A stretch of DNA of 64,000 nt from Clostridia bacterium (lineage in GTDB: Bacteria; Bacillota; Clostridia; Oscillospirales; CAG-272): contig JAFYBN010000070.1 of the NCBI GenBank assembly GCA_017540175.1, positions 1 to 64,000 on the forward strand. Direction: 5' to 3'. The position numbers and the translations under genes were made by a program. The notes under the pieces were generated by a model, which searched no databases, was not told the DNA's origin, and saw nothing but the letters and a program-made list of their open reading frames with translations. Positions 1-64,000 of the stretch are shown piece by piece (position 1 is the first letter of the stretch; every line of letters begins with the position of its first letter).

Positions 1-3000
1 CCGATGCTGCCGCCGATACCCGCGCCGCCTTCGCCGCCGGTCGCGTTGACCGTGCCGCCGGTAACTGTGATGCTGCCGCCGTACCCGCCCCTGCCGTCGA
101 AAAATACGCCGCCGCCGATGCCCGCGGCGCCGCCGAAGCCCCTGGCAGATCCGCCCCTCGCGATAACCGTGCCGCCGCTGATCGCAATCGTGCCGCCGTC
201 GCCGCCGATGCCGCCGCCGATGCCCGCGGCGCTGAAGCCGCCGGTCGCGTTGACCGTGCCGCCGCTGATGATAATAGTGCCGCCGGACCAGGCGGCTGTG
301 CCGCCCGAACCGTTTCCGCCGCCGATGCCCGCGCCGCCGCCTTCGCCGCCGGTCGCGTTGACCGTGCCGCCGCTGATCGTGATAAGACCGGCGGAGCCGT
401 TGGCGTCGAAGTGTGCGGAGGTGCCGCTGCCGATGCCCGCGCCGCCGCTGCCGGCCGCGTTTACCATGCCGCCGGTGATTGTGATACGACCGCCTTCGCC
501 GTTCCAGCCGCCGCCGATGCCCGCAGCGTTGCCGCCGCCCTCCGCTGTGACCGTGCCGCCGCAGATCGTGATCGTGCCGCCGTTGCTGCCGTCTCCGCCG
601 CCGATGCCCGCTTTTTCGCCGTCCACATCGTCGATGATCAGCTCGCCGGAGTCGTTGTCCTGACCGTAGACCGTCAGACTGTTTTGTCCATCTACCTCGA
701 TCCCCTTCGGAACGCGGAGGACCGTGTCGTCGCAGAGGATCAAAAAGGCGTCGCCGCTGACCTTGAGTCGGGTGTTTTCGATATTTGTGTCCGCGGTCAC
801 CGCGTACCACCCGGTCAGGACTTCGTCCGCGGCCGTGAGGACGGTGTATGCCGCGGCAGACTGTTCGTTTCCGTTCTGATCCTTGTAGAGGATCGGTCCC
901 GCGCTCTTCGTCAGCGCCCGCCCCGCGGCGGCTTCCTTTTCTTCATCGGTCAGGGAGCCCGAGAGGACATGCGTGACGCCGCTGTCGTCCGTGTACCGGA
1001 CATAGCGGCCCTGCGCCACGGTGACCGCGCAGCCGTAGCCGCTCGCCGTGAGGGAGGAGCCGTCCGAGGCAAACCCGACCGTCAGGGTATCGGTGTCGCC
1101 CTGATCGCTTCCGCCGATGCCCGCGCCGCCGACGCCGCCCCGCGCGTCGACCGTGCCGCCGGTGATCGTGACCGTGCCGGCGTCGCCGTCGTATCCGCTG
1201 CCGATGCCGACCGCGCCGCTGCCGCCGGTCGCCGTGACGGTCCCGCCGTTGATGACGATCGTTCCGCCGTCGCCGCCGTATCCGCTGCCGATGCCCGCCG
1301 CGCCGCTGCCGCCGGTCGCCGTGACCGTGCCGCCGTTGATCATGATCGTTCCGAAGGATCCGTATTTGGCGCCGCCGATACCCGCGCCGCCGTCCGAACC
1401 GCCGACCGCCGTGATCGTGCCGCCGTTGACGGTGATCGTGCCGGGTTTATAGGGGTAGGACTCTACCGTGAAGCCCCCGATGGCGGCGAAGTTATCAAGC
1501 GGCGCGGTCGCAAGCAGTTTGCCGGTTCCTTCGGTCTGCCCGTAGATCGACAGACTGCGGCCGGATCTGATCCCGATGCAGGAAGCGTCCAGCGTGCACC
1601 CGTCCGTCAGGATGAGGCACACGTCGGCATTGATGATGATCCCGTCCTCGCATCTGAAGGTGCTGTCGACCACATACCAGCCGTCGTTGTCAAGGCTGTA
1701 CCACACGTCGTGCAAATACTGCGCGTCGAGGACGGCGCAGTTTTCTCTGGTTTTCAGAGGCTCCGCCGGGTCCGTCGGGTCGACGTAGGGAGTGTCGCCG
1801 ATCCTGTAAAAACGAGCCTGGACGACCGCATCCGCCGCAGGCATGGTAAAAGTCCATTGATCCGGATCCTGCGCGCTCTGCTTCGGCACGATAAGTCCCA
1901 ACGAAAGCGGGTAGGAAACCTGCAGGCTGCCGGGGAGAAGCGCATATCCCTCCTCCGGCGTGACGGTGAGGGTGACGGTCTCGCCCGCCTCGTACCGGAT
2001 TCTCCCTCCGGAAAGGGTGACCGCCGCGGGGGGGACTTCTTCGTCGATCGTCACGGAATACACCTGTTCAAACAGCGCCCGGATCGCCACGTCGGACGTG
2101 CCCATGACGAATTGGTTGTTTTCGACGGTCACGCCGCCGGAGACGACCTCCCAGCCCTTGAAAGCATACCCCTCGTCCGGCGCCGCGGTCAGTGTGACGG
2201 TTTCGCCCTCAAGAGCGGAGGCGGGACTTGCCGACGCCGTGCCGCCCTGCGACGTGACGCTGACGCTGTGAACGGGATCGGGGATCGTCAGCATCAGCGC
2301 CACGGAACCCGGCACATCGGCCCACTCACGCTCCGAACTTATATCCACCCATTTGGTCGTATAATTACATGTACCTGTATAAACGCCCGGCACCGCCGCG
2401 TTGTAGTAGTAAAGATCGATCCCAAAAAGTACGGTGAGAGTATCTCCTGTATTAGTGAAATGCCCGTCACAGAAACTGCCGTTGGTAAAATGAGATGAAT
2501 CATTCACCTTGAATGGAATGCTGCCTCCGCTGACGTTTTGAAGCGTGCCGGCATTGAAGGTGGCGTAGAAAACGGCTCCCTGTACGGTCTTGTCTTCCAG
2601 AGTGAACGTGGCGGGGGTGTCTCCGGCGCCCGTCAGCTCGACCGCTGACGGTGAAAGAGTATAGCTGCGCTCTGCCTCCCCCTCTGCAAATACTGCTTGG
2701 CACAAAATGTCAGCTTGCAAATTGAAGAATAACGTAGGAGAGTAAGATATATCTTCGCCGTATTTCCATTTGACAAAATGATAGCCTGCGTTTGGTGACG
2801 CCGTGAGCGAGACCCAGTCGCCGCTCATATAGGTCCCGCCGCCCGAAACGGTGCCCCCCGAAGCAGGGTCCGCATTTGCTGTGACGGTACAGGGGTAGCG
2901 GAATTCTACCGTAACCTGAACGTCGCAGTCGGGCATCGTGAAGGAATAGGTCGTGTCGCCCGTCTGTCCGGGGGTGAGGTTGGTATTGCCGTACTGGATC

Positions 3001-3224
3001 CTCAGGCTGCCCAACGTGCACCCTTCGTTCGGCGTGACGGTGAGGGTGACGGTCTCGCCCGCCGCCGCGGAGGAAACGTCGGTCGCGATCGTGCCTATGG
3101 TGGGGTTATAATTAAGAATGGAAATGCTGTGTTTTTCGCCGTCCGCCGCCGCCGCGGTTGTCAGGCACACAGCCAGACAGACCGTCAGGCATGCGGCCGC
3201 AAGGAGCGCAAGAAGCTTTTTCAT
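1..3224 (-). CDS. Large secreted Gly-rich repeat surface protein (C-terminus beyond window)
   Basis: The frame is open from the ATG at 3224 to the left edge (about 1074 codons, no stop), so the C-terminus is missing. An AGGAGG lies 7 bases before the chosen start; a second ATG at 3230 sits too close to it. Residues 1-27 form a signal peptide rich in Leu and Ala. Next come several bacterial-repeat modules of the type TVTLTxxPxxGYxFxxW (about residues 40-170 and 310-420), then right-handed-helix-like repeats of the pattern ITINGGTVTATGGSGGAGIG (about 595-712 and 875-1074). Between them are short segments ending in SLTVYGQ. Such architecture is typical of exported carbohydrate- or host-binding proteins of gut Firmicutes, but no ligand can be named. 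A paralogue lies at 5062-9054. It has its own sigma-A promoter. Confidence 0.8.
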   Translation of the reverse strand, partial: MKKLLALLAAACLTVCLAVCLTTAAAADGEKHSISILNYNPTIGTIATDVSSAAAGETVTLTVTPNEGCTLGSLRIQYGNTNLTPGQTGDTTYSFTMPDCDVQVTVEFRYPCTVTANADPASGGTVSGGGTYMSGDWVSLTASPNAGYHFVKWKYGEDISYSPTLFFNLQADILCQAVFAEGEAERSYTLSPSAVELTGAGDTPATFTLEDKTVQGAVFYATFNAGTLQNVSGGSIPFKVNDSSHFTNGSFCDGHFTNTGDTLTVLFGIDLYYYNAAVPGVYTGTCNYTTKWVDISSEREWADVPGSVALMLTIPDPVHSVSVTSQGGTASASPASALEGETVTLTAAPDEGYAFKGWEVVSGGVTVENNQFVMGTSDVAIRALFEQVYSVTIDEEVPPAAVTLSGGRIRYEAGETVTLTVTPEEGYALLPGSLQVSYPLSLGLIVPKQSAQDPDQWTFTMPAADAVVQARFYRIGDTPYVDPTDPAEPLKTRENCAVLDAQYLHDVWYSLDNDGWYVVDSTFRCEDGIIINADVCLILTDGCTLDASCIGIRSGRSLSIYGQTEGTGKLLATAPLDNFAAIGGFTVESYPYKPGTITVNGGTITAVGGSDGGAGIGGAKYGSFGTIMINGGTVTATGGSGAAGIGSGYGGDGGTIVINGGTVTATGGSGAVGIGSGYDGDAGTVTITGGTVDARGGVGGAGIGGSDQGDTDTLTVGFASDGSSLTASGYGCAVTVAQGRYVRYTDDSGVTHVLSGSLTDEEKEAAAGRALTKSAGPILYKDQNGNEQSAAAYTVLTAADEVLTGWYAVTADTNIENTRLKVSGDAFLILCDDTVLRVPKGIEVDGQNSLTVYGQDNDSGELIIDDVDGEKAGIGGGDGSNGGTITICGGTVTAEGGGNAAGIGGGWNGEGGRITITGGMVNAAGSGGAGIGSGTSAHFDANGSAGLITISGGTVNATGGEGGGAGIGGGNGSGGTAAWSGGTIIISGGTVNATGGFSAAGIGGGIGGDGGTIAISGGTVIARGGSARGFGGAAGIGGGVFFDGRGGYGGSITVTGGTVNATGGEGGAGIGGSI

Positions 3225-3266
3225 GGTCATTCCTCCTGAATCCTGAAAGACTTCGTTCTCACGGTT

Positions 3267-3295
3267 ATTATACAGTACCGCGCGGATTCTGTCAA
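3267..3295 (-). promoter_or_regulatory. Sigma-A promoter for the repeat surface protein
   Basis: On the minus strand TTGACA (3290-3295) and TATAAT (3267-3272) are separated by 17 bases, a perfect consensus. Transcription should start near 3260, giving a leader of about 35 bases. Confidence 0.85.
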
Positions 3296-3332
3296 TGGGG
3301 CGGGGAAGAGTGTGACGCGAAAAAACTGGGGA

Positions 3333-3460
3333 GCGCAAAGCCGGGCGGCACACGCTGAGGTCCCGTGTGCCGCTGCCGCCGATGGCCGGACCGCCGCTCC
3401 CGCCGTTTGCCGAAGCCGCGCCGCCGCTGATTTCGGCCGCGCCGGAGCCGCGCTTTGCCC
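3333..3460 (-). pseudogene. Decayed fragment of a Gly-rich repeat gene joined to half a hairpin
   Basis: Read on the minus strand, about 3371-3450 gives AEISGGAASANGGSGGPAIG, which resembles the ITISGGTVTATGGSGGAGIG repeats of the two flanking surface proteins but has lost the regular Thr/Val pattern. It has no start or signal sequence. It runs into 3333-3367, a close copy of the hairpin at 4951-4990 that follows the 5062-9054 gene, but here the second arm is broken. The segment therefore looks like the 3' end of a lost paralogue. A chance resemblance caused by GC-rich sequence cannot be excluded. Confidence 0.4.
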
Positions 3461-3477
3461 TCGCTGCTGCCGCAGAC

Positions 3478-3517
3478 AAAAAAGCCCGTCCTGCCGCATT
3501 CCGCGCGGAGGACGGGC
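3478..3517 (-). terminator. Rho-independent terminator of the methyltransferase-like gene
   Basis: On the minus strand an 8-bp GC stem (GCCCGTCC/GGACGGGC at 3484-3491 and 3510-3517) is followed by six T residues (3478-3483). It lies about 45 bases after the stop codon at 3560. Confidence 0.85.
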
Positions 3518-3559
3518 GCGTTTGTCTGCCCGGGTTCGGATGGCTGTGCCGTCGGGACC

Positions 3560-4615
3560 TCACGGCCTCACGGCGCAGGCAAGGCTGACGTCCGCGTTGA
3601 CGACCAGCCTTCTTTTTCTGTTCCCGGCGATTTCGAGTCCCCTTTCGAGCGGCATGCCGGGGCAGGGGATCAGATAGATCACCTGATCCGGGCGCAGACC
3701 GTCCGCGTAGAGGGCGAGGTCCTCGGACGCGCGGTCGTTGAGCTGAACGCTTTTCAGGTGCGGCATTTTCGCAAAGAGCGGGATCAGGTGACCGTGGCTG
3801 CCGCAGAGATGGATCATGCCCCCGTGCGGGTAGGCGGCGAGCAGAGCGTCGTCCAGCGGCATGATGAATTCCTCGTACAGCGCCGGGGAGACGAGCTGGG
3901 TGCTGCATCCGCAGAGCTGACCGTATCCCGGCGGCTGCGTCCGTCCCCACGAGATCACGGGCTGGATGCGCTCCGCGGGGAAATTGTCGAGATACCAGCG
4001 GTGCAGCCGGATCAGTACGTCGTTGATCAGGCAGAGATCGTGCCGCGCAGCCTCCGGCTCGACCATCATCGCGAGCAGGATCTCCTGCCCGTAGAGATTG
4101 AGCGCGATGTTCAATGCGCTGGCGATCGTCGGCAGCCCGAAGAGCGGGACGGTCGTGTCCGCGGCGAAAAACGCACGGGCGTAGGCGCGCGCCAGATTCC
4201 ATGTTTCGCTGTTTTCAAGGTCGGGTTCCTTCAGCTCCCCGACCTTGTTTTTCAGATAAAGGTTGTACCACTGCCCGCTTTTGTAGAAGACCTCCGCTCC
4301 GAAAATGCGGTCGACAAAGTGCACGCCGTAAAACCCCTGTTCCACACAGGCGGGCCGGAACTGATCGTCGCGCAGAGCGCCATCCATCCGTCCGGCGAGC
4401 GCTTCCAGGTCTTTTTCAAGCATTTCTTCGACGTTATCATAGACGGGTGTCCCGTCCGCGCCGACCGTCTGCCGCCAGCTCGAGATCCCGTTCAGAACGA
4501 GTGGACCGGCTGGTGCAGGGCTGCCCTCGAAGACCTCCCGCAGAACGTCAAACCACGCGTTCTGTGCGCGGAGATATGCCGCGTCCGAGAGACGCGCTTT
4601 CACATTGTCGTTCAT
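3560..4615 (-). CDS. Uroporphyrinogen decarboxylase-like (corrinoid methyltransferase-type) protein
   Basis: A 351-aa protein of the URO-D/MtaA/CmuA fold, found in heme synthesis and, more often in isolated genes like this one, in methyl transfer between a corrinoid protein and a small thiol or other acceptor. Family marks visible are GYGQLCGCSTQLVSPALYEEF near residue 235 and MIHLCGSHGHLIPLF near residue 275; the His-x-Cys pair matches the zinc site of the methyltransferase branch. Heme-pathway neighbours are absent, so a decarboxylase role is unlikely. No corrinoid protein gene is present in the window, and the substrate is unknown. AAGGAGG lies before the ATG. It is a single-gene transcript with a promoter at 4871-4899 and terminator at 3478-3517. 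Confidence 0.8.
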   Translation of the reverse strand: MNDNVKARLSDAAYLRAQNAWFDVLREVFEGSPAPAGPLVLNGISSWRQTVGADGTPVYDNVEEMLEKDLEALAGRMDGALRDDQFRPACVEQGFYGVHFVDRIFGAEVFYKSGQWYNLYLKNKVGELKEPDLENSETWNLARAYARAFFAADTTVPLFGLPTIASALNIALNLYGQEILLAMMVEPEAARHDLCLINDVLIRLHRWYLDNFPAERIQPVISWGRTQPPGYGQLCGCSTQLVSPALYEEFIMPLDDALLAAYPHGGMIHLCGSHGHLIPLFAKMPHLKSVQLNDRASEDLALYADGLRPDQVIYLIPCPGMPLERGLEIAGNRKRRLVVNADVSLACAVRP

Positions 4616-4768
4616 TTTTCCGCCTCCTTTTTACGGGCGCGCAGCCGGAGCATACACGCCGCAAACGGTGCCGGATCCCGCGCACGGGCTTTTCTGCGCC
4701 GTCCGACCTGCTTTCGAACCTTCTGCGCCGCGAACCGTTTGATCCGGCGGATCCCGGAAACCCGGACC

Positions 4769-4840
4769 GGCGTCCCTTCAGGCGTCCTTTCGGGCGTTCC
4801 GCCGGGCGTTCCGCTGGGCGTTCCGCCGGGCATCCCGCAA
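4769..4840. repeat. Six tandem 12-bp units in the methyltransferase leader
   Basis: Six consecutive 12-base units (consensus GGCGTTCCGCCG, first and last diverged) lie between the promoter and the start codon. They fall inside the roughly 250-base untranslated leader, so they are not evidently coding. Similar 12-bp arrays occur inside the gene at 40159-41454. Confidence 0.8.
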
Positions 4841-4870
4841 GGGGGCCCGGCGGGCGGCTTCCCTTGCTCC

Positions 4871-4899
4871 ATTGTAGCACGGCGCTCCCGCTTTGTCAA
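4871..4899 (-). promoter_or_regulatory. Sigma-A promoter for the methyltransferase-like gene
   Basis: TTGACA (4894-4899) and TACAAT (4871-4876), minus strand, with a 17-base spacer. The start near 4864 leaves a leader of about 250 bases (4616-4864) containing the 12-bp tandem repeats. No riboswitch could be recognised in it. Confidence 0.85.
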
Positions 4900-4955
4900 G
4901 CCGATGCCGCCGTATATGGGCCGCGGCGTTCCCCGGTCCTATCCGCATCCGCGCA

Positions 4956-4998
4956 AAGCCGGGCGGCACACGCTGAAATCGCATGTGCCGCCCGGCTT
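4956..4998 (-). terminator. Strong hairpin after the 1330-aa surface protein gene
   Basis: A 15-bp perfect stem (4956-4970 with 4984-4998) lies 64 bases after the stop codon at 5062. It lacks a clear T tract on the minus strand, so it may stabilise the 3' end rather than terminate by itself. Its left part recurs at 3333-3367. Confidence 0.5.
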
Positions 4999-5061
4999 AT
5001 GGCTTATCGTTGGATTCGGTTCGCGCGCGGGATGCCGCCTGCGGCTCCGGCGTTTCGCCGG

Positions 5062-8000
5062 TTACCCGTTCGGATGAACAGTCTTGTACGCATAGGCGGC
5101 CTGAGCGTACGCCCAGATCGCCGCCACCGCGTTCCGCGCTTTCACGTGGAATGCGTCTGAGTCGTCGTCATAATACTTCAGCGCCGTATCGATGTAGGAC
5201 AGTGCCGAAACCGTGACCTTCACCGTGCGCCCTTCTCCGGTCGTGAGCACGATCTCATGGGACTCGCTCAGCTTATGCGCCGCGATGTTGGCGATCCGCA
5301 CGCAGTATGCGCCGTTGTCTGTTACATCAACCGCTGCGTCTATGCCGTCAACGGTCGCGGTCGCGACGCCGCTGTACTCCGGCGCGGGCTGGAAGTACAC
5401 GTTGAGCGCCGTTTCGCTGTCCAGCGTCAGGGAGTAGGTAACAGCCGTGATGTCGCCACCGGTTTGGTTGCTGCTCTCGGCCGCAATCGCCGCCGACGCG
5501 GTTTTGACGGCTTCCATATCGAAGTCTTCGGCTTCGGTATAGTGCTTCACCATCGCCGCATAGCTCTCGCCAAGCGTCCATTGATGCACCTCCGCAAGGA
5601 ACAGCTGCACGTAATGACCGTAGTCCGCGACGGCTCTGACAAGCGCCTGAGTCTTCGAGTCATACTGATTCGCCATGCTGTCGAACGCGTCGAAGTAATC
5701 CGCGCACGAATAGGTCACGGTCACCGTTTTTTCCTCGCCGTCCTGCGTGTAATGGAAGGTCGCCGTGACGGGCTCCGCCATCTGGATGGAGTTGATATAG
5801 CAGGTGAAGCCGTAGTACCTGCCGTCGGCGCTTTTGCAGTCTTCGTCGAAATTGTCGCTTTCCGGGCAGGCCCCGTGAGGAACGGAGAAGGTCATCTCAC
5901 TGCTGCTCCAGTCCATGCCGTCAAGCGCCGGAAGAGCGACGAAGAAGTTCACGCCGATCTGACCGGAGAGAACAAGGGAGCAGGAGGCGAACCGAGGCGC
6001 GCGAAGAGGCGTCAGAGTTCTCCCCGCGAGGGCGGTATTGTCCGATGCTTCTCCGGTCGGATAAAGCCCGCCGTTCGCATCCGTAAAGGGCTTTTCGAGT
6101 GTGACCGTTCCCGCACAGGAGGAGGCGGTGACGATGACCCGGGGATCGCTGCCGGAATACGTCAGGGTAACCGTGCCGACTCGGCTGCCGATGCCCGCGC
6201 CGCCGGTTCCGCCGGTCGCCGTGACCGTGCCGCCGTTGATCGTGACCGTACCGCCGCCGATGCCCGCCGCGCCGCTGCCGCCCGCGGCTTTGACGACGCC
6301 GCCGCTTATCGTGATCGTGCCCCCGGACGGATTCACGCCGCCGCCGATGCCGGCGCAGCGGTCTGCGCAGGTATGATCCGTGCCGTTCGTCGTACCGGCA
6401 AAGAGCTTGCCGGTGCCCCGGGACGTTTCCCCGGTTACGGGATCGGTGCGGAGCGTATCCTGACCGTAGATCGTCAGGACGGCGCTGCCCGTGACGTTGA
6501 TGCCCTTCTGCGCGGTCAGGGTGCAGCCGTCGCAGAGGATCAGATTGACCGTACCGTTGACCTCGATCCGGCTGTTTACGGTCACATTGCCTTCTGCGAC
6601 ATACCACACGCCGTCCTCCCATGTCGTCTGATCCGCGGCGACGGCGGTCCACGTCTCACAGGACTGAACGGGATCTTCCTTCACGGGATCGTAATAGGAG
6701 ACGGGCTCACGGGCCGCTATGCTGAATCCGATCTCCTTGGTGACGGATTGAGGCGGATCCGAAACGTCCGTTGCCGTGACCCAAACGGTATAATCTCCCT
6801 CTTCGAGACTGTCCGGAATCGGAAGGACGGGACCCGAACCGCCCAACTCGGGGGTTCCACTGCCCCAAAAATATACATAAGGTTCCCTTCCGTTTTTCGC
6901 CGATGCCGTGATGTCGGATTCCGTTCCGAGGGTAACGGTGAAGCCGTCCTTCTTATCGAAACTTACGGTGAACCCCGTTTCCTGTTCCGGTTCTTCCGCG
7001 CCGCACAAGCTGCACGCGCCGCTTTCGTAGTCATGCGCCTGCGGCGTTTTCTCCGTCAGGCACCACAGGCACGACGCGGTGTGGGTGCCGTCGCCGTTGT
7101 CCGCATACAGATCGAAATGATCGGTGCAGAGCATGATCCGCGCGGACTCTCCCCGGCAGGCATCCTCGCGGCCGCTGTCCTCCGCGGGTACGGGATCGGA
7201 AGCGTCCTTCGGAGCGTGCACGCGCAACCCGTCGGCAATGGTCAGAGTTCCGTGATCCGTGCTCCCTTTGCCGCCGCCGATCGCCGCCGCGTCCGCCGAT
7301 CCCGCCATGGCCGTGACCCTGCCGCCGTTGATCGTGAGAATGCCGCCGGACTGATTCATGCCGCCGCCGATGCCCGCGTCGCCGTTCGACATCGAACCGC
7401 CGCCTGCGTTCAGCGCGCCGTTCCCGTTCTCCGTCTCGCTCCAGACGGTAAGGGAGTTCGTTCCGGTCAGATGAATGCCCTCAGGCGCGTTCAGCGCGCA
7501 CCCGTCCTTCAGGATCAGATTGACCGCGCCGCCGATCTCGATCCGGCTGCTTACGGTCACATTGCCCTCTGCGACGTACCACACGCCGTCCTCCCATGCC
7601 GTCAGGTCCGCGGAAACAGCGGTCCACGTCTCGCAGGACTGAATGGAATCTTCATTCGCGGGATCGTAATAGGAGACGACCGCAGAGGTCGGGTCCACTA
7701 CACGGAAGCTGATCTGCGTGTCGGCGGTTCTGGGCTCCTCCGAAGAGTCCGTTGCCGTGACCTGAACGGTATACTCTCCCTCCAGAAGTGTATCCGGAAT
7801 AACAAGGATGGGACCCGAACCGTTCAGTTCGGGCGTTTCACTGCTCCATGAATAAGTGATCTCTCCGGTGCCGTTTTCCGTCGATGCCGTGATGCCGGAT
7901 CCCGTTCCGAGGGTGACGGTGAAGCCGTCCGTCTTGTCAACGCTTACGGTGAACAGCGGTTCCTCCGCGCCGCACAGTCCGCACGCGCCGTTTTCGTAAA

Positions 8001-9054
8001 CATGATAATCCGTCTGCCCCTCCGACGCGCACCACTTGCACGCCGCGGTGTGGGTGCCGTCGCCGTTGTCCGTATACAGATCGGCGTGTTCGGCGCAGGG
8101 TTCGATCCGCGCAGACTCTCCCCGGCAGGCGTTCACGCGGCTGTTGTCCGCCGCGGACACGGGAACGGAAGCGTCTTTCGGAGCGTACACGCGCATCCCG
8201 TCGGCGACGGTCAGACTTCCGTGATCCGTGTTCTCTTTGCCGCCGCCGATGGCTGCCGCATCCGCCGATCCTGCCGTGGCCGTCACCGTGCCGCCATAGA
8301 CCGTGACAGTGTCGCCATCGCCAAAGCTGCCGCCGCCGATGCCCGCGCCCCCGCCGTCGCCGCCGGTGGCCGTCACCGTGCCGCCATAGACCGTGACAGT
8401 GTCGCCATCGCCAAAGCTGCCGCCGCCGATGCCCGCGCCTCCGCCGTCGCCGCCGGCGGCCGTCACCGTGCCTCCATAGACCGTGACTGCGCCGCCGATG
8501 CCCGCGCCTCCGCCGTCGCCGCCGGCGGCTGTAACCGAGCCGCCATAGACCGTGACTGCGCCGCTGATGCCCGCGCCTCCGTCGTCGCCGCCGGCTGCCG
8601 TCACCGTGCCGCCATAGACCGTAACGTCGCCGCTGATGCCCGCGCCTCCGTCGTCGCCGCCGGCGGCGATCAGGCTGCCGCTGTCCCGACTCTGGCCGTA
8701 GATGTTCAGCGAACCGTTTTCGGTAAAGATGATGCCCCCATCGGCGGTCAGCGTCGCCCCGTCGCAGAGGATCAGCTTCACGTAGCAGGCGATCGTGATG
8801 GGGGTGCTGATGGTGACGTCTTCAGTCACGACATAGGTATGGTAGTCCCAAGTAGTCATGCTGCTCTCTACGACGGTGCAACCCGATAAAAACATCTCTG
8901 TTGCCGTTATGCTTTGGGTGTCATTGTTCCACTCTCTTATAAGAAAGGTAACGTCTATTTTCTCCTCCGCCCGGACGGGGAGCGTGCCCCCCGGCAGCAG
9001 GGATATCGTGAACAGGACGCTGAGCAAAAGGGACAGGATACGTTTCGTTTTCAT
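5062..9054 (-). CDS. Large secreted Gly-rich repeat surface protein, complete (1330 aa)
   Basis: Paralogue of the protein at 1-3224, here complete. The signal peptide (residues 1-29) ends at VRA-EEK. Residues about 120-300 carry near-identical VYGGTVTAxGGDGGGAGIGG repeats. Two copies of a cassette follow (about 320-450 and 645-780): a four-Cys segment with DNGDGTHTA, CxWC and CxLCGAEEP, then an Ig-like domain with TPELxGSGPxLxIPD. Each cassette is followed by a YYDP..ED segment (about 463 and 785) and another Gly-rich block. Residues about 1020-1330 form a repeat-free C-terminal domain. No LPxTG, SLH or other anchor is visible, so attachment is unclear. AAGGAGG precedes the ATG. Function is inferred only as an exported adhesin- or glycan-binding-like protein. 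Confidence 0.85.
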   Translation of the reverse strand: MKTKRILSLLLSVLFTISLLPGGTLPVRAEEKIDVTFLIREWNNDTQSITATEMFLSGCTVVESSMTTWDYHTYVVTEDVTISTPITIACYVKLILCDGATLTADGGIIFTENGSLNIYGQSRDSGSLIAAGGDDGGAGISGDVTVYGGTVTAAGGDDGGAGISGAVTVYGGSVTAAGGDGGGAGIGGAVTVYGGTVTAAGGDGGGAGIGGGSFGDGDTVTVYGGTVTATGGDGGGAGIGGGSFGDGDTVTVYGGTVTATAGSADAAAIGGGKENTDHGSLTVADGMRVYAPKDASVPVSAADNSRVNACRGESARIEPCAEHADLYTDNGDGTHTAACKWCASEGQTDYHVYENGACGLCGAEEPLFTVSVDKTDGFTVTLGTGSGITASTENGTGEITYSWSSETPELNGSGPILVIPDTLLEGEYTVQVTATDSSEEPRTADTQISFRVVDPTSAVVSYYDPANEDSIQSCETWTAVSADLTAWEDGVWYVAEGNVTVSSRIEIGGAVNLILKDGCALNAPEGIHLTGTNSLTVWSETENGNGALNAGGGSMSNGDAGIGGGMNQSGGILTINGGRVTAMAGSADAAAIGGGKGSTDHGTLTIADGLRVHAPKDASDPVPAEDSGREDACRGESARIMLCTDHFDLYADNGDGTHTASCLWCLTEKTPQAHDYESGACSLCGAEEPEQETGFTVSFDKKDGFTVTLGTESDITASAKNGREPYVYFWGSGTPELGGSGPVLPIPDSLEEGDYTVWVTATDVSDPPQSVTKEIGFSIAAREPVSYYDPVKEDPVQSCETWTAVAADQTTWEDGVWYVAEGNVTVNSRIEVNGTVNLILCDGCTLTAQKGINVTGSAVLTIYGQDTLRTDPVTGETSRGTGKLFAGTTNGTDHTCADRCAGIGGGVNPSGGTITISGGVVKAAGGSGAAGIGGGTVTINGGTVTATGGTGGAGIGSRVGTVTLTYSGSDPRVIVTASSCAGTVTLEKPFTDANGGLYPTGEASDNTALAGRTLTPLRAPRFASCSLVLSGQIGVNFFVALPALDGMDWSSSEMTFSVPHGACPESDNFDEDCKSADGRYYGFTCYINSIQMAEPVTATFHYTQDGEEKTVTVTYSCADYFDAFDSMANQYDSKTQALVRAVADYGHYVQLFLAEVHQWTLGESYAAMVKHYTEAEDFDMEAVKTASAAIAAESSNQTGGDITAVTYSLTLDSETALNVYFQPAPEYSGVATATVDGIDAAVDVTDNGAYCVRIANIAAHKLSESHEIVLTTGEGRTVKVTVSALSYIDTALKYYDDDSDAFHVKARNAVAAIWAYAQAAYAYKTVHPNG
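8275..8670 (-). repeat. Near-identical tandem repeats coding the Gly-rich block
   Basis: Two units of 90 bases at 8275-8454 are almost identical, followed by shorter units of about 69 bases that lack the DTVTV-coding insert. The high DNA identity points to recent expansion, and copy number may vary between strains. Confidence 0.75.
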
Positions 9055-9334
9055 GGGGGGACCTCCTTTGTCGGCGAGGTTGTATTATTTCGTTTCGGAC
9101 CTGTGAACATGTCAGCTAAAAACGGACACGAAAATCGAAAAAGTGTGCTTGTGTGGCGGATGATCGTACAGCCGTGCCGCCACCCTTGACATCACTCCGG
9201 GGATCGCCGGGTAGAACATGCCGAAGGCGGCGGACTCATGAGCAGTTCGATAGGACAACTCCGCCGTCGGGATCGTCAGAAGCTTTCTTACGGTGATGCT
9301 TCCCGTAACAAACGGGATGTGCGGATGTGATCCT
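9055..9334 (-). promoter_or_regulatory. Long untranslated leader of the 1330-aa protein gene
   Basis: About 280 bases separate the predicted transcription start (near 9334) from the ATG at 9054. A small hairpin-forming CCCGTTTGTTACGGG lies at about 9301-9315. No known riboswitch class was recognised. Confidence 0.4.
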
Positions 9335-9340
9335 GTGGAT

Positions 9341-9369
9341 ATTATACTCTGCCGCGCACCCGCTGTCAA
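9341..9369 (-). promoter_or_regulatory. Sigma-A promoter for the 1330-aa surface protein
   Basis: TTGACA (9364-9369) and TATAAT (9341-9346) on the minus strand with a 17-base spacer, a perfect consensus. Confidence 0.85.
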
Positions 9370-9443
9370 CATCGTACGCAAAAAAACGAATATCCTTACA
9401 AAAAATCATAAATGCGGCTGAGAAACTTTTTTTGAGAATCCTC

Positions 9444-9472
9444 TTGACAAACCCGTTTTGCTGTGCTATAAT
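9444..9472 (+). promoter_or_regulatory. Sigma-A promoter of tRNA-Tyr
   Basis: TTGACA (9444-9449) and TATAAT (9467-9472) with a 17-base spacer, about 30 bases upstream of the mature tRNA 5' end. Confidence 0.9.
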
Positions 9473-9502
9473 GGCGGAGCATCCGAGAGATGCGTCATAT
9501 TT

Positions 9503-9584
9503 GGGGGAATTCCCGAGTGGCCAAAGGGGACAGACTGTAAATCTGCTGGCACCGCCTTCGGTGGTTCGAATCCACCTTCCCCCA
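9503..9584 (+). tRNA. tRNA-Tyr (anticodon GTA)
   Basis: An 82-base class II tRNA. The acceptor stem pairs GGGGGAA (9503-9509) with TTCCCCC (9577-9583), with A as discriminator. The anticodon loop CTGTAAA gives GTA (Tyr). The long variable arm contains CACCGCCTTCGGTG-like pairing, and the T arm is GGTGG TTCGAAT CCACC. CCA is not encoded. The anticodon stem has one A-C mismatch at its base. It is a solitary tRNA with its own promoter and terminator. Confidence 0.95.
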
Positions 9585-9625
9585 TTCAAAAAAAGAGAGG
9601 TACAAAGTACCTCTCTTTTTTTGAA
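9585..9625 (+). terminator. Terminator of tRNA-Tyr
   Basis: A 19-bp perfect inverted repeat (9585-9603 with 9607-9625) with an AAA loop and a run of seven T in the descending arm. Its symmetry means it could act on both strands. Confidence 0.9.
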
Positions 9626-9633
9626 CAGATTAG

Positions 9634-9721
9634 GGTGGATTCGAAGGGCGCGGGAGTGAATGACTGCCCAGTGGGCAGTCAGAGCCGCGCCCCGGCCGGC
9701 TCGGAAGCCGGCGAATCCACC
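9634..9721 (+). repeat. Folded element derived from the tRNA-Tyr 3' end
   Basis: CGAATCCACCTTCCCCCA at the right end copies the tRNA-Tyr T-arm and acceptor 3' half. It pairs with GGTGGATTCG at 9634-9643 to close a structure with inner stems 9646-9653/9685-9692, 9661-9670/9672-9681 and 9695-9701/9706-9712 (loop CGGA). Nearly every base is paired. It is followed at once by a terminator (9733-9760). It could be a decayed second tRNA unit, a short mobile repeat or a small structured RNA. Confidence 0.6.
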
Positions 9722-9732
9722 TTCCCCCATAG

Positions 9733-9760
9733 AAAAAGCCTCGCTTATGCGAGGCTTTTT
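9733..9760 (+). terminator. Terminator after the tRNA-derived element
   Basis: AAAAAGCCTCGC TTAT GCGAGGCTTTTT forms a 12-bp stem with a four-base loop and a T run; symmetric, so possibly bidirectional. Confidence 0.85.
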
Positions 9761-9762
9761 CA

Positions 9763-9936
9763 GTGAAATTTGCCCTTCGGGCAAGTGAAATGTGCCTGCG
9801 GCACGTGAAATGCGCATGAGCGCGTGAAATTTTCGCTTCGCAAAAGCGGGCAAATTTCATTTCACATTCGGCGGAGCCGAATATTTCACCGGCGGCGCAA
9901 GCCGCTGATTTCACCGCGCCGAAGGCGCGATTTCAC
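9763..9936. repeat. Nested mini-hairpin array, copy 1
   Basis: The left half is a series of small hairpins each introduced by GTGAAAT: TTGCCC-TTCG-GGCAA, GTGCC-TGC-GGCAC, GCGC-ATGA-GCGC and TTTCGCTTCGCAAAA. After a centre GGGCAAATTTCATTTCAC the right half has hairpins each followed by ATTTCAC: ATTCGGCGGAGCCGAAT, CGGCGGCGCAAGCCGCTG and CGCGCCGAAGGCGCG. The spacers of the two halves are reverse complements, so the whole array can also fold as one long palindrome. Not CRISPR: the units between spacers are palindromes, not unique sequence. Confidence 0.85.
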
Positions 9937-9973
9937 TCATACTTTTATCACGAAACCAGCCCCGCTCTCGCAA

Positions 9974-10125
9974 GTGAAATGTGCCTGCGGCACGTGAAAT
10001 GCGCCTGCGGTGCGTGAAATTTTCGCTTCGCGAAAGCGGGCAAATTTCATTTCACATTCGGCGGAGCCGAATATTTCACCGGCGGCGCAAGCCGCTGATT
10101 TCACCGCGCCGAGCTGCGATTTCAC
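9974..10125. repeat. Nested mini-hairpin array, copy 2
   Basis: A second array of the same design, starting at the GTGCC-TGC-GGCAC unit and sharing the centre and right half almost exactly with copy 1. The final unit is shortened (CGCGCCGAGCTGCG, no longer a clean palindrome). The last ATTTCAC is followed directly by the -35 box of the next promoter (TTTACA at 10126). About 37 bases of unrelated sequence separate the copies. Confidence 0.85.
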
Positions 10126-10154
10126 TTTACAAACAATGCTTCTTGTGCTATAAT
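10126..10154 (+). promoter_or_regulatory. Sigma-A promoter abutting hairpin array copy 2
   Basis: TTTACA (10126-10131) and TATAAT (10149-10154) with a 17-base spacer, reading toward the small membrane protein gene at 10302. The predicted leader is about 140 bases. Confidence 0.8.
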
Positions 10155-10301
10155 AAAAGCGGCGAAAGAAATTGATCATCCGTGCGGCGCCGTCCGCATC
10201 ATGCTCATCTCCTTGCTCACCGCATCAAAAAACAGCCGGGACAAAAAACCACAGATTCATACTGTCATGAAATCGACGATTCAGGTTTTTAGGGGTGCAA
10301 T

Positions 10302-10625
10302 ATGAACGACAACAAGAACGATAATCATAAGAAGAAAAACAACGCTTACGCCGGTTTGGCGATCGGTATGTGCATAGGACTTGCGGTCGGGACGGCCATC
10401 GGAGCGGCAGCGCACAATTTCGGATTGTGGATGCCGATCGGACTCTCCGCCGGTTTGGTTCTCGGTCCGCTTCTCGGCCGCGGCAATGACGACGAGAGCG
10501 AGGACCGCACGGACGATACGGACAATACGGACGACACAGTCAACACGGACGACACAGTCAACACGGACAACACAGTCAACACGGACAACACAGTCAACAC
10601 GGACGACACGGACGACCGGCAGTAA
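10302..10625 (+). CDS. Small glycine-zipper membrane protein with acidic Thr/Asp repeat tail
   Basis: A 107-aa protein not assigned to a named family. Residues 1-15 are hydrophilic (Asn/Lys/Asp). Residues about 16-60 form two membrane segments rich in small residues (AGLAIGMCIGLAVGTAIGAA and IGLSAGLVLGPLLG), a glycine-zipper pattern seen in small membrane or pore-lining proteins. Residues 63-107 are an acidic tail dominated by NTDDTV repeats, encoded by tandem 18-bp DNA units and so likely to vary in length. The start follows AGGGGTG. The CPBP protease gene follows 97 bases later without an obvious terminator, so the two may be cotranscribed. Confidence 0.65.
   Translation: MNDNKNDNHKKKNNAYAGLAIGMCIGLAVGTAIGAAAHNFGLWMPIGLSAGLVLGPLLGRGNDDESEDRTDDTDNTDDTVNTDDTVNTDNTVNTDNTVNTDDTDDRQ
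10533..10604 (+). repeat. Four tandem 18-bp coding repeats
   Basis: Four consecutive copies of GACACAGTCAACACGGAC (the third and fourth differ at the first base), in frame, each coding a DTVNTD hexapeptide. Confidence 0.9.
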
Positions 10626-10722
10626 GGCGGTAAGCACGTATCTCCCGTTTCTCCGGCTTCAAGCCCCTTCCGCTTGACACGCCCGCAAATCACGGTATCA
10701 ATCAGACTTTAGGAGACATGGC

Positions 10723-11394
10723 ATGAACACTTCACAAAAAAAGGACAAAATCACGGTTCTCACCCTCGCCGGCATGGCGCTGATGACCGCGCTGACCGCA
10801 TGGAAGGCCGCCGCCCAGTCGCAGCTCGCGGGCGCCGCGCTTTTGATTGCGGGCATCGCCTTCTTCTTTATCGTCGAAGGCGTGGCAAAGACGCCCGATT
10901 CGGAATCCGGACTGAGCTTCCCGAGATTCTTCACCGATCTGAAAAAGCCGGGCGTGCTCATCCTGATCCTCATCATGCTCCTGCTCTCGCCCGCCGAGAT
11001 GCTTCTCAGCAAAGTGTTCTTCGGGAACGCGTATGTCGAACACGTTCTCGGACGGGTCAGCGTCCCGGACCTCAGTCAGCTTCCGCTTCTGATTCTTTCG
11101 CAGGTCTTTACCGTGGTCGGCGAGGAGATCGGTTTCCGCGCGTTCTTCGTCGGCAAAGGGATGAAGAAGCTCCCGTTTTGGCCTGTCGCTCTGCTGTCCG
11201 CGGTCCTGTTTGCCGCCGCGCATTTCGCATCCGGAGCTCCCGCCGTCGTCGCGTGGGACCTCGGCTTAATTTTCATCGACGCGATCCTGTTCGCGGTTTT
11301 GTTCCGCATATCCGGCAACTGCCTGACGACCGCCATACCTCATTTTCTGAACAATATGATCGGTTTTCTGCTCGTGCCCATTCTGTTCAAATAA
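10723..11394 (+). CDS. CPBP-family intramembrane metalloprotease
   Basis: A 223-aa membrane protein of the CPBP (CAAX protease and bacteriocin-processing, Abi) family. Predicted membrane segments lie near residues 12-28, 35-52, 78-92, 118-132, 152-168, 175-195 and 203-221. The conserved motifs are present: EEIGFR (E134, E135, R139), the second-motif His in AAAHFAS (H167) and HFLNN (H207, N211). These residues form the active site in Rce1-type enzymes. Bacterial members serve in peptide maturation, self-immunity or membrane protein cleavage; no bacteriocin gene is visible here, so the substrate is open. GGAGA precedes the ATG. A terminator follows at 11489. Confidence 0.85.
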   Translation: MNTSQKKDKITVLTLAGMALMTALTAWKAAAQSQLAGAALLIAGIAFFFIVEGVAKTPDSESGLSFPRFFTDLKKPGVLILILIMLLLSPAEMLLSKVFFGNAYVEHVLGRVSVPDLSQLPLLILSQVFTVVGEEIGFRAFFVGKGMKKLPFWPVALLSAVLFAAAHFASGAPAVVAWDLGLIFIDAILFAVLFRISGNCLTTAIPHFLNNMIGFLLVPILFK

Positions 11395-11484
11395 AGATCG
11401 CGGCGAAAAGAAGAAGCGGGATCCTGCCGCGCCCGTCCTGCAAAGGATAACGATGACCTCGATCCTTTTGAATCGAACCAATGA

Positions 11485-11510
11485 AAAGACCGCGCCCGCG
11501 CGGTTTTTTT
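11485..11510 (+). terminator. Terminator after the CPBP protease gene
   Basis: A 6-bp GC stem ACCGCG/CGCGGT with a CCCG loop (11489-11504) and seven T. The rest of the 11395-11712 gap holds only the next promoter. Confidence 0.8.
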
Positions 11511-11649
11511 CATGCCGCCGCCCCATCGGTGAAGATCGGAAAGACGGTCGTCTTCGCATCCCCCGCGGAGAAAGCGAACATCTTCCTATCCGGACTTTGC
11601 AGGCGAAGCGAACGCTCCCGCGTCTTTTTTTTCTTTTTTCGCTTTTCCC

Positions 11650-11678
11650 TTGCACTTTCCCGGGTTTTATATTATAAT
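11650..11678 (+). promoter_or_regulatory. Sigma-A promoter of the DUF1846 gene
   Basis: TTGCAC (11650-11655) and TATAAT (11673-11678) with a 17-base spacer; the leader is about 28 bases. Confidence 0.8.
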
Positions 11679-11712
11679 ATATCCGATTGAAACAAAAATC
11701 GGGGGACAGGTC

Positions 11713-13197
11713 ATGTTCAAAGAAGGATTCGACAACCGGAAATACCTCCGGCTCCAGACCGAAAAGATCCGCGAGCGCGTGGAAGCCTTCGGCGGGAAGC
11801 TCTATCTCGAGTTCGGCGGCAAGCTCTTCGACGATTACCACGCCTCGCGCGTGCTGCCCGGCTTCAAGCCCGACAGCAAGATCAATATGCTCCTTCAGAT
11901 GAAGGACAAGGCGGAAATCGTGATCGTGGTGTCGGCGACCGCCATCGAGCAGAACAAAATGCGTGCCGACCTCGGCATCACCTACGACATGGACGCCCTG
12001 CGCCTCATCGACGCCTTCAACGAGCGCGGGCTCTACGTGGGCAGCGTGGTTGTGACCCATTATTCCGGACAGCCCGCCGCGGACACATTTATCAAGCGGC
12101 TCGGCAATCTCGGCATCCGCGTGTTCCGCCACTATCCCATCGAGGGCTACCCGACGAACGTGAAGCTGATCGTGAGCGACGAAGGCTACGGAAAGAACGA
12201 GTACATCGAGACGACCCGCCAGCTCGTCGTCGTCACCGCGCCCGGACCCGGCAGCGGCAAAATGGCGACCTGCCTCTCCCAGCTCTATCACGACAACAAG
12301 CGCGGACTGAAATCCGGCTACGCGAAATTCGAGACCTTCCCGGTCTGGAACCTGCCCCTGACCCATCCCGTGAACCTCGCCTACGAAGCGGCGACGGTGG
12401 ATCTCGCGGACGTGAACATGATCGACCCCTTCCACCTCGAGGCCTACGGCGTGACGACCGTGAACTACAACCGCGACGTGGAGGTCTTCCCGGTGCTGAG
12501 AAGACTGTTCGAGGGGATCTACGGCGAATGCCCGTACAAGAGCCCCACGGACATGGGCGTGAACATGGTCGGCTACTGCATCACGGACGACGAAGCCGTG
12601 GCCGCCGCCGCGCGCGCGGAGATCATCCGCCGGTATTACGACTGCCTCAACAAGAAGCTGAGAGGACTCTGCGACAGCGAAGAGGTCTACAAGGCGGAGC
12701 TCATCATGAACCGCGCGAAGATCACCGTCGACGACCGCCCGGTGGTGCGCGCCGCGCTTGAGAGAGCCGCCGCGACCGACGGTCCCTCCGCCGCCATCGA
12801 ATTGCCGAACGGGGAGATCGTCACGGGACGCACCTCCGAGCTGCTCGGCTCCTGCGCCGCCGCGATGCTCAACGCCCTCAAGGCGATCGCGGGCATCGAC
12901 GACGCGATCCAGCTCATTTCCCCCTCGGTCATCGAGCCGATCTGCCGCCTCAAAACGGGCTCCCTCGGCTCGAAGAACCCTCGTCTGCACGTCAACGAGA
13001 TTTTGATCGCCCTGTCGATCTGCGCGGCGACCGATCCCAACGCCGAGGCGGCATACAAGGCTCTGCCCAGGCTTGTGGGGTGCGAGGCGCATTCCTCGGT
13101 GGTGGTCTCGTCGGTCGACTCGTCGACCCTGCGCAAGCTCGGCGTGAACCTCACCTGCGAGCCGACGTACGAATCGAAGCGCTTCTTCCATCATTGA
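11713..13197 (+). CDS. DUF1846 (UPF0371) family protein
   Basis: A 494-aa protein with full-length match by eye to the DUF1846/UPF0371 family, conserved across Firmicutes and of undetermined biochemical role. The N-terminus (FDNRKYLRLQTEKIRER) and the segment APGPGSGKMATCLSQLYHD (about residues 176-194) with a P-loop-like GPGSGK are typical. A conserved C-terminal part contains LKTGSLGSKNPRLHVNE. The ATG at 11713 after GGGGGACAGG is preferred over an upstream in-frame ATG at 11650, which lies inside the promoter. Soluble, no signal peptide. It is monocistronic between its own promoter and terminator. Confidence 0.9.
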   Translation: MFKEGFDNRKYLRLQTEKIRERVEAFGGKLYLEFGGKLFDDYHASRVLPGFKPDSKINMLLQMKDKAEIVIVVSATAIEQNKMRADLGITYDMDALRLIDAFNERGLYVGSVVVTHYSGQPAADTFIKRLGNLGIRVFRHYPIEGYPTNVKLIVSDEGYGKNEYIETTRQLVVVTAPGPGSGKMATCLSQLYHDNKRGLKSGYAKFETFPVWNLPLTHPVNLAYEAATVDLADVNMIDPFHLEAYGVTTVNYNRDVEVFPVLRRLFEGIYGECPYKSPTDMGVNMVGYCITDDEAVAAAARAEIIRRYYDCLNKKLRGLCDSEEVYKAELIMNRAKITVDDRPVVRAALERAAATDGPSAAIELPNGEIVTGRTSELLGSCAAAMLNALKAIAGIDDAIQLISPSVIEPICRLKTGSLGSKNPRLHVNEILIALSICAATDPNAEAAYKALPRLVGCEAHSSVVVSSVDSSTLRKLGVNLTCEPTYESKRFFHH

Positions 13198-13225
13198 CGG
13201 AGCGGGCATCATACAACAGGCATGG

Positions 13226-13266
13226 ACTGACCTCCCCCGGAGACCCCGGCGAGAGGTCGGTTTTTT
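13226..13266 (+). terminator. Terminator of the DUF1846 gene
   Basis: A 9-bp stem (ACTGACCTC with GAGGTCGGT, one G-T pair) at 13226-13234 and 13253-13261 followed by a run of T. Confidence 0.8.
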
Positions 13267-13318
13267 GTTCCGGCGGATCATTCGCGGCGGACGAAAAATT
13301 TTCTCATGTTTTTTTCGC

Positions 13319-13360
13319 GAAAGTGAAATTTTCCGAGCAAAAATCGGTCTTATAGAGTGA
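13319..13360 (+). promoter_or_regulatory. Candidate non-sigma-A promoter element, copy 1
   Basis: The segment contains GTGAAATTTT and, 15 bases on, CGGTCTTATAGAGTGAA, just upstream of the first CxDPLCxH lipoprotein. A related segment precedes the second lipoprotein gene (14701-14742). There is no good TTGACA/TATAAT here, unlike nearly every other gene in the window. GAAAx/CGxTC resembles ECF sigma promoters, but this is only suggestive. Confidence 0.35.
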
Positions 13361-13385
13361 ATCCCCCAAAACGGAGGCAAATCTC

Positions 13386-14693
13386 ATGAAAAAGCTTTTG
13401 ATCCTCGCCCTCGCGCTTCTGCTTTTCCTGCCCTCCTGCGGGAGCAAAAAGCCGGCGATGCCTTTTGCCGCAGATTCATCGGAATTCTGGTACGACGGAA
13501 GGCTGTTTTACAGAAATGACTGGGGGCGGCTCGCTTACCGGGGCGTCGGCGGCGACGAAATGATCCTCTGCTTTGATCCGCTGTGCACCCATACCGAGGA
13601 AGAAGGGTGTCCGGCGGTGGGCATCGTCCTGGGCCATCCCCATCTGGCGGTCACAGCGGACGAAACCGGTTCTCCCTCCGTATTTATCGCGGACATGTAC
13701 CGCGATAAAAACAGCGAAGAGCTTATGCCTGAGATCAAGCGGCTCGATCTTGCAGACGGCAAAATGACCGTCCTCCTCGCGCCCGCGCCGGGTCAGATCT
13801 GGGGCTTCTGGCTGTACGGGCAGAGCATCTATTTCACCACGTCCGCCGATGAGGAAAAGCTGGCGGGTACGGTTGTCTGGAAAATGGACGCGGACGGGAC
13901 GGGGCTGAAGGAACTCGCCCGGTATGAAGACCGCGACAGCCTGAGCGTCGTCGCCATTTTCGAAGAGGAAGGGAAGACCATGGTGATCTGGGGGGACTCT
14001 AACGACGCACAGTCCCTGTATCTTTCGCCCGAGGATTTTTCCGAGGAGACGAAGATCGCCGAGGGTGTCCCGCTCTTTCAGAATTTCATGCTGGACGGGT
14101 ATCTCTATTTCGCGCGGCGGACGGAGAGGGTTTTTCCCGCGCTCCTCATCGACGGTTACGCACAGGACACGCGCAGCGTCCGGGATGAAAACGGCATGGT
14201 CCGCGCGCGGGGGGAAATGCCGGAATGGGAATATGTCCGGATTCCTCTTGCCGATCCCTTCGCCGAACCGGAGGCGGTCGTCGGCGGGATCAAAGAGCCC
14301 AATTCGATCTGGAAGCCTCTCTGTATTTCCGGGAACACGGCATACGTGATCCCCTATGATCCTCTGTACCTCGAAACCATGACCGCCGACATGACCGGCG
14401 TCATCACCGGGGATGACGTACAGGACAGTTTCGGCGGCGAGAAAACGGAATTCTCCTACATCGTGGCGGATTCCGGAGGGAAAATCCTTGCGTTCGATCT
14501 CGAAACCGGCGGGACCCGGACGCTTGAGACGCCCGGATTTGACGCGAACAGGATCATCGGCATGGACGACGGCGCCCTGATCCTCGCCGGGACCGTTACG
14601 GATCCCGACCGCATCCGGGAAGATCTCGACGCGCACGGGGTTCACTCCTCCGACTTCACCTTCGGCGACTATCTGTTTCTCCCGGTTGAATAA
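13386..14693 (+). CDS. CxDPLCxH-family lipoprotein 1
   Basis: A 435-aa predicted lipoprotein (lipobox LPSC, Cys18) of a family with seven members plus fragments in this island. The family mark is C62-F-D-P-L-C67-T-H69 with a further Cys at 75. The body contains recurrent short strands such as GRLFYR, GQSIYFTT and GYLYFARR, a pattern seen in beta-propeller blades. It is closest to the protein at 23724-25037: both share YVIPxxPxYLET, SGGxIL, TPGFD and a DPDRIREDLDAHGV-type end. It lacks the extra Cys near residue 36 seen in other members. GGAGG precedes the ATG. Presumably an extracytoplasmic sensor or binding protein; no function is established. Confidence 0.75.
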   Translation: MKKLLILALALLLFLPSCGSKKPAMPFAADSSEFWYDGRLFYRNDWGRLAYRGVGGDEMILCFDPLCTHTEEEGCPAVGIVLGHPHLAVTADETGSPSVFIADMYRDKNSEELMPEIKRLDLADGKMTVLLAPAPGQIWGFWLYGQSIYFTTSADEEKLAGTVVWKMDADGTGLKELARYEDRDSLSVVAIFEEEGKTMVIWGDSNDAQSLYLSPEDFSEETKIAEGVPLFQNFMLDGYLYFARRTERVFPALLIDGYAQDTRSVRDENGMVRARGEMPEWEYVRIPLADPFAEPEAVVGGIKEPNSIWKPLCISGNTAYVIPYDPLYLETMTADMTGVITGDDVQDSFGGEKTEFSYIVADSGGKILAFDLETGGTRTLETPGFDANRIIGMDDGALILAGTVTDPDRIREDLDAHGVHSSDFTFGDYLFLPVE

Positions 14694-14700
14694 ACAAATG

Positions 14701-14742
14701 ACCGAAACAGTTTTTTCGAAGAATCCGATCTTATAGAATGAA
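14701..14742 (+). promoter_or_regulatory. Candidate non-sigma-A promoter element, copy 2
   Basis: CGAAACAGTTTT followed by CCGATCTTATAGAATGAA, matching the element at 13319-13360 in order and in the TCTTATAGA-TGAA block. It lies 26 bases before the next lipoprotein start. Confidence 0.35.
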
Positions 14743-14767
14743 AGCTCAAAACGAAAGGACAGGAATC

Positions 14768-15973
14768 ATGAAGCGCATACGGTTCGCGTCGCTTCTCCTC
14801 ATGCTGCTTGAGTTCATGGCCTGCGGGAAAGATGCGCTGTACTATCCGGACGGCGTGAAGCTCGAGGCGGAAGCACCCGCGCAGGAGAATAATCCGATTC
14901 CCGTGCTTGCCGATTTCACCATGCCCGCGCTTCCGCTGAACGAACGTGCGTCCGATCTTCCCGGAGCGGTCCTCTGCTCACGAGGGTGGGTTTTCCTTGA
15001 CAGGAACGGAATCCCGCGGGTGTACTCGCCCGGAGCCGGGACGGTCAACACGCTTTGCTCCGATTCGCTCTGTTCGCATCTGGCGGATTCCGCATGCGCC
15101 TTCCGTTCCTGTGTGTTTACCGAACTCCCGGTGCAGGCCGGGGATCGGCTGTGGTATATCGCGCGGGACGAATGGACGGAAGCTGACATGACGAAGAATC
15201 TGATCCCCGCCCGCTCCGTCTGCTCGTCCGACCTCTTCGGCGCGGACGTCAGACAGGTCTACCAAAACGACGGCGTCGAGCTTTTCGGTTTATACGCGGA
15301 GACGGACGCGATCTGGTGGCTGGAGGTGGTCGGCGACGAACAGTTCCTTCTGACCCGGATGGACCCGCGTTCCAAAAAGATTGAACGGATGCCCTGCGGC
15401 AGGGATGAGCACAAGGTCGTCAGAGAATACGTCCGCCTCGGGGATCGTGTTTACTACATTCTCGACGACGGCACGATCCGCTCCTGCAAGACGGATTTCA
15501 GCGACGACCGCCTGATCGCCGAGACCAGCGGGACGCCCCTCTATGCTTCGGAACGCACACAGCGGGTATATTGGCGGGAGAGCGGAACGCTCGTCTCTTT
15601 TGATCCCGCGTCGGGGCGGAAGGAAACGGCCATCGTCCCGCAGGAAGGGTTTCGGATCAACCTGATGCTCCCGACGGAATCCGGCTTTGCCTATACGCTG
15701 GTTCCGGAAGACGCGGAGCTCGGCAGGAGTTATCGGGAATACATCGATGCCGTAACGGCCGATCCGGCGCTCTGGTTGTGGGATCCCGTGACGGGGGAGT
15801 GCGGGCGTTTGTCTCTCCCGGAAGGGATCGTTCCGACGCCCCTGGCAGCCTATGCGGGCGGCATACTCTTCACATCGGGCATTCATGAAAACGAATGGAC
15901 GCATACCACCGCTTTTTCCGGATGGATCGCCTGTCAGCCAAAAACGGGGGAGGTATGGGAGGTCTCAGAGTGA
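14768..15973 (+). CDS. CxDPLCxH-family lipoprotein 2 (divergent)
   Basis: A 401-aa lipoprotein (lipobox FMAC, Cys19). The motif is divergent: C97-S-D-S-L-C102-S-H104, with Cys110 after it and Cys70 exactly 27 residues before it, so the four-Cys/one-His layout is kept although the Pro is lost. Blade-like strands (DRVYYILDDG, GFAYTLV, GGILFTSG) recur. The ATG at 14768 follows AAAGGACAGG; an in-frame ATG ten codons earlier would put extra charged residues before the signal peptide. The stop overlaps a possible GTG start of the next gene, suggesting translational coupling. Confidence 0.7.
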   Translation: MKRIRFASLLLMLLEFMACGKDALYYPDGVKLEAEAPAQENNPIPVLADFTMPALPLNERASDLPGAVLCSRGWVFLDRNGIPRVYSPGAGTVNTLCSDSLCSHLADSACAFRSCVFTELPVQAGDRLWYIARDEWTEADMTKNLIPARSVCSSDLFGADVRQVYQNDGVELFGLYAETDAIWWLEVVGDEQFLLTRMDPRSKKIERMPCGRDEHKVVREYVRLGDRVYYILDDGTIRSCKTDFSDDRLIAETSGTPLYASERTQRVYWRESGTLVSFDPASGRKETAIVPQEGFRINLMLPTESGFAYTLVPEDAELGRSYREYIDAVTADPALWLWDPVTGECGRLSLPEGIVPTPLAAYAGGILFTSGIHENEWTHTTAFSGWIACQPKTGEVWEVSE

Positions 15974-15984
15974 AAGGAAAGGGA

Positions 15985-16632
15985 ATGCGAAGGCGTCTTC
16001 TCGTCGGCGCGGCGATCCTCTTGCTCACATCCGCCGCGCTCGTCGGCTCTTACTTCTTTTTTGACTGGCAGATCCCGCGGGATATCAGGCTGACGAATCT
16101 CTACTACGTCGATATTTTTAAGGGAAAGCACACGGTATTCGGGGACGACTGCGACGCGATCCTTGTCACCGTTAAATCCGCGGTGAAGACGGATCCTTCC
16201 TCAAAGCGCACCGAGTACGCTTATTCCTCGGAGCGGGGCGATGGGGTATTCCTCTATCCCGGTACGCCGAAGGGGCAGATATACGGCTATCCCCGACTCC
16301 GGGAGGGCGAGCGTCTCTTTCTGCTCTGCAGCGCGGATCAGACGGCGCACTTTTCCTGGCTCTTCCGGGTCCGGACGGTCGACGGCACGGATTATGCCTA
16401 CCCGCTTCTGTACGATGAGGAAATGATCCCCCTGTCCGTACTCGGAGAAAGCCTGCCGTTTACGGGCAATGCCGAGCGGAGCATATACGATCCGTGGTAC
16501 GACGAGGACGTTTTCAAATACCTTGCGAAAACCGGACGTGCCGCTCCTGCGTACAAGTACAAAACGACGCTTGAAAATCTACTTGCGAATTACGGAAAGC
16601 TGACCCAAAGCGGCGGGCGGCAATACAGATAG
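15985..16632 (+). CDS. Single-pass membrane protein of unknown function
   Basis: A 215-aa protein with Arg-rich N-terminus and one membrane segment (about residues 5-24, LLVGAAILLLTSAALVGSYFF); the rest (about 190 aa) is predicted outside the cell. No Cys lipobox and no family recognised. The ATG at 15985 follows AAAGGAAAGGG; a GTG at 15970, overlapping the preceding stop and preceded by GGGAGG, is an equally good start and would add five residues. It sits between a lipoprotein and the ECF sigma factor, 27 bases upstream of the latter, so it is probably part of the same transcript. Confidence 0.65.
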   Translation: MRRRLLVGAAILLLTSAALVGSYFFFDWQIPRDIRLTNLYYVDIFKGKHTVFGDDCDAILVTVKSAVKTDPSSKRTEYAYSSERGDGVFLYPGTPKGQIYGYPRLREGERLFLLCSADQTAHFSWLFRVRTVDGTDYAYPLLYDEEMIPLSVLGESLPFTGNAERSIYDPWYDEDVFKYLAKTGRAAPAYKYKTTLENLLANYGKLTQSGGRQYR

Positions 16633-16659
16633 GATAATTTTATCAGAAAGGAGGCCCCC

Positions 16660-17211
16660 ATGACCGAGAGGGACATCATCACCCTGTTTTTCGCGCGGGA
16701 CGAGCGGGCGGTTGAGGAATTCCGCCGCGCGTTCGGCAAGCTGTGCCTCGGCATCGCGCTCTCGATCACCGGGGACGAGGGGACGGCGGAGGAATGCCTG
16801 AATGATGCCTGCCTGCGCCTGTGGAACGCCATTCCGCCCGAGAACCCGCGCTCGCTGAAAGCTTTCGGCGCGAAAATCACCCGCAACCTCGCGCTCGGGC
16901 GGCTCGAAAAAGAACGCGCGGCAAAGCGGAGCGCGGTGCTCGAGGAGTTTGACGAGACGGCGGAGCGCGCGAACGTCTCCTTTGAGGAGGATTTCATCGA
17001 ATCCGAAGCGCTCGCGCAGGCGATCGACCGCTTCCTCGCGTCAAGGAGCAAAATCGAAGCAGCGGTCTTCGTGCGGCGCTATTTCTCGGGGGAAAGCGCA
17101 AAGGAAATCAGCCGCGCGACCGGACTCGGCGAGGTGAAGATCTCGCGGATGCTCAAAAAACTGCGGACGGCTCTTGCCGCGGCGCTTGCGAAAGGGGGAT
17201 TTGAGGTATGA
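16660..17211 (+). CDS. ECF-type RNA polymerase sigma factor
   Basis: A 183-aa sigma-70 family factor with region 2 at about residues 12-85 (including the EECLNDACLRLWNAIPP segment for core binding and the NLALGRLEKERAAKR end) and region 4 at about 115-175 (AVFVRRYFSGESAKEISRAT, then a helix-turn-helix ending KISRMLKKLR). There is no region 1 or 3, as expected for ECF or ECF-like factors. A strong AAAGGAGG precedes the ATG. Its stop overlaps the start of the next gene (ATGA), so it is made together with the membrane protein that carries an anti-sigma-like N-terminus. Likely targets are genes of this island (inference). Confidence 0.85.
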   Translation: MTERDIITLFFARDERAVEEFRRAFGKLCLGIALSITGDEGTAEECLNDACLRLWNAIPPENPRSLKAFGAKITRNLALGRLEKERAAKRSAVLEEFDETAERANVSFEEDFIESEALAQAIDRFLASRSKIEAAVFVRRYFSGESAKEISRATGLGEVKISRMLKKLRTALAAALAKGGFEV

Positions 17212-19739
17212 AACGGAAACTGAAAGGAGCCGATCTCGCGCGCGCCGCCGGAGGAATCGACGGGCGCTGGATCGAGCTGGCATACAATGAAACAGAACTC
17301 CGCCGGGCGGCGGAGGAAAGCCGGAGCCGCCCCCGCCGCTGGCTCTTCGGCGCGGAGCTCAAAAAACTCGTCGGCGTGAAAACGGTATGGATCTTCCTCC
17401 TCATCTTCCTCGCGCTGAATTTCGCGCTGGCATGGCGGGCGGCGGGCAGAACTGCCGCGGCGCGCTATCCGAACGGGCTCGTCTCCCGCTTCTTCGACGG
17501 GTATTTCGAAAATACGGAGGAATACGAGGCGCGGTACGCAGAGATCCGGGCGTTCGCGGCACAGCAGAACGAACTGTTCTTTCAGGCTATGCGCGCGGGG
17601 CGGCAGGATTATGAATACGAAGAGCTCCCGAACCGCTATTCCGACGACGACGCGGTGAAGGATTCCGAGCTGTTCTCGCTCGTGTACGCCGCGCTCGATC
17701 AGTCCGAGGGTTATCCCGCGCGGCTCGAAAAGGTCATCGACGCGGCGAAAGCCAATCTGAGCGAATTCCGGCGCATGGGCATTTCGGAGGATTCCTACGC
17801 ATGGAAATACCAGACCGAGGTCATCCGGCGGTACGAAGCCATGCGCGGCACGGTGAAAATCGGCGTGGAATACGTGCGCGGGTGGGGCGATTATTTCGAC
17901 TACCGCCTCGGCGACGTGCTTTTGTTCCTGCTTCTGATCCTTCTGTGCTCCGTCGTTTTCACGCAGGAGAAGCAGGCGGGCTTTCTCCCGGTCCTGCGCG
18001 CCTCGAAGCGGGGCAGGGGGAAGACGGCGACCTTGAAGATCGCGCTGACGCTTTGTGTGACCTTGCTCTTCGTGCTGCTCTTCACGCTGACCTCATGGAC
18101 GGCGTTCGGGCTGAGGATCGGGTTTTCCTCGGCGGAGAACGCGCTGCAGGCGCTGCCGCAGTTCACCTATTCGCCGTACAGGATCACGGTGGGGAACTAC
18201 TTCGCTCTGACGGTCCTTGTGAAGCTCTTTTCGGCGTCGGTGTTCGCTTCGCTTCTGCTCGCGGTCTCGAATCTTCTGCGCTCCCCGGTCCTGAATTATA
18301 TCGCGGGGCTCGGGCTCTACGGCGTGAATCTGCTGCTCGGGCGGCTGGACGCGTCGAAGGCGGCGGCCCATTTGAATCTCGTGTCCGCCGCGGCGGCAAA
18401 CTCGCTCTTCACGCGCTACCGTGCGGTGAATCTCTTCTCCTCAGCGGCGGCGATGGTTCCCGTGATGCTCACGCTCTTCGCGCTGCTTCTGCTCGGAGGC
18501 GCCGTGCTCGCGGCATGGCTCCACACGCGCGGCGGCGAAGCGGTCAGCATCCCCTTCGCGGGTACGGTCATCGCGTCCGTTCTTACGGCTTGGGCGAGAT
18601 TTCGCACATCACTGAGGCAAAGGATCGCGGGACGCGCGGGCAAACGGAGGAGGGCAAGGAGCTATTCGCTCTCGCTGTTCTGGGCGGAGGTCTTCAAGAC
18701 CCTCGTGTCCTCGCGTTTCCTCATCCTGCTCCTTGTCCTGCTCGCGGCGAAGGGATGGTATTCCGCGCGGCTTTACGAGGCGAGACCCTCCTACGCCGAC
18801 GCGGTGTATCGGGAATACATGACCTTCCTCGAGGGCGAGCTGACCCCGGAGAAATCCGAATGGATCGCCGGGGAGAGGGCGCGGCTGAGCGGCATCCTCG
18901 CCGAAAAAACGCGGATGGAGGAGGCGTTCTTGAACGGGGAGCTCAGCTATGCGCAGTACCGGGACTATCTCTCGGAATACAGCTCGGCGGAGGCGCGGTC
19001 GGACCTCTTCACCGTGATCGAGGAGCATGAACGCTATCTCGCCGCACGGGGCTCGGGCTGGTTCGTGTACGACACGGGCTGGCGGCGGCTCTTCTCCGGC
19101 GACGCGGATCTCTTCCTCTATACGGCGGTGCTCCTGCTCCTCACGGGCTCCTTCGCGGGGGAATATGTGTCCCGCTCCTCGTCGGGCGGATTCGCGCAGA
19201 TCCTCCGGGCGACCAAGCTCGGGCGGCGCGAGACCTTCCGGGCGAAGCTCGTTTCGGCGGGCGTGATATCCCTGATCCTCGCCCTGTTGTCCTGCGTGAT
19301 CGACTTTGTGGTGATCGCGAAAAACTACGCGCTGCCGTCTCCCACGGCGCCCCTCGAATCGCTCGAGCTCTTCGGGGCTTACCGCGGCTCGCTTACGGTG
19401 ACGGGCTACGCGGCGCTCTTCATCGGTCTGCGTCTGCTCGGCGCGCTCTTCATGGCGATGCTCGTCTGCGCGCTCTCCGAGCTTCTGTCCCGCTACCTGC
19501 CCGTGCTCGGCTCGGCGGTGGCGCTGACGCTCTGCCCGGCGCTCCTTGCGGCGTTCGGCTGGCAGGCGGCGCAGCGGGTGAATTTCCTCTCCCTGCTCGC
19601 GGGAACGCCCCTCTTCCTCGATTCCGCGAAGCTCGGCCTCTTCGGCTCCGGCTGGTCGATGCTCGCGCTCTGGATCGCCGCCGCGGGGATCGGCGTCGCC
19701 GCGCTGATGTGGCCGGCGAAGAAGATGTTTGTGGAGTGA
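17208..19739 (+). CDS. Duplicated ABC-2-like permease with anti-sigma-like N-terminus
   Basis: An 843-aa membrane protein. Residues 1-45 are cytoplasmic and contain AAGGIDGRWIELAYN, the pattern found at the start of membrane anti-sigma factors beside ECF genes in Clostridia. Two homologous halves follow. Predicted membrane segments are near 59-77, 234-252, 276-299, 331-355, 360-378 and 412-437, then 501-515, 633-650, 680-704, 732-757, 763-785 and 817-835. Each half has a long outside loop after its first segment and then a matching F-x-x-E...G..x-LRA-x-K-x-GR-x-x-T...K motif (251-277 and 649-680), as in ABC-2 permeases. No ATPase gene is nearby. The ATGA overlap with the sigma gene implies coupling. 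A sensor or transporter controlling the sigma factor is plausible. Confidence 0.7.
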   Translation: MKRKLKGADLARAAGGIDGRWIELAYNETELRRAAEESRSRPRRWLFGAELKKLVGVKTVWIFLLIFLALNFALAWRAAGRTAAARYPNGLVSRFFDGYFENTEEYEARYAEIRAFAAQQNELFFQAMRAGRQDYEYEELPNRYSDDDAVKDSELFSLVYAALDQSEGYPARLEKVIDAAKANLSEFRRMGISEDSYAWKYQTEVIRRYEAMRGTVKIGVEYVRGWGDYFDYRLGDVLLFLLLILLCSVVFTQEKQAGFLPVLRASKRGRGKTATLKIALTLCVTLLFVLLFTLTSWTAFGLRIGFSSAENALQALPQFTYSPYRITVGNYFALTVLVKLFSASVFASLLLAVSNLLRSPVLNYIAGLGLYGVNLLLGRLDASKAAAHLNLVSAAAANSLFTRYRAVNLFSSAAAMVPVMLTLFALLLLGGAVLAAWLHTRGGEAVSIPFAGTVIASVLTAWARFRTSLRQRIAGRAGKRRRARSYSLSLFWAEVFKTLVSSRFLILLLVLLAAKGWYSARLYEARPSYADAVYREYMTFLEGELTPEKSEWIAGERARLSGILAEKTRMEEAFLNGELSYAQYRDYLSEYSSAEARSDLFTVIEEHERYLAARGSGWFVYDTGWRRLFSGDADLFLYTAVLLLLTGSFAGEYVSRSSSGGFAQILRATKLGRRETFRAKLVSAGVISLILALLSCVIDFVVIAKNYALPSPTAPLESLELFGAYRGSLTVTGYAALFIGLRLLGALFMAMLVCALSELLSRYLPVLGSAVALTLCPALLAAFGWQAAQRVNFLSLLAGTPLFLDSAKLGLFGSGWSMLALWIAAAGIGVAALMWPAKKMFVE

Positions 19740-19800
19740 CGGGGTACGCGGCTTCTTTGAAAAGAAGCCTGGCAAGAAACTTTAATATAGGGGATATCGA

Positions 19801-21057
19801 ATGAAAAAAATCATTTTCATCTGCGCGGTCCTGCTCCTTCTTTTGGCGGGGTGCGGGAAGGCGGAACCTGCGCCCGCGCATTTCAGCCGGCAGTGGAACT
19901 TTGTCCAGTGCGGGGACACGCTCTGGACGGGGGATACCGACGTGGAGGGCGTCGGCGATCTGTTTTTGAGCGGCGCGCTTGACAGGCAGGTCGCTCTCTG
20001 CCGCGATCCGCTCTGCGATCACGACGGGGCATTCTGTGCCGAGGATTTCCGGTACGGCACGATCCGGAATTATACGACGGACGGAGAACGCATCTACACG
20101 CAGATGCGGGACTCCGAGCGCGGCTACGAATACTGGAAGACAAACGGCGATCACAGAGCCTTTGCCGTGCTCGCCGTCCTCGACCCCGAAATCCCCGCCG
20201 GGATGCGCGAGCTGACCGTTTACGAAGAGAGCAGCTGGAGCAGAGGACAGCGCATCTCAGCCGCGGGCGGGTACGTCTATTACAGGGAAGCCTCGATCCC
20301 GGACGGCATGAAGTCGGACGAGTCGTCGCCGGAGGACTGGGTCGTGCGCATCATGCGGATCAAGTCGGACGGAGGCAGACCGGAGCGCGCTCCCGTGCGC
20401 GAGCTTTCCGTGGACGAAGCGTTTGAGACCGACGGGACCTTTGCCTGCGTCATCCCCGGCACGGGGGAGGTTGTCGAATGCGTCCCGCTCGAGGGCGGCG
20501 AAGCGTTTGTGCTCCCCTCTCCGGACGGAAAGACCGCGTCGGGCGTCGCCGTCACGGACTGCGGGACGTTCCTGCTCTGCAGAGACGTCGCGCGGGAGGC
20601 CGCGGGAGAAATGACCCCGTCGTACGTCCGCACCTCGACCGCCGTGTACCGGATCGACCGGAGCGAGGAGGGCTTCTCGTTCGCGCCGCTCTTCGGGGAC
20701 GCCGCGCGGGTGATCTTCTCGGACGGGTATATCTGGTATTCGACCCCCGAGGTTGCCTATTACGGCACGCCGACCTACGCGCCCGGGGTGGTGCAGGTCA
20801 CGGCTGTTAAGTTGGACGTTTTCTCCGAGACCGCGGGCGACCTCATCCGATACGATCCCGAAACGGGGGAGACAGCCCGGTGGACGGCGGATAAGCACAT
20901 CGTGTTTCAGGGATTCTCGGCAGGCTATGCCCTCGCGTTTCTGATCGATTACGATGAACTCGGAAGGACCAGCGAGCTTGACAAGACGCTCTATAAGCTC
21001 GTGCTGAACGACGACGGAAGCGTCACGATCGCCGGGACGATCGACACGGCGGAATAG
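19801..21057 (+). CDS. CxDPLCxH-family lipoprotein 3
   Basis: A 418-aa lipoprotein (lipobox LAGC, Cys18) with Cys37, then C67-R-D-P-L-C72-D-H74 and Cys79. Blade-like segments (GGYVYYREA, DGYIWYST) recur through the body. It belongs to the subgroup with 21133, 22365 and 25055, which keep Cys near residue 36. AGGGGAT precedes the ATG. It follows the permease gene by 61 bases, a gap that carries CTTCTTTGAAAAGAAG and GGCAAGAAACTTT, parts of a short interspersed repeat. Probably exported and anchored at the outer face of the membrane; ligand unknown. Confidence 0.75.
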   Translation: MKKIIFICAVLLLLLAGCGKAEPAPAHFSRQWNFVQCGDTLWTGDTDVEGVGDLFLSGALDRQVALCRDPLCDHDGAFCAEDFRYGTIRNYTTDGERIYTQMRDSERGYEYWKTNGDHRAFAVLAVLDPEIPAGMRELTVYEESSWSRGQRISAAGGYVYYREASIPDGMKSDESSPEDWVVRIMRIKSDGGRPERAPVRELSVDEAFETDGTFACVIPGTGEVVECVPLEGGEAFVLPSPDGKTASGVAVTDCGTFLLCRDVAREAAGEMTPSYVRTSTAVYRIDRSEEGFSFAPLFGDAARVIFSDGYIWYSTPEVAYYGTPTYAPGVVQVTAVKLDVFSETAGDLIRYDPETGETARWTADKHIVFQGFSAGYALAFLIDYDELGRTSELDKTLYKLVLNDDGSVTIAGTIDTAE

Positions 21058-21132
21058 GCGGCACGGCTTATCCGAAGCGAAGGCCCGCGATGCCGCGCAC
21101 GCCGCAAAGAACTTTCAAATGGGGAGGTTGGG

Positions 21133-22368
21133 ATGAGGAGAATCCTGATGATCTGCACGGCTCTGACGATGCTTTTTGTCTCCTGCGCACACCCCGTCCC
21201 GGCCCCGTATTTTGTGAACAACGAATTCGGCGGGGGCTGCGTGCTCGGAGATCTGTATCTCGAAGACCTTGGGGGAATCCGTACCGTAACCTATTCTCCG
21301 GACGGAAAAAGGGAAGGACTCTGCCGCGATCCGCTCTGCACGCACGAGTATGCGCGCGACGGTCTGTGTCCCGATGTCGCCGCCTTCGGAACCAAGTCCT
21401 TCGCAACGGACGGCACAAGGCTGTATTTTGCCTCGATCATTATGCGGCAGAATAACGCGGGACTGAAACGGGGAATCTACTCGATCCTGCCGGACGGTGA
21501 GGATTTCAAAATGCTGTACGAAGGGGAGATCGCGCCGAACAACAGTTGGGACCTTGCCGTCTCGGACGGATATCTGTATTTTGAAGAAGGGCATTACAAG
21601 GTCGATTATAATCCTCTGACGGATCGGACGGAGATCTCCGATCAATACGGAGCCATTGTCCGGATCCCGGTAGACGGAGGACAGGCCGAACAACTGACGG
21701 AGGAGCGGGAAGGCGTCGGCACGACCATCGCCGCGGACGAAAACACACTCTGTCTTGTGCGGGTCGGGCGGGACGGTGACAGCATCCTTGAGCGCATCGA
21801 TTGTGAAACCGGGGAAACGGTACCAATCCCGCTTCCCGGCGACTTCGAAAGCGTTTGGCCGAGATTTGTCGACGGTGCGCTTTACCTTGCGGCAGCGAAT
21901 TCCCGTACAGTCAAAGCGGACCGCGGCGACGGCACGGCGGCACACATGAGCGGGCAGGACTGGTTTCTGTACCGATTGACCGGTGACGGGTGGGAATGCC
22001 TTGCGGAAAGCGAGTCGCGCTTTGTGTTCGCCGGGGACGAGGTCTGGTTTGTCCGTGAGGGCGATGCTGAGTACCTCGGGACAAGGGCGTTTCCCACCGG
22101 CAGGGGATCGGAGACTGCCGAGCGGGACATATTCGATACCCACGCGCGCCGACTGTTCAGGCTCGATCTCGGAACCGGCGAAGGTGCCGAGCTTCCGCTC
22201 AACCGGGATATCGACCCGTCGGAATCCGTCGAGCTGATCGCCGTCGGAGAAACCGTCGTCTATATGATGCTCTCCGATCCGCATTTGCTTCTTGAGGGAA
22301 GCCCGTCAAAAACGCTCGTCTGCGCGAAACGTGATAATCTTTCCGTGATCTGGAGGTGCGAACCGTGA
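21133..22368 (+). CDS. CxDPLCxH-family lipoprotein 4
   Basis: A 411-aa lipoprotein (lipobox FVSC, Cys18) with Cys36, then C64-R-D-P-L-C69-T-H71 and Cys79. The C-terminal half contains PTGRGSET, a second mark shared with the next two subgroup members. GGGGAGG precedes the ATG. Its stop overlaps the GTG start of the following gene (GTGA), so the two were translationally coupled. Function unknown; the family layout (lipid anchor, short linker, Cys/His cluster, propeller-like body) suggests an extracytoplasmic sensor or binding protein. Confidence 0.75.
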   Translation: MRRILMICTALTMLFVSCAHPVPAPYFVNNEFGGGCVLGDLYLEDLGGIRTVTYSPDGKREGLCRDPLCTHEYARDGLCPDVAAFGTKSFATDGTRLYFASIIMRQNNAGLKRGIYSILPDGEDFKMLYEGEIAPNNSWDLAVSDGYLYFEEGHYKVDYNPLTDRTEISDQYGAIVRIPVDGGQAEQLTEEREGVGTTIAADENTLCLVRVGRDGDSILERIDCETGETVPIPLPGDFESVWPRFVDGALYLAAANSRTVKADRGDGTAAHMSGQDWFLYRLTGDGWECLAESESRFVFAGDEVWFVREGDAEYLGTRAFPTGRGSETAERDIFDTHARRLFRLDLGTGEGAELPLNRDIDPSESVELIAVGETVVYMMLSDPHLLLEGSPSKTLVCAKRDNLSVIWRCEP

Positions 22369-23545
22369 AAAAATTGCTGTTCTTTTGCCTTGCTGCCCTG
22401 CTCCTTGCGTCCTGCGCGAAGCCCGCCGACGGACCGCTTCCGCTTCCGCATTCCGTCCGCCGGAACGGGTGTCAGCTCGGGGACATGATCGTCCTCGACG
22501 GATTCCGCGGGAAGCCGAACGTGTACAGCGCGGCGTTCGATGAACCCGCCCTGCTGTGCCGTGACCCCCTCTGCGACCACTCGGGAAAGGACGGTCCCTG
22601 CCCGGAGAGCTTCGCGGGTCCCCGCTTTTTCTGCACGGACGGGGAGAAGCTCTATATGTGCGTCATGAACACGAGAAATCGCCGGGAAGGGGAGAGACCT
22701 TTTGAAATTTACGCCGTCGATCCCCTTGGCACGGAGCCGATGACCCTCGTCTGCGAGACGGAGAACACCGGGAACTACGGCACGGGCCGAATGCTGTACG
22801 CGGACAGCCGGTATATCTATTATCAGAATTCCGTCTACCGCGAAGGCGCGGATCCGAACGCGGAATATCAGGATCCCGCCGACCAGTGCTTTGAGATCCG
22901 GCGGGTGAAAAAGACCGGGGGACAGTCGGAGATCGTGTTCGATGATCTGCCCGTCTCGACGTTCTTCTCCGTGGACGAGACGCGTTATTTCCTGTTTGAG
23001 TCGGAGCCGAAAGCGCAAGGATCATCGACCGAGGGACCGGCGCGGAAACGGCAGTTTCCTTCGGAGGGCTTTCGATCGCCGATATCCTGCCCGCCGAGAG
23101 CCGCGTGTTCATTCTCTGCCGGGAGCCCGCCGTCACGGCAACCGTGACGGAGACGCTCAGCTGGAATCCTGTGTCGGTGTTCGAATACAGAGACACAGGG
23201 GAGAGCCGTCTCGTCGCGGAGCATGCGGACGAATGGACCGAGATCCTGTGGTACGACGGCAGACTGTGGTACGAGCCGTTTGTCCTCGAATTTCTTTATA
23301 CCGCCGATCTGCCCACGGGCAGGGGGAGCGAGACGGAGCGGCACGATGTTTACGCGACGACGGACGGCACGCTCTGCGCCGTCGATCCCGAAACCGGCGA
23401 GGTACATCGATACCGCTGCGTGAGCGAGGACGGCGAGGACGCGGATTTCTTCGGCATCTCCGGCGGCGGTCCCATCGGCGTGCGGGGCACGAGAGGCGAG
23501 GACGAGATCATCGTGAAGCTGAGACTGGAAGAGATTGCTGAATGA
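22365..23545 (+). pseudogene. CxDPLCxH-family lipoprotein 5, frameshifted
   Basis: The N-terminal part starts at the GTG at 22365 (GGAGG nine bases upstream; lipobox LASC, Cys17) with Cys36, C65-R-D-P-L-C70-D-H72 and Cys79. It reads in frame to about 23010, then runs into unrelated residues and a stop at 23147. The family sequence resumes in another frame from about 23012 (ESARIIDRGTGAETAVS) through LPTGRGSET to a stop at 23545. One base lost near 23005-23018 explains the break. Both halves keep family residues, so the change is recent or a sequencing error. Confidence 0.75.
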
Positions 23546-23626
23546 GCTGAAAACACAGCCTCCTCAGGAAGATAGTCCCAAACATGCGGAACCGCTGTGC
23601 ACCCTTCCCCGAGGAAAGGAGAAAGG

Positions 23627-23706
23627 ATCCGCGCGCACCTCGATCCACACGGCGTGACGAGCGCCAGTTTTTGATCGACGAGGATATCGTCGTACCAATT
23701 TCGTGA
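23627..23706 (+). pseudogene. 3' remnant of a sixth lipoprotein gene
   Basis: The reading RIRAHLDPHGVTSASF matches the last 30 residues of the next gene's product (RIRERLDQYGVRSASF, then LIDEDIVVPIS), with one base missing in the T run at about 23668. The rest of that gene is gone. It lies just upstream of 23724, in the position the previous array member's 3' end would occupy, so it marks a deletion or unequal crossover. Confidence 0.8.
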
Positions 23707-23749
23707 TAAAAGGAAATCCGGCTATGAAAAGAATCGGGATGCTTTTGCT
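23661..23749 (+). repeat. Direct repeat flanking lipoprotein 6, left copy
   Basis: The 89 bases match 24991-25080 with only two differences (one base missing in a T run and one A/G change). The repeat spans the 3' end of one gene, the intergenic spacer and the first codons of the next. Confidence 0.9.
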
Positions 23750-25037
23750 CGCTCTCGCGTTCTGCTTCGCCTCCTGCGCGGCGTCCGGCGGAGAGGAGGA
23801 CGCCGTCTTTGCCGCGTCCGCGCATGTGTTTTGCGGCGGCGGGTACGTTTTCTCCGCGGATGAATACGCGAGGATATCCTATCAGAGAGGGGACGGAGAA
23901 AAAATGCCGCTCTGCCTCGACCCGCTGTGCACGCATTTCGGACAGGACTGTCCGTCCTTCCTGAACTGGGGCAGACCGCAGATCGCGGTGCGGGAAGGGA
24001 AGGCTCCGATCGTCTTTTTCAGCGATATATGGGTCAGCCGCGAGGATCAATCCTGCGACGGGCGGCTGTACCGCTTCGATTTTGAGACCGGGGAGCGCAA
24101 AACGCTCGTCGAAGGGAAGTTCGAGCGCATCCACCGCTTCTGCCTCTTCGGGCGCGATGTCTATTTCTCCGTTCCTCATATGGAGGAGGTGAACGGAGAA
24201 CGGACACCGGCGGGCACGGAGATCTGGAAGGTCGGCACGGACGGCTCCGGACTCACGAAGCTGTGTGAATCGGAGAGTTCCGTGACTTTCGCCGCGATCT
24301 CCGAGCGCAACAAGACCCGCTCGATCCTTGTGACCGCCGTGCTCGGGGGGGCCGAACCGCGGCTCTGCGTCACGGAGGATGAATTCGAGACCCTCACCCC
24401 GCTCGGACCGGATTCGCCCGCCTACGGCGTCTTTGCCTCGGACGGTTACCTCTATTACGCGCGCCCGAGTGGGAAGGTCCTCCCCGCCATGACCGTGCCC
24501 GCTCACCCGCTCGACAAGACCCACGACTTCACGGACGACGGCGCGGCGATCATACGGGGCGAGACCCCGCTTTACGAATACGTGCGCGTTCCGCTCGACG
24601 ATCCCGGACAGACGCCGGAGGTCACCACATGGGGCGTCATGCGTCCGACGAGCGCCGATCAACCGCTTCTCGTCGTCGGGGACAGAATGTACGTCATCCC
24701 CTGCGAACCGGAATATCTCGAAACCATCGCGGCGTCGTCGAAGGGCGTGCTCACCGGCGGCATTGCCGACGACCTCGGCGAAACAAGAACGGAGGTCGAC
24801 TACATCGTCACCCAGTCCGGGGGCAGAATCCTCGAGATGACCCTCGACGGAGAGCTCATCCGCGAAATCCCCACGCCGGGCTTCGATCCGCGGCGTCTCA
24901 ACACCTCCGACGGTGAGAGGCTTTTTGTGAGCGGCTATGTCACGGACGGGGAGAGGATCCGCGAACGTCTCGATCAATACGGGGTGAGGAGCGCCAGCTT
25001 TTTGATCGACGAGGATATCGTCGTACCAATTTCGTGA
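23724..25037 (+). CDS. CxDPLCxH-family lipoprotein 6
   Basis: A 437-aa lipoprotein (lipobox FASC, Cys18), with Cys37, then C64-L-D-P-L-C69-T-H71 and Cys76. The C-terminal half matches lipoprotein 1 (YVIPCEPEYLET, SGGRILEM, TPGFDPRR, DGERIRERLDQYGV). The ATG at 23724 follows AAAGGAAAT; an in-frame ATG seven codons earlier overlaps the remnant of the previous gene and is less likely. Its signal peptide is nearly identical to that of the next gene because of the flanking direct repeat. Confidence 0.75.
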   Translation: MKRIGMLLLALAFCFASCAASGGEEDAVFAASAHVFCGGGYVFSADEYARISYQRGDGEKMPLCLDPLCTHFGQDCPSFLNWGRPQIAVREGKAPIVFFSDIWVSREDQSCDGRLYRFDFETGERKTLVEGKFERIHRFCLFGRDVYFSVPHMEEVNGERTPAGTEIWKVGTDGSGLTKLCESESSVTFAAISERNKTRSILVTAVLGGAEPRLCVTEDEFETLTPLGPDSPAYGVFASDGYLYYARPSGKVLPAMTVPAHPLDKTHDFTDDGAAIIRGETPLYEYVRVPLDDPGQTPEVTTWGVMRPTSADQPLLVVGDRMYVIPCEPEYLETIAASSKGVLTGGIADDLGETRTEVDYIVTQSGGRILEMTLDGELIREIPTPGFDPRRLNTSDGERLFVSGYVTDGERIRERLDQYGVRSASFLIDEDIVVPIS

Positions 25038-25080
25038 TGAAAGGAAATCCGGCTATGAAAAGAATCGGGATGCTTTTGCT
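24991..25080 (+). repeat. Direct repeat flanking lipoprotein 6, right copy
   Basis: Right copy of the repeat at 23661-23749; it covers the end of lipoprotein 6 and the start of lipoprotein 7. Recombination between the copies would remove lipoprotein 6 cleanly. Confidence 0.9.
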
Positions 25081-26308
25081 TGCCCTCGTCTTCCTCCTCC
25101 CTGCCTGCGCGAAAAATCCCCCTCCCGCCCAGCCCCTCTGGTTCAACGCGCAGTACAGCTGTTTTCTCGGCTCCGCCGCCTATGTCAGCGATTTGACGCG
25201 CATCACCGTCCATACCCCGGAGGGGATCCGGAAAGGACTATGCCGCGACCCTCTCTGTGACCACGACGGGAGCGACGGGATCTGCCCGGACTGCCATTCT
25301 CTTCGCTGGCCGGATGTTGTCACGGACGGGGAGCTGCTCTATCTCTCCGCGATGACCTTTGACGGCACGACGGGCGCGTATTCCCGCGAGCTTTACAGTC
25401 TGAAGCCGGACGGGAGCGATTTCCGCCTGATCTGCAAAACGGACATGACCGGGAGCGATTCGCCGGACTTCAAGGTCGGCGGCGGGTATCTCTGGTTCAC
25501 GCAGGGGCAGTACGACGAAGACAAACCCGCGGGAGAGCGCGAAACCTTCTCGATCCTGCGCGTACCCGTCGGGGGAGGCGAGCCGGAGACCGTCGGAGAA
25601 GGGTATCTGTTTGCGCCGGGTTTCACCGTCAGCACGGACGGAAAGACGCTCGCCGTGCTGAACGCTTCCTTCGCGTCGAGACCGGTGAACGCCCCTGCGT
25701 CTTCGGAAGGGGAGTGGATCGAGCTCGCCGACACGGAAACGGGGGAGAAAACGCTGATCGATCCTCCCGCCGCGGACGAAAACCCGGTATTTATCGATAC
25801 ATGGCGGGGAGAATTCTGGCTGCGGACGGAGAGGGACAGAATGCTTTCCTTCACCCGCGATTCCGGCGAGGCCGCCGAGCTGAGGCGGAACGAGTGGGTC
25901 CTCTACCGCCTGCCCGCGGAGGAAAGCAAATTCGTCCGGGTCGCCGAGGCTGACCTCGGCTTCGTCTTCGGCGGGGACGCCGTATATTTCACGCGCGAGG
26001 AAAGCGAATACACCGGAACGAAGCCCATGCCCACCGGACGGCCGGGCGAGTACCGGGACACGGATTTCTTCAGGACCAAAACCGTCGCCGTCGGATTCTG
26101 GAAGGACGGAGCCGTCACGGAAATCCCCCCGGCTCTCCCGGAAGGCTTCGAAATGCTGACCTTTACGGCGGGCGCGGACGGGATCCTCTACGGCAGCCTG
26201 AGCGACGGCGGGCGGGAATATTACGAGACGGGTGAAATCCACGCCGTCCGGTGCGCGCTCGACCCCGAAACGCTCGAGGTCATCCGGCTCTTTGACGCGG
26301 AGCCGTAA
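25055..26308 (+). CDS. CxDPLCxH-family lipoprotein 7
   Basis: A 417-aa lipoprotein (lipobox LPAC, Cys18) with Cys36, then C63-R-D-P-L-C68-D-H70, Cys77 and Cys80. It contains KPMPTGRPGEY, the PTGR mark of the 21133/22365 subgroup, while its signal peptide matches lipoprotein 6. The gene thus joins a 5' end of one lineage to a body of another, as expected from recombination in a tandem array. AAAGGAAAT precedes the ATG. It is the last member of the array, and a terminator follows at 26326. Confidence 0.75.
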   Translation: MKRIGMLLLALVFLLPACAKNPPPAQPLWFNAQYSCFLGSAAYVSDLTRITVHTPEGIRKGLCRDPLCDHDGSDGICPDCHSLRWPDVVTDGELLYLSAMTFDGTTGAYSRELYSLKPDGSDFRLICKTDMTGSDSPDFKVGGGYLWFTQGQYDEDKPAGERETFSILRVPVGGGEPETVGEGYLFAPGFTVSTDGKTLAVLNASFASRPVNAPASSEGEWIELADTETGEKTLIDPPAADENPVFIDTWRGEFWLRTERDRMLSFTRDSGEAAELRRNEWVLYRLPAEESKFVRVAEADLGFVFGGDAVYFTREESEYTGTKPMPTGRPGEYRDTDFFRTKTVAVGFWKDGAVTEIPPALPEGFEMLTFTAGADGILYGSLSDGGREYYETGEIHAVRCALDPETLEVIRLFDAEP

Positions 26309-26325
26309 ACCGTGGGGAAAACAGA

Positions 26326-26370
26326 AAAGAGAGGCGGGTCAAACGACCGAAAAGCCTCTCTTTGTCTTTT
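26326..26370. terminator. Bidirectional terminator between convergent genes
   Basis: A 10-bp stem (AAAGAGAGGC at 26326-26335 with GCCTCTCTTT at 26354-26363) followed by T-rich sequence on both strands. It separates the lipoprotein array from the minus-strand AIM24-like gene. Confidence 0.8.
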
Positions 26371-26422
26371 GTTCCATACAGCGGCACAGCCGCTCCCGCG
26401 CCTCAGGCGCGGAGGCGAGCTT

Positions 26423-27094
26423 TTATTTCTTGCCGAGCATGCCCGAGACGGCGGACGCGAAGTTCGACATCGGCATGGTCTGCAGCACCACATGGCCGGG
26501 ACCGGTGATCACGGTGTTGAACAGTCCTTCTCCGCCGAAGAGAATGTTTTTCACACCCTTGACGGTCTGTACGGTCATGGAGCAGGTCGCGTCCATCATG
26601 GCGGCATAACCGGTATCGACGACCAGCTGTTCGCCGGGGCCGAGGTCGTATTCGATGGCGCTGCCGTCGATTTCCACGAACGCCGTGCCATATCCGCTCA
26701 GCTTCTGCATGATGAAGCCTTCGCCGCCGAAGAAGCCCGCCGACGCCTTCTTCTGGAAGAAGACCGAGAGCTCCACGGTGGGCTCGGACGCGAGAAAGCC
26801 GCTCTTCTGAACGACGATCTCATGCCCGGGGGAAATCTGGACCGCGCGGATCGAGCCGGGAAAGCTGGACGCGAACGCGATCATGCCCGCGCCCTGTGCG
26901 GTGTAGCGGTTCTGAAACATGGATTCGCCGGAGAACATTCTGCCGACGACCTTTTTCGCGCCGCCGCCGACCGTCTCCATCTGCATATTGGGAGTCATCC
27001 AGCTCATCGCGCCGGATTCCGAGATCATGCTTTCCCCGTTTTCGAGAGAGCAGATCACGACGGGAAGGGTATCGCCCTTGATTTCGTATCTCAC
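26423..27094 (-). CDS. AIM24/TIGR00266 family protein
   Basis: A 223-aa protein of the AIM24-like TIGR00266 family, widespread in bacteria and of unknown biochemical role. Typical elements are MSWMTPNMQMETV near residue 30, repeated short Gly-containing strands (GSIRAVQISPGHEIVVQ, GFIMQKLSGYGTAFVEIDGS) and the end NVITGPGHVVLQTMP-type sequence, consistent with the TRAP-like beta fold. The start is GTG, eight bases after AGGAGG. It lies 103 bases downstream of the aminopeptidase gene on the same strand, with no terminator evident between them. Confidence 0.85.
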   Translation of the reverse strand: MRYEIKGDTLPVVICSLENGESMISESGAMSWMTPNMQMETVGGGAKKVVGRMFSGESMFQNRYTAQGAGMIAFASSFPGSIRAVQISPGHEIVVQKSGFLASEPTVELSVFFQKKASAGFFGGEGFIMQKLSGYGTAFVEIDGSAIEYDLGPGEQLVVDTGYAAMMDATCSMTVQTVKGVKNILFGGEGLFNTVITGPGHVVLQTMPMSNFASAVSGMLGKK

Positions 27095-27197
27095 GGTATG
27101 CCTCCTTACAGAAGATTTTTATATGTTGATATGCTTCCGTATGTATGCCGTATGCCGGTGCGCGGATGTATGCCGTTTTTCGCCCGGTCCTCCGCCG

Positions 27198-28535
27198 TCA
27201 GTCCGCGAGGCTGCCCATGGGATCCCAGGGATTGAGCTCGATGAGGGGCTGCTCGAGCAGGGCGGCCTTCTCGCCCAGGTATTTCTTGTTCACGACCGCC
27301 TGATAGACGTACCGGTCGAACCACGGGTCGGATGCCATGTGATACCCCTTGTTCGCGCCGCCGTCGCCCCAGGAGTTTTCGATCTTCCAGCGGTTGGGCT
27401 GATCGTTCTCGTCGAGGTTCACGCCCGTGATGCACATCGCGTGGTTCATCGCGCTGACGTGGTAGTCGAGCATGTCCGCCTTGCTGATCTCGGAGTCGAA
27501 GCCGGTGAGCAGGTCCTCGTTGTACTGAGCGGGATCCCAGCAGGCACGGTCGCCGTCGCTGAACTTGCCGCAGTCGGAGCCGAACCACACGATCTCGCCG
27601 TCCTTGAGCTGGGCGACGACGAGCTTCTTGAACTCATCCATCGAAAGGTTCAGATGGCGCACGGGCTCGCCGCCCGCCACGTTGCCGAGGAATTTCACGG
27701 TGTACATCTTGTCAAAGGGCTTGTCCGCGGTCGGGGCGTGGACGATGGAAACGTAGTCGTCCAGATCATTGCCGAGATATTTCTCGGTGAAGGACTTCGG
27801 CGTCAGACCCTTTTCGAGGATGACCTTGTCGTCCTTGTCCTTGTATTCGAAGTCGAATTCCGTCGGCGGCACGTCGTAGCACGCGCAGAGGAAGGAATAG
27901 GTCCTCTTTAAGATATCGTCGCGCAGAGCGGCAAGCTCGTCGGTTTTGCCGTCCTTCGCGAGCGCGCGGAGCTTCGGGGTCTGCGCGCGGAGGTAGTTGT
28001 TGATGTGGCGGTTGAGCGCGCCGGTGTTCGAGGACTGGAAGGTCTCGGGATAGACGCACTTCGGAATGACGCCGTATTTCTTCACGATGTTCGTGAACAT
28101 ATCCCACTGGCCGCCGTCGTGCACGCCGGTCTCGACGATGTAGTCCACCACGCGGGAGTCGGAAGCCTCGTCTGCCGTGGCGATGATGGATTCGATGTAA
28201 TAGTTGACGCGCTCGAACTTGTCCCAGAAGGCGAGCCAAGACTGCGAAAGCTCGAACTGGTCCACGTTCAGTTTCTTCGCGATCTGCTCGCGCAGGACGT
28301 TGGTCGCCGCGAACAGCCAGCAGCGCCCGGAGGACTTCTGGTTCGTCGCGCTCATCGTCTTGATTTCATGATTGAACATGAACTGCATTTTCTTGCCTTC
28401 GGCGGTGAGGTACGCCATCGAGCCCATGTTGTTTTTCGCGAACACGGGAGTCAGGGCGCGGCGCACGGCGTCGGTTTCATAGTACGCGCCGTAGTTCTTG
28501 AGGTCGCAGCAGGTGATGGGGGTTGCGTTTTTCAT
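27198..28535 (-). CDS. pepC: Aminopeptidase C (bleomycin hydrolase family, C1B)
   Basis: A 445-aa cytosolic cysteine peptidase that trims peptides from the N-terminus. The papain-like triad is complete: Cys72 in SSGRCWLFAATN, His in MNHAMCITGV (about residue 365) and Asn in KIENSWGD (about residue 387). The length fits PepC/bleomycin hydrolase, which forms a hexameric self-compartmentalised particle. The family usually ends with residues that reach into the active site; this protein ends PMGSLAD. GAAAGGAG precedes the ATG. A small lipoprotein gene lies 51 bases upstream, so the cluster is likely one transcript from the ribokinase promoter, perhaps with internal starts. Confidence 0.95.
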   Translation of the reverse strand: MKNATPITCCDLKNYGAYYETDAVRRALTPVFAKNNMGSMAYLTAEGKKMQFMFNHEIKTMSATNQKSSGRCWLFAATNVLREQIAKKLNVDQFELSQSWLAFWDKFERVNYYIESIIATADEASDSRVVDYIVETGVHDGGQWDMFTNIVKKYGVIPKCVYPETFQSSNTGALNRHINNYLRAQTPKLRALAKDGKTDELAALRDDILKRTYSFLCACYDVPPTEFDFEYKDKDDKVILEKGLTPKSFTEKYLGNDLDDYVSIVHAPTADKPFDKMYTVKFLGNVAGGEPVRHLNLSMDEFKKLVVAQLKDGEIVWFGSDCGKFSDGDRACWDPAQYNEDLLTGFDSEISKADMLDYHVSAMNHAMCITGVNLDENDQPNRWKIENSWGDGGANKGYHMASDPWFDRYVYQAVVNKKYLGEKAALLEQPLIELNPWDPMGSLAD

Positions 28536-28586
28536 GTATGGTACTCCTTTCGGGGAGAAAAATTACGAAAACAGTCGGGAAGAAGC

Positions 28587-28976
28587 TCAGCCTTCCCGCG
28601 CCGGCATCAGACGCGCCTCGTGCGTGACGCCGTCCGTGGAAAAGAAGCTGAATATGAGAAGATCGTTGTCCCTGTCCCAGAACAGCATGTCGTCGCAGGG
28701 ATCGGGGAAGGGCATACCGTCCGTCACGATCCGGTAAAGACCGGGATAGTAATCCGATCCCGCCTTCTGATAACGGAGGGAGTAGACGTTCCGGCATTCT
28801 TCCTCGCCGCAGAAGGACCAGACGAGCGTGCTCCCTTCGAGTCGGCAGGAAAACGGATACTCCGTCCCCTCCTCGACGTATATGCCGGAAGGCTTGCTTT
28901 TGGAACAGGATGAGATGGTCGAAAGGATGAGCGCGGCGCAGAGCAGAACGAGCGCCGCCCGTATGATACGCTTCAT
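28587..28976 (-). CDS. Small lipoprotein of unknown function
   Basis: A 129-aa predicted lipoprotein: hydrophobic signal segment (residues 5-20) and lipobox ISSC (Cys24). The mature part has three further Cys (in SCRLEGS, SFCGEEEC) and aromatic-rich strands (DDMLFWDRDNDLLIFSFF). No family recognised. It is not a member of the CxDPLCxH family. It lies 22 bases downstream of ruvX and 51 bases upstream of pepC on the same strand. Confidence 0.7.
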   Translation of the reverse strand: MKRIIRAALVLLCAALILSTISSCSKSKPSGIYVEEGTEYPFSCRLEGSTLVWSFCGEEECRNVYSLRYQKAGSDYYPGLYRIVTDGMPFPDPCDDMLFWDRDNDLLIFSFFSTDGVTHEARLMPAREG

Positions 28977-28998
28977 GTTTGCTTTCCTCTTTTCGGCC

Positions 28999-29427
28999 TC
29001 ACGGTCCGATTCCCTGATTCTTTCTGCGTTTCAGAAAGTCTTCGAGGATCAGCCGGGCGGAGAGGGTGTCCACGGTCGCTTTTCTCTTTTTCCCGCGGAC
29101 GTTGTTGTCGTTTAAGATCCGGTGCGCCTCGACCGTGGTGAGCCTCTCATCCACGGTTTCGGTCGGAATGCCGGTCAGCTCAGCGAGCTCGCGGGCAAAC
29201 GCGCGGCACTTTTCCGAGCGGGGACCCGCCGTGCCGTTCATGTTCACGGGGTCGCCGACGACGATGAGCTCGGCGCCGAGCTCCTTCACCCGCGCGCCCA
29301 CCAGCTCGAGGGCCTTTTTGTAGGACGGCGCGGCGACGCAGCCCGCCTCAGTCGCCATCATTTCGTATTTGTCGCAGACGGCGATGCCGGTGCGGGCGTC
29401 CCCGAAATCGATGCCGACGATGATCAT
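28999..29427 (-). CDS. ruvX: Putative Holliday junction resolvase / pre-16S rRNA nuclease
   Basis: A 142-aa RuvX/YqgF protein with an RNase H-like fold, the usual length of the family. It starts IVGIDFGDARTGIAV with the first catalytic Asp (D7), has VDERLTTVEAHRIL with the second acidic residue, and ends with D-T-L-S-A-R-L-I-L-E-D-F, which supplies the third. In E. coli this protein matures the 5' end of 16S rRNA; a junction-resolving role is reported for some members. Its start overlaps the ribokinase stop (ATGA), indicating coupled translation. Confidence 0.95.
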   Translation of the reverse strand: MIIVGIDFGDARTGIAVCDKYEMMATEAGCVAAPSYKKALELVGARVKELGAELIVVGDPVNMNGTAGPRSEKCRAFARELAELTGIPTETVDERLTTVEAHRILNDNNVRGKKRKATVDTLSARLILEDFLKRRKNQGIGP

Positions 29428-30410
29428 GCCTCGTCGTCCTCGCTCATGACGGCGTCGGCGTTCCCGCCGTTCTCCGCCGCGACCTTGCTCCGCGCGTAGG
29501 CGATGACCTCTTCCCGCGTGGGAATGGAGGACGACGCGCCCATTTTCTGCACGGAGAGAGCGGCGGCGCAGGTTGCGTATTTCATGGCGGACAGGATGTT
29601 GCCGTTCTGGAGATAGACATAGGTCAGCACGGCGGTGTACACGTCGCCCGCGGCGGTCGTGTCGACGGGGGTGACCTTTTCAGCGGGGACGATGTAGTAT
29701 TCGCGCCCGTCGTAGAGGAAGGAGCCGCGGTCGCCGAGCTTCAGAACGAAATACTTCGCGTTCACGAGCGTGGACAGCTTGATCGCGGCGCGCAGGCAGT
29801 TGTCCTCCGAGGTCGGGGAAATGCCCGTGAAGACGCGCGTTTCCGTTTCGTTCGGGGAGAAGATCTCCACCCTGCCGAGCTTTTCGAGCGGGAAGTCGAG
29901 CCGGGCCGGTCCCGCGTCGATGAAGAGCGGAATGCCGGCGGCGTTCGCGCGTCTTGCCGCCTCGATGACCGCCTCGTCCGGGATCTCAAAGTGCACATAG
30001 ACGGCGTCCGGGTAGCAGGTGAAACCCGCTTCGATGTCGTCCGTGCTCATCGTCATATTCGCGCCGGGATAGACGATGATGCGGTTCTTGCCGTTCTCTT
30101 CCACGAGGATGGAGGCGAGCCCGGTCGCCGCCTCGGGGTCTTCGAGGATGTAGCGGGTGTCGATGCCCTCGCGCTGATACATGGATACGAGCCGTTTCGC
30201 GTTGGAGTCGCGCCCGACCTTGCAGGCGAACACGGTGTCCGCGCCGAAGCGCGCGAAGGTGATCGCGGAATTCGCGCCCTTTCCGCCGGGAACGTAGGAA
30301 TATCCCATGTCGTTTTCCACGACGGTTTCCCCGGAATACGGGACGCGGCGCATCCGCTGCACAAAATCGATGTTCGCGCTCGAAATCACAAGGATCCGCT
30401 CTTTTTTCAT
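29424..30410 (-). CDS. Ribokinase-like PfkB family sugar kinase
   Basis: A 328-aa PfkB-family kinase. It carries the N-terminal sugar-binding signature YVPGGKGANSAITFARFG and the C-terminal anion-hole motif DTTAAGDVYTA, the AAGD form common in ribokinases, where the Asp is the catalytic base. It therefore probably phosphorylates ribose or a related furanose. The ATG at 30410 is chosen; an in-frame ATG at 30443 lies only 11 bases after the -10 box and would give an almost leaderless mRNA. No ribose transporter or regulator is next to it. It heads the minus-strand cluster with ruvX. Confidence 0.85.
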   Translation of the reverse strand: MKKERILVISSANIDFVQRMRRVPYSGETVVENDMGYSYVPGGKGANSAITFARFGADTVFACKVGRDSNAKRLVSMYQREGIDTRYILEDPEAATGLASILVEENGKNRIIVYPGANMTMSTDDIEAGFTCYPDAVYVHFEIPDEAVIEAARRANAAGIPLFIDAGPARLDFPLEKLGRVEIFSPNETETRVFTGISPTSEDNCLRAAIKLSTLVNAKYFVLKLGDRGSFLYDGREYYIVPAEKVTPVDTTAAGDVYTAVLTYVYLQNGNILSAMKYATCAAALSVQKMGASSSIPTREEVIAYARSKVAAENGGNADAVMSEDDEA

Positions 30411-30454
30411 ACCTTTTGCCTCGCTTCCGTCAAAATCGACCATAGTACTGCCTT

Positions 30455-30483
30455 ATTATACCGCATCCCGCATCGGAAATCAA
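30455..30483 (-). promoter_or_regulatory. Sigma-A promoter for the ribokinase-ruvX cluster
   Basis: TTGATT (30478-30483) and TATAAT (30455-30460), minus strand, 17-base spacer. Confidence 0.75.
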
Positions 30484-30526
30484 CAACATTCTGAAAACTG
30501 TACAGAATAAAACGGCATTTTCCGAG

Positions 30527-30575
30527 AAAAAAACCGCCCGGCGTTTGCTCTCCGTAAGGCGGAGCAAACGCCGGG
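30527..30575 (-). terminator. Strong terminator of the stalk-protein operon
   Basis: A 14-bp perfect stem (30537-30550 with 30562-30575) followed on the minus strand by a run of seven T (30527-30533), about 50 bases after the stop at 30628. Confidence 0.9.
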
Positions 30576-30627
30576 TGCGCTGGATTTGTATGCGGATTTA
30601 TGCCGGCCGATCCCGATCCGGCGCGGA

Positions 30628-32010
30628 TCAATCGGCGAGGACTGCGGCAGAACCGGTATAGAGATCGACCTGGGCGGTCGAGGGCGTGAGCTTTTCCCCG
30701 TCCTTCGACAGGACTTTTCCCGTAACGATCAGGATTTTCGGATCCGCCCCGAATTCCATGCGGTCGATCGTGTGGAAATAAGGGTAGACGGAGCCTGTAA
30801 GGTTTTTGGTCCCCCCCGCCTTATAGACGACTTGAAGTTCGTTCGTGTTTCCGCCCGTCGTCCCCGAAAAATACCCGCGGATCACATAGCAAAGATCGTT
30901 TTCGACGGTTTCGGCCTCGTGATAGAGAAACCGGTTTTTCAACGTGTCGAGCACGTCTTCCGCGGACGCGCCGGAAGGGATCGAACCTGTCTCTGGAACC
31001 TGCCCGATGTCTTCCGCAGAGACGGTTACGGTGACGGTATCGCCGGACTTTACCGTGAAGCCTTGATCAAAGAGGAAGGTGAAATCGACGTGTCCGTTCC
31101 CCTGCGATCTGAATAGATCGCCGCTCACGGCCTTGCCGTTCAGTGACACCGAAAAGACCTGTGCGACCGCTGTGCGCACCTGTGGGGTATTCGTGCCGTC
31201 GACAGAGTCCGCCAGGGAAGGGATCGGGAGGGTAGAGAGCGTGTCGAAGAGCTTCTCGCGCAGCGTTTTATGCGTATGGAACTGCTCCGGGTAAAACGCG
31301 AGGGTCACCTTTGCCGTAGGGACGGTCTCCATATTCCAGATCAGATCCATATTCGCGTCGCTCTTGTCCCTGCCGAAAAAGGTCGAAAAGGAGTCGGAGT
31401 CCTCCCCGACTGTAAAGGTGACCGTCATGCCGCTGTCCGTTGCCTGCGCTTCGGCATTCCACTGTTTGACAGGCTGCTGTTCGACCGCGTGACCGCCTGC
31501 GAAGACCTTGTAGGGCAGGGTAGTAAACATGGAAGTCCGGGAATCATTGTCATAAAGGACTTCGCCGTACCGTTCAAGATCACGGAAACGGATGCAGGTC
31601 TCGCCGTTGATGTTCCAGCTTTCGACTTCGTCTCCCGCGACCGTCGTTACGATGTCCGTATAGAGAATGTCATGGGCGGGCGTTCCGATCTTCCCGGCAG
31701 GTACGGAGGGCTTGTAGTCAGGATAGCTTGCGGGAGTCAGCGGCTCGCCGTCCTTTAGAGGGCGGACGACCTCGAGCCACCGTTCCCCGGCGTGCCAGAT
31801 CACGTGGAAACCGTACGCCCTCAGATCTTCCGCGACGATGACCGTATGGTTGTCCACGTTGTAGGAACGGAGCGGATGCCCGTCGATCTCGGCGACGATA
31901 TCCGTGTAGAGCGTATGGTTCACCACCGTGCCGATGGCGATAGCCGCGGCTGAAACGCTCAGCGAGAGCAGGAGAGCGGCGGCGGTCACAAAAGAAATGA
32001 GTTTTTTCAT
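30628..32010 (-). CDS. Secreted stalk-domain protein B
   Basis: A 460-aa exported protein: signal peptide to about residue 24 (AAAIA), then two copper-amine-oxidase-N-like stalk domains (about 27-80, LYTDIVAEIDGHPLRSYNVD; and about 112-165, LYTDIVTTVAGDEVESWNIN). A variable middle (about 170-350) and a C-terminal domain (about 355-450) follow. The last about 100 residues are nearly identical to those of the neighbour at 32161-33477, also at DNA level, while the middles differ. Stalk domains commonly position wall proteins; no enzyme motif is visible. AGGAGG precedes the ATG. It is last in the BlaI/BlaR1 strand group. Confidence 0.8.
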   Translation of the reverse strand: MKKLISFVTAAALLLSLSVSAAAIAIGTVVNHTLYTDIVAEIDGHPLRSYNVDNHTVIVAEDLRAYGFHVIWHAGERWLEVVRPLKDGEPLTPASYPDYKPSVPAGKIGTPAHDILYTDIVTTVAGDEVESWNINGETCIRFRDLERYGEVLYDNDSRTSMFTTLPYKVFAGGHAVEQQPVKQWNAEAQATDSGMTVTFTVGEDSDSFSTFFGRDKSDANMDLIWNMETVPTAKVTLAFYPEQFHTHKTLREKLFDTLSTLPIPSLADSVDGTNTPQVRTAVAQVFSVSLNGKAVSGDLFRSQGNGHVDFTFLFDQGFTVKSGDTVTVTVSAEDIGQVPETGSIPSGASAEDVLDTLKNRFLYHEAETVENDLCYVIRGYFSGTTGGNTNELQVVYKAGGTKNLTGSVYPYFHTIDRMEFGADPKILIVTGKVLSKDGEKLTPSTAQVDLYTGSAAVLAD

Positions 32011-32160
32011 TTTGTTTCCTCCTGTGTATGGATGCGGTTTTTCCTTTCAACCGTTAGACGTCCTGACGATTCCTGATGTTCCCGGTGGGATGCCGGTTTT
32101 TTCTGCATCGGATGGTTTTTCGTGTCCCGAATCAGAGGGGATCCGGTGCGTGTTTGCGGA

Positions 32161-33477
32161 TCAGGAATCCCGAACGGCGGCGGCTCCGGTATAGATGTCT
32201 ACCTCCACGGTCGAGGGCGTGAGCTTCTCCCCGTCCTTCGACAGGACTCTTCCCGTGACGATCAGGATTTTCGGATCCGCCCCGAATTCGATGCGGTCGA
32301 TCATATGGAAATACGGGTAGACGGAGCCGGTGAGATTTTTGGTCCCGCCCGCCTTATAGACGACCTGAAGATCGTTCGTATTCCCGCTCGTCGTCCCCGA
32401 AAAATACCCGCGGATCACATAGCAAAGATCATTTTCCACGGTTTCCGTCTCGTGGAAAAGGAATCTCTCCCGCAGCGCCCTGAGCTCTTCCGCAGGCGTG
32501 GCGGGAGTTCCCGCGCCAAGCACCCTTTCCGCGCCGATCTCAATTAGGAGAACGTCCCCCACGTTCAGCGGGACAAAGCTGTCGAAGGTGAAGTTGATAT
32601 CCACATGGCCGTTTCCCCAGGAGAGGAAGCAGTCGCCCTTCACCGGCTCGCCGTTCAGCGTCACGCGCAGATACGCCGAGACCGCTTCCCTCTGCGTGTC
32701 GGTGTTGTCGTAATGAAGGTAGTTCGCGTCGACGTCGGGCAGACCCATCGTCGCGAGGGCGTGGAAGGCTCGGTAAAAATCCGTGTCGTAATAGGGATCG
32801 CCCTCCGGAATGGAGTAGGTATAGTGCGCGAGACGAATGCCTCTTTCCGACACATGCAGCTCGAACTGCCCGCCGGGGTCGGACGCGAGAGTGAGGACGG
32901 GCTTGCCTCCCTCCGGCCGGACGACCGCCGAAAGGGTCCCCACGCCCGTATTCCGCGGGAAATCGGTTCTCGAGAGGGACGCGCTCCACGGGACCCCATG
33001 CGTGTACGACGTGGTGCGGACGGAGTTGTCATAGCGGACGACGCCGGATCTTCCGAGATCCTGGAAGAAGATCACCGTCTCCCCGTCGATGTTGAAGCTC
33101 TCGACCAGCCTGCCGTTCACGTACGTGACGATATCCGTATAGAGAACGGGGAACGCCGGCGTGCCGATCTTGCCCTTTGGCGGCTCGGGGACGGCGGCGG
33201 GGAAGGAGGCGGGGTCAAAGCTTTTCGAGGGATCAACGGTCAGTACGCGCTCGTCCGCGTGCCAGATCACGTCGAAGCCGTAAGCCCTGAGATCCTCCGC
33301 GACAACGCACATATGATTCGCCACGTTGAACGCGCGGATCGGATGCCCGTCGATTTTCGCGGTGATGTCCGTGTAGAGCACCTGCCCGACCACGTCGCCG
33401 ATTTTCTGAGCCGCAGCAGGCTGGGCCAGCGCGGACAAGAACAAAACCGAGACAAGAAGCAAAACGATTCTTTTCAT
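32161..33477 (-). CDS. Secreted stalk-domain protein A
   Basis: A 438-aa twin of the protein at 30628-32010: signal peptide ending AAA-QKIG, two stalk domains (LYTDITAKIDGHPIRAFNVA; LYTDIVTYVNGRLVESFNID), a different middle, and the shared C-terminal domain with CYVIRGYFSGTT and LTGSVYPYFHMIDRIEFG. It lies 68 bases downstream of the giant BlaR1-type gene and 150 bases upstream of protein B, with no terminator seen in either gap, so cotranscription from the BlaI promoter is likely. Function unknown; extracellular or wall-associated by inference. Confidence 0.8.
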   Translation of the reverse strand: MKRIVLLLVSVLFLSALAQPAAAQKIGDVVGQVLYTDITAKIDGHPIRAFNVANHMCVVAEDLRAYGFDVIWHADERVLTVDPSKSFDPASFPAAVPEPPKGKIGTPAFPVLYTDIVTYVNGRLVESFNIDGETVIFFQDLGRSGVVRYDNSVRTTSYTHGVPWSASLSRTDFPRNTGVGTLSAVVRPEGGKPVLTLASDPGGQFELHVSERGIRLAHYTYSIPEGDPYYDTDFYRAFHALATMGLPDVDANYLHYDNTDTQREAVSAYLRVTLNGEPVKGDCFLSWGNGHVDINFTFDSFVPLNVGDVLLIEIGAERVLGAGTPATPAEELRALRERFLFHETETVENDLCYVIRGYFSGTTSGNTNDLQVVYKAGGTKNLTGSVYPYFHMIDRIEFGADPKILIVTGRVLSKDGEKLTPSTVEVDIYTGAAAVRDS

Positions 33478-33545
33478 GACAAAAATACCTTTCCGTGTTT
33501 TCCGCCGGAGGTTTTTCTCTCAAGCGGAGATCCCGCGCAGGTCGT

Positions 33546-36500
33546 TTACATGGAATACCTGACCCGGTCATATTCCGCGTGCCGGATCTCTTCGCTGCCG
33601 GAGAAGACCCATTCGTCCCCGACCCGCTTCATCGCGTACCGCCAGACATGGCTTTTCACGGTTTTGGAGTCGTCCGCGTAATACTGCACGGTGACGAGTG
33701 TTTCCCCGTTCTTTTCATCGATGCCGATGATGTCAAGAATCTGTATGGAGCCGCCGTGCCCCATGTGCTGTCCCAGGTGCGCGCCGTCGGGGGTGAAGTT
33801 TTCGATGCCGAAATGGATCCGCGCGTAATTTCTGAAGTTTTCCTCCGTCAGATCCGTGTTTCCGAGCTTGCCGCAGATATAGCAGGAGAGCATGAAGCGG
33901 ACGCTCGGATCCATTTCGTCCGTCGTCGGGATGTCGAGTAGGATGCAGCGGGAGAGCAGGCTGTAAAGCACGTCCGCGGCTTCTCCCCGGGAAACGGGCA
34001 AGTCGTCCCGCTCGAAAAACGCGCCCATCAGACCCTCATAGACCGTGCCCCCGATCCGCGTTTTCGTCGGGAAGGCGTCCACGTCCGATCGCGCCGGAAC
34101 AAAGGCGAAGCGCAGCGGTCCCACCGGTCTCCCTCTCTCGTCCGGCTCGATCCACGCGACCCAGTCCGAGAGCATGAGCGTACGGTAATCTGCGTACATC
34201 CCTTTTTCGACGCCGCAGACCTCTTCGAGCCGGTCAATGTCTCCCGTGACAAAGGCGCGGATATAGGAAAGGCGCGCGTCCGTTTCGTCCAGTCCGAGGC
34301 TCGAAAGCTCCTCGACGGACGAGGCGGTTTTTTCGGCTCCGGCGGGCGGGAAGAGGAGAAACGCGGTATCCGGGTTTTCCGCGGGCGTGAGGGAGTCCGC
34401 ACGGTAAAGGAGCGTTTCCCGCGCGTCCTCTTCGCCATTCAACAGGTAGGTCCGGTCGACATAGAAGCCGATCTCACCGACCGCCCGCGGTCTCAGCCCG
34501 ACGATCTCGTAAGAGAAGGTCTGTTCGCCGAACGGCGACGGGTACTGAGCTTCGAGCTGACGAACGACGGAGGCGAGATCGATCCCCTCCCGCGCGGCGA
34601 ATTCTTCCCTTGTGAGGAGAGAATCCGTCCTTGTGTCGTAGAAGATATTGGCGATCCTGTCCGCGCGGATATAGGTCCCCGGGACCTCCGCCCGCACGGC
34701 GATACAGAGGACGCCGTCCCGCTCGCAGAACTCTGTTGCGATCTTCAGCCGGAAGAAGTCGTAGGGAAAGCGCGCGAGCCGTTCCATGTACCCGTCGTAC
34801 AGCTCCGTGAAGTCGTCCCGGATCACCCGGTTGATCTCGTCCCTGTGCGGGGAGTCCGAAACGAATTCTTTGATGTCCACGTCGATGAAGGGACTGCCGT
34901 CGTCCGCGTACACCCGCACCGCGTCGGTCATCCGGTAGGAGCGGGGAATGAAATCCCGGACCTTCTCCACCCGCAGGGCAGGCCCGTCGAAGCTCGGCGC
35001 GAAGGTGAAGCAGTAAACCCCGTAATCCGCCTCGTCCCACGGGAAGTCGACCGCGTTCACGATGTGCGCGTACACGCGGATGACCTCGCCGTCCTGATTT
35101 GAGACAAGCTCGGAAATGTCATATTTTGTCGTGCGGTAATCTATCTCGAGCGGGAAGGTGAGCCAGCCGAGCCCGTCCATCGAGGCCAAAGCAGAGTCGG
35201 ACTCGCCGTAGATTTCGCGCGTCGCGGCAAGGTAGTCGAAGTTCCGGATGCCGAAGACCTCCCCGACCGCGTCCCGGATCTGATCCGCGTGGATCCCCCA
35301 GTTCATTCCGTCGAAGGTGGCTTCCGCCTCCCGGAAAGGAAAGGCCTCGTCGTAAAGATCCCATCGGAGCGCGTGGGTCAGATTCCGCGCGTCCTCGAGG
35401 GAATAGGCGCTTTCGCCGGCGAGCCATGCGTCGTCCATCACCTCGCGGACGAGGATGTGTACGAGGCTTTCGGCCTCCTCCGTCGTATGAACGTGGACGG
35501 TCGTTTTTTCGGCGTCACCCCCCGCGGGCAGCCAGTTCCCGTTTCGGAAGGAGTCGAACCGCCAGCCGTCCGCCGTCTTCACCATGGTGACGGTCACCCG
35601 CTCCGCGCTCCCGACCGCCAGAGTTCTCCTGTCAAGATAGAAGGTGATATAACGGTAAACGATCCGCTCGTCGGTCTTCTCGAGAAGCTCGAACCGGTCG
35701 CGGGAGGGATCGTGCCCGTTCGTTCCCGCGTCCGCGGCGAGAAAGTACGTCTTTCCCCCGTATTCCATGACTTTTTTGCCGGGTCCGACGAGCGATTCCC
35801 AGAACCCGTCTGTGAAGAGGGAGCGTCCAGCCGCGTCGAAGTCCGCCCAGTTTTCATACCGTCCCTGACTGGGATAGTATTCGAGCTCCGCGCCGCGTTC
35901 GGGATCGTACACCGTGACGGGCGGGTAGGCGTAAGCGCTCGGGACGGGCATCCCGTCCCCCCTCGGCGCGAACGTATCGATATAGGACGCGTCCGGTCCG
36001 TATACCGCCGGGAAGAAGAGCTTCGCGCGGGCATAGAGCTCGCGCTGCTCGGCGTCGAAGAAATCCGGATACACGATCGCATCCCTCGCTTCGTCGCCGA
36101 CCGGCGGCTCAGGCACGTTTTCGCCCTCGGTCTCCCCGCACTTTTCAAAGAAGATCCGCGGCAGCTCCCGGGTATACAGCCCGGTCGGCTTATAAAACCT
36201 CATCCGGTATTCGCCGAAATCGATCCGCTCGCCCGCGTAGATCCCTGCGGACTCGCCGACACCGTCCGGAACATCCGGAACATAGGTCACCAGCCGGAAG
36301 CGGACGGTCACGGAGACGCCGTCCCAATCGGTCTGCGCGTCCTCCATCGTGAAATATCCGTGGCTGAGACCCGTCGGTTCGATCCGGTAGCGGTCCCCCG
36401 CCTCGTCGTATCGGAACAGGTCGGACGCGAGGTCGCCGGGCTCATCCGGCAGGACGCCGAACATCTCTTCAGCGACGCGATAGGCGTTCGCGCGGGAGAT

Positions 36501-39410
36501 CCCCTCCCCGTCCTGCCATTCTGCCCGGAGGGCGGAGAGGATTTCCGGGAACGGGTGTGCTTCGGCATCGCGCTCCGTCATCCCGAGGCGCATGAGAAAG
36601 CCCTGAACCTCCGTCAGCCCAAAGGCGATATCCCCGTCCGGCCACCGGCGGGAGGACATGCTGTCGATCAGATGATGTGCGATGGTTTCCGCTTCCTCCG
36701 GCGTCCAGAGCTCCTTCGCGCGGAGGGTGCTGTCCCGGAGCTCGCGGGGCAGGAAGTCCGAGAGATACTCACTCAGGTTCATGCTCCCGAAGACCTCCTC
36801 CGGATAGCTGCTCGGATAGGTCTTTTTCTGTTCTTCAAACCACTCGCTTCCGGTCAGCCGTTTTTCGGGAGCGAAGACAAAGTGTCCGTCCCCCTCGTAC
36901 CGGAGCGTGCCGCTTTCCGTGTACGGAGCGTCCTCCCGTCCCCGGAAGCGCAGATATTCGTCAATGCTCTGCAGATTCAGAAAATCGGCGTTCGTGCGCA
37001 GATAACCTGTGGTTTCCTCCCCTGCCCACAGCCTGAGCTGATATCCCGCGCCTGCTTCCGCGGTGTCATAGCAGTATGCGCCGTCCTCCGTCAAAAAGTA
37101 CCAGACGACGTCCGCGCCCTGCCCGGAGGGAGCCCAGACGGTGAAGAACGCGAAATCATCGCCGCGGGAAAGCACGAACCGGTATGGGCCGAAATAGAGG
37201 GGGCGGTCCAGCTCGTACCGTTCGCCCCGCCAGCGGAAGGAAGTCAGGATAAAGGAATCATAGTCCTCTCCGCTCCGCCGACCTTCGTTCTCCGCGTAAA
37301 GGCACAGATCGCCGAGGTCGGAAACGGAGACCGCTATGGCGTCCGGGACGGGAGATGCTTCGGGATCGTAGCGGAAATCCCCGTTTTCGTCGTAAGAGGA
37401 AGGGTACAAAGCGGTCAGAGCTTCGCCGTATGCGAGCCGATCCGCGGTGAATTCGTATGCGGCAGCATCTCCGTACAGCGCGGCGGCGCCGTCGGAGGGC
37501 GTCATTTTTCGGATCGCGTCCGCCGGATCCCCGTCGAGGTCTCCCCGGAACCATGCTGCCCCCGTCATGGGCAGCTCCCTGCCGATCCACTCTTCAAACC
37601 CCGGAGCCGTCGAGGAAACGAGCGTCACGCCGACGGTCTCGCGGTATTCCGTACCGTAGGCATGCCCGGCGTCATAGCGCACCCGGAACACGGCTTCGTA
37701 AGTCTTTGCTTCCTCCGTAGCCGTACCGAACTGTGCGTAAAGAAGTCCGTCCTCCCCGATCCGATACGTCCCGCGCCAGTCGCGGGCATCCCCTCCGAAG
37801 GAGGCGGTCCAGCGGAAGGATTCCTCCGCATAGGGGGAGAGGATCAGCGCGGTTTGACAGAGTACGCCTCCCTCCCGGTACCAGCCGTTCCATCTCCCGC
37901 TGAGCTCAAAGGAGAGCCCTGCCGCGCGGAGGGTATCCGTCTGCCAGCCGCCGGTCGAAGTAAGAACGCTCTCCTTCTCCGAGCCGACGGAAAGCGGCGT
38001 CCAGTCCCCGTCCGGCAGGGGCGCGAGGGAGCGCGCGGCCGCAGGATCGGGGGAAGCTTCCCCGTTTTCCGTCTCTTCCTTTTGTGGCTGGGACGCCGCA
38101 TCGGGGGATGCATCCCTGTTTTCTGCCTCTTCCTCTTCCGGAGGAGAGGCCGCGTCGGTTTTCAAAGGGTTCGTCGCACAGGAAATCACGGCTGCCGCCG
38201 CGAGGGTCCCGGCGAGGACCGAAATCCAGAGCTTCGGCTTTTTCCAGCCGAGGATATGGCGGATGCGCGTCTCCACGTCCCCTTCGCCGAAGGCGGGTGT
38301 GAAGGGTACGGGAAAACGGCGGTCCGACGCGAAGGACAAAAGGGACATGCTGTATGCTTTCGCGATCCCGCGGCTGCCGGAAAGCACGGCTTCGTCGCAC
38401 CGCATCTCCATGTCCCGGGACATGAGATGAAACGCCAGCCAGACCAGCGGATTGAACCAGTGCACGGCGAGGATCGCGAACGCCGCCGCCTTGACGAGAT
38501 CGTCCCGATACCGGATGTGATAGCGCTCGTGGTCCAGCACATAGAGGAGGCAGTCCTCCTCCAGCCCGAAGGGGACGTAGATCCGGGGACGGATCAGCCC
38601 GAAGAGGAAGGGCGAGCGCATCTTGTCGGACTGCCAGACATTGTCTTCGAGCCAAACGGCGGAAGCGAGCATCCGGCGCAGCACCAAAGCCCCGGCGATC
38701 CCGTAGAGCAAAAAGAGCGAAGCTCCGGCGATCCAGACGACGGTCAGCGCGCGCAGCCAACGCAGGGTTTTTGCGGATCCGGATGCGCGACCGGCCCCCT
38801 CCCGTTCCGTATCGGCAGGTTCGGAGATCAGATCAGGCTCTGCTGCCGCGGAAGGATCGGCGGGCGAAGGCGCCTCCGTTTGTTCCGATGCCGAGGCGGA
38901 CGGGATCGGCGTCTCTGAAACGAGGTCCGAAGGGTTCTCCGGCAGGGAGGACGCCGGAAGCTCCGCCGCGTCGGGGGCGGTCTGTTCCGTCGCGGCGGAT
39001 TGCGGTCCGAGAGCGGATGGGATCGTGCCGTACGGTCCCGCGATTTCGGCGGGGGCGGCAGGAGACTGCTCGGCGGAGGGCGAAGAGATCGGCGCGTCGG
39101 CGTTCCCCTGGGACAGCCCGAACGCCTCCGGGAGCTTTTCGGGCAGCTCCTGACCTTCCGGTTCCCGCGCCGACAAAACCTCCGCGATCCTGCCGGGCTC
39201 CGCCGCGGTTTCGAGAACGGGCAGGCGGAACAGGGACAGGGCGAAGGGCACGCTCACGGGACAGCATAGCCGGAAGGCCACCGCCAGCCAGAGAATGTAG
39301 GATATTTTCTTCGGCGCGCGCCGCAGGCACAGACGGAGCAGAAGGACCGCGAAAATCACCACCGTCGCCGTGACGCTCATGCCGAGGACGACGAGAAAAA
39401 CGCGATCCAT
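33546..39410 (-). CDS. Giant BlaR1/MecR1-type M56 membrane peptidase with about 1530-aa extracellular region
   Basis: A 1954-aa protein. The first 412 residues form a BlaR1-type sensor: membrane segments near 6-28, 37-60, 218-238, 307-327 and 393-412, the zinc-protease motif HERYH (294-298) and EMRCDEAVLS near 335. An insertion rich in Pro, Ser, Ala and Glu (about 65-210) separates segments two and three. Typical BlaR1 proteins end with a penicillin-binding domain of about 250 aa; here about 1530 residues follow with no SxxK transpeptidase signature noticed. Three helical modules (about 900-990, 1305-1393, 1803-1873) each end in a pattern like F-G-I-x-N-F and are followed by beta-rich segments. 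One base separates it from the BlaI-type gene stop. Expected to cleave the repressor after sensing an outside signal. Confidence 0.8.
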   Translation of the reverse strand: MDRVFLVVLGMSVTATVVIFAVLLLRLCLRRAPKKISYILWLAVAFRLCCPVSVPFALSLFRLPVLETAAEPGRIAEVLSAREPEGQELPEKLPEAFGLSQGNADAPISSPSAEQSPAAPAEIAGPYGTIPSALGPQSAATEQTAPDAAELPASSLPENPSDLVSETPIPSASASEQTEAPSPADPSAAAEPDLISEPADTEREGAGRASGSAKTLRWLRALTVVWIAGASLFLLYGIAGALVLRRMLASAVWLEDNVWQSDKMRSPFLFGLIRPRIYVPFGLEEDCLLYVLDHERYHIRYRDDLVKAAAFAILAVHWFNPLVWLAFHLMSRDMEMRCDEAVLSGSRGIAKAYSMSLLSFASDRRFPVPFTPAFGEGDVETRIRHILGWKKPKLWISVLAGTLAAAAVISCATNPLKTDAASPPEEEEAENRDASPDAASQPQKEETENGEASPDPAAARSLAPLPDGDWTPLSVGSEKESVLTSTGGWQTDTLRAAGLSFELSGRWNGWYREGGVLCQTALILSPYAEESFRWTASFGGDARDWRGTYRIGEDGLLYAQFGTATEEAKTYEAVFRVRYDAGHAYGTEYRETVGVTLVSSTAPGFEEWIGRELPMTGAAWFRGDLDGDPADAIRKMTPSDGAAALYGDAAAYEFTADRLAYGEALTALYPSSYDENGDFRYDPEASPVPDAIAVSVSDLGDLCLYAENEGRRSGEDYDSFILTSFRWRGERYELDRPLYFGPYRFVLSRGDDFAFFTVWAPSGQGADVVWYFLTEDGAYCYDTAEAGAGYQLRLWAGEETTGYLRTNADFLNLQSIDEYLRFRGREDAPYTESGTLRYEGDGHFVFAPEKRLTGSEWFEEQKKTYPSSYPEEVFGSMNLSEYLSDFLPRELRDSTLRAKELWTPEEAETIAHHLIDSMSSRRWPDGDIAFGLTEVQGFLMRLGMTERDAEAHPFPEILSALRAEWQDGEGISRANAYRVAEEMFGVLPDEPGDLASDLFRYDEAGDRYRIEPTGLSHGYFTMEDAQTDWDGVSVTVRFRLVTYVPDVPDGVGESAGIYAGERIDFGEYRMRFYKPTGLYTRELPRIFFEKCGETEGENVPEPPVGDEARDAIVYPDFFDAEQRELYARAKLFFPAVYGPDASYIDTFAPRGDGMPVPSAYAYPPVTVYDPERGAELEYYPSQGRYENWADFDAAGRSLFTDGFWESLVGPGKKVMEYGGKTYFLAADAGTNGHDPSRDRFELLEKTDERIVYRYITFYLDRRTLAVGSAERVTVTMVKTADGWRFDSFRNGNWLPAGGDAEKTTVHVHTTEEAESLVHILVREVMDDAWLAGESAYSLEDARNLTHALRWDLYDEAFPFREAEATFDGMNWGIHADQIRDAVGEVFGIRNFDYLAATREIYGESDSALASMDGLGWLTFPLEIDYRTTKYDISELVSNQDGEVIRVYAHIVNAVDFPWDEADYGVYCFTFAPSFDGPALRVEKVRDFIPRSYRMTDAVRVYADDGSPFIDVDIKEFVSDSPHRDEINRVIRDDFTELYDGYMERLARFPYDFFRLKIATEFCERDGVLCIAVRAEVPGTYIRADRIANIFYDTRTDSLLTREEFAAREGIDLASVVRQLEAQYPSPFGEQTFSYEIVGLRPRAVGEIGFYVDRTYLLNGEEDARETLLYRADSLTPAENPDTAFLLFPPAGAEKTASSVEELSSLGLDETDARLSYIRAFVTGDIDRLEEVCGVEKGMYADYRTLMLSDWVAWIEPDERGRPVGPLRFAFVPARSDVDAFPTKTRIGGTVYEGLMGAFFERDDLPVSRGEAADVLYSLLSRCILLDIPTTDEMDPSVRFMLSCYICGKLGNTDLTEENFRNYARIHFGIENFTPDGAHLGQHMGHGGSIQILDIIGIDEKNGETLVTVQYYADDSKTVKSHVWRYAMKRVGDEWVFSGSEEIRHAEYDRVRYSM

Positions 39411-39411
39411 T

Positions 39412-39774
39412 TTAGTCCTCCCTGTGTTCGTCGATCAGCTTTTTGAGCCGCTCGGTCTCCTCCCGGGAGAGCTTTTTCGAGCCGAGAAAGGAGACGAGAA
39501 AATTCGGCAGCGAGCCCGCGAAGGTGTTCTCCACCACGCGCTCCGATTCCGCCGTCCACACCTCCTCCCGGGTGACGAGCGAGGTCACCACGGCGCGGTT
39601 GTTCTTGGCAAATCCCTTTTCGCACATCTTTTTGAGCATCGTGAACGCCGTGGATTTCTTCCATTTCAGCTTTTCTGCGCAAAGCTCCGCGAGCTTCATC
39701 GAGGAAACGGGTTCGTTGTCCCATACCAGCGACATGAACCGGAATTCACTCTCGAACAGTCTTTTGTCATCCAT
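39412..39774 (-). CDS. BlaI/MecI-family transcriptional repressor
   Basis: A 120-aa winged-helix repressor of the BlaI/MecI/CopY family (usual length about 120-130). The DNA-binding part is at residues about 8-70, with PVSSMKLAELCAEKLKWKKSTAFTMLKKM as the helix-turn-helix and wing region, followed by a C-terminal dimerisation helix part (ESERVVENTFAGSL...SREETERLKKLID). In known systems the partner BlaR1 protease triggers cleavage near the domain junction. Its stop is one base before the ATG of the giant M56 protein, so they form a pair. The promoter lies at 39825-39853 with a dyad just downstream. Confidence 0.9.
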   Translation of the reverse strand: MDDKRLFESEFRFMSLVWDNEPVSSMKLAELCAEKLKWKKSTAFTMLKKMCEKGFAKNNRAVVTSLVTREEVWTAESERVVENTFAGSLPNFLVSFLGSKKLSREETERLKKLIDEHRED

Positions 39775-39797
39775 CTTCGTTCTCCCAGTATTTGGTT

Positions 39798-39815
39798 GGT
39801 CGGTTCAGATCGACC
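39798..39815 (-). promoter_or_regulatory. Candidate repressor operator (18-bp dyad)
   Basis: GGTCGATCTGAACCGACC on the minus strand is an imperfect palindrome with perfect 5-bp ends, about 10 bases downstream of the -10 box and upstream of the repressor ATG. The position suits autorepression. It does not contain the TACA-TGTA core of staphylococcal BlaI sites. Confidence 0.5.
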
Positions 39816-39824
39816 TTTTTCTTC

Positions 39825-39853
39825 AGTATAGCACGCAAAAGCGCGGCTGTCAA
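39825..39853 (-). promoter_or_regulatory. Sigma-A promoter of the BlaI/BlaR1 operon
   Basis: TTGACA (39848-39853) and TATACT (39825-39830), minus strand, 17-base spacer. Confidence 0.85.
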
Positions 39854-39966
39854 GAGGGTAATTTGATTTTTTTTGAGATGTCCGGCTGCCGCACGGAGGC
39901 GGACCCTTGGGGCGCTCCGCGTGATCGCCGCGCACGCGCATCTGTGGCAAAAAACTCACCGGCGGC

Positions 39967-40006
39967 AAAAAAACGGGATACCGGGCGTCTGTGCGCCGTT
40001 ATCCCG
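39967..40006 (-). terminator. Terminator downstream of the two-TM protein gene
   Basis: CGGGATA/TATCCCG arms (39974-39980 and 40000-40006) with a GC-rich inner part, followed on the minus strand by seven T (39967-39973). It lies about 150 bases after the stop at 40159; nothing else was seen in 39854-40158. Confidence 0.75.
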
Positions 40007-40158
40007 AAATGATTCTCGATTCCGTCCCGCGCCGGATCGGCATCTTTGGGCAGCCTTCCGATCCTCCCTCCGGGTGTTCCACGCTCAAGCCCGCGCCCCC
40101 GTTCGTGCGCATCCGTCCCGCGCGTCGCGTCCGCCGGGCTTCCGGGGAGGAGCGAGGC

Positions 40159-41454
40159 TCACGGGGATTTCCGCACCGCAAGCACCCTGCACCCGAACGG
40201 CTTCAGCGCGAGATGCGAAAGACCGCTCCCGTCTTCGGCAAAATCCCATTCGTAGCCGAGTGAGCGCATTTCATACAGCCTGGCGAGATCGGCGTCCCGT
40301 CCCCCGCCGTCCGCCCGGCTGTCAGCCCGGCTGACAGCCCGGCAGACTGCCCGGCTGACTGCCCGGCCGTCCGATGTGCTTTCCGATGTGCCGAATTGGA
40401 TCTCACACCCGTTCAGCGATTCGAGCAGGGCAGTGAATTCCGCGGCGAAACGGAGCTGCTCCGTGAGCTCGTCCGAAAGCTCCGCCTCCCGCAGCTCGTC
40501 GAGGCTCACGTACAGACGCCTGCACTCCTCGGCGAGCGCGCGGTCGACGCCGTCCATCAGCGCGCGGTTCAGCTCCGGCGTGAGGTCGTACCGCCCCTTG
40601 TCCGGTATGACGAGGGGTTCTCCTTCGCGGAAAACCTCCCCGTGCAGCGCGACGATGCCCGCCTCGTGCGGGTATCCCGCGCTGTCGAGATTCACGGCGA
40701 GCGTGACGCTTTGGATGCGGAAAAGATCGTCCGGCAGACGCGCGAACGCCTCCTCCGTCCGCTTCACCGCGTCGGCATGCTCCGAAAACGTTCTTTTCAG
40801 CGACCGCATGGCCTCGGAGCGCGGGGCGGAGGCTTCGAGTTCCTTCATCAGCGTTTTTGCCGCTTCATGCCGCGCCTTGAGGTCGGAGAGGGTATGGCGG
40901 AACGAGCGGCGGGAAAGCGCCGAAGGATAATTCTCCGCGAACCGCGTCAGGGCGTCCCTCAGTCCCCGGTTTTCGCTCAGCTCCCGGAACAGCTCCGCGC
41001 GGTACCGGATCACGGCCGGGTCGTCCGTGTAGAACCGAACGCCGTCCGTTTTCAAAAGCTTCCCGAGCGTCGCGTCGTATGCCGGGATGTAATCTTCCGG
41101 CAACGGCGATCGCCGCGTGCCCTCGGGGAAGAGAAGACAGGCTGGCAGCCCCCGCGCGTTCTTCCTCTCCGCAAGCTCAAATCCGCTCTGCAGCAGCGTC
41201 GGCTTTGATTTGATATAGTACGGCGTCGTTTTGGATTTGTACCTTCTGTCCCACAGGAGCCGCGTCAGATAAAAGGGGATCAGCGTGCAGGTGACGGCGA
41301 GAAACGCGCACAGAAGGACCCACTTGACAAGGACAAGCGCGCCTTCAAGATCCCGTGTTTTGACGACCGCCCATCCCAGAATGACCGCGGTGACGGTGAG
41401 GACAAACGGGTAAAAGTCCTCCCGTTTTTCGGGTTTCCGTTTCCGTTTCATCAT
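40159..41454 (-). CDS. Two-TM membrane protein of unknown function
   Basis: About 431 aa with basic N-terminus and two membrane segments (about residues 14-32 and 40-66), leaving a cytoplasmic tail of about 360 residues. The tail has charged helices with coiled-coil character (about 160-245), then a beta-type stretch (SVTLAVNLDSAGYPHEAG...). Near the end is a low-complexity GRAVSRAVCRAVSRADSRAD segment encoded by 12-bp tandem repeats. No family recognised. GGAGG fits the ATG at 41454 (or 41451) better than the ATG at 41466, which overlaps that site. The XRE regulator gene ends 22 bases upstream, so they may share a transcript. Confidence 0.65.
   Translation of the reverse strand: MMKRKRKPEKREDFYPFVLTVTAVILGWAVVKTRDLEGALVLVKWVLLCAFLAVTCTLIPFYLTRLLWDRRYKSKTTPYYIKSKPTLLQSGFELAERKNARGLPACLLFPEGTRRSPLPEDYIPAYDATLGKLLKTDGVRFYTDDPAVIRYRAELFRELSENRGLRDALTRFAENYPSALSRRSFRHTLSDLKARHEAAKTLMKELEASAPRSEAMRSLKRTFSEHADAVKRTEEAFARLPDDLFRIQSVTLAVNLDSAGYPHEAGIVALHGEVFREGEPLVIPDKGRYDLTPELNRALMDGVDRALAEECRRLYVSLDELREAELSDELTEQLRFAAEFTALLESLNGCEIQFGTSESTSDGRAVSRAVCRAVSRADSRADGGGRDADLARLYEMRSLGYEWDFAEDGSGLSHLALKPFGCRVLAVRKSP
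40313..40372 (-). repeat. Five tandem 12-bp coding repeats
   Basis: Five 12-base units (consensus GCCCGGCTGACT on the plus strand) code a repeated SRAV/SRAD tetrapeptide within the two-TM protein. Confidence 0.85.
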
Positions 41455-41476
41455 CGACTCCTCCATCCGTTCCCGT

Positions 41477-42607
41477 TCATTTGTCCGATGCCTGTTCGCT
41501 CTCCGCCGCTGCTTGAAGTTCCGCGAGAAGGGTCTTGAAGTCCTCCCGGCCGCGGAGGGGCGCGTAAACGGAAGCTGTTTTCAGAAACTCTGCCCTTTCC
41601 TTTCGCCAGTTTCTTCCTGCGAGCCCTTTAGCCTCTTCACGGTCAATCAGATCCCCCGCGCCTTCGCCCCAGCGATCGAGAACGGGCACGGTGTACGGCA
41701 GGTATCTCTCCTGGTCTTCCTCCGCCGCGCAGATAACCCGATTCCACTGTTCGTCGTATTCGATCTGATCCCGGAGCTTTTCAACGGCGCGTCCGTATTC
41801 TCCCGCTTTGACGAGAAGACGCGCCTGATTTCCCGCGCTCTCCGAGAGTCCCCGCGCGTATCCGACGTAGTTGCCGTCATTGAGTATCGCCTTGACGACC
41901 GCCTCCGACGCCTCATAGGACGGGAGATGATGCTCGCGGTCTCCGCGCATGTTCAGATAATTGCGAAGCCAGTTCAGCGTTTTGTAGATAAGAAACTGCT
42001 GTTCGTTCTGCCACTCCTCGCCGTCGAGACATTCGAGCAGATGCATGTCCCTGAACGAACCGGACTGCTCCGCAAAGATCTTTGCTTCTTCCCGTTTGCC
42101 GTCGTTCATGCGCATGTGGAAGAGCTGGGATGCCGCGTAGCTTCTCCATGTTTCGTTCTTCCCGTCGGCAAGGAGCGCGAGGAACCGTTTTTCAGCGTCA
42201 GCTTTCCGGGTGCGCTCCTCGTCGTTCCCGCCCGTCATGCCGCCGAACGTCCAGTATTCTGTCTCAGCGATCCGGTATGAAATTTGTTCGTTCCGCGGGT
42301 ATTTCTGCATGGCGAGGGCGACGATCTCCTCAAAGCGTTCAAGGTCTTCGCGGGAAAGGCGCCTCAGCTCTTCGCCGAGCTCTTTCGCGCCTTCGTCGTC
42401 TTCTGTCAGGTCGATCCCAAGCAGCTCATCCGCCGAACATCCGAGTACCTTGCACAACGGCGCGATGAGGCTCAAGTCCGGCGTCGAGATGTCGCATTCC
42501 CATTTACTCACGGCCTGTGGGCTGACTCCGAGATAATCCGCCAGACGGTCCTGCGTCAGGTCGGCTTTCTTGCGCAAATCTTTAATTTTCTGTCCGATAT
42601 GTTCCAT
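41477..42607 (-). CDS. XRE-family regulator with helical tail (1)
   Basis: A 376-aa protein. Residues about 5-62 are an HTH_3 domain (IKDLRKKADLTQDRLADYLG, SPQAVSKWE). The remaining about 310 residues are helical, TPR-like, with repeated short helices (YGRAVEKLRDQIEYDEQW). This class couples DNA binding to a peptide- or ligand-binding tail, as in RRNPP-type regulators, but no cognate peptide gene was seen. It is paralogous to the pseudogene at 44004-45120; the two share nearly the same first 65 residues and the upstream region. The promoter is at 42668-42696. Confidence 0.85.
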   Translation of the reverse strand: MEHIGQKIKDLRKKADLTQDRLADYLGVSPQAVSKWECDISTPDLSLIAPLCKVLGCSADELLGIDLTEDDEGAKELGEELRRLSREDLERFEEIVALAMQKYPRNEQISYRIAETEYWTFGGMTGGNDEERTRKADAEKRFLALLADGKNETWRSYAASQLFHMRMNDGKREEAKIFAEQSGSFRDMHLLECLDGEEWQNEQQFLIYKTLNWLRNYLNMRGDREHHLPSYEASEAVVKAILNDGNYVGYARGLSESAGNQARLLVKAGEYGRAVEKLRDQIEYDEQWNRVICAAEEDQERYLPYTVPVLDRWGEGAGDLIDREEAKGLAGRNWRKERAEFLKTASVYAPLRGREDFKTLLAELQAAAESEQASDK

Positions 42608-42755
42608 TTTCGTCTCTCCTGTGTGAATTTCAGAAAAGAAAGCGGGCCCGGCCTTCGTTCCGCATACAGTATAGCAGATTCAAACGCCGGGCGCAATGGA
42701 TTTGTATTCGAGGTCCCCACAACCGTAGGTTGTGAGTCAGCCGGGGGTTGTGTCG
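42601..42755 (-). repeat. Duplicated regulator promoter cassette, copy 1
   Basis: About 150 bases matching 45114-45265: start codon region of the XRE gene, leader, promoter, the phrase GGATTTGTATTCGAGGTCCC and the dyad CACAACCGTAGGTTGTG. The dyad lies just beyond the stop of the upstream gene, whose last codons fall inside the cassette. Confidence 0.85.
42668..42696 (-). promoter_or_regulatory. Promoter of XRE regulator 1
   Basis: TTGCGC (42691-42696) and TATACT (42668-42673), minus strand, 17-base spacer. Confidence 0.75.
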
Positions 42756-43870
42756 GCCCGGGACTGCATACAGCGCTCTTTCTTCCGGATCTCCGTTTCC
42801 GCGTGTACCTCGTCAAGAAGGGTGAGGATCGGGATCATCCGGGGATCGTCCCGGACGCCGTCGAATTCGGGCATCCGCCGGATGGCGCGCGCATAGCTGC
42901 CGGAATACGACCCGCGCTCCGTTTTGTCCGGGAACGACGCCGAGCGGGCGTCAAACAGCGGGGACGTACAGCGCACCTCCGACCCGTCCCCCGGCAGACG
43001 GTCGTTCAGAACGGCAAGGCGGGCGCATTCTCCGAGAGCCTCGAAGGCCTTGTCCTCCCGCCCGGCTTTCAGTTCGAGATGCGCGATCCTCCACCAGACT
43101 CGTGAGACAGTCGCGAAAGAGATATAGCAGTCACCGTCATCATAGAGCAAATCGAACAAAGCGGGAATCTTCCGCAGAAGCGTGATCCTCTCCTCCCCCT
43201 GATACCGCATCCCTTCCGTTATGCTGTTGATGGTATCGGCGATGCTCATCACGCAAAGTTCCATGAGCTTCTGGCTCCATTCTACGTTTTCTTCCCCGTC
43301 GGTGAGGCGCGTCATGAGGTCGCAGTGCTCTACGAGGGGGAGGCGCAGTTTCTTTGCCCGTTCGACGGCTTCTTCCTTCTTCCCCATTTGTCCGAGGGTC
43401 ATGCAGATCTGCTTTTCCGTCACGCCGCTCAGATTCCAAGGAGGTTCCAGAGAAGCCGCGCGTTCGTACAGCCGGATCGCCTCCCCGAGGTCTTCGGGCG
43501 ACCCGCTGTGCCTCATTTCCGACGCCAGCCGGTTCAGGGCTTCCCAGTCGTCCGGAAACAGGGAAACAGCCTCGCGCAGCAGCGGGATCGCTTCCGCATG
43601 ACAGTTGTTCACGGACAGGACCTCCGCCTTTTCCATGAGCGCGTCCCGCCTTTCCCGGCTTCTCAGCTCGTTCATCCCGATCAAATCGTCGAGGGAGACG
43701 CCGAAAAAGGACGCGGCGGCGATGAGCAGGGGAAGATCGGGTATTCCGGTTCCGCATTCCCATTTGGAGACGGCTTGTCCGGAGACGCCGAGGATGTTTC
43801 CCAGCTCTTCCTGCGTCAGATTCCGCCCGCGCCGCAGCCGTTTCAGATTGTCGGCAATGCTCAAGTTCAT
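42737..43870 (-). CDS. XRE-family regulator with helical tail (2)
   Basis: A 377-aa protein with HTH_3 domain at residues about 6-62 (LKRLRRGRNLTQEELGNILG, SGQAVSKWE) and a TPR-like tail (EAIPLLREAVSLFPDDWEALNRLA, EAIRLYERAASLEPP are clear TPR helices). It is more distant from the other two XRE proteins. The ATG at 43870 follows GGGAGGAAAT; upstream in-frame codons would overlap the promoter at 43913-43941. Likely a ligand-responsive regulator; target genes unknown. Confidence 0.85.
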   Translation of the reverse strand: MNLSIADNLKRLRRGRNLTQEELGNILGVSGQAVSKWECGTGIPDLPLLIAAASFFGVSLDDLIGMNELRSRERRDALMEKAEVLSVNNCHAEAIPLLREAVSLFPDDWEALNRLASEMRHSGSPEDLGEAIRLYERAASLEPPWNLSGVTEKQICMTLGQMGKKEEAVERAKKLRLPLVEHCDLMTRLTDGEENVEWSQKLMELCVMSIADTINSITEGMRYQGEERITLLRKIPALFDLLYDDGDCYISFATVSRVWWRIAHLELKAGREDKAFEALGECARLAVLNDRLPGDGSEVRCTSPLFDARSASFPDKTERGSYSGSYARAIRRMPEFDGVRDDPRMIPILTLLDEVHAETEIRKKERCMQSRADTTPG

Positions 43871-43912
43871 AGGATTTCCTCCCGTATTCGTGAACCGGTC
43901 GGTTCTGCCTTG

Positions 43913-43941
43913 ATTATATCCGATTCCTGCCTTCATTGCAA
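43913..43941 (-). promoter_or_regulatory. Promoter of XRE regulator 2
   Basis: TTGCAA (43936-43941) and TATAAT (43913-43918), minus strand, 17-base spacer; the leader is about 35 bases. Confidence 0.75.
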
Positions 43942-44003
43942 TGGAGGCTGTTTTGAGAATGCCTCAACGGAACGTGGGGAGGATCGGACCGACGTCTCCT
44001 CTC

Positions 44004-45120
44004 TCAGCTTGGCGGATCCCGCTTTTCATCCTCCCGTCGATCCCATGCGATGACGAGCTCGTACGGGGTTCCTTCCTTTTGCCCGAGCTGTGCGCAGAGG
44101 TCCTTGAAATCCGCCCTTTCGCGGAGGGGATTGAAGCGGGCGTTGTACAGATTGTTTGCGGCGAGCTCCCGCATGCTCATACTGCTGTAAAGGATCGGGC
44201 GGGAGCAGGTCAGAAGATCGAAGAGCGGGCAGGTGTACGGGAGCGGCTCTCCCTCCTGACGCAGAACCTCGTAATCCCCGACAAGCCTGCCGTATTCCCT
44301 GAGCTTGTCCATCGCTTCATCGTACCGCCCCGCGTCGGTCAGGAACCACGCCTGCTTTTCCAGCGAATCCCACAGCGGGGGGAGCAGAGCCAGATAATTT
44401 CCGTCCGGTATCGCGTCCCGGATGACTTTTTCCGTGAGCTCTGCCGCCGGGAGGGAATTATTAACCATTCCGAGGGCCGTGACGAGCCCGAGAAGCTTCC
44501 CCTGCGTATATCTCTGCCAGTGAAGCCGCCGCTCTTCTCCGGTCAGACAGACCAGAAGCAGGAAATCGGCGTCCGGGCTCTGTTTCGCAAAAGGTACGGC
44601 TTCTTCATGCCGGTTCTGATTCACAAGAAAATGGACGAAATAACTGATGACGGTCCGCCGCATCCCTTCGTCCCGCACTTCATCGAGGATGAAACGGTAG
44701 CGGCGTTCGGCGGCGTCGAAGCGCTCCTCCTTTTTCCGGCGGCCGGCACTCTCGCGCAAGTCTTGACTCCGCCGCCGCAAGACGGAGCTGCAGGGTCATA
44801 TTGCGGGGAAACTCTTCGACGGCCCGGAGGCATTTTTCGTAATGGGCCCGGCATTCGAGACGGACGTTTTCCGAGAGATCCGTTTCCCTCAGAAGCTGCG
44901 CCTCCCGCTCGTTCTCCTCCCTGCCGATCCCGAGCAGCTCGTCCGACGAACACCCAAGTACCCGGCACAGCGGCGCGATCAGCGACAGATCCAGCGACGC
45001 CGAACCGACCTCCCATTTCGAGACGGCCTGCGGGCTCACGCCGATGTATTCCGCCAGCCGGTCCTGCGTCATGTCGGCTTTTTTGCGCAGGTCTTTGATC
45101 CTTTGTCCGATGTGTTCCAT
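44004..45120 (-). pseudogene. XRE-family regulator with helical tail (3), frameshifted
   Basis: The N-terminal frame from the ATG at 45120 gives an HTH_3 domain (IKDLRKKADMTQDRLAEYIG) almost identical to that of regulator 1 and reads as helical sequence to about ...AAAESRLARE (near 44760), then hits low-quality sequence and a stop at 44680. The expected tail continues in another frame (SAGRRKKEERFDAAERRYRF...) to the stop at 44004 and matches the tail of regulator 1 in style. A single-base change near 44755-44765 accounts for the break. A sequencing error cannot be ruled out. Confidence 0.75.
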
Positions 45121-45265
45121 ATCCGTTTCTCCTGTTCGAATTCCCGAAAAGAAAGCAAGCCCGGCTTTCGTTCTGCCTATAGTATAGCAGATTCAAAAGT
45201 CGGGCGCAATGGATTTGTATTCGAGGTCCCCACAACCGCAGGTTGTGAGTCAGCCTGAGGTTGCG
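45114..45265 (-). repeat. Duplicated regulator promoter cassette, copy 2
   Basis: Matches 42601-42755, with the dyad CACAACCGCAGGTTGTG slightly changed in its centre. Confidence 0.85.
45181..45209 (-). promoter_or_regulatory. Promoter of XRE regulator 3
   Basis: TTGCGC (45204-45209) and TATACT (45181-45186), minus strand, 17-base spacer, as in copy 1. Confidence 0.75.
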
Positions 45266-45308
45266 TCAGCCGTCCCCGGTCCCGTCCGTGAAGGACAAGC
45301 GGAGGATG

Positions 45309-46334
45309 TCAGATCAGCGTATCGAGCCAGAGCGCGTTTGAATTCGCCCGTCTGCCGCAGTCGTCGAAGACGTCTACGCGGACGTAGCCGTCGTGCGCGC
45401 GGTCGAAGCGGAACTCGGCTTCCTCGACGTATTCGCCGAAGCGGGCGTTTTTCGCCGCGGCATGGCGCGAGCCCGTGATAAAGGCGATGCGGTGCGCCGG
45501 CGAGGTCTTCACGTACAGGGTATCGCCCTCGAACCCGAGCGCCTTGATCGCCGGTCCGGTCGAGGCGTAGAACGAACCCGCCTCGAGCGCCGCGGTGACC
45601 GCGCGGTATTCGAGCTTATCCGCGCGGATCACGACCCATCCTCCGCACGCGTCGCTCGCGGGTGAGCCGAGGGGCGCGCCGTTGTGGTTGTCGTCCGCGG
45701 CGATGCAGAAAATGCGCTTGCCCTGCCTCAGCAGATCGTCGTACACACGGGAATTGTAATCGTCCCAGCCGCCGAGCACGCAGCCCGTGTTGTAGATCTC
45801 CATCGCGTGCATGCCCTCGTAGCCGGAATAGTCCGAATAATCCTCCATCGACCACGCCGGGTGGTTGTAGGTCACGAAGAAGCCCGCCTCCCTGCCGCGG
45901 CGCATCATGTCCGAGATCCCCTCGTGGGAGAAGACGCGGACGTAGTCGTCCCGGTCGAATTTGAGGGAAGGGATGTAATCCTTCGCGTGTCCCCAGATGT
46001 AGCGGTCCTTGTGATAGCAAACCTGCGTGAGGTTGTCCGGCTCCTTCGCGATAAAGCACATGTGGCAGGTCTTCGGGGAGCCGAAGGGACGGTCGAAGCC
46101 GCTCTCGTTCACCTCGAGCTCATAGCCGTTCAGCGTGAGGAATTTCCCCTCCTCGTTCAGCTCCGGATGGGGAACGAGCACGTCGTGGTCCGTGTAGGCG
46201 ATGACGGAATAGCCGTGCTTCATGTAATACGCCTTGACTTCTTCGGGGCTGAGACGCCCGTCCGATACCGTGGTGTGGCAGTGCAGATTGGCCTTGTAAG
46301 CGCCGCCCTCTTCGGGCAGGATCCATTTGATCAT
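45309..46334 (-). CDS. PHP-domain metal-dependent hydrolase
   Basis: A 341-aa PHP-family protein. Metal-binding motifs are visible: NLHCHTTVSDG (His18, His20), AYTDHDVL (about residues 46-53), a His in FSHEG and YNHPAW, and ADDNHNG near residue 218. The family includes phosphoesterases such as histidinol phosphatase and 3',5'-nucleotide phosphatases; this member is of the longer type with a C-terminal beta domain (about 240-341). No signal peptide, so presumably cytosolic. GGAGA precedes the ATG. It follows the pyrimidine phosphorylase gene by 83 bases, a gap that contains a hairpin repeat. Confidence 0.85.
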   Translation of the reverse strand: MIKWILPEEGGAYKANLHCHTTVSDGRLSPEEVKAYYMKHGYSVIAYTDHDVLVPHPELNEEGKFLTLNGYELEVNESGFDRPFGSPKTCHMCFIAKEPDNLTQVCYHKDRYIWGHAKDYIPSLKFDRDDYVRVFSHEGISDMMRRGREAGFFVTYNHPAWSMEDYSDYSGYEGMHAMEIYNTGCVLGGWDDYNSRVYDDLLRQGKRIFCIAADDNHNGAPLGSPASDACGGWVVIRADKLEYRAVTAALEAGSFYASTGPAIKALGFEGDTLYVKTSPAHRIAFITGSRHAAAKNARFGEYVEEAEFRFDRAHDGYVRVDVFDDCGRRANSNALWLDTLI

Positions 46335-46354
46335 GATGCTGTCTCCTTTTTTTA

Positions 46355-46417
46355 AAGCTTTTTGCCGGCGATGCGAAGCATCGCGAGCTTTTATCTCGAA
46401 AAAGCCGCGTTCCCCTT
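46355..46417 (-). repeat. Interspersed hairpin repeat, copy 1
   Basis: Directly after the phosphorylase stop (minus strand): GGGGAACGCGGCTTT, then AAAGCTCGCGATGC-TTC-GCATCGCCGGCAAAAAGC. The same arrangement follows the GH20-like gene at 55925-55999. The GCGATGC/GCATCGC hairpin is conserved. Confidence 0.7.
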
Positions 46418-47719
46418 TTACCGCACCGAGCCCGCGATGAGCTTCGGCAGGATCGGTTTTTCATCCGAAATGCCGAGGGAGCCGAGGAAAACCGCCTCTG
46501 CGTCGGCGAGCTTCTTTTCGTCCGAGGTGTAGAACTCGGCGATGGGCTGATCCTTTTCGAGCTTCCCGCCCGGCGTGCAGGTGAGCACGATGCCCGCCGT
46601 GAGATCGGGCTGATCCCCGAGCTTCATGCGCCCCGCGCCGAGCAGGCACGCCGCCGTGCCGACCGCTTCGGTGTCCATCCGCGCGAGCCAGCCGGACGCC
46701 GGGGAGACGATCACCTTTTTCACCCCCGCTCTTTCGAAGCGGTTTTCTTCGATATAGGAGACGTCGCCGCCCTGCGCCGCGATCCATTCGAGGAACTTTT
46801 TGTATCCCGCGCCGCTCACGAGTGTGTCCTCCGCTTTTTTCGCCGCCCCGTCCCCGTCCATGCCGAGGGAGAGGGAGAGCAGGGAAGCCGTCAGCCTGAG
46901 TATGACCTCGCGCACGCCCCAGCCCGCGGGGTCCTCGCCGCGCAGGATCTTCACCGCCTCTTCCACCTCGAGGGTGTTGCCGATCTGCGGCGCGAGCGGG
47001 AATTCCATGGAGGTGACGAGCGCCGCCATCTTCCGCCCGTTCGCGCGTCCGATGTCGACCATCGCCTCAGCGAGCGCGCGGGCGTCTTCCTCCGTTTTCA
47101 TGAACGCGCCGCTGCCGTATTTCACGTCGAGCACGATGGACTCGGCTCCCGCGGCGAGCTTTTTCGACATGATGCTCGAGGCGATGAGGGGCAGGGAATC
47201 CACGGTCCCCGTGACGTCGCGCAGGGCGTAGAGCTTTTTGTCCGCGGGGGCGAGGTTCGCCGTCTGCCCGACGAGGACCATGCCGATCCTCTTCGCCTGG
47301 GAGAGGAATTCCTCTTCGCTGAGCGCGGTGCGGAAGCCGGGGATCGATTCGAGCTTGTCCACCGTGCCGCCCGTGTGTCCGAGCCCGCGCCCGGACATCT
47401 TCGCCATCGTCAGCCCGCAGGACGCCGCGAGGGGCGCGACGACGAGGGAGGTGAGGTCGCCCACGCCGCCCGTGCTGTGCTTGTCGACGGTGTGGGGCAG
47501 GGAGGAGAGGTCGACCGTGGAGCCGGAGCGCATCATGCGGTCGGTGAGGACGGCGCGCTCCCGCCCGCTCATGCCCCGGAAGCGGATCGCCATGCACAGC
47601 GCCGCTGCCTGATAATCGGGGATTTCGCCCTTCGTATAGCCTTCGACGAAATAGGCGATTTCCCCGTCCGAGAGTTCGACGCCGTTTTTCTTTTTTTCGA
47701 TGAGCTCGATCATGCGCAT
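46418..47719 (-). CDS. Pyrimidine-nucleoside (thymidine) phosphorylase
   Basis: A 433-aa enzyme that splits uridine, thymidine or deoxyuridine with phosphate to base and (deoxy)ribose-1-phosphate in pyrimidine salvage. Signature parts are DKHSTGGVGDLTSLV (phosphate and base binding), MSGRGLGHTGGTVDKLE and the KLAAGAESIVLDVKYGSGAFMK segment. Length fits the family. The ATG at 47719 (MRMIELIEKK) is the usual family start and follows GAGG by eight bases; a GTG two codons upstream is less likely. No deoC or cdd gene is adjacent. The promoter is at 47758-47785. Confidence 0.9.
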   Translation of the reverse strand: MRMIELIEKKKNGVELSDGEIAYFVEGYTKGEIPDYQAAALCMAIRFRGMSGRERAVLTDRMMRSGSTVDLSSLPHTVDKHSTGGVGDLTSLVVAPLAASCGLTMAKMSGRGLGHTGGTVDKLESIPGFRTALSEEEFLSQAKRIGMVLVGQTANLAPADKKLYALRDVTGTVDSLPLIASSIMSKKLAAGAESIVLDVKYGSGAFMKTEEDARALAEAMVDIGRANGRKMAALVTSMEFPLAPQIGNTLEVEEAVKILRGEDPAGWGVREVILRLTASLLSLSLGMDGDGAAKKAEDTLVSGAGYKKFLEWIAAQGGDVSYIEENRFERAGVKKVIVSPASGWLARMDTEAVGTAACLLGAGRMKLGDQPDLTAGIVLTCTPGGKLEKDQPIAEFYTSDEKKLADAEAVFLGSLGISDEKPILPKLIAGSVR

Positions 47720-47757
47720 GGGCACTACCTCGTTTCTTTCATTTGTGATCCTGCCCC

Positions 47758-47785
47758 ATTATACCACGGCGGAGGGAGGACGCAA
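47758..47785 (-). promoter_or_regulatory. Promoter of the pyrimidine phosphorylase gene
   Basis: TTGCGT (47780-47785) and TATAAT (47758-47763), minus strand, 16-base spacer. Confidence 0.65.
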
Positions 47786-47833
47786 GCGTCGGCGTGAAAT
47801 TTGCGGGAACAAAATCTTCTCCGCGCCGAAATG

Positions 47834-47878
47834 AAAACCCCGCCGCGCCCCCCGATCACTCGGGCAGCCGCGGCGGGG
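47834..47878 (-). terminator. Terminator of the ABC exporter operon
   Basis: A 10-bp stem CCCCGCCGCG/CGCGGCGGGG (47838-47847 with 47869-47878) followed on the minus strand by TTTTCATTTC, seven bases after the stop at 47885. Confidence 0.75.
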
Positions 47879-47884
47879 ATTCTG

Positions 47885-49768
47885 TCACGCCCCGATCTGC
47901 TGTTTCTTTTCCTGAATCTTATACAGCTCGTAATACCTGCCGCCGAGCCGCAAGAGCTCCTCGTGCGTCCCTTCCTCCACGATCTCTCCGCGCGAGATCA
48001 CGAAGATTTTGTCCGCGGAGCGGATGGTGGAGAGGCGGTGCGCCACGATGAGCATGGTGCCGATGTTCTTCATCTTTTCGAGGGAATCCTGAATGAGGAT
48101 CTCCGTCTCCGTGTCGATGTTCGCGGTCGCCTCGTCGAGGATCATCACGGACGGCTTTTGCAGGATCGTGCGCGCGAAGGAGAGCAGCTGCCGCTGTCCG
48201 GCGGAGAAATTGTTTCCTCTCTCCCGCACCTCCTCGTCAAGTCCGCCCGAGAGCTTGGAGATGAATTTGTCCGCGTTCACATACCGGCACGCCTCCTTCA
48301 CCTCTTCGTCCGTGATCGAATCTTCCCTGAGCACGAGATTGGAGCGGATCGTCCCCGCGAAGAGGAAGACGTCCTGAAGCATCTGCCCGAACTGACGCCG
48401 GAGGGAGGCGAGCTTGATCTTTCTCACGTCGATCCCGTCCACAAGGATCTCGCCCTTCTGGATGTCGTAATTGCGGCAGATCAGGGAGAGGATCGTCGTC
48501 TTGCCGGAGCCGGTCGCCCCGACGAACGCCGCGGTCTCCCTCGCGTTGACCTTGAAGCTCACGTCTTTCAGCACCCATTCCTCATCCTCATAGGCGAACC
48601 ACACATGGCGGAATTCGATGTTCCCCTCCACGTGATCGAGCTCTACCGCGTCCGGCGCGTCCGTGATCTCGGGCTCCATGTCGAAGACCGTGAAGATCTT
48701 TTCCGCCGACGCCATGGCGGACTGCAGCCAGTTGAACTGCTCCGCGAGGGACTGGATCGGGTTGAAGAATTTCGAAATGTACATGTAAAACGAGACGAGC
48801 ACGCCCGCGGTAATGGTTTGTCCGAGGAAGGAGGTCCCCTTGATGTACCCTCGCCCGCCGAGGTAGAGCAGGCAGAGCACCGAGGCGATGTAGAGCATGT
48901 AGACCACCGGGCGGAAAACCGCGAAGGTGAGGATCTGCGCCTGCTTCGCCCGTCCGAGGGTCCGGTTCTTTTCGTCGAACTGCGCCTTCTTTTCCGCCTC
49001 CCGGTTGAAGATCTGAATGATCTTCATGCCGGACAGGTGCTCGGACAGGTAGGTGTTGATGTCGGTCGTGCCGTCCTTCACGCGCCGGTACGCCTTGCGC
49101 GAGAACTTGCGGAAGATCACCGTGAAGAGCACGATGAAGGGCACGAAGCACAAAATCATGAGGGTCAGCTCGTAGTTCAGGCAGAGCATGGCGACGAACA
49201 CGCCCGTGATCACGAAGGTGTTCTTCACGAGATTCACGAAGATGTTCGTGAACATCATGGAGATCGCGCCCGTGTCGTTCGTCACCCTTGTCACGAGCTT
49301 TCCCACCGGAATGGCGGTCAGCTGCGCGTGGGACAGGCTTTCGATATGCACGAACAGGTCCTCGCGGATCGACGAAAGGATCTTCTGCCCCGTCTTCTGA
49401 AGAAGGATCGCCTGCGCGTAGGAGCACAGGAGGGACACCGCGAGCACCCCGGCGTAAAGCGCGACCCAGGAAAAGAGGATCTTCAGCTCGAATGGGGAGG
49501 AGAACATCTCCTCGATGTGCCCGACGACGAGGGGGGAGACGATGTCGTAGGCGATGGACGCGAGCATGAGCAGTCCCACGAGCAGAAAGCTCTTTCCGTG
49601 GGGCCTCGCGTATTTCATGAGCCGGCGGATGATCTCGCCGTCCTTCATGTTCCGGTCGAAGCCGATCGCTTCCTTCTGCTTCCGGATCGTGAGATAGGCG
49701 GCGGTGAAGACGGCGGAAAACAGCCCGAGGATGCCGCCGATGACAAGGAGGAGATAGTATTCTCTCAT
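47885..49768 (-). CDS. ABC exporter subunit with intact catalytic Glu (heterodimer partner 2)
   Basis: A 627-aa half-transporter: six membrane helices (about residues 1-325) and an ATPase domain (about 370-610). Walker A is GATGSGKTT, Walker B ends VMILDEATANID with the catalytic Glu, and the switch His is in IVAHRLSTI. The signature is FSAGQ instead of LSGGQ. The partner gene just upstream has the opposite defects, as in TM287/288-type heterodimers with one active and one degenerate ATP site. Likely exports drugs, lipids or peptides; substrate unknown. Its ATG overlaps the partner's stop (ATGA). Confidence 0.9.
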   Translation of the reverse strand: MREYYLLLVIGGILGLFSAVFTAAYLTIRKQKEAIGFDRNMKDGEIIRRLMKYARPHGKSFLLVGLLMLASIAYDIVSPLVVGHIEEMFSSPFELKILFSWVALYAGVLAVSLLCSYAQAILLQKTGQKILSSIREDLFVHIESLSHAQLTAIPVGKLVTRVTNDTGAISMMFTNIFVNLVKNTFVITGVFVAMLCLNYELTLMILCFVPFIVLFTVIFRKFSRKAYRRVKDGTTDINTYLSEHLSGMKIIQIFNREAEKKAQFDEKNRTLGRAKQAQILTFAVFRPVVYMLYIASVLCLLYLGGRGYIKGTSFLGQTITAGVLVSFYMYISKFFNPIQSLAEQFNWLQSAMASAEKIFTVFDMEPEITDAPDAVELDHVEGNIEFRHVWFAYEDEEWVLKDVSFKVNARETAAFVGATGSGKTTILSLICRNYDIQKGEILVDGIDVRKIKLASLRRQFGQMLQDVFLFAGTIRSNLVLREDSITDEEVKEACRYVNADKFISKLSGGLDEEVRERGNNFSAGQRQLLSFARTILQKPSVMILDEATANIDTETEILIQDSLEKMKNIGTMLIVAHRLSTIRSADKIFVISRGEIVEEGTHEELLRLGGRYYELYKIQEKKQQIGA

Positions 49769-51558
49769 TTTGCCGCCTCCTTGCTTTCGCTCAGGGACTG
49801 GAGCTTCTGCAGCTCCACCATGTTCCGGTAGGCGGGGCAGGTCTCGCAGAGCTCGTTGTGGGTCCCGACGGCGGCGACATGGCCGTCCTCGAGATAGACG
49901 ACCTTGTCCATGCCCTCCACGGTGGAGACCCGGTGCGCGATCAGGATCGTGGTCTTGCCCCGGCGGGTCTCGCGGAGGTTTTTGAGGATCGTCTCCTCCG
50001 TCCCGGTGTCCACGGCGGACACCGCGTCGTCTAAGATCAAAATCGGCGCTTCCTTCATCAGGGCGCGGGCGATGGAAATGCGCTGCTTCTGCCCGCCGGA
50101 GACGGTCACGCCCCGCTCGCCCAGGACTGTTTCATACTTTTCCGGAAATTCGTCGATGTTGCCGTGCACGTCCGAAAGGCGCGCCGCCGCTTCGATCCGC
50201 TCCGGGGAGAGCTCCCCGTCCGCGGCAAAGGAGATGTTGTTTCCGATGGTGTCGCTGAACAGGAAATTGTCCTGCGGCACATAGGCGGCGTATTTCCGCA
50301 CGGTGCGGATCGGGATGCGGTTCACGTCGTGCCCGTCGAGGAAGAGGGTTCCGTCCGGAATATTGTAGGTCCTGAGGATCAGATCGACGAGGGTCGTCTT
50401 GCCCGAGCCGGTCTTGCCGATGACTCCCACGTTCTCGCCCGCCTCGATCGAAAGGCTCACGTCGGAGAGGGAATCGTAATCCGCGCCGGGATAGCGGAAG
50501 GTGAGGTGCTTCATTTCGATCTTCCCGGTCAGCGGGGGGACGTCCTCAACGTCGTCCGCGTCTTCGACGTCCACCGGCGTGTCGAGCAGATCCCCGATCC
50601 GGTCGAGGGACGCCCGGCCCCGGGACCGCAGCTCGATGAGCTGGGAGATCGCCATCACGGGCCAGACGATGGAGGTGAAATAGCCGATGAATTCCACGAG
50701 CTGCCCGGCGTTGAACACGCCCTCGTGGACGAGATATCCGCCGTAGCCGAGGATCACGCAGATGATGGACTCCACAAAGAGCGTGACGAAGATCTGGAAC
50801 AGGGTCGAGATCTTGGTGTAGGCGACGTTCGTGTCCTCGTTCTGCCGGTTCAGCTTCCGGAACGCGAGAAGCTCCTTCGACTCCTTCACAAACGCCTTGA
50901 TGACGGCGATGCCGGAAAAGCTCTCCTGCGAGAAATCCGAGAGGTCGGAAAAGGCCTCCTGCCTCTTCTGCCATTTCTGCCGCATGGATTTGCCCACGAT
51001 CGCGCCCATCGCGAAGAGCAGGATCATCGGCACGAGGGAGAAGAGAGTGAGCAGCCCGTGCATCCGGAGCATTTTGTAAAACGCCATCACGCCGAGCAGA
51101 ACAGCGTCCGCCAGCATGAGAATGCCGGAGGCGAAGCATTCGTGCACGGTTTCGAGGTCGTTCGTGAAGAGGGACATGAGATTTCCGACCTTCTCCCGCT
51201 CGTAGAACTGCCGGGAGAGGTCCTTGCAGCGGTCAAACATGCGCCCCCTGAGATCGGTCTCCACGCGGACGGCGGAACCGAAGAAGCAGATCCGCCACAA
51301 AAAACGCCCCACCGCCATGAAGACGAGGATGAAGAGCATGGGGCGGCAGATCTCGTCGAGCAGGAAATTCATGTCGAAGGCGACGACGGTTCCGTCGGCG
51401 AGGACGCCCTCGCCGCTGTTCAGCCCGTTCACCACCAGACGGTAGAGCTCGGGCATTTTGAGCATGTTCGTATCCACCGCCACGAGCGCCGCGATGCCGA
51501 GCAGCAAAAGCCACCCGTACCGGAGGTAATAGCGGTTGATGTGCTTGCCGAAGAGCAA
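49765..51558 (-). CDS. ABC exporter subunit with degenerate site (heterodimer partner 1)
   Basis: A 597-aa half-transporter: six membrane helices (about residues 15-320) and an ATPase domain (about 345-585). Walker A is GKTGSGKTTL, the signature VSGGQ is canonical, but Walker B reads LILDDAVSAVD with Asp in place of the catalytic Glu. Together with the FSAGQ signature of the partner this builds one degenerate and one competent site. The start is TTG at 51558 (AAGGAAG about eight bases upstream); no better in-frame ATG exists before the first helix. The promoter is at 51609-51637. Confidence 0.88.
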   Translation of the reverse strand: MLFGKHINRYYLRYGWLLLLGIAALVAVDTNMLKMPELYRLVVNGLNSGEGVLADGTVVAFDMNFLLDEICRPMLFILVFMAVGRFLWRICFFGSAVRVETDLRGRMFDRCKDLSRQFYEREKVGNLMSLFTNDLETVHECFASGILMLADAVLLGVMAFYKMLRMHGLLTLFSLVPMILLFAMGAIVGKSMRQKWQKRQEAFSDLSDFSQESFSGIAVIKAFVKESKELLAFRKLNRQNEDTNVAYTKISTLFQIFVTLFVESIICVILGYGGYLVHEGVFNAGQLVEFIGYFTSIVWPVMAISQLIELRSRGRASLDRIGDLLDTPVDVEDADDVEDVPPLTGKIEMKHLTFRYPGADYDSLSDVSLSIEAGENVGVIGKTGSGKTTLVDLILRTYNIPDGTLFLDGHDVNRIPIRTVRKYAAYVPQDNFLFSDTIGNNISFAADGELSPERIEAAARLSDVHGNIDEFPEKYETVLGERGVTVSGGQKQRISIARALMKEAPILILDDAVSAVDTGTEETILKNLRETRRGKTTILIAHRVSTVEGMDKVVYLEDGHVAAVGTHNELCETCPAYRNMVELQKLQSLSESKEAAK

Positions 51559-51608
51559 AACATCACTTCCTTGATCGGTTTATCCGGGCCAAAACCCGAA
51601 GCTTTCCC

Positions 51609-51637
51609 ATTCTACCATAAAATAGTTAATAAATCAA
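51609..51637 (-). promoter_or_regulatory. Promoter of the ABC exporter operon
   Basis: TTGATT (51632-51637) and TAGAAT (51609-51614), minus strand, 17-base spacer, in a locally AT-rich stretch. Confidence 0.7.
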
Positions 51638-51675
51638 GGGGAATTGAAATAATTGCAGAAGAATGGGGAAAAGAG

Positions 51676-51695
51676 AAAAGGGGCGCGAAGCCCCT
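51676..51695 (-). terminator. Likely terminator of the nitroreductase gene
   Basis: A 6-bp stem AGGGGC/GCCCCT with a TTCGC loop (minus strand) followed by TTTTC, about 30 bases after the stop at 51727. Confidence 0.6.
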
Positions 51696-51726
51696 CATCC
51701 AAAAAGCGAGCATAGGAGTTGCGATC

Positions 51727-52392
51727 TCACGCCCACTCGAAATTCTCTTTCCCCGCGCCGAGCTCGAAGTGGCATTTCACGATTCCGAGATCGATCCTCA
51801 GACACGGGCCGAGCCGCCCCGCCTTCGCGGATACCGCCCTTCCGGCAAGCGTGAAGCGGAAATTCTGCTGATTCATGGCGGTGGGTGCGAGAAGCGCGGC
51901 TTCCACACCTTTTTTGAACCAGTCCGGCGATTCGGGCGTCGCGTCGCTCACGTCCTCGGGCTTTTTGCTTTTACGCTCCGCGCCCTGCGTCTCTCCGTAT
52001 CCCAGCGCGATGAGAATGACCTCCTTTTCCCCCTCGTCGAGGACGGCTTTGCTCCTGCCGTGGGTCATCGCCGCCCAGCAGGTGTTCAGCCCGAGCCGCT
52101 GCGCCTCGAGAACGAGCTTTTCGCCGAAGAACCCGCAGCGTTCGTCGAGGTCGGGAGCATCTCTGCCGACGAGTGCGATATAGTCGCGGCAGTTTCTGAA
52201 CCGGCCGTATTTCGCCATCGGAGAGGCGAAGCAGACGGGCTCGTCGTAAATGATCTGCATGTGCAGGGCACCCTCTTCGTTCAGCACTTTCGCGCAGTCA
52301 TCGAGCTGTTCGCGAACCTCGGCGGGGATCGGACGCCCGGTGTACCCGCGTACGCTGTGCCGCGCTTTCATGAGTTCGATCACGTTTTCCAT
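51727..52392 (-). CDS. Nitroreductase-family flavoprotein
   Basis: A 221-aa FMN-dependent oxidoreductase of the nitroreductase superfamily. It begins ELMKARHSVRGYTGRPIP, the usual FMN-phosphate-binding start (R-x-S-x-R). Middle motifs GLNTCWAAMTHG and the later PTAMNQQNFRF are typical of the branch with an internal pseudo-dimer. The natural substrate cannot be told from sequence; members reduce quinones, nitro compounds or flavins using NAD(P)H. Cytosolic. AAGGATCG precedes the ATG. Monocistronic, with a promoter at 52467-52495. Confidence 0.85.
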   Translation of the reverse strand: MENVIELMKARHSVRGYTGRPIPAEVREQLDDCAKVLNEEGALHMQIIYDEPVCFASPMAKYGRFRNCRDYIALVGRDAPDLDERCGFFGEKLVLEAQRLGLNTCWAAMTHGRSKAVLDEGEKEVILIALGYGETQGAERKSKKPEDVSDATPESPDWFKKGVEAALLAPTAMNQQNFRFTLAGRAVSAKAGRLGPCLRIDLGIVKCHFELGAGKENFEWA

Positions 52393-52466
52393 ATCGATCC
52401 TTATCTCGCTTCCTTTGTATTCCGGCGGGCATCCCGCACCCTCCGCGTTCGATTGATCCTCTTTCT

Positions 52467-52495
52467 ATTGTATCACATTTCGCGGACGCGCGCAA
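52467..52495 (-). promoter_or_regulatory. Promoter of the nitroreductase gene
   Basis: TTGCGC (52490-52495) and TACAAT (52467-52472), minus strand, 17-base spacer. Confidence 0.75.
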
Positions 52496-52607
52496 GGGGT
52501 CGGTGAAAAACGACCGGCAAAGTTCCGAGAATCCGCCCGATTTTTCCCCGAAGTCCCGTGCCGTGCTTTTTCGGGAAAAGCCGCACCCCCCCCCATCTCA
52601 AAACCCG

Positions 52608-52636
52608 TTGCATTCGCCGCCGGAATATGATACAAT
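52608..52636 (+). promoter_or_regulatory. Promoter of the HD hydrolase operon
   Basis: TTGCAT (52608-52613) and TACAAT (52631-52636) with a 17-base spacer, about 30 bases before the ATG at 52666. Confidence 0.75.
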
Positions 52637-52665
52637 GGACAGAGAGATGTGAAAGGGGACGAGCC

Positions 52666-53257
52666 ATGCAGAACATCATCGACGCCGCGCTCGGCTATGT
52701 CCGCGCCCTCTTTGAGGGAAACGCGGACGGACACGATTTCGGCCATACCGTGCGCGTGTACGAAAACGCCATGCGGATCGCGGAGAGCGAGCCGGGGGCG
52801 GACCGCCTCACCGTCGCGCTCGCCGCCCTGCTCCACGACGCCGACGACCCGAAGCTCTTTCAGACCGAGGGCAACGCGAACGCAAGGCGGTTCCTCGCAG
52901 AGCAGGGCGTGGAGCCCGATACGGCTGAGCGCGTGTGCGGGGCGATCAATGCCGTCTCGTTCCGCAAAAACGGGACGAAGACCCCCGCGACGCCCGAGGG
53001 TCGGATCGTGCAGGACGCGGACCGGCTCGACGCGCTCGGGGCTCTCGGCATCGCGCGGACCTTCGCTTACGGCGGACGGCACGGGAGAGGGCCTGAGGAG
53101 TCCGTCCGGCATTTTCACGAAAAGCTGCTTTTGCTGAAGGACGGGATGAATACCGACGCGGCAAAGGCGCTGGCAGCCCCCCGCCACGCGTTCCTCGAGG
53201 CGTTCCTTGCCGAGTGGGAGCGGGAAACGGCGGGACAGAAAGAAGAGGAGGCGGAAC

Positions 53258-53280
<23 letters not shown>
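52666..53280 (+). CDS. HD-domain phosphohydrolase
   Basis: A 204-aa HD-superfamily hydrolase of the YpgQ-like type. The metal site is visible as HDFGHTVRVYENA (about residues 25-37), ALLHDADDPK (about 60-69) and QDADRLDALGALG (about 116-128). Members act on nucleotides or other phosphate esters, often with Mn2+; the substrate here is unknown. The ATG at 52666 follows GAAAGGGG; an upstream in-frame ATG would lie within the promoter. It heads a five-gene operon and overlaps the next gene by about 23 bases. Confidence 0.85.
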
Positions 53281-53589
<309 letters not shown>

Positions 53590-53593
<4 letters not shown>

Positions 53594-53901
53594 GTGATAA
53601 AGAAAAAGAGAACGAAATAAAGCGTTACGAATTCGACGCGGTCCTGTGCGAAACGGAGGGAGGCGGGGCGTACGTCGCCTTTCCGTGGGATCTCAGAAAA
53701 GAGTTCGGCAAAGGGCGCGTGAAGGTCCGCGCGCGGTTTGACGGCATCCCTTACGAGGGCAGCGTCGTCAATATGGGCGTGAAGAATCCGGACGGCTCGG
53801 TGTGTTACGTCATCGGCGTGCTGAAGGCGATTCGGACAAAGCTCGGCAAGCGGGACGGAGACAGCATCCGCGTCGTGATCGAAGAAAAGCGGGACGGCTG
53901 A
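53590..53901 (+). CDS. DUF1905 family protein
   Basis: A 103-aa protein of the DUF1905 family (small beta-barrel): FDAVLCETEGGGAYVAFPWD, KEFGKGRVKVRARFDG, then VIGVLKAIRTKLGKRDGDSI. Function is not established; DUF1905 is often linked or fused to YdeI-type (OmdA) domains, which are absent here. The start overlaps the preceding stop. The methyltransferase gene follows after 42 bases with its own GGGAGG ribosome binding site. Confidence 0.85.
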
Positions 53902-53943
53902 GCCGCGCGGCAAAAAAACCGGATATCCGGGGAGGGAAAAAAG

Positions 53944-54768
53944 ATGGACGAGGTCAACAGAACGCTGTATATTCCGCTGTACGGAAAATCAAAAGTGAGC
54001 GCAGAGGGAATCATCCTGCGTGATCCGACCGCGGAGAAGATCTGGGCTGCCGAGGGCTTCCCGATCCGCGGCAAATCAAAATCGAGATGGCTCGCCTACA
54101 ACATGGCGATGCGCGCCCGCGTCTTCGACGACTGGACGGACGATATGCTCGAAAAATATCCGGACGCGCTCGTGCTCCACATCGGATGCGGGCTGGACGC
54201 GCGGTGCCACAGAGTCAGGCGGCCGTACAGGCTGTGGATCGACTGCGATTTCCCCGAGGTGATTGCCGCGCGGCAAAAATACTTCGTTCAGACCGAAACT
54301 TACCGCATGAAAGCGCTGGACGCCTCCGACCCGGAGCAGTTCTGCGCCCTGCCGGACGCCGCCTCGGCGATCGTCGTGCTCGAGGGCTTGTGTATGTACC
54401 TGACCCCGGAGAAACTTCGCGCCATGTTCCGCGCGCTCGCGGAAAAATACGGGACGCTGTGCATCCTCGCGGACGTCTATACGAAATTCGGCGCGCGGGC
54501 GTCGAAATACAAAAATCCCGTGAACGACGTCGGCGTGACGAAGCTCTACTGGATCGACGATATGGAAGGGCTGCTTTCCGGTCTGCCCCTTGCGCTTCTG
54601 TCGGAGCGCACCTTCACCCCCGCGCATCTCGTGGACGAGCTGAGATCGGGGGAGCGGCGGTTTTTCAAGCTGATGTTTACCGGAAAGAAGATCCGCAAAA
54701 TCTACCGCCTCTTTGAGATTGGCACGCCGTCTCCCGCCGCACGGGACACGGAGGGGGCTGCAGTATGA
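53944..54768 (+). CDS. LCM/TcmP-type SAM-dependent O-methyltransferase
   Basis: A 274-aa class I methyltransferase of the leucine-carboxyl-methyltransferase (PF04072) group. The SAM-binding motif is VLHIGCGLDARCHRV (about residues 78-92), followed by an acidic IDCDFPEV; LEGLCMYLTPEKLRAMF (about 143-159) is the characteristic later motif. In bacteria such proteins methylate carboxyl groups or polyketide hydroxyls; the substrate here is unknown. GGGAGG precedes the ATG. The stop overlaps the acylphosphatase start (ATGA). Confidence 0.85.
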   Translation: MDEVNRTLYIPLYGKSKVSAEGIILRDPTAEKIWAAEGFPIRGKSKSRWLAYNMAMRARVFDDWTDDMLEKYPDALVLHIGCGLDARCHRVRRPYRLWIDCDFPEVIAARQKYFVQTETYRMKALDASDPEQFCALPDAASAIVVLEGLCMYLTPEKLRAMFRALAEKYGTLCILADVYTKFGARASKYKNPVNDVGVTKLYWIDDMEGLLSGLPLALLSERTFTPAHLVDELRSGERRFFKLMFTGKKIRKIYRLFEIGTPSPAARDTEGAAV

Positions 54769-55028
54769 TCCGGAAGCATTTCGTGTTCACGGGGGCGGTG
54801 CAGGGCGTGGGATTCCGTTACCGCGCCCGTCACGCCGCAAATCTGTACGGCTGCACCGGCTGGGTGCGCAACGAAGCCGATGGCAGCGTCACGATGGAGC
54901 TTCAGGGGACCGAGGAGCGGATCGAAATGGTGCTCGAAGCGGTCGGGCGGGGGATGTTCGTTCGGATCGAGGGAATGGAGGTCGAGCGGATGCCGGTCGT
55001 CGAAGGGGAAAGAGAGTTCGGAGGCTGA
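54765..55028 (+). CDS. acyP: Acylphosphatase
   Basis: An 87-aa acylphosphatase, hydrolysing acyl phosphates such as carbamoyl and acetyl phosphate. The signature AVQGVGFRYRAR carries the catalytic Arg18, and WVRNEADGSV carries Asn36. The end is slightly shorter than usual and lacks the common final FxIRY motif (here MPVVEGEREFGG), a usual bacterial variation. Last gene of the operon; a GC-rich inverted repeat near 55055-55075 without T tract lies in the gap to the convergent lipoprotein gene. Confidence 0.92.
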   Translation: MIRKHFVFTGAVQGVGFRYRARHAANLYGCTGWVRNEADGSVTMELQGTEERIEMVLEAVGRGMFVRIEGMEVERMPVVEGEREFGG

Positions 55029-55126
55029 GATTCTGACCCGCGGCTCCGCATCGCCCCGCCGCCGGAGGGGCACATCCGTCCCAGCCGTCAACCGTCGTCA
55101 AAGCTTTGAGAGCGGCGCCGCGCTGT

Positions 55127-55651
55127 TTATTTGGCGGCACCGGCGTCTTCATAGATCTGTGAGACGGCGGAAACTGCCTCAAAGAGCAAGGTGATCTTCA
55201 CGTCTTTTGGGTTGAATTTCCACTCCTCCATACGATCTTGATAAAAGTCGGGATAGTCGACGGTAATGCGCCTGACCTTTCCTTCCGCCACGCAGTGTGT
55301 GAGGTCGTATATGCTGTTCCAGCTTACATACTCGGGCGAACCCTCTGTAAGCCTGCCGGTTACGCTCAAAGAGCCGAACCACTCATCTCCGCTGCTTTCC
55401 AAACAAAGATTATCTTCAATTTTGTACAGCCAGGCGCGGGAGTGCTTAGCCCACCCTTCTACCGAAACCATTTTCCCCGCATACAGTTCATTGAGCACGG
55501 TTTTCATCTCTTCCATGCTTTTGACGCCCGCTTTTTCGCAGTCCTGCACAAGTTTTTGGTAATTGAGAACCACATCGTTTTTCGCGCACGCCGCGAAAAG
55601 AAGACAAACCGCCAAGATCAGCGCGGTCATCAAAGCGATTCTGCGTACCAT
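55127..55651 (-). CDS. Lipoprotein of unknown function
   Basis: A 174-aa predicted lipoprotein with signal segment (residues 5-20) and lipobox FAAC (Cys22). The mature part contains AGKMVSVEGWAKHSRAWLYKI and a later GSLSVTGRLTEG, compatible with a small beta-barrel (OB-like) domain, but no family is recognised. Promoter at 55755-55783. It is convergent with the acylphosphatase operon. Confidence 0.7.
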   Translation of the reverse strand: MVRRIALMTALILAVCLLFAACAKNDVVLNYQKLVQDCEKAGVKSMEEMKTVLNELYAGKMVSVEGWAKHSRAWLYKIEDNLCLESSGDEWFGSLSVTGRLTEGSPEYVSWNSIYDLTHCVAEGKVRRITVDYPDFYQDRMEEWKFNPKDVKITLLFEAVSAVSQIYEDAGAAK

Positions 55652-55754
55652 TTTGAATCCTCACTTTCGGTTTGTTTTCAGATTGGATTTCGGACACCGA
55701 CCGGCTGCGGCGCACGGTTCCCGCGGCCCGTCGGAGAACGAAACCCCTTAGCTC

Positions 55755-55783
55755 ATTATACCACCGTATGACTCGAATTTCAA
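55755..55783 (-). promoter_or_regulatory. Promoter of the 174-aa lipoprotein gene
   Basis: TTGAAA (55778-55783) and TATAAT (55755-55760), minus strand, 17-base spacer. The remaining gap up to 55924 has one protein-like minus-strand stretch (see findings) and no gene. Confidence 0.75.
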
Positions 55784-55924
55784 GCGGGTCCGTAGGATTC
55801 TGTTTGAGCAAATCGAGCGCGATTTTTTTGTTTCCCTTGGCAAGCTCCGCAATACAGAATTCGAAAATGGTTGAACGGTACCCTTCACATTACCCCGAAC
55901 TGCACTTTAAGCGGTTCGCTGCAC

Positions 55925-55999
55925 CAGCCGTATGAAAGTTCTTTGCCGGCGATGCGGAGCATCGCGAGCTTTCATTTGAAGGAAAGCCGCGTTCCCCCG
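55925..55999 (-). repeat. Interspersed hairpin repeat, copy 2
   Basis: Directly after the GH20-like stop (minus strand): GGGGGAACGCGGCTTT, AAAGCTCGCGATGC-TCC-GCATCGCCGGCAAAGAACTTTC. It matches the element at 46355-46417. The tail GCAAAGAACTTTC also occurs at about 21108-21121. Confidence 0.7.
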
Positions 56000-57448
56000 T
56001 TACTGCAATACCTCGTTGAGATTCCAGCCGGATCTCTCAAAGCTCCCCTCCGCGTCGTACAGTTTCCGGAGCAGGGTCGCGTTGTCCGCGCCGTAGAGCG
56101 GCGGATAGCCCGTGTCCTCCCCCCAGACGCATCCGGCGGCGAAGGCGGCGTCCCTCAGCCACGCGGGCAGGTGATCCCAGGTCGTGAGGATGATGCCATA
56201 CGCGCCGAGCTTTTTCGCGTCGGCGGAGAGGGAGCGGATGTTTTCCCGGTTGTCCCACGGGCAGACCACGGTGTCGAAGCCCTTTTCCATGAGAAGGGCG
56301 GTCGTGACGTTGAAGCCGTCCCGGTAATCGTACTGCCAGTCCGCCATGATAATGCGCCGGTCGAGCAGATCGAGCGCGGCGGCGGTGTTTTTGTTGTCCC
56401 CGTTCGCCACGATGGGACCGTCCCCGAAGTCGGAGCGGCGCAGGAACTGGTCGTGCCACACGATGGGACGGCGGCCCGCGGCGCATACGTCCTCGGCGAT
56501 GCGGTTGAGGAATTCGGCGAGCAGCTCGTGCGGGACGCGGCTGCGGCACCGGGGGCAGGTGGCGAAGGAGTACGCCTCGTCGAAGCCGAGGTGGAAGTAT
56601 CCGCCCTCCCCGCAGAAATCGATGAGCTCCGCCCGCATCTCTCCGAGCAGCTTGTAGGTGTCGGGATTCGAGAGGCACCACGTCCACCCCTCCGGCTCAA
56701 AGAGCAGGGACAGACGGAGATCGCGGTTCAGGAGCACATGCCGCCCGAACGCGGCCCGCGACTGAGTCGCGTGCCCGAACTGGTTCGACATGGGGATGAC
56801 CTCCATCCCGTAGCTCTTTGCCAGATCGACGAGCGTTTTCAGCTCCGCCTTCGTGAACGCGCGGTCCTTCCAGGCGAGAGCGGGCTCGCACTCGTAGGGG
56901 AAGGTCCCCCAGAACTCGAGAATTACGTGGGTCATTTTCAGAAATCCGGCGAGATGGATCGCTTTTTCAATGTTATAGAGCTTCGTGTCCGGAAAGACGC
57001 AGAAATGTACCGCGCGCAACGGGATCGCGGGGGCGTCGTGCGCCTCCGCGGCGGCGACGGAAAAGCGCTCCGTCCCCTCCCCTAGGTTTTCGGGACAGAT
57101 CAGCTGTACGAGCGTTTCGATCCCGTGCATCAGCGACGCTTCGTCGACCGCCTCGACGGACAGACCGGACCCGTCTGCAAAAAGGGCATACCGGTCGCCC
57201 GCGTGCGCGCCCGCGCCGAGCCGCGCCTTCGAATCGGCGCCGACGGCGAAGCGGAAGCCGTCTTCGCCCGGTATGAGCTCGAGCTCGGAGGCGCCGCAGG
57301 AAAAACGCTGCCACAGGGTCTTCACGCGCTGCGCGCACAGCGGGCTCAGACCGCTCACGCGCGCCGTCACGCGCGCGCCGAAAAAGAAGCGTTCGGATTC
57401 GTTTTCAGTGAAGTCTTTCGGAGTCGGGTAGAGATGGCTCAGATACAT
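56000..57448 (-). CDS. GH20-like beta-N-acetylhexosaminidase
   Basis: A 482-aa glycoside hydrolase resembling family 20. Residues about 1-130 form the beta/alpha N-terminal domain, then a TIM barrel with RAVHFCVFPDTK, MSNQFGHATQS and the catalytic Asp-Glu in HLGFDEAYSFATCPRC (about residue 287). The Cys-x-x-Cys after the active site is a variation often seen in clostridial members. There is no signal peptide, so it would act inside the cell on imported amino sugar oligomers. The ATG at 57448 follows GGAGGAG; an earlier in-frame start would add about 94 low-complexity residues spanning the promoter. Confidence 0.8.
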   Translation of the reverse strand: MYLSHLYPTPKDFTENESERFFFGARVTARVSGLSPLCAQRVKTLWQRFSCGASELELIPGEDGFRFAVGADSKARLGAGAHAGDRYALFADGSGLSVEAVDEASLMHGIETLVQLICPENLGEGTERFSVAAAEAHDAPAIPLRAVHFCVFPDTKLYNIEKAIHLAGFLKMTHVILEFWGTFPYECEPALAWKDRAFTKAELKTLVDLAKSYGMEVIPMSNQFGHATQSRAAFGRHVLLNRDLRLSLLFEPEGWTWCLSNPDTYKLLGEMRAELIDFCGEGGYFHLGFDEAYSFATCPRCRSRVPHELLAEFLNRIAEDVCAAGRRPIVWHDQFLRRSDFGDGPIVANGDNKNTAAALDLLDRRIIMADWQYDYRDGFNVTTALLMEKGFDTVVCPWDNRENIRSLSADAKKLGAYGIILTTWDHLPAWLRDAAFAAGCVWGEDTGYPPLYGADNATLLRKLYDAEGSFERSGWNLNEVLQ

Positions 57449-57613
57449 GGCGTACTCCTCCTGTACTGCGGTTGAGATTTCGGGGACGGCGAAACCGCCG
57501 GGATTTGCCTGCCCGCCGGGCGGGGCAGGGCGGGGAAGTCGCGCGGTGAGCGGCGCGATCCGTCCTTTTTCGGTCGGGGGCCCGCTCTCCCGCGGCGTCT
57601 TTAGATCGGATAC

Positions 57614-57642
57614 AGTATAACAGAAGCGGCTCGGGATGTCAA
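57614..57642 (-). promoter_or_regulatory. Promoter of the GH20-like gene
   Basis: TTGACA (57637-57642) and TATACT (57614-57619), minus strand, 17-base spacer; leader about 160 bases. The gap 57449-57775 holds this promoter and the divergent one at 57724, nothing else recognised. Confidence 0.85.
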
Positions 57643-57723
57643 GAGCGGGGCCGCAAGTGCGCCTGCGTACCCGCCCGCGAGTACGCCGCAAGCCTGCCGC
57701 AAACCCGTCCGCGCAGAAAAAAC

Positions 57724-57752
57724 TTGACAAGCTCCGTTCTTTGTGTTATGAT
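57724..57752 (+). promoter_or_regulatory. Promoter of the SLH/G5/3D protein gene
   Basis: TTGACA (57724-57729) and TATGAT (57747-57752) with a 17-base spacer, about 24 bases before the ATG at 57776. Confidence 0.85.
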
Positions 57753-57775
57753 AAGGCATGCTCAGGAGGTTTCCC

Positions 57776-59224
57776 ATGGAATACACAAGGATCAAGCGAT
57801 TGGCTTTCCTGCTGCTCGCCGTACTGATTTTCGCGGGTGCGGTCACCCCGGTCGGCGCGTACGCATATAACCCCTTCACCGACGTCTCCGAATCCGACTG
57901 GTATTATTCGGACGTGATGAACGCGGTGGAAACGGGACTCATCAACGGAACGACCGAAACGACCTTTTGTCCCGACGACAATCTCACCTACGCGCAGGCC
58001 GTGAAGCTCGCAGCCTGCCTCAACCAGCTTTGGTGGAACGGGACGGTCACGCTGACCAACGGCACGCCGTGGTATCAGACCTACGTCGATTACGCCCGGT
58101 CGTCCGGCATCCTTTACGTGGACTGTGACTGGAGCAAGCACATCACGCGCGGGCAGTTCCTTTCGATTTTCGCGAACGCCCTCCCGTCCGACGCGCTCCC
58201 CGTCATCAACAATGTGCCCGACGGCTCGATCCCGGACGTGAGCTCCTATGATCCGGACGCGGCGGAGATCTACTTCCTCTATCGCGCGGGGATCGTTCAG
58301 GGCAGCGACGGCACGCATTCCTGCAATCCCGACGGGTTTATCCGGCGCTGCGAGGTCGCGGCGATCCTCACCCGCATGGTGTACCCCTACGCCCGGCTGC
58401 GCTTCACCACGGACTGGAGCGGCGCGCAGGACGAGCCCGAGACCGCATACTTCGTGCCCGAAGAGCCCGCGCCGGAGCCGGAGACGCCAAAATACTGGAT
58501 CACCGTGGATTTCTATGACCGGGACGATCTGTACGTTTATACGGAGGCGACGACCCTTGGCATGATCCTGTATCACAACGGGATCGAACTGGAGGACGGC
58601 GAGGTTCCGTCCGTGGATCTCTGGAACGACTGGCTGGCGTCCGACATGACGATCACCGTGGACAAATATCTCTATGTCGAGGTGAACGAGCGACAGTATG
58701 TGCCGCGCACCCGGACGGAGATCGGGGTCGACACCATCCCGCGCGGCGAGGTCAACGTGCTTGTGCCCGGCGCGGACGGCGAAAGCGTGATGCACTATGT
58801 CGTCGTCTACAAAAACGGCGCCGAAATCGACCGGTGGCTGAGCTGGGAAGAAGTGATCACCGAAATGGTGCCGGAGCAGGTCGAGATCGGCGTGGGCGGC
58901 TCCATCGTCGGCAAGGACGGCACGGTTTATACCTACTCGTGGCGCAAGACCTGCATGGCCACGTACTATAACCTTTACAACTACACCTATTCCGGCAAAT
59001 ACGTCAGCACGCAGACGGTGGCGACGAACCTCGACTACATCCCGATCGGCACCCGCATGTACATCCGGAACGACCGCTACGACTTCGGTTACCGCGTGTC
59101 GGAGGACACCGGCAATCTCGGTCCGTGGCATGTGGATATCTGGATGCCCGACGACGACCCAAACGCTCCCCTCATGAGCGTCGAGGGACTGGTGTACGAT
59201 ATGGAAGTTTATTTTCTTGACTGA
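57776..59224 (+). CDS. SLH-domain cell-wall protein with G5-like and 3D domains
   Basis: A 482-aa exported wall protein. Signal peptide about 1-29 (ending GAYA-YNPF). Three SLH repeats span about residues 30-205 (FTDVSESDWYY...GLINGT, ITRGQFLSIFANAL, AGIVQGSDG...RRCEVAAILTRM) and should bind secondary wall polymers. A Pro/Glu linker (about 225-240) leads to a DUF348/G5-like part (about 240-385), then a 3D domain (about 395-475) with conserved Asp in NLDYIPIGT, EDTG and HVDIWM, the set found in lytic-transglycosylase-like YabE/Rpf proteins. It is thus probably a peptidoglycan-cleaving wall-remodelling enzyme. AGGAGG precedes the ATG at 57776. Confidence 0.85.
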   Translation: MEYTRIKRLAFLLLAVLIFAGAVTPVGAYAYNPFTDVSESDWYYSDVMNAVETGLINGTTETTFCPDDNLTYAQAVKLAACLNQLWWNGTVTLTNGTPWYQTYVDYARSSGILYVDCDWSKHITRGQFLSIFANALPSDALPVINNVPDGSIPDVSSYDPDAAEIYFLYRAGIVQGSDGTHSCNPDGFIRRCEVAAILTRMVYPYARLRFTTDWSGAQDEPETAYFVPEEPAPEPETPKYWITVDFYDRDDLYVYTEATTLGMILYHNGIELEDGEVPSVDLWNDWLASDMTITVDKYLYVEVNERQYVPRTRTEIGVDTIPRGEVNVLVPGADGESVMHYVVVYKNGAEIDRWLSWEEVITEMVPEQVEIGVGGSIVGKDGTVYTYSWRKTCMATYYNLYNYTYSGKYVSTQTVATNLDYIPIGTRMYIRNDRYDFGYRVSEDTGNLGPWHVDIWMPDDDPNAPLMSVEGLVYDMEVYFLD

Positions 59225-59236
59225 TTGCAACACAAA

Positions 59237-59270
59237 AACAGCGGTATCGCACACGGCGGTACCGTTGTTT
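59237..59270 (+). terminator. Probable terminator of the SLH/G5/3D gene
   Basis: A 10-bp stem AACAGCGGTA/TACCGTTGTT (one G-T pair) at 59237-59246 and 59260-59269, followed by TGTTGTC. Confidence 0.55.
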
Positions 59271-59294
59271 GTTGTCAGCGCAGGGGCTTCCGGT

Positions 59295-59777
59295 TCACGG
59301 CCGGGGATCCTTCGGGCGCGGCGCATCGGAGTCCGTTTTCTCTTCCCACTTTGACACAGTCATATCCGCCCCGTCGTTTTCCACGAGGTACAGCTCGTCA
59401 AAGCCCTCCTCCCGGCCAGGGAGCTCCAGCTTTCGGAAAGTTGCCGCGATCCCCTTTTCGGGGATCCTCTCTTTTCCCTGCCTCAGATTGTTTCTTCGGA
59501 TGCAGTCCCCGAGCCGGGATTGCATGAAATAGCCGATCACGCGGTACCCGCGCGCTTTCGCCGGGGCGATGTACCGCGCCCGGTCCGCGCGCGTCGGATT
59601 CGTGTTGTCCACGACGAAGCCGACGCCTTCTTCAAAGCATTTCTCGATGAGCCGTTTTTCGTTGTTCCGGGTTTTTAGCGTGTCGAGGTTGACGCGGACG
59701 AGACCCGAAAGATAGCGGGCGCAGAAGGTGGATTTCCTGCTGCCCTGAATGCCGATCATGATCGCGAGGGTTTTCAT
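59295..59777 (-). CDS. PNK-like P-loop kinase with altered Walker A
   Basis: A 160-aa P-loop protein of the polynucleotide-kinase-like (AAA_33) group. The N-terminal loop reads GIQGSRKST, with Arg where the motif usually has Gly before Lys. Asp in VNLDTLKTR and the segment VVDNTNPTRADRARYI fit the family, which phosphorylates small hydroxyl substrates or nucleic acid ends. It is close to a minimal single-domain size. It starts 13 bases after the oligoendopeptidase stop; a CCGGGTC-GAAT-GACCCGG hairpin (59786-59803) spans that stop and the ribosome binding site is weak, so expression may depend on upstream translation. Confidence 0.75.
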   Translation of the reverse strand: MKTLAIMIGIQGSRKSTFCARYLSGLVRVNLDTLKTRNNEKRLIEKCFEEGVGFVVDNTNPTRADRARYIAPAKARGYRVIGYFMQSRLGDCIRRNNLRQGKERIPEKGIAATFRKLELPGREEGFDELYLVENDGADMTVSKWEEKTDSDAPRPKDPRP

Positions 59778-59790
59778 CGCAGACGCCGGG

Positions 59791-61605
59791 TCATTCGACC
59801 CGGATCCCGTCGATCTCCTCCGTCAGGCGGCAGATCTCGTCGATCAGGGAACCGATGTAGTCGATCGTGGCGCACAGCGGCGCGTCGGTGGTGATGTCGA
59901 AGCCCGCGAGCTTCACGAGGTCCACGGGCGGCAGCGTGCCTCCCGCGGAGAGAAATCTCTTCCAGTCGTCCACGGCGGGCGAGCCTTCCTTTTCGATGCG
60001 CAGCATCGCCTGCGTCGCGACCGTGAGCCCCGCGCTGTAGGTGTAGGAGTAAAGCCCCATGTAGTAATGCGGCTGGCGCATCCAGGTCAGCTCCGCGCCT
60101 TCCGGGATCTCAACGTCCCCGCCCCAGAAGAGCTCGAGGTTCTTCCGGAAGAGGTCGCTGAGAACGTCCGCGTTCACGCTCCCGCCCGCGTCGATGATCT
60201 TATAAACCTCGCGCTGGTACCACGCCTCGCGCAGGTGTGTGACGAAATTGTGGTAGTACGTGTTGCTGATGAGGCTCGAGAGCACCCAGCGGCGGAAGCG
60301 CTTGTCTTCCTTCGAGTTCACGAGATAATGCGCGAGCAGCAGCTCGTTCATCGTGGACGGCGCTTCGATCAGGTAGGAGGACGGATCGGTGTCGTAACAG
60401 GACTGCGCCCGGTCGCCGTACATGGACTGCCCGGCGTGCCCGAGCTCGTGCGCGACGGTGAACACGTCCGCCATGCGGTCGTTCCAGTTGAGCAGGATGA
60501 ACGAGTTGCGCCGGTACAGGCTCGAGCAGAAGCCGCCGGTGCTCTTGCCGACGTTTTTCGCAAAGTCGATCCAGCGCTCCCGGAACGCGCGGTCCACCAT
60601 GGCGGCGTAGTCCTCGCCGAGAATGGAGAGGGCGCCGCGGACGAGCTCGCGCGACTCCGGTATCGTGACCTTCGGGTCGTATTCCGGATCAACCGCGATT
60701 TTCAGATCGGCGAAGGTCGGTTTCTCGAGCCCGTGTTTTTTCGCGAGCAGGCGGGCGTAGCGGCGCATGTGCGGGGCGAGCTTTTCCGTGATCACGTCGA
60801 TCTGACGGTCGTACATCTCCCGCGTCACCTTCTGCCCGAACAGGAGGGAATCGAACACGTTCTCAAATCCGCGCAGCTCCGACATGGTCTTTTCCGTCGT
60901 CACGCAGGCGTTGTACGCGGCGGCGGTGGTGTTTTTGTATTTCGCCAGCGTGGAGGAAAACGCGCGGAACGCCGCCCGGCGCACCTCCGTGTCCGCTTCG
61001 AGCTCGTAGTCGTCCTCGAAAAGGGAATAGCCGAGCGGGTATTCTTTCCCGTTCACCGTGAAGGGATCGAAGGAGATGTCCGCGAGCTTCATCGTGTTGT
61101 AGACCGTGTAGGGGACGTCGAGCGTCCTGCCGAGCGCGGTCAGCGTCTTTTCCGTTTCGGGAGAGAGCCTGTGCGCCTTCTCGGCGATCAGGTTCTCGAG
61201 GTAGACGCGGCAGCCCTTCGCCATCCCGACCGCGGACTTCAGCTCCTCCTCCGGCGCGAGCAGGATCTCGCTGTCGACGAACGCCATTTCGCTTTCCATC
61301 CGCGTGATCTCGTCGCCCACCTTTTCCGAGCGTTCGCGCAGGGCGTTGTCGGTGTAGTCCGCCTCCAGCGCGAGCCCGGCGTAGTTCCAGAGCCTTCCGA
61401 TCGCCGCGTGGATCGGCTCGGCGTCGTCGAGACAGTTTACGATCTTTTCCGCGGTGCAGAGCTTGCCCGCGTAGGCCTCGGCGAGCGCCTTCACCGCGTT
61501 CTTCGTGCGCTCGAGCTCCTCCCACATCTGTTTTTCTTCCGCATAAATCAATCCGAGGTCCCAGGTCTCCTCAAGGGGTACGTCCTTCCTTGCACAGAGC
61601 TTCAC
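59791..61605 (-). CDS. pepF: Oligoendopeptidase F (M3 family)
   Basis: A 604-aa zinc metallopeptidase that cleaves short peptides in the cytosol. The catalytic motif HELGH is in FTVAHELGHAGQSM, with the third ligand Glu in YLIEAPSTMNE about 25 residues on. The C-terminal HYYMGLYSYTYSAGL is also typical. The family length is about 600 aa, which supports the GTG start at 61605 (VKLCARKDVPLEETWDL) after GAGGACAGAC rather than an in-frame ATG 83 codons upstream inside the preceding gene's 3' region. No signal peptide. Neighbouring sugar hydrolase and kinase are on the same strand. Confidence 0.92.
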   Translation of the reverse strand: MKLCARKDVPLEETWDLGLIYAEEKQMWEELERTKNAVKALAEAYAGKLCTAEKIVNCLDDAEPIHAAIGRLWNYAGLALEADYTDNALRERSEKVGDEITRMESEMAFVDSEILLAPEEELKSAVGMAKGCRVYLENLIAEKAHRLSPETEKTLTALGRTLDVPYTVYNTMKLADISFDPFTVNGKEYPLGYSLFEDDYELEADTEVRRAAFRAFSSTLAKYKNTTAAAYNACVTTEKTMSELRGFENVFDSLLFGQKVTREMYDRQIDVITEKLAPHMRRYARLLAKKHGLEKPTFADLKIAVDPEYDPKVTIPESRELVRGALSILGEDYAAMVDRAFRERWIDFAKNVGKSTGGFCSSLYRRNSFILLNWNDRMADVFTVAHELGHAGQSMYGDRAQSCYDTDPSSYLIEAPSTMNELLLAHYLVNSKEDKRFRRWVLSSLISNTYYHNFVTHLREAWYQREVYKIIDAGGSVNADVLSDLFRKNLELFWGGDVEIPEGAELTWMRQPHYYMGLYSYTYSAGLTVATQAMLRIEKEGSPAVDDWKRFLSAGGTLPPVDLVKLAGFDITTDAPLCATIDYIGSLIDEICRLTEEIDGIRVE

Positions 61606-61727
61606 GTCTGTCCTCTTTCCCGCCCGATGGGGCGTTTTTTGTTGTTCCGGCTCCGGTCGGCTCCGCATCGGCGCGAGCCCCCGGGGAATGCAGGTTTTGT
61701 CCTTCGGGCTGTGCGGCGCGGCGCGGT

Positions 61728-64000
61728 TTATTCCGCGTCCCGTTTCCACCCCTCGAGCAGCAGGACCTCGTCCTCCGGCACGGCTGGATCGGCGGTCGTG
61801 TGGATTCCCGTATGCGCGAGCGCGAACATCAGGTTCGCCGCGTTTTCGGGACACAGCGCGCGCAGGAAATCATGGATTTTTCCGTATGTCTCCGCCCGCA
61901 GCAGCACCGCGTTGCCGTCGAACGAACCGGAGTCTTCCGGCAGTCCGAGCGCTTTCAGGATCGCGGGGACCGAATCCGCCTTCGCGAGCGCGCCGAAGTC
62001 GATTTTGCGCGTCTCGGCGACCTTTTGCGCGTCTTCCGTCTTTCTCGGAAGTCCGAACGGCTTTCCCTCCGGCACGGGGATCGGATCAGAGGGCCCCTCG
62101 TCCGGGGCGTACCCGACGAAAAAGGTGTAGCTTTGCGGCGGGAGCGTGACCGTGAGAATCAGGTTCCCGTTCTCGTCGATCGGGCACTCCGTGCGCTTCC
62201 CGGGCAGATCGTGCTCGTACAGCACCATGCGGATCCCGCTGAGCGGAGCGGGAGCGGCGTCCTCGAGCAGGTTTTCCCGGTTCTTCGGATAGGTCGGCGG
62301 CCACGAGCCGAAGCTCGGGATCACCACGTCGTCGAAGCTGCCCGAGCGCGGCGCGGTGTGCGGCCGCTCAAGTCCGGTCAGCCCCGTATAAAACGCCGGG
62401 AGCAGGAAGGTCTTTGTCCGCTCCGTATCCGTCTGGTTGAAGACCGCGAGAAAGAGCCGGTCGGGCGTGTCGTGGTTTTCCTGTAAGATCACGTCCATGT
62501 CCGCGGCAAGGGAGAGATCCTCCGTCGGCCGCGGCGGGCAGACGTGCACCGTGTTTGAGTTGAGCAGCTTCCGGTGTTTGCGGATCACGCCCGTCCAGTA
62601 TTTCACCACGGCGCGGCAGAGCTCGCTGTCGTACGCGCGCCGCCCGCGCACGCAGGGCCATACCCCGGACGCCGCCGCCGTCGCGATCGCCCAGTCGTAT
62701 TCCGCAAGGTGCTCCGTCAGGGGCTCGAACTTCGCCGCGTCCCCGCCGCCGTGATAGATGTCGACCGGCAAAAATCCCCAGCCCATCGACGGGGTCTTGT
62801 GATAGGTCCCCATGTAGTTGTAGATCCGGGTGAGAAGGAGCTGTTCGCGCCGCGGTCTGCTGAACGCGATCTCTTCGTACCCGACGGCGCATTTGTTCGT
62901 GCCGGACAAATAGAACCAGTCGGGCGTGTTGACGTACACCCCGAGCCGGCGGAGGCGGATGTAGATTTCCACCGTCGATTTCAGCCACTGCCGGTACCGG
63001 CTGTCGGAAAGCCCCTTGTGCAGATGCTCCGTCTGCCCCGGCCTGTTCCCCGTGCAGGTGTAGAAGTGGTAGGGACCGTCGATCTCGATGAAATCCGAGC
63101 CGGTCTTTTCGAGGAAATTCACGATGCGGTCCCAGTATCCCTCAGACCATTTCGTCGCGAGACACCGGGAGATCTGACTGTGATCCCCGTTCGTCGCGCA
63201 GTCGTGGTTCATCGGGCTGTAGTCGCGGATGATGGCGAGCGTGTACCCGCCGATCGCGAGCCCTTTCGCGTGGACGTAATCGTAATCGCTCTTCACCCGC
63301 GCGATGTACAGGGGGTCCTCGCTCTCGAGATTGATCCCGGAGCCGAAGGACTGAACGATCATGTCGAATCCGGCGTCGGCGAGGATGTCCGCGCTCTCAC
63401 GGATCACCCCGGAGTCGTCGGAGATGAGATGCAGAAACATCGGCGCCTCGCACACCCACGGGGCGACGCGGCGGTACATGTTCTGGATCTCGTTCATCCG
63501 GTGGTCGAAGCAGACGCTCTGGCAGAAGAGTTCGTACACCTGCATCCCGCGGAAGACCCCGCCCGGCTCGATGTCGGCGTCCGGCCCCATGTCAAAGCGC
63601 GCGGAGACGACCTCCCCGTCGTGAAAGAGCGAGGTCTCCGTCGAAAAGCCCGAGCCGTTGCTCCCGGTATAGTCCGATTCGAGATACAGCCGGAGCCGCC
63701 CTTCGTCGTTCAGCCGCAGCGCCTCGGTTTCCGCCGCGTTGACCGTGACGGTTTTTTCGCCGTTGTTTTTCACGTACAGCGATTTGCGCAGAACCGGCAT
63801 GCCGTCGAAGATCTCGTAAATCACGGTGAAATCGAGCGTCCCGCGCGTGTAAATCAGCTCGGCAACCTTTCCCGGAGCGGGATACGGAAAGACGTGCGAG
63901 CTGTAGGGCTTCGGCGCGTAGTCGAATTTCTTTTCGGTCTCGTGCCCGGGGCGGACGCGGATCTCGCAGGGCCCCTCGAGCGCGTAAGGAACGCCGTCGA
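61728..64000 (-). CDS. Alpha-galactosidase-like (GH36/GH-D type) hydrolase, N-terminus beyond window
   Basis: The frame is open to the right edge (about 757 codons seen); the start is missing. The visible N-terminal part is a beta-sandwich typical of GH36-like enzymes (YEIFDGMPVLRKSLYVKNNG). A barrel follows with AIGGYTLAIIRDY, SDFIEIDGPYHFYTC (a candidate catalytic Asp in IEIDG, about 240 residues from the 63824 Val codon region), GVYVNTPDWFYLSG and MGWGFLPVDIYHGG. The C-terminal part is a beta domain. The exact family is uncertain because the usual GH36 motifs are only partly recognisable. It lies 122 bases upstream of pepF on the same strand without a clear terminator between them. Confidence 0.65.
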   Translation of the reverse strand, partial: DGVPYALEGPCEIRVRPGHETEKKFDYAPKPYSSHVFPYPAPGKVAELIYTRGTLDFTVIYEIFDGMPVLRKSLYVKNNGEKTVTVNAAETEALRLNDEGRLRLYLESDYTGSNGSGFSTETSLFHDGEVVSARFDMGPDADIEPGGVFRGMQVYELFCQSVCFDHRMNEIQNMYRRVAPWVCEAPMFLHLISDDSGVIRESADILADAGFDMIVQSFGSGINLESEDPLYIARVKSDYDYVHAKGLAIGGYTLAIIRDYSPMNHDCATNGDHSQISRCLATKWSEGYWDRIVNFLEKTGSDFIEIDGPYHFYTCTGNRPGQTEHLHKGLSDSRYRQWLKSTVEIYIRLRRLGVYVNTPDWFYLSGTNKCAVGYEEIAFSRPRREQLLLTRIYNYMGTYHKTPSMGWGFLPVDIYHGGGDAAKFEPLTEHLAEYDWAIATAAASGVWPCVRGRRAYDSELCRAVVKYWTGVIRKHRKLLNSNTVHVCPPRPTEDLSLAADMDVILQENHDTPDRLFLAVFNQTDTERTKTFLLPAFYTGLTGLERPHTAPRSGSFDDVVIPSFGSWPPTYPKNRENLLEDAAPAPLSGIRMVLYEHDLPGKRTECPIDENGNLILTVTLPPQSYTFFVGYAPDEGPSDPIPVPEGKPFGLPRKTEDAQKVAETRKIDFGALAKADSVPAILKALGLPEDSGSFDGNAVLLRAETYGKIHDFLRALCPENAANLMFALAHTGIHTTADPAVPEDEVLLLEGWKRDAE

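Follow-up and report, generated by a model that had tools for sequence, protein, structure and literature searches.

An anti-sigma-type segment on the ABC-2-like permease of a putative ECF sigma factor and lipoprotein module in a Clostridia bacterium

Gene content and organization of the locus

A stretch of 64,000 nucleotides from a Clostridia bacterium, probably of animal-gut origin (contig JAFYBN010000070.1; hereafter the window) contains seven related lipoprotein genes, the 3' remnant of another, and genes for a protein with a single transmembrane segment (TM), an ECF sigma factor and an ABC-2-like permease, all on the + strand. Do these genes form one regulatory module, and if so, which of the encoded proteins would hold the sigma factor?

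Lipoprotein 1 (13386..14693) carries the motif CFDPLCTH and lipoprotein 2 (14768..15973) the degenerate form CSDSLCSH, the latter having a close relative at L040:6272-7462 (1.4e-210). The following one-TM protein (15970..16632), to which no role is assigned, has relatives at L040:7459-8109 (1.7e-82) and, more weakly, at L009:5875-6822 (4.2e-8), both with a permease nearby. The ECF sigma gene (16660..17211) encodes a protein with Sigma70_r2 (37.7 bits, cutoff 24) and TIGR02937 (64 bits, cutoff 42.9) matches above cutoff and a Sigma70_r4_2 match below it (20.1 bits, cutoff 25.7). The sigma gene is overlapped by the gene for the 843-aa permease (17208..19739), of which the first 43-45 or so codons (17208..17342) encode an N-terminal anti-sigma-type segment, referred to here as the tail. 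Further downstream follow lipoproteins 3 (19801..21057, CRDPLCDH), 4 (21133..22368, CRDPLCTH) and 5 (22365..23545, CRDPLCDH), the last of which is broken into open frames at 22365-23147 and 23105-23545, with the second part matching the lipoprotein profile by itself (5.8e-20). The remnant (23618..23705) is the 3' end of a further gene like that of lipoprotein 6 (23724..25037, CLDPLCTH), whose 3' region it directly repeats (23618-23672 and 24948-25002, 80%; 23668-23780 and 24999-25111, 90%). Lipoprotein 7 (25055..26308, CRDPLCDH) has relatives that are 75-82% identical in L046, L041, L053 and L043. The next genes called past this putative operon lie on the opposite strand.

This gene content agrees with an earlier note on the same DNA, which had listed the seven lipoprotein genes with nearly the same coordinates (one is now recognized as frame-broken), the remnant, which the direct repeats bear out, the one-TM protein and the sigma gene. 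The note had also reported several gene overlaps; the ATGA overlap between sigma factor and permease and the GTGA overlap at 22365-22368 stand, while the one at 25034-25037 hinges on where lipoprotein 7 begins, the ATG at 25055 and the GTGA-overlap start being equally likely.

The lipoprotein family

The pattern C-x-D-P-L-C-x-H has 27 DNA matches in the whole genome vs none for the reversed pattern, and 23 of the 27 are found no more than 6 kb from a permease gene, indicating clustering beyond chance. All ten permeases found in this genome adjoin CxDPxCxH-type lipoproteins. The earlier note had reasoned that the link would be only positional if sigma/permease pairs never occurred near these lipoproteins; lipoproteins, sigma factor and permease instead recur together. 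The motif is not strictly required, since intact relatives without it exist (e.g. at L040:8158, L041:6923 and L053:3409).

None of the window lipoproteins matched a Pfam or NCBIfam family above cutoff. Three reach 10.9-13.4 bits with DUF5050 (PF16472; cutoff 27) and the others have no match, while among a set of 36 lipoproteins two match this family (best 1.9e-9). A profile of these 36 sequences (A5) resembled propeller chains in the PDB by sequence match alone (2ojh, 1.4e-4; a TolB, 1.1e-3). Members of A5, which do not include lipoproteins 2 and 5, were taken from proteins chosen by a motif pattern with the two cysteines fixed and the D, P and H places restricted, so that the invariance of the motif in A5 is partly a result of selection. 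The lipoproteins, predicted to be lipid-anchored on the outer face and perhaps propeller-shaped, might feed a signal to the permease, but roles as binding subunits, as cargo or as protective output are just as plausible.

The permease and its putative ATPase partner

A simple hydropathy count gives the permease 11 hydrophobic segments; with ABC2_membrane_4 it scores 17.6 bits, below the Pfam cutoff of 27, and its profile had no relative among solved structures (best E 0.58). The earlier note had described a duplicated 843-aa ABC-2-like protein; the duplication is judged by eye, helped by relatives in L107, L110, L111, L112, L115 and L118 in which two shorter frames replace the single permease frame.

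Paralogues of the permease occur elsewhere in the genome, and relatives adjoin an ATPase gene. No ATPase gene was found near the operon in the window. Among 86 non-redundant permeases (frames shorter than 600 aa left out; identical last 300 residues counted once), 65 have an ATPase gene within 11 kb, including 15 of the 21 permeases with a linked sigma gene and 50 of the 65 others. As most relatives thus have an ATPase gene nearby, the permease probably makes up the membrane portion of an ABC transporter. Elsewhere, the genome itself encodes ATPases 81-85% identical to that of L046. A class-wide survey of 391 genomes (own included; permease match threshold 1e-20) detected the permease in 26 genomes; 28 class-level loci with short flanks contained an ATPase gene in 22 cases, a lipoprotein-like motif in two (L100, L101) and a sigma gene in none.

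Co-occurrence of the tail with an upstream sigma gene

An ECF sigma gene lies directly upstream of 21 of the 86 permeases, and all 21 have an N-terminal extension of 30-55 residues ahead of the conserved first segment when read from the overlap start (fewer than 50 in 20 of 21). In these pairs the permease begins between 14 and 1 bases ahead of where the sigma stop codon ends, 18 of them at -4. Of the 65 permeases without a sigma gene, 59 have no start codon that would permit an extension of at least 25 residues, five start near the conserved segment despite a longer frame and one could not be placed. The 15 residues preceding TM1 carry an average net charge of +3.4 in the 21 sigma-linked permeases vs +1.5 in 58 others, as would be expected for a cytoplasmic end.

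In a permease tree built with the tails removed, in which some sigma-less rows lack their first part, 20 of the 21 sigma-linked permeases fall in one clade (SH-aLRT 99). The 21st (L031) belongs to a separate clade with sigma-less permeases and has a different sigma class, and its tail resembles the anti-sigma starts of that class. Since common descent links 20 of the 21 fused permeases, the co-occurrence amounts to roughly two events rather than 21; the tree calls for two separate gains or losses.

Kinship of the tail with anti-sigma-like proteins

Paralogous sigma genes are directly followed by genes for one-TM proteins with the same type of start as the permease tail, for which no curated family name was found. 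An alignment of 20 permease tails with the starts of 32 such anti-sigma-like proteins (hhalign) gave 93.8% and an E of 1.7e-7 over 26 columns. The training set retained L088, the start of which looks wrong; L072, L080 and L094 have no downstream frame, and L089, a permease, was not used. One-TM proteins of this sigma group have a short start of the form LxxAIGxIDDxxIxxA immediately after the sigma gene, a type of start that the permease clade shares; the window permease differs from them in its 11 hydrophobic segments. Taken alone, the tail of the window permease matches weakly (E 0.39 and 0.61, with one shuffled sequence and one unrelated protein outranking it at 0.39); those of L042 (0.9), L052 (3.2) and L031 (6.6) score worse, while that of L051 is not among the matches listed. 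The case for kinship therefore rests on the clade, and it is at this level that the resemblance proposed in the earlier note is upheld. Against a six-sequence model of the anti-sigma starts of its own sigma class, the L031 tail scored 0.018 and a shuffled sequence 0.11; this model left out L215 (the query itself), L220 (no frame) and L222 (a zinc-type anti-sigma factor, by eye).

Three loci (L180, L181 and L028) look like an unfused stage, in which sigma factor, separate one-TM protein, lipoproteins and permease are encoded close together. The anti-sigma model matches the one-TM proteins of L181 (3.5e-5) and L180 (0.0046), the latter meaning little alone since lipoprotein signal peptides in L179 score alike (E 0.0047-0.043). 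The outer parts of the L180 and L181 proteins had no match to the lipoprotein profile.

Class I anti-sigma domains were considered as an identity for the tail. In PMC7406223, these may carry the zinc signature Hx3Cx2C, and the dataset there omits domains of fewer than 50 residues as possible class II. The tails are 30-55 residues long and Hx3Cx2C is absent from all 20 aligned, which does not agree with class I.

Promoter-like sites

A position weight matrix (PWM) built from nine sites at other loci identified two strong ECF-type promoter-like sites on the + strand of the window, one before lipoprotein 1 (13321..13360, TGAAAT then GTCTTATAGAGTGA; 31.4 bits) and one of the same type before lipoprotein 2 (14702..14741; 29.7 bits). 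The third-best site in the 64 kb reached 3.0 bits and the best of 100 shuffled windows 14.6 bits. Neither these two sites nor the ATPase gene of relatives figured in the earlier note. Across 1.48 Mb of loci (some contigs included twice), 15 unique non-training sites scored at least 18 bits, the window's two included; ten precede lipoprotein genes, three precede ECF sigma genes and two lie elsewhere. With up to two mismatches, the -10 pattern had six matches in the genome vs one for a control, of which only the two window sites survive the PWM. The same promoter type was sought but not found at the paralogous C7 module (L010, L027; best 3.5 bits), and the PWM maximum in stretches around seven other sigma paralogues was 12.1 bits. 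A weak match (10.1 bits) is located at 222 in L038, ahead of its sigma gene at 326.

Proposed mechanism and alternatives

Gene linkage, the kinship of the tail, its strict co-occurrence with a sigma gene, the two events in the tree, the promoter-like sites and the ATPase genes of relatives are the sequence-based grounds on which we consider it likely that the locus is an autoregulated ECF sigma module with the permease of an ABC-2-type transporter as its anti-sigma factor. The cytoplasmic tail of about 43 residues would bind the sigma factor encoded just upstream. The permease would operate with a shared ATPase encoded elsewhere in the genome and would be partnered by lipoproteins of the outer face. 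Engagement of the transporter with its substrate, or with one of these partners, would cause the tail to release the sigma factor, which could then read the two promoters, before lipoprotein 1 and before lipoprotein 2 with the genes that follow, and so yield more of the set. The earlier view of a membrane regulator holding the sigma factor is retained insofar as the anti-sigma-type start occurs only with an adjacent upstream sigma gene, and is extended in that the protein is probably half of an ABC transporter rather than a regulator only. A bolder version, to which we give somewhat less than even credence, is that the transport cycle directly gates release from the tail, that exchangeable propeller-like lipoproteins set specificity, and that this coupling evolved on at least two occasions from ancestors in which the anti-sigma protein was still separate and stood next to the same transporter.

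The transporter might instead be an exporter of the peptide-resistance or lipoprotein-export kind, with sigma factor and lipoproteins as regulated output and the lipoproteins as cargo or protection rather than sensors. The ATPase shows similarity to GldA, DrrA and lantibiotic-protection ATPases, in each case under the cutoff, and the promoter-like sites are followed by divergent lipoprotein genes, as such an output would have it. Nothing specific speaks against this account, which leaves room for an anti-sigma tail and departs from the main proposal chiefly in the role of the lipoproteins; we regard it as possible, if on the doubtful side.

It seems unlikely that the tail is an anti-sigma segment answering to a signal other than transport, with the permease an anchor whose outer parts read stress, or a target of protease cutting, as in RsiW-type systems. 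Behind close sigma paralogues there are indeed genes for one-TM proteins that begin in the same way, and this start also occurs on a serpin, suggesting that it can be combined with widely differing outer parts. However, 15 of the 21 sigma-linked permeases retain an ATPase gene nearby, and the same transporter family acquired the coupling on about two occasions. These points favour a role for transport, though not decisively. Neighbours linked by position only are very improbable given that the tail occurs only with an upstream sigma gene and had about two origins, and given the common promoter type and the whole-genome clustering.

Relation to known systems and significance

The proposed module with the permease as anti-sigma factor shares its sigma gene, 4-base overlap and type of N-terminus with the ECF modules of the same genome and family that encode one-TM anti-sigma-like proteins, but its partner is a multi-TM permease, and it includes lipoprotein arrays as well as, in relatives, an ABC ATPase. 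Like this locus, the sigY-yxlCDEFG operon of Bacillus subtilis combines an ECF sigma gene with an ABC transporter, but its negative regulators are separate small proteins, and we know of no permease tail or lipoprotein array in that system. ECF257 sigma factors have ABC transporters nearby and are grouped among those without a cognate anti-sigma factor, and a fusion to the permease is not mentioned in the part of the source consulted (PMC8999054). In Bce modules (PMC10314905), control of the response lies with an ABC transporter that forms a complex with a signalling protein, the output being a histidine kinase; if the proposed reading is right, the likeness holds, with a sigma factor held by the permease in place of the kinase. 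A literature search, which is no proof of absence as the main ECF reclassification paper lay outside its scope, found no description of an anti-sigma segment on an ABC permease.

Should the proposed module prove real, transcription would depend on the working state of a transporter, without a kinase or a distinct anti-sigma protein as intermediary. Such a logic would be compact and would resemble Bce sensing, except that a sigma factor is the output. An unnamed family of surface lipoproteins of gut bacteria would likewise gain a role, together with a promoter for finding their regulons.

Gene order and genomic context

The module occupies positions 13386-26308 and comprises lipoproteins 1 and 2, a one-TM protein, an ECF sigma gene (16660-17211), an 843-aa ABC-2-like membrane protein (the permease; 17208-19739) and lipoproteins 3-7, all encoded on the plus strand and all named in the earlier note. 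The reading frame of lipoprotein 5 is broken, and the remnant of an additional lipoprotein gene, also proposed in that note, is borne out by two direct repeats that mark the 3' end of a further gene between lipoproteins 5 and 6. The next gene call downstream, at 26423, lies on the opposite strand. The source genome is a 3.9-Mb draft in 125 contigs (completeness 93.5%), and the best permease matches among named records are gut and rumen metagenome assemblies labelled Oscillospiraceae, Ruminococcus, Clostridiales or Clostridia.

Elsewhere in the window, positions 9502-10025 carry a tRNA-Tyr and, after it, two matches to Gut-1 RNA (9761-9835 and 9948-10025). At 30628-39774, two neighbouring minus-strand genes encoding proteins of 460 and 438 aa, alike at their starts, adjoin a five-TM protein of 1954 aa; the same stretch encodes a 120-aa protein that resembles BlaI-type repressors by eye.

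An anti-sigma-type tail on the permease

Close paralogues of the sigma gene overlap the next gene by 4 bases in all seven cases in the source genome and in 22 of 26 family paralogues with a readable downstream frame. The proteins encoded behind them mostly contain one TM and start with a sequence resembling MKxxxLLDAIGxIDDDLIEEA. A model of 32 such starts, no permease among them, was used to scan the N-terminal 60 residues of 32 permeases alongside 480 other proteins and 640 shuffled sequences. The window permease, whose tail spans 17208..17342, scored E 0.39; ranked above it were eleven fused permeases (those that directly follow a sigma gene), a single shuffle and a single unrelated protein. 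When the scan was repeated with 86 permeases, the 36 matches listed included 17 of the 21 fused permeases (the window's at E 0.61) and no sigma-less permease. Profile-profile comparison of 20 tails with the 32 anti-sigma starts gave a probability of 93.8% (E 1.7e-7, 26 columns). The mean charge of the 15 residues preceding TM1 is +3.4 in the 21 fused permeases versus +1.5 in 58 others, as would be predicted for a cytoplasmic end.

In the 21 fused permeases, which are not independent events, starting at the overlap leaves 30-55 residues (43 in the window) before the conserved first segment. Among the 65 sigma-less permeases, 59 have no start codon permitting at least 25 extra residues, five start near the conserved segment despite a longer frame, and one could not be placed. 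In a tree built without the tails, one clade holds 20 of the 21 fused permeases (SH-aLRT 99) and sigma linkage requires two changes. The remaining one, at locus L031, clusters with sigma-less permeases and has a sigma factor of a different class. The usual partners of that class begin in much the same way as the L031 tail, though the score of this best match is modest (E 0.018). Since L031 stands apart in the tree and has another sigma class, the coupling of tail and sigma factor probably has two origins.

Two loci (L180 and L181) combine sigma gene, a separate one-TM protein in the position of the tail, lipoproteins, permeases and ATPase, and at L028 a sigma/one-TM pair of the other type lies ~0.6 kb before a lipoprotein-permease pair, arrangements such as would be expected of a pre-fusion stage. 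The L181 one-TM protein scored 3.5e-5, better than lipoprotein signal peptides of locus L179, and that of L180 scored 0.0046, no better than some of them. L180 is a dense unfused module with three permeases (one cut by the stretch end), an ATPase, several lipoproteins and two sigma genes, each followed by a one-TM partner. At another locus of the source genome (L036:4610-6570), the gene after a paralogous ECF sigma gene encodes a protein that combines an anti-sigma-like N-terminus with one TM and a serpin domain (PF00079, 3.7e-60), another unusual outer part joined to such a start.

Predicted promoters

Nine sigma genes at other loci share an upstream sequence consisting of a -35-like GGCAGA (or GAAACA), 16 bases and GTCWTATA..RTGA. 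A weight matrix trained on these nine sites only, all of which were recovered as best match in leave-one-out trials, identified promoter-like sites at 13321 (31.4 bits) and 14702 (29.7 bits), directly before the genes for lipoproteins 1 and 2, respectively. The third-best place in the window reached 3.0 bits, and none of 100 shuffled windows scored above 14.6. In 1.48 Mb of loci, which counts some contigs twice, 15 unique non-training sites of at least 18 bits were found, counting both window sites. Ten of them precede lipoprotein genes (among these a weak one of 19.1 bits in L044 and one 158 bases away in L040), three precede ECF sigma genes and the other two lie elsewhere. The stretches examined around seven further sigma paralogues of the source genome did not exceed 12.1 bits; L038 has a weak candidate of 10.1 bits ahead of its sigma gene. 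In the module on contig C7 the matrix found no such site. As predicted sites of a common type precede lipoprotein and sigma genes, lipoproteins, sigma factor and permease very probably form one regulon. The window sigma factor would itself read these sites, given that they precede sigma genes of the same group.

The lipoprotein family and its linkage to permeases

The seven window lipoproteins share ten invariant columns (lipoprotein 5 aligned over its first part only). Across 36 aligned lipoproteins of the source and other genomes, C63, D65, P66, C68, H70 and C77 (lipoprotein 7 numbering) are invariant; this set, which excludes lipoprotein 2 (CSDSLCSH), was drawn from proteins picked by a motif pattern that does not include C77. 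Three cysteines and a histidine crowded into a short stretch suggest a putative metal site or disulfides. By sequence, the family profile matches PDB chains of beta-propeller proteins, DUF5050 was matched in two of the 36, and relatives without the motif exist as intact genes.

A DNA search of the whole genome for C-x-D-P-L-C-x-H returned 27 sites versus 0 control sites, and 23 of the 27 lie less than 6 kb from one of ten permease genes. By contig, a permease occurs on eight of twelve motif-bearing contigs (binomial P ~1e-9, taking a genome share of 3.7%). The earlier note had called for a search for such co-occurrence: all ten permeases in the genome, including the window's, adjoin at least one such lipoprotein, and sigma-permease-lipoproteins is the usual order in sigma-linked loci. 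Four motif sites (C47:978, C60:112978, C69:19495 and C116:18278) are on contigs without a detected permease; C47, a contig of 4.8 kb, has its site in a lipoprotein gene. At L100 and L101, distant permeases adjoin proteins with CNRPECKH/CNRPDCKH, which may represent a broader version of the lipoprotein family, found in a different family of the order.

A probable ABC transporter and its distribution

The permease probably makes up one half of an ABC transporter. Its closest paralogue, on C7 (54% identity), is preceded by a sigma gene and followed by lipoproteins and an ATPase. Of the loci drawn from named genomes, 15 of 26 carry a sigma gene immediately ahead of a permease (intact or cut by the contig end), and the prevailing order there is sigma, permease, lipoproteins, ATPase and often further lipoproteins. 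The window operon encodes no ATPase; an ATPase lies within 11 kb of 65 of 86 non-redundant permeases (15/21 with sigma, 50/65 without), and several of the others reach a contig edge. ATPases on C7, C6 and C13 share 81-85% identity with that of L046, a high conservation next to the 54% identity between the window permease and its C7 paralogue, which suggests that a single ATPase type may serve several permeases. Closely similar ATPase copies or pieces occur on C6, C13, C20 and C47 (L231-L236), and their likeness, with two at contig ends (C6 and C47), suggests that they were copied recently and that the assembly broke at these repeats.

Permease matches were found at 1e-40 in 78 of 295 genomes of the same family (own included) and at 1e-20 in 26 of 391 genomes across the class, with no sigma gene in the short flanks of 28 class-level loci.

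Comparison with known systems and proposed function

In Bacillus subtilis, the sigY operon places an ECF sigma gene alongside ABC transporter genes. The known ECF group ECF257 has ABC transporters in its vicinity, and the group listing assigns it no anti-sigma factor (PMC8999054). Bce modules (PMC10314905) are the best functional parallel to the proposed permease-sigma module. A literature search of titles and abstract starts, with the 2021 ECF reclassification outside its scope, returned no description of an anti-sigma segment on a permease.

From sequence comparison, we consider it likely that the locus is an autoregulated ECF module in which the permease would act as anti-sigma factor. The lipoproteins may be sensors, binding subunits, cargo or protectors. 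In the fuller reading that we favour, held tentatively and at somewhat less than an even chance, transport by the permease would gate the release of the sigma factor from it.
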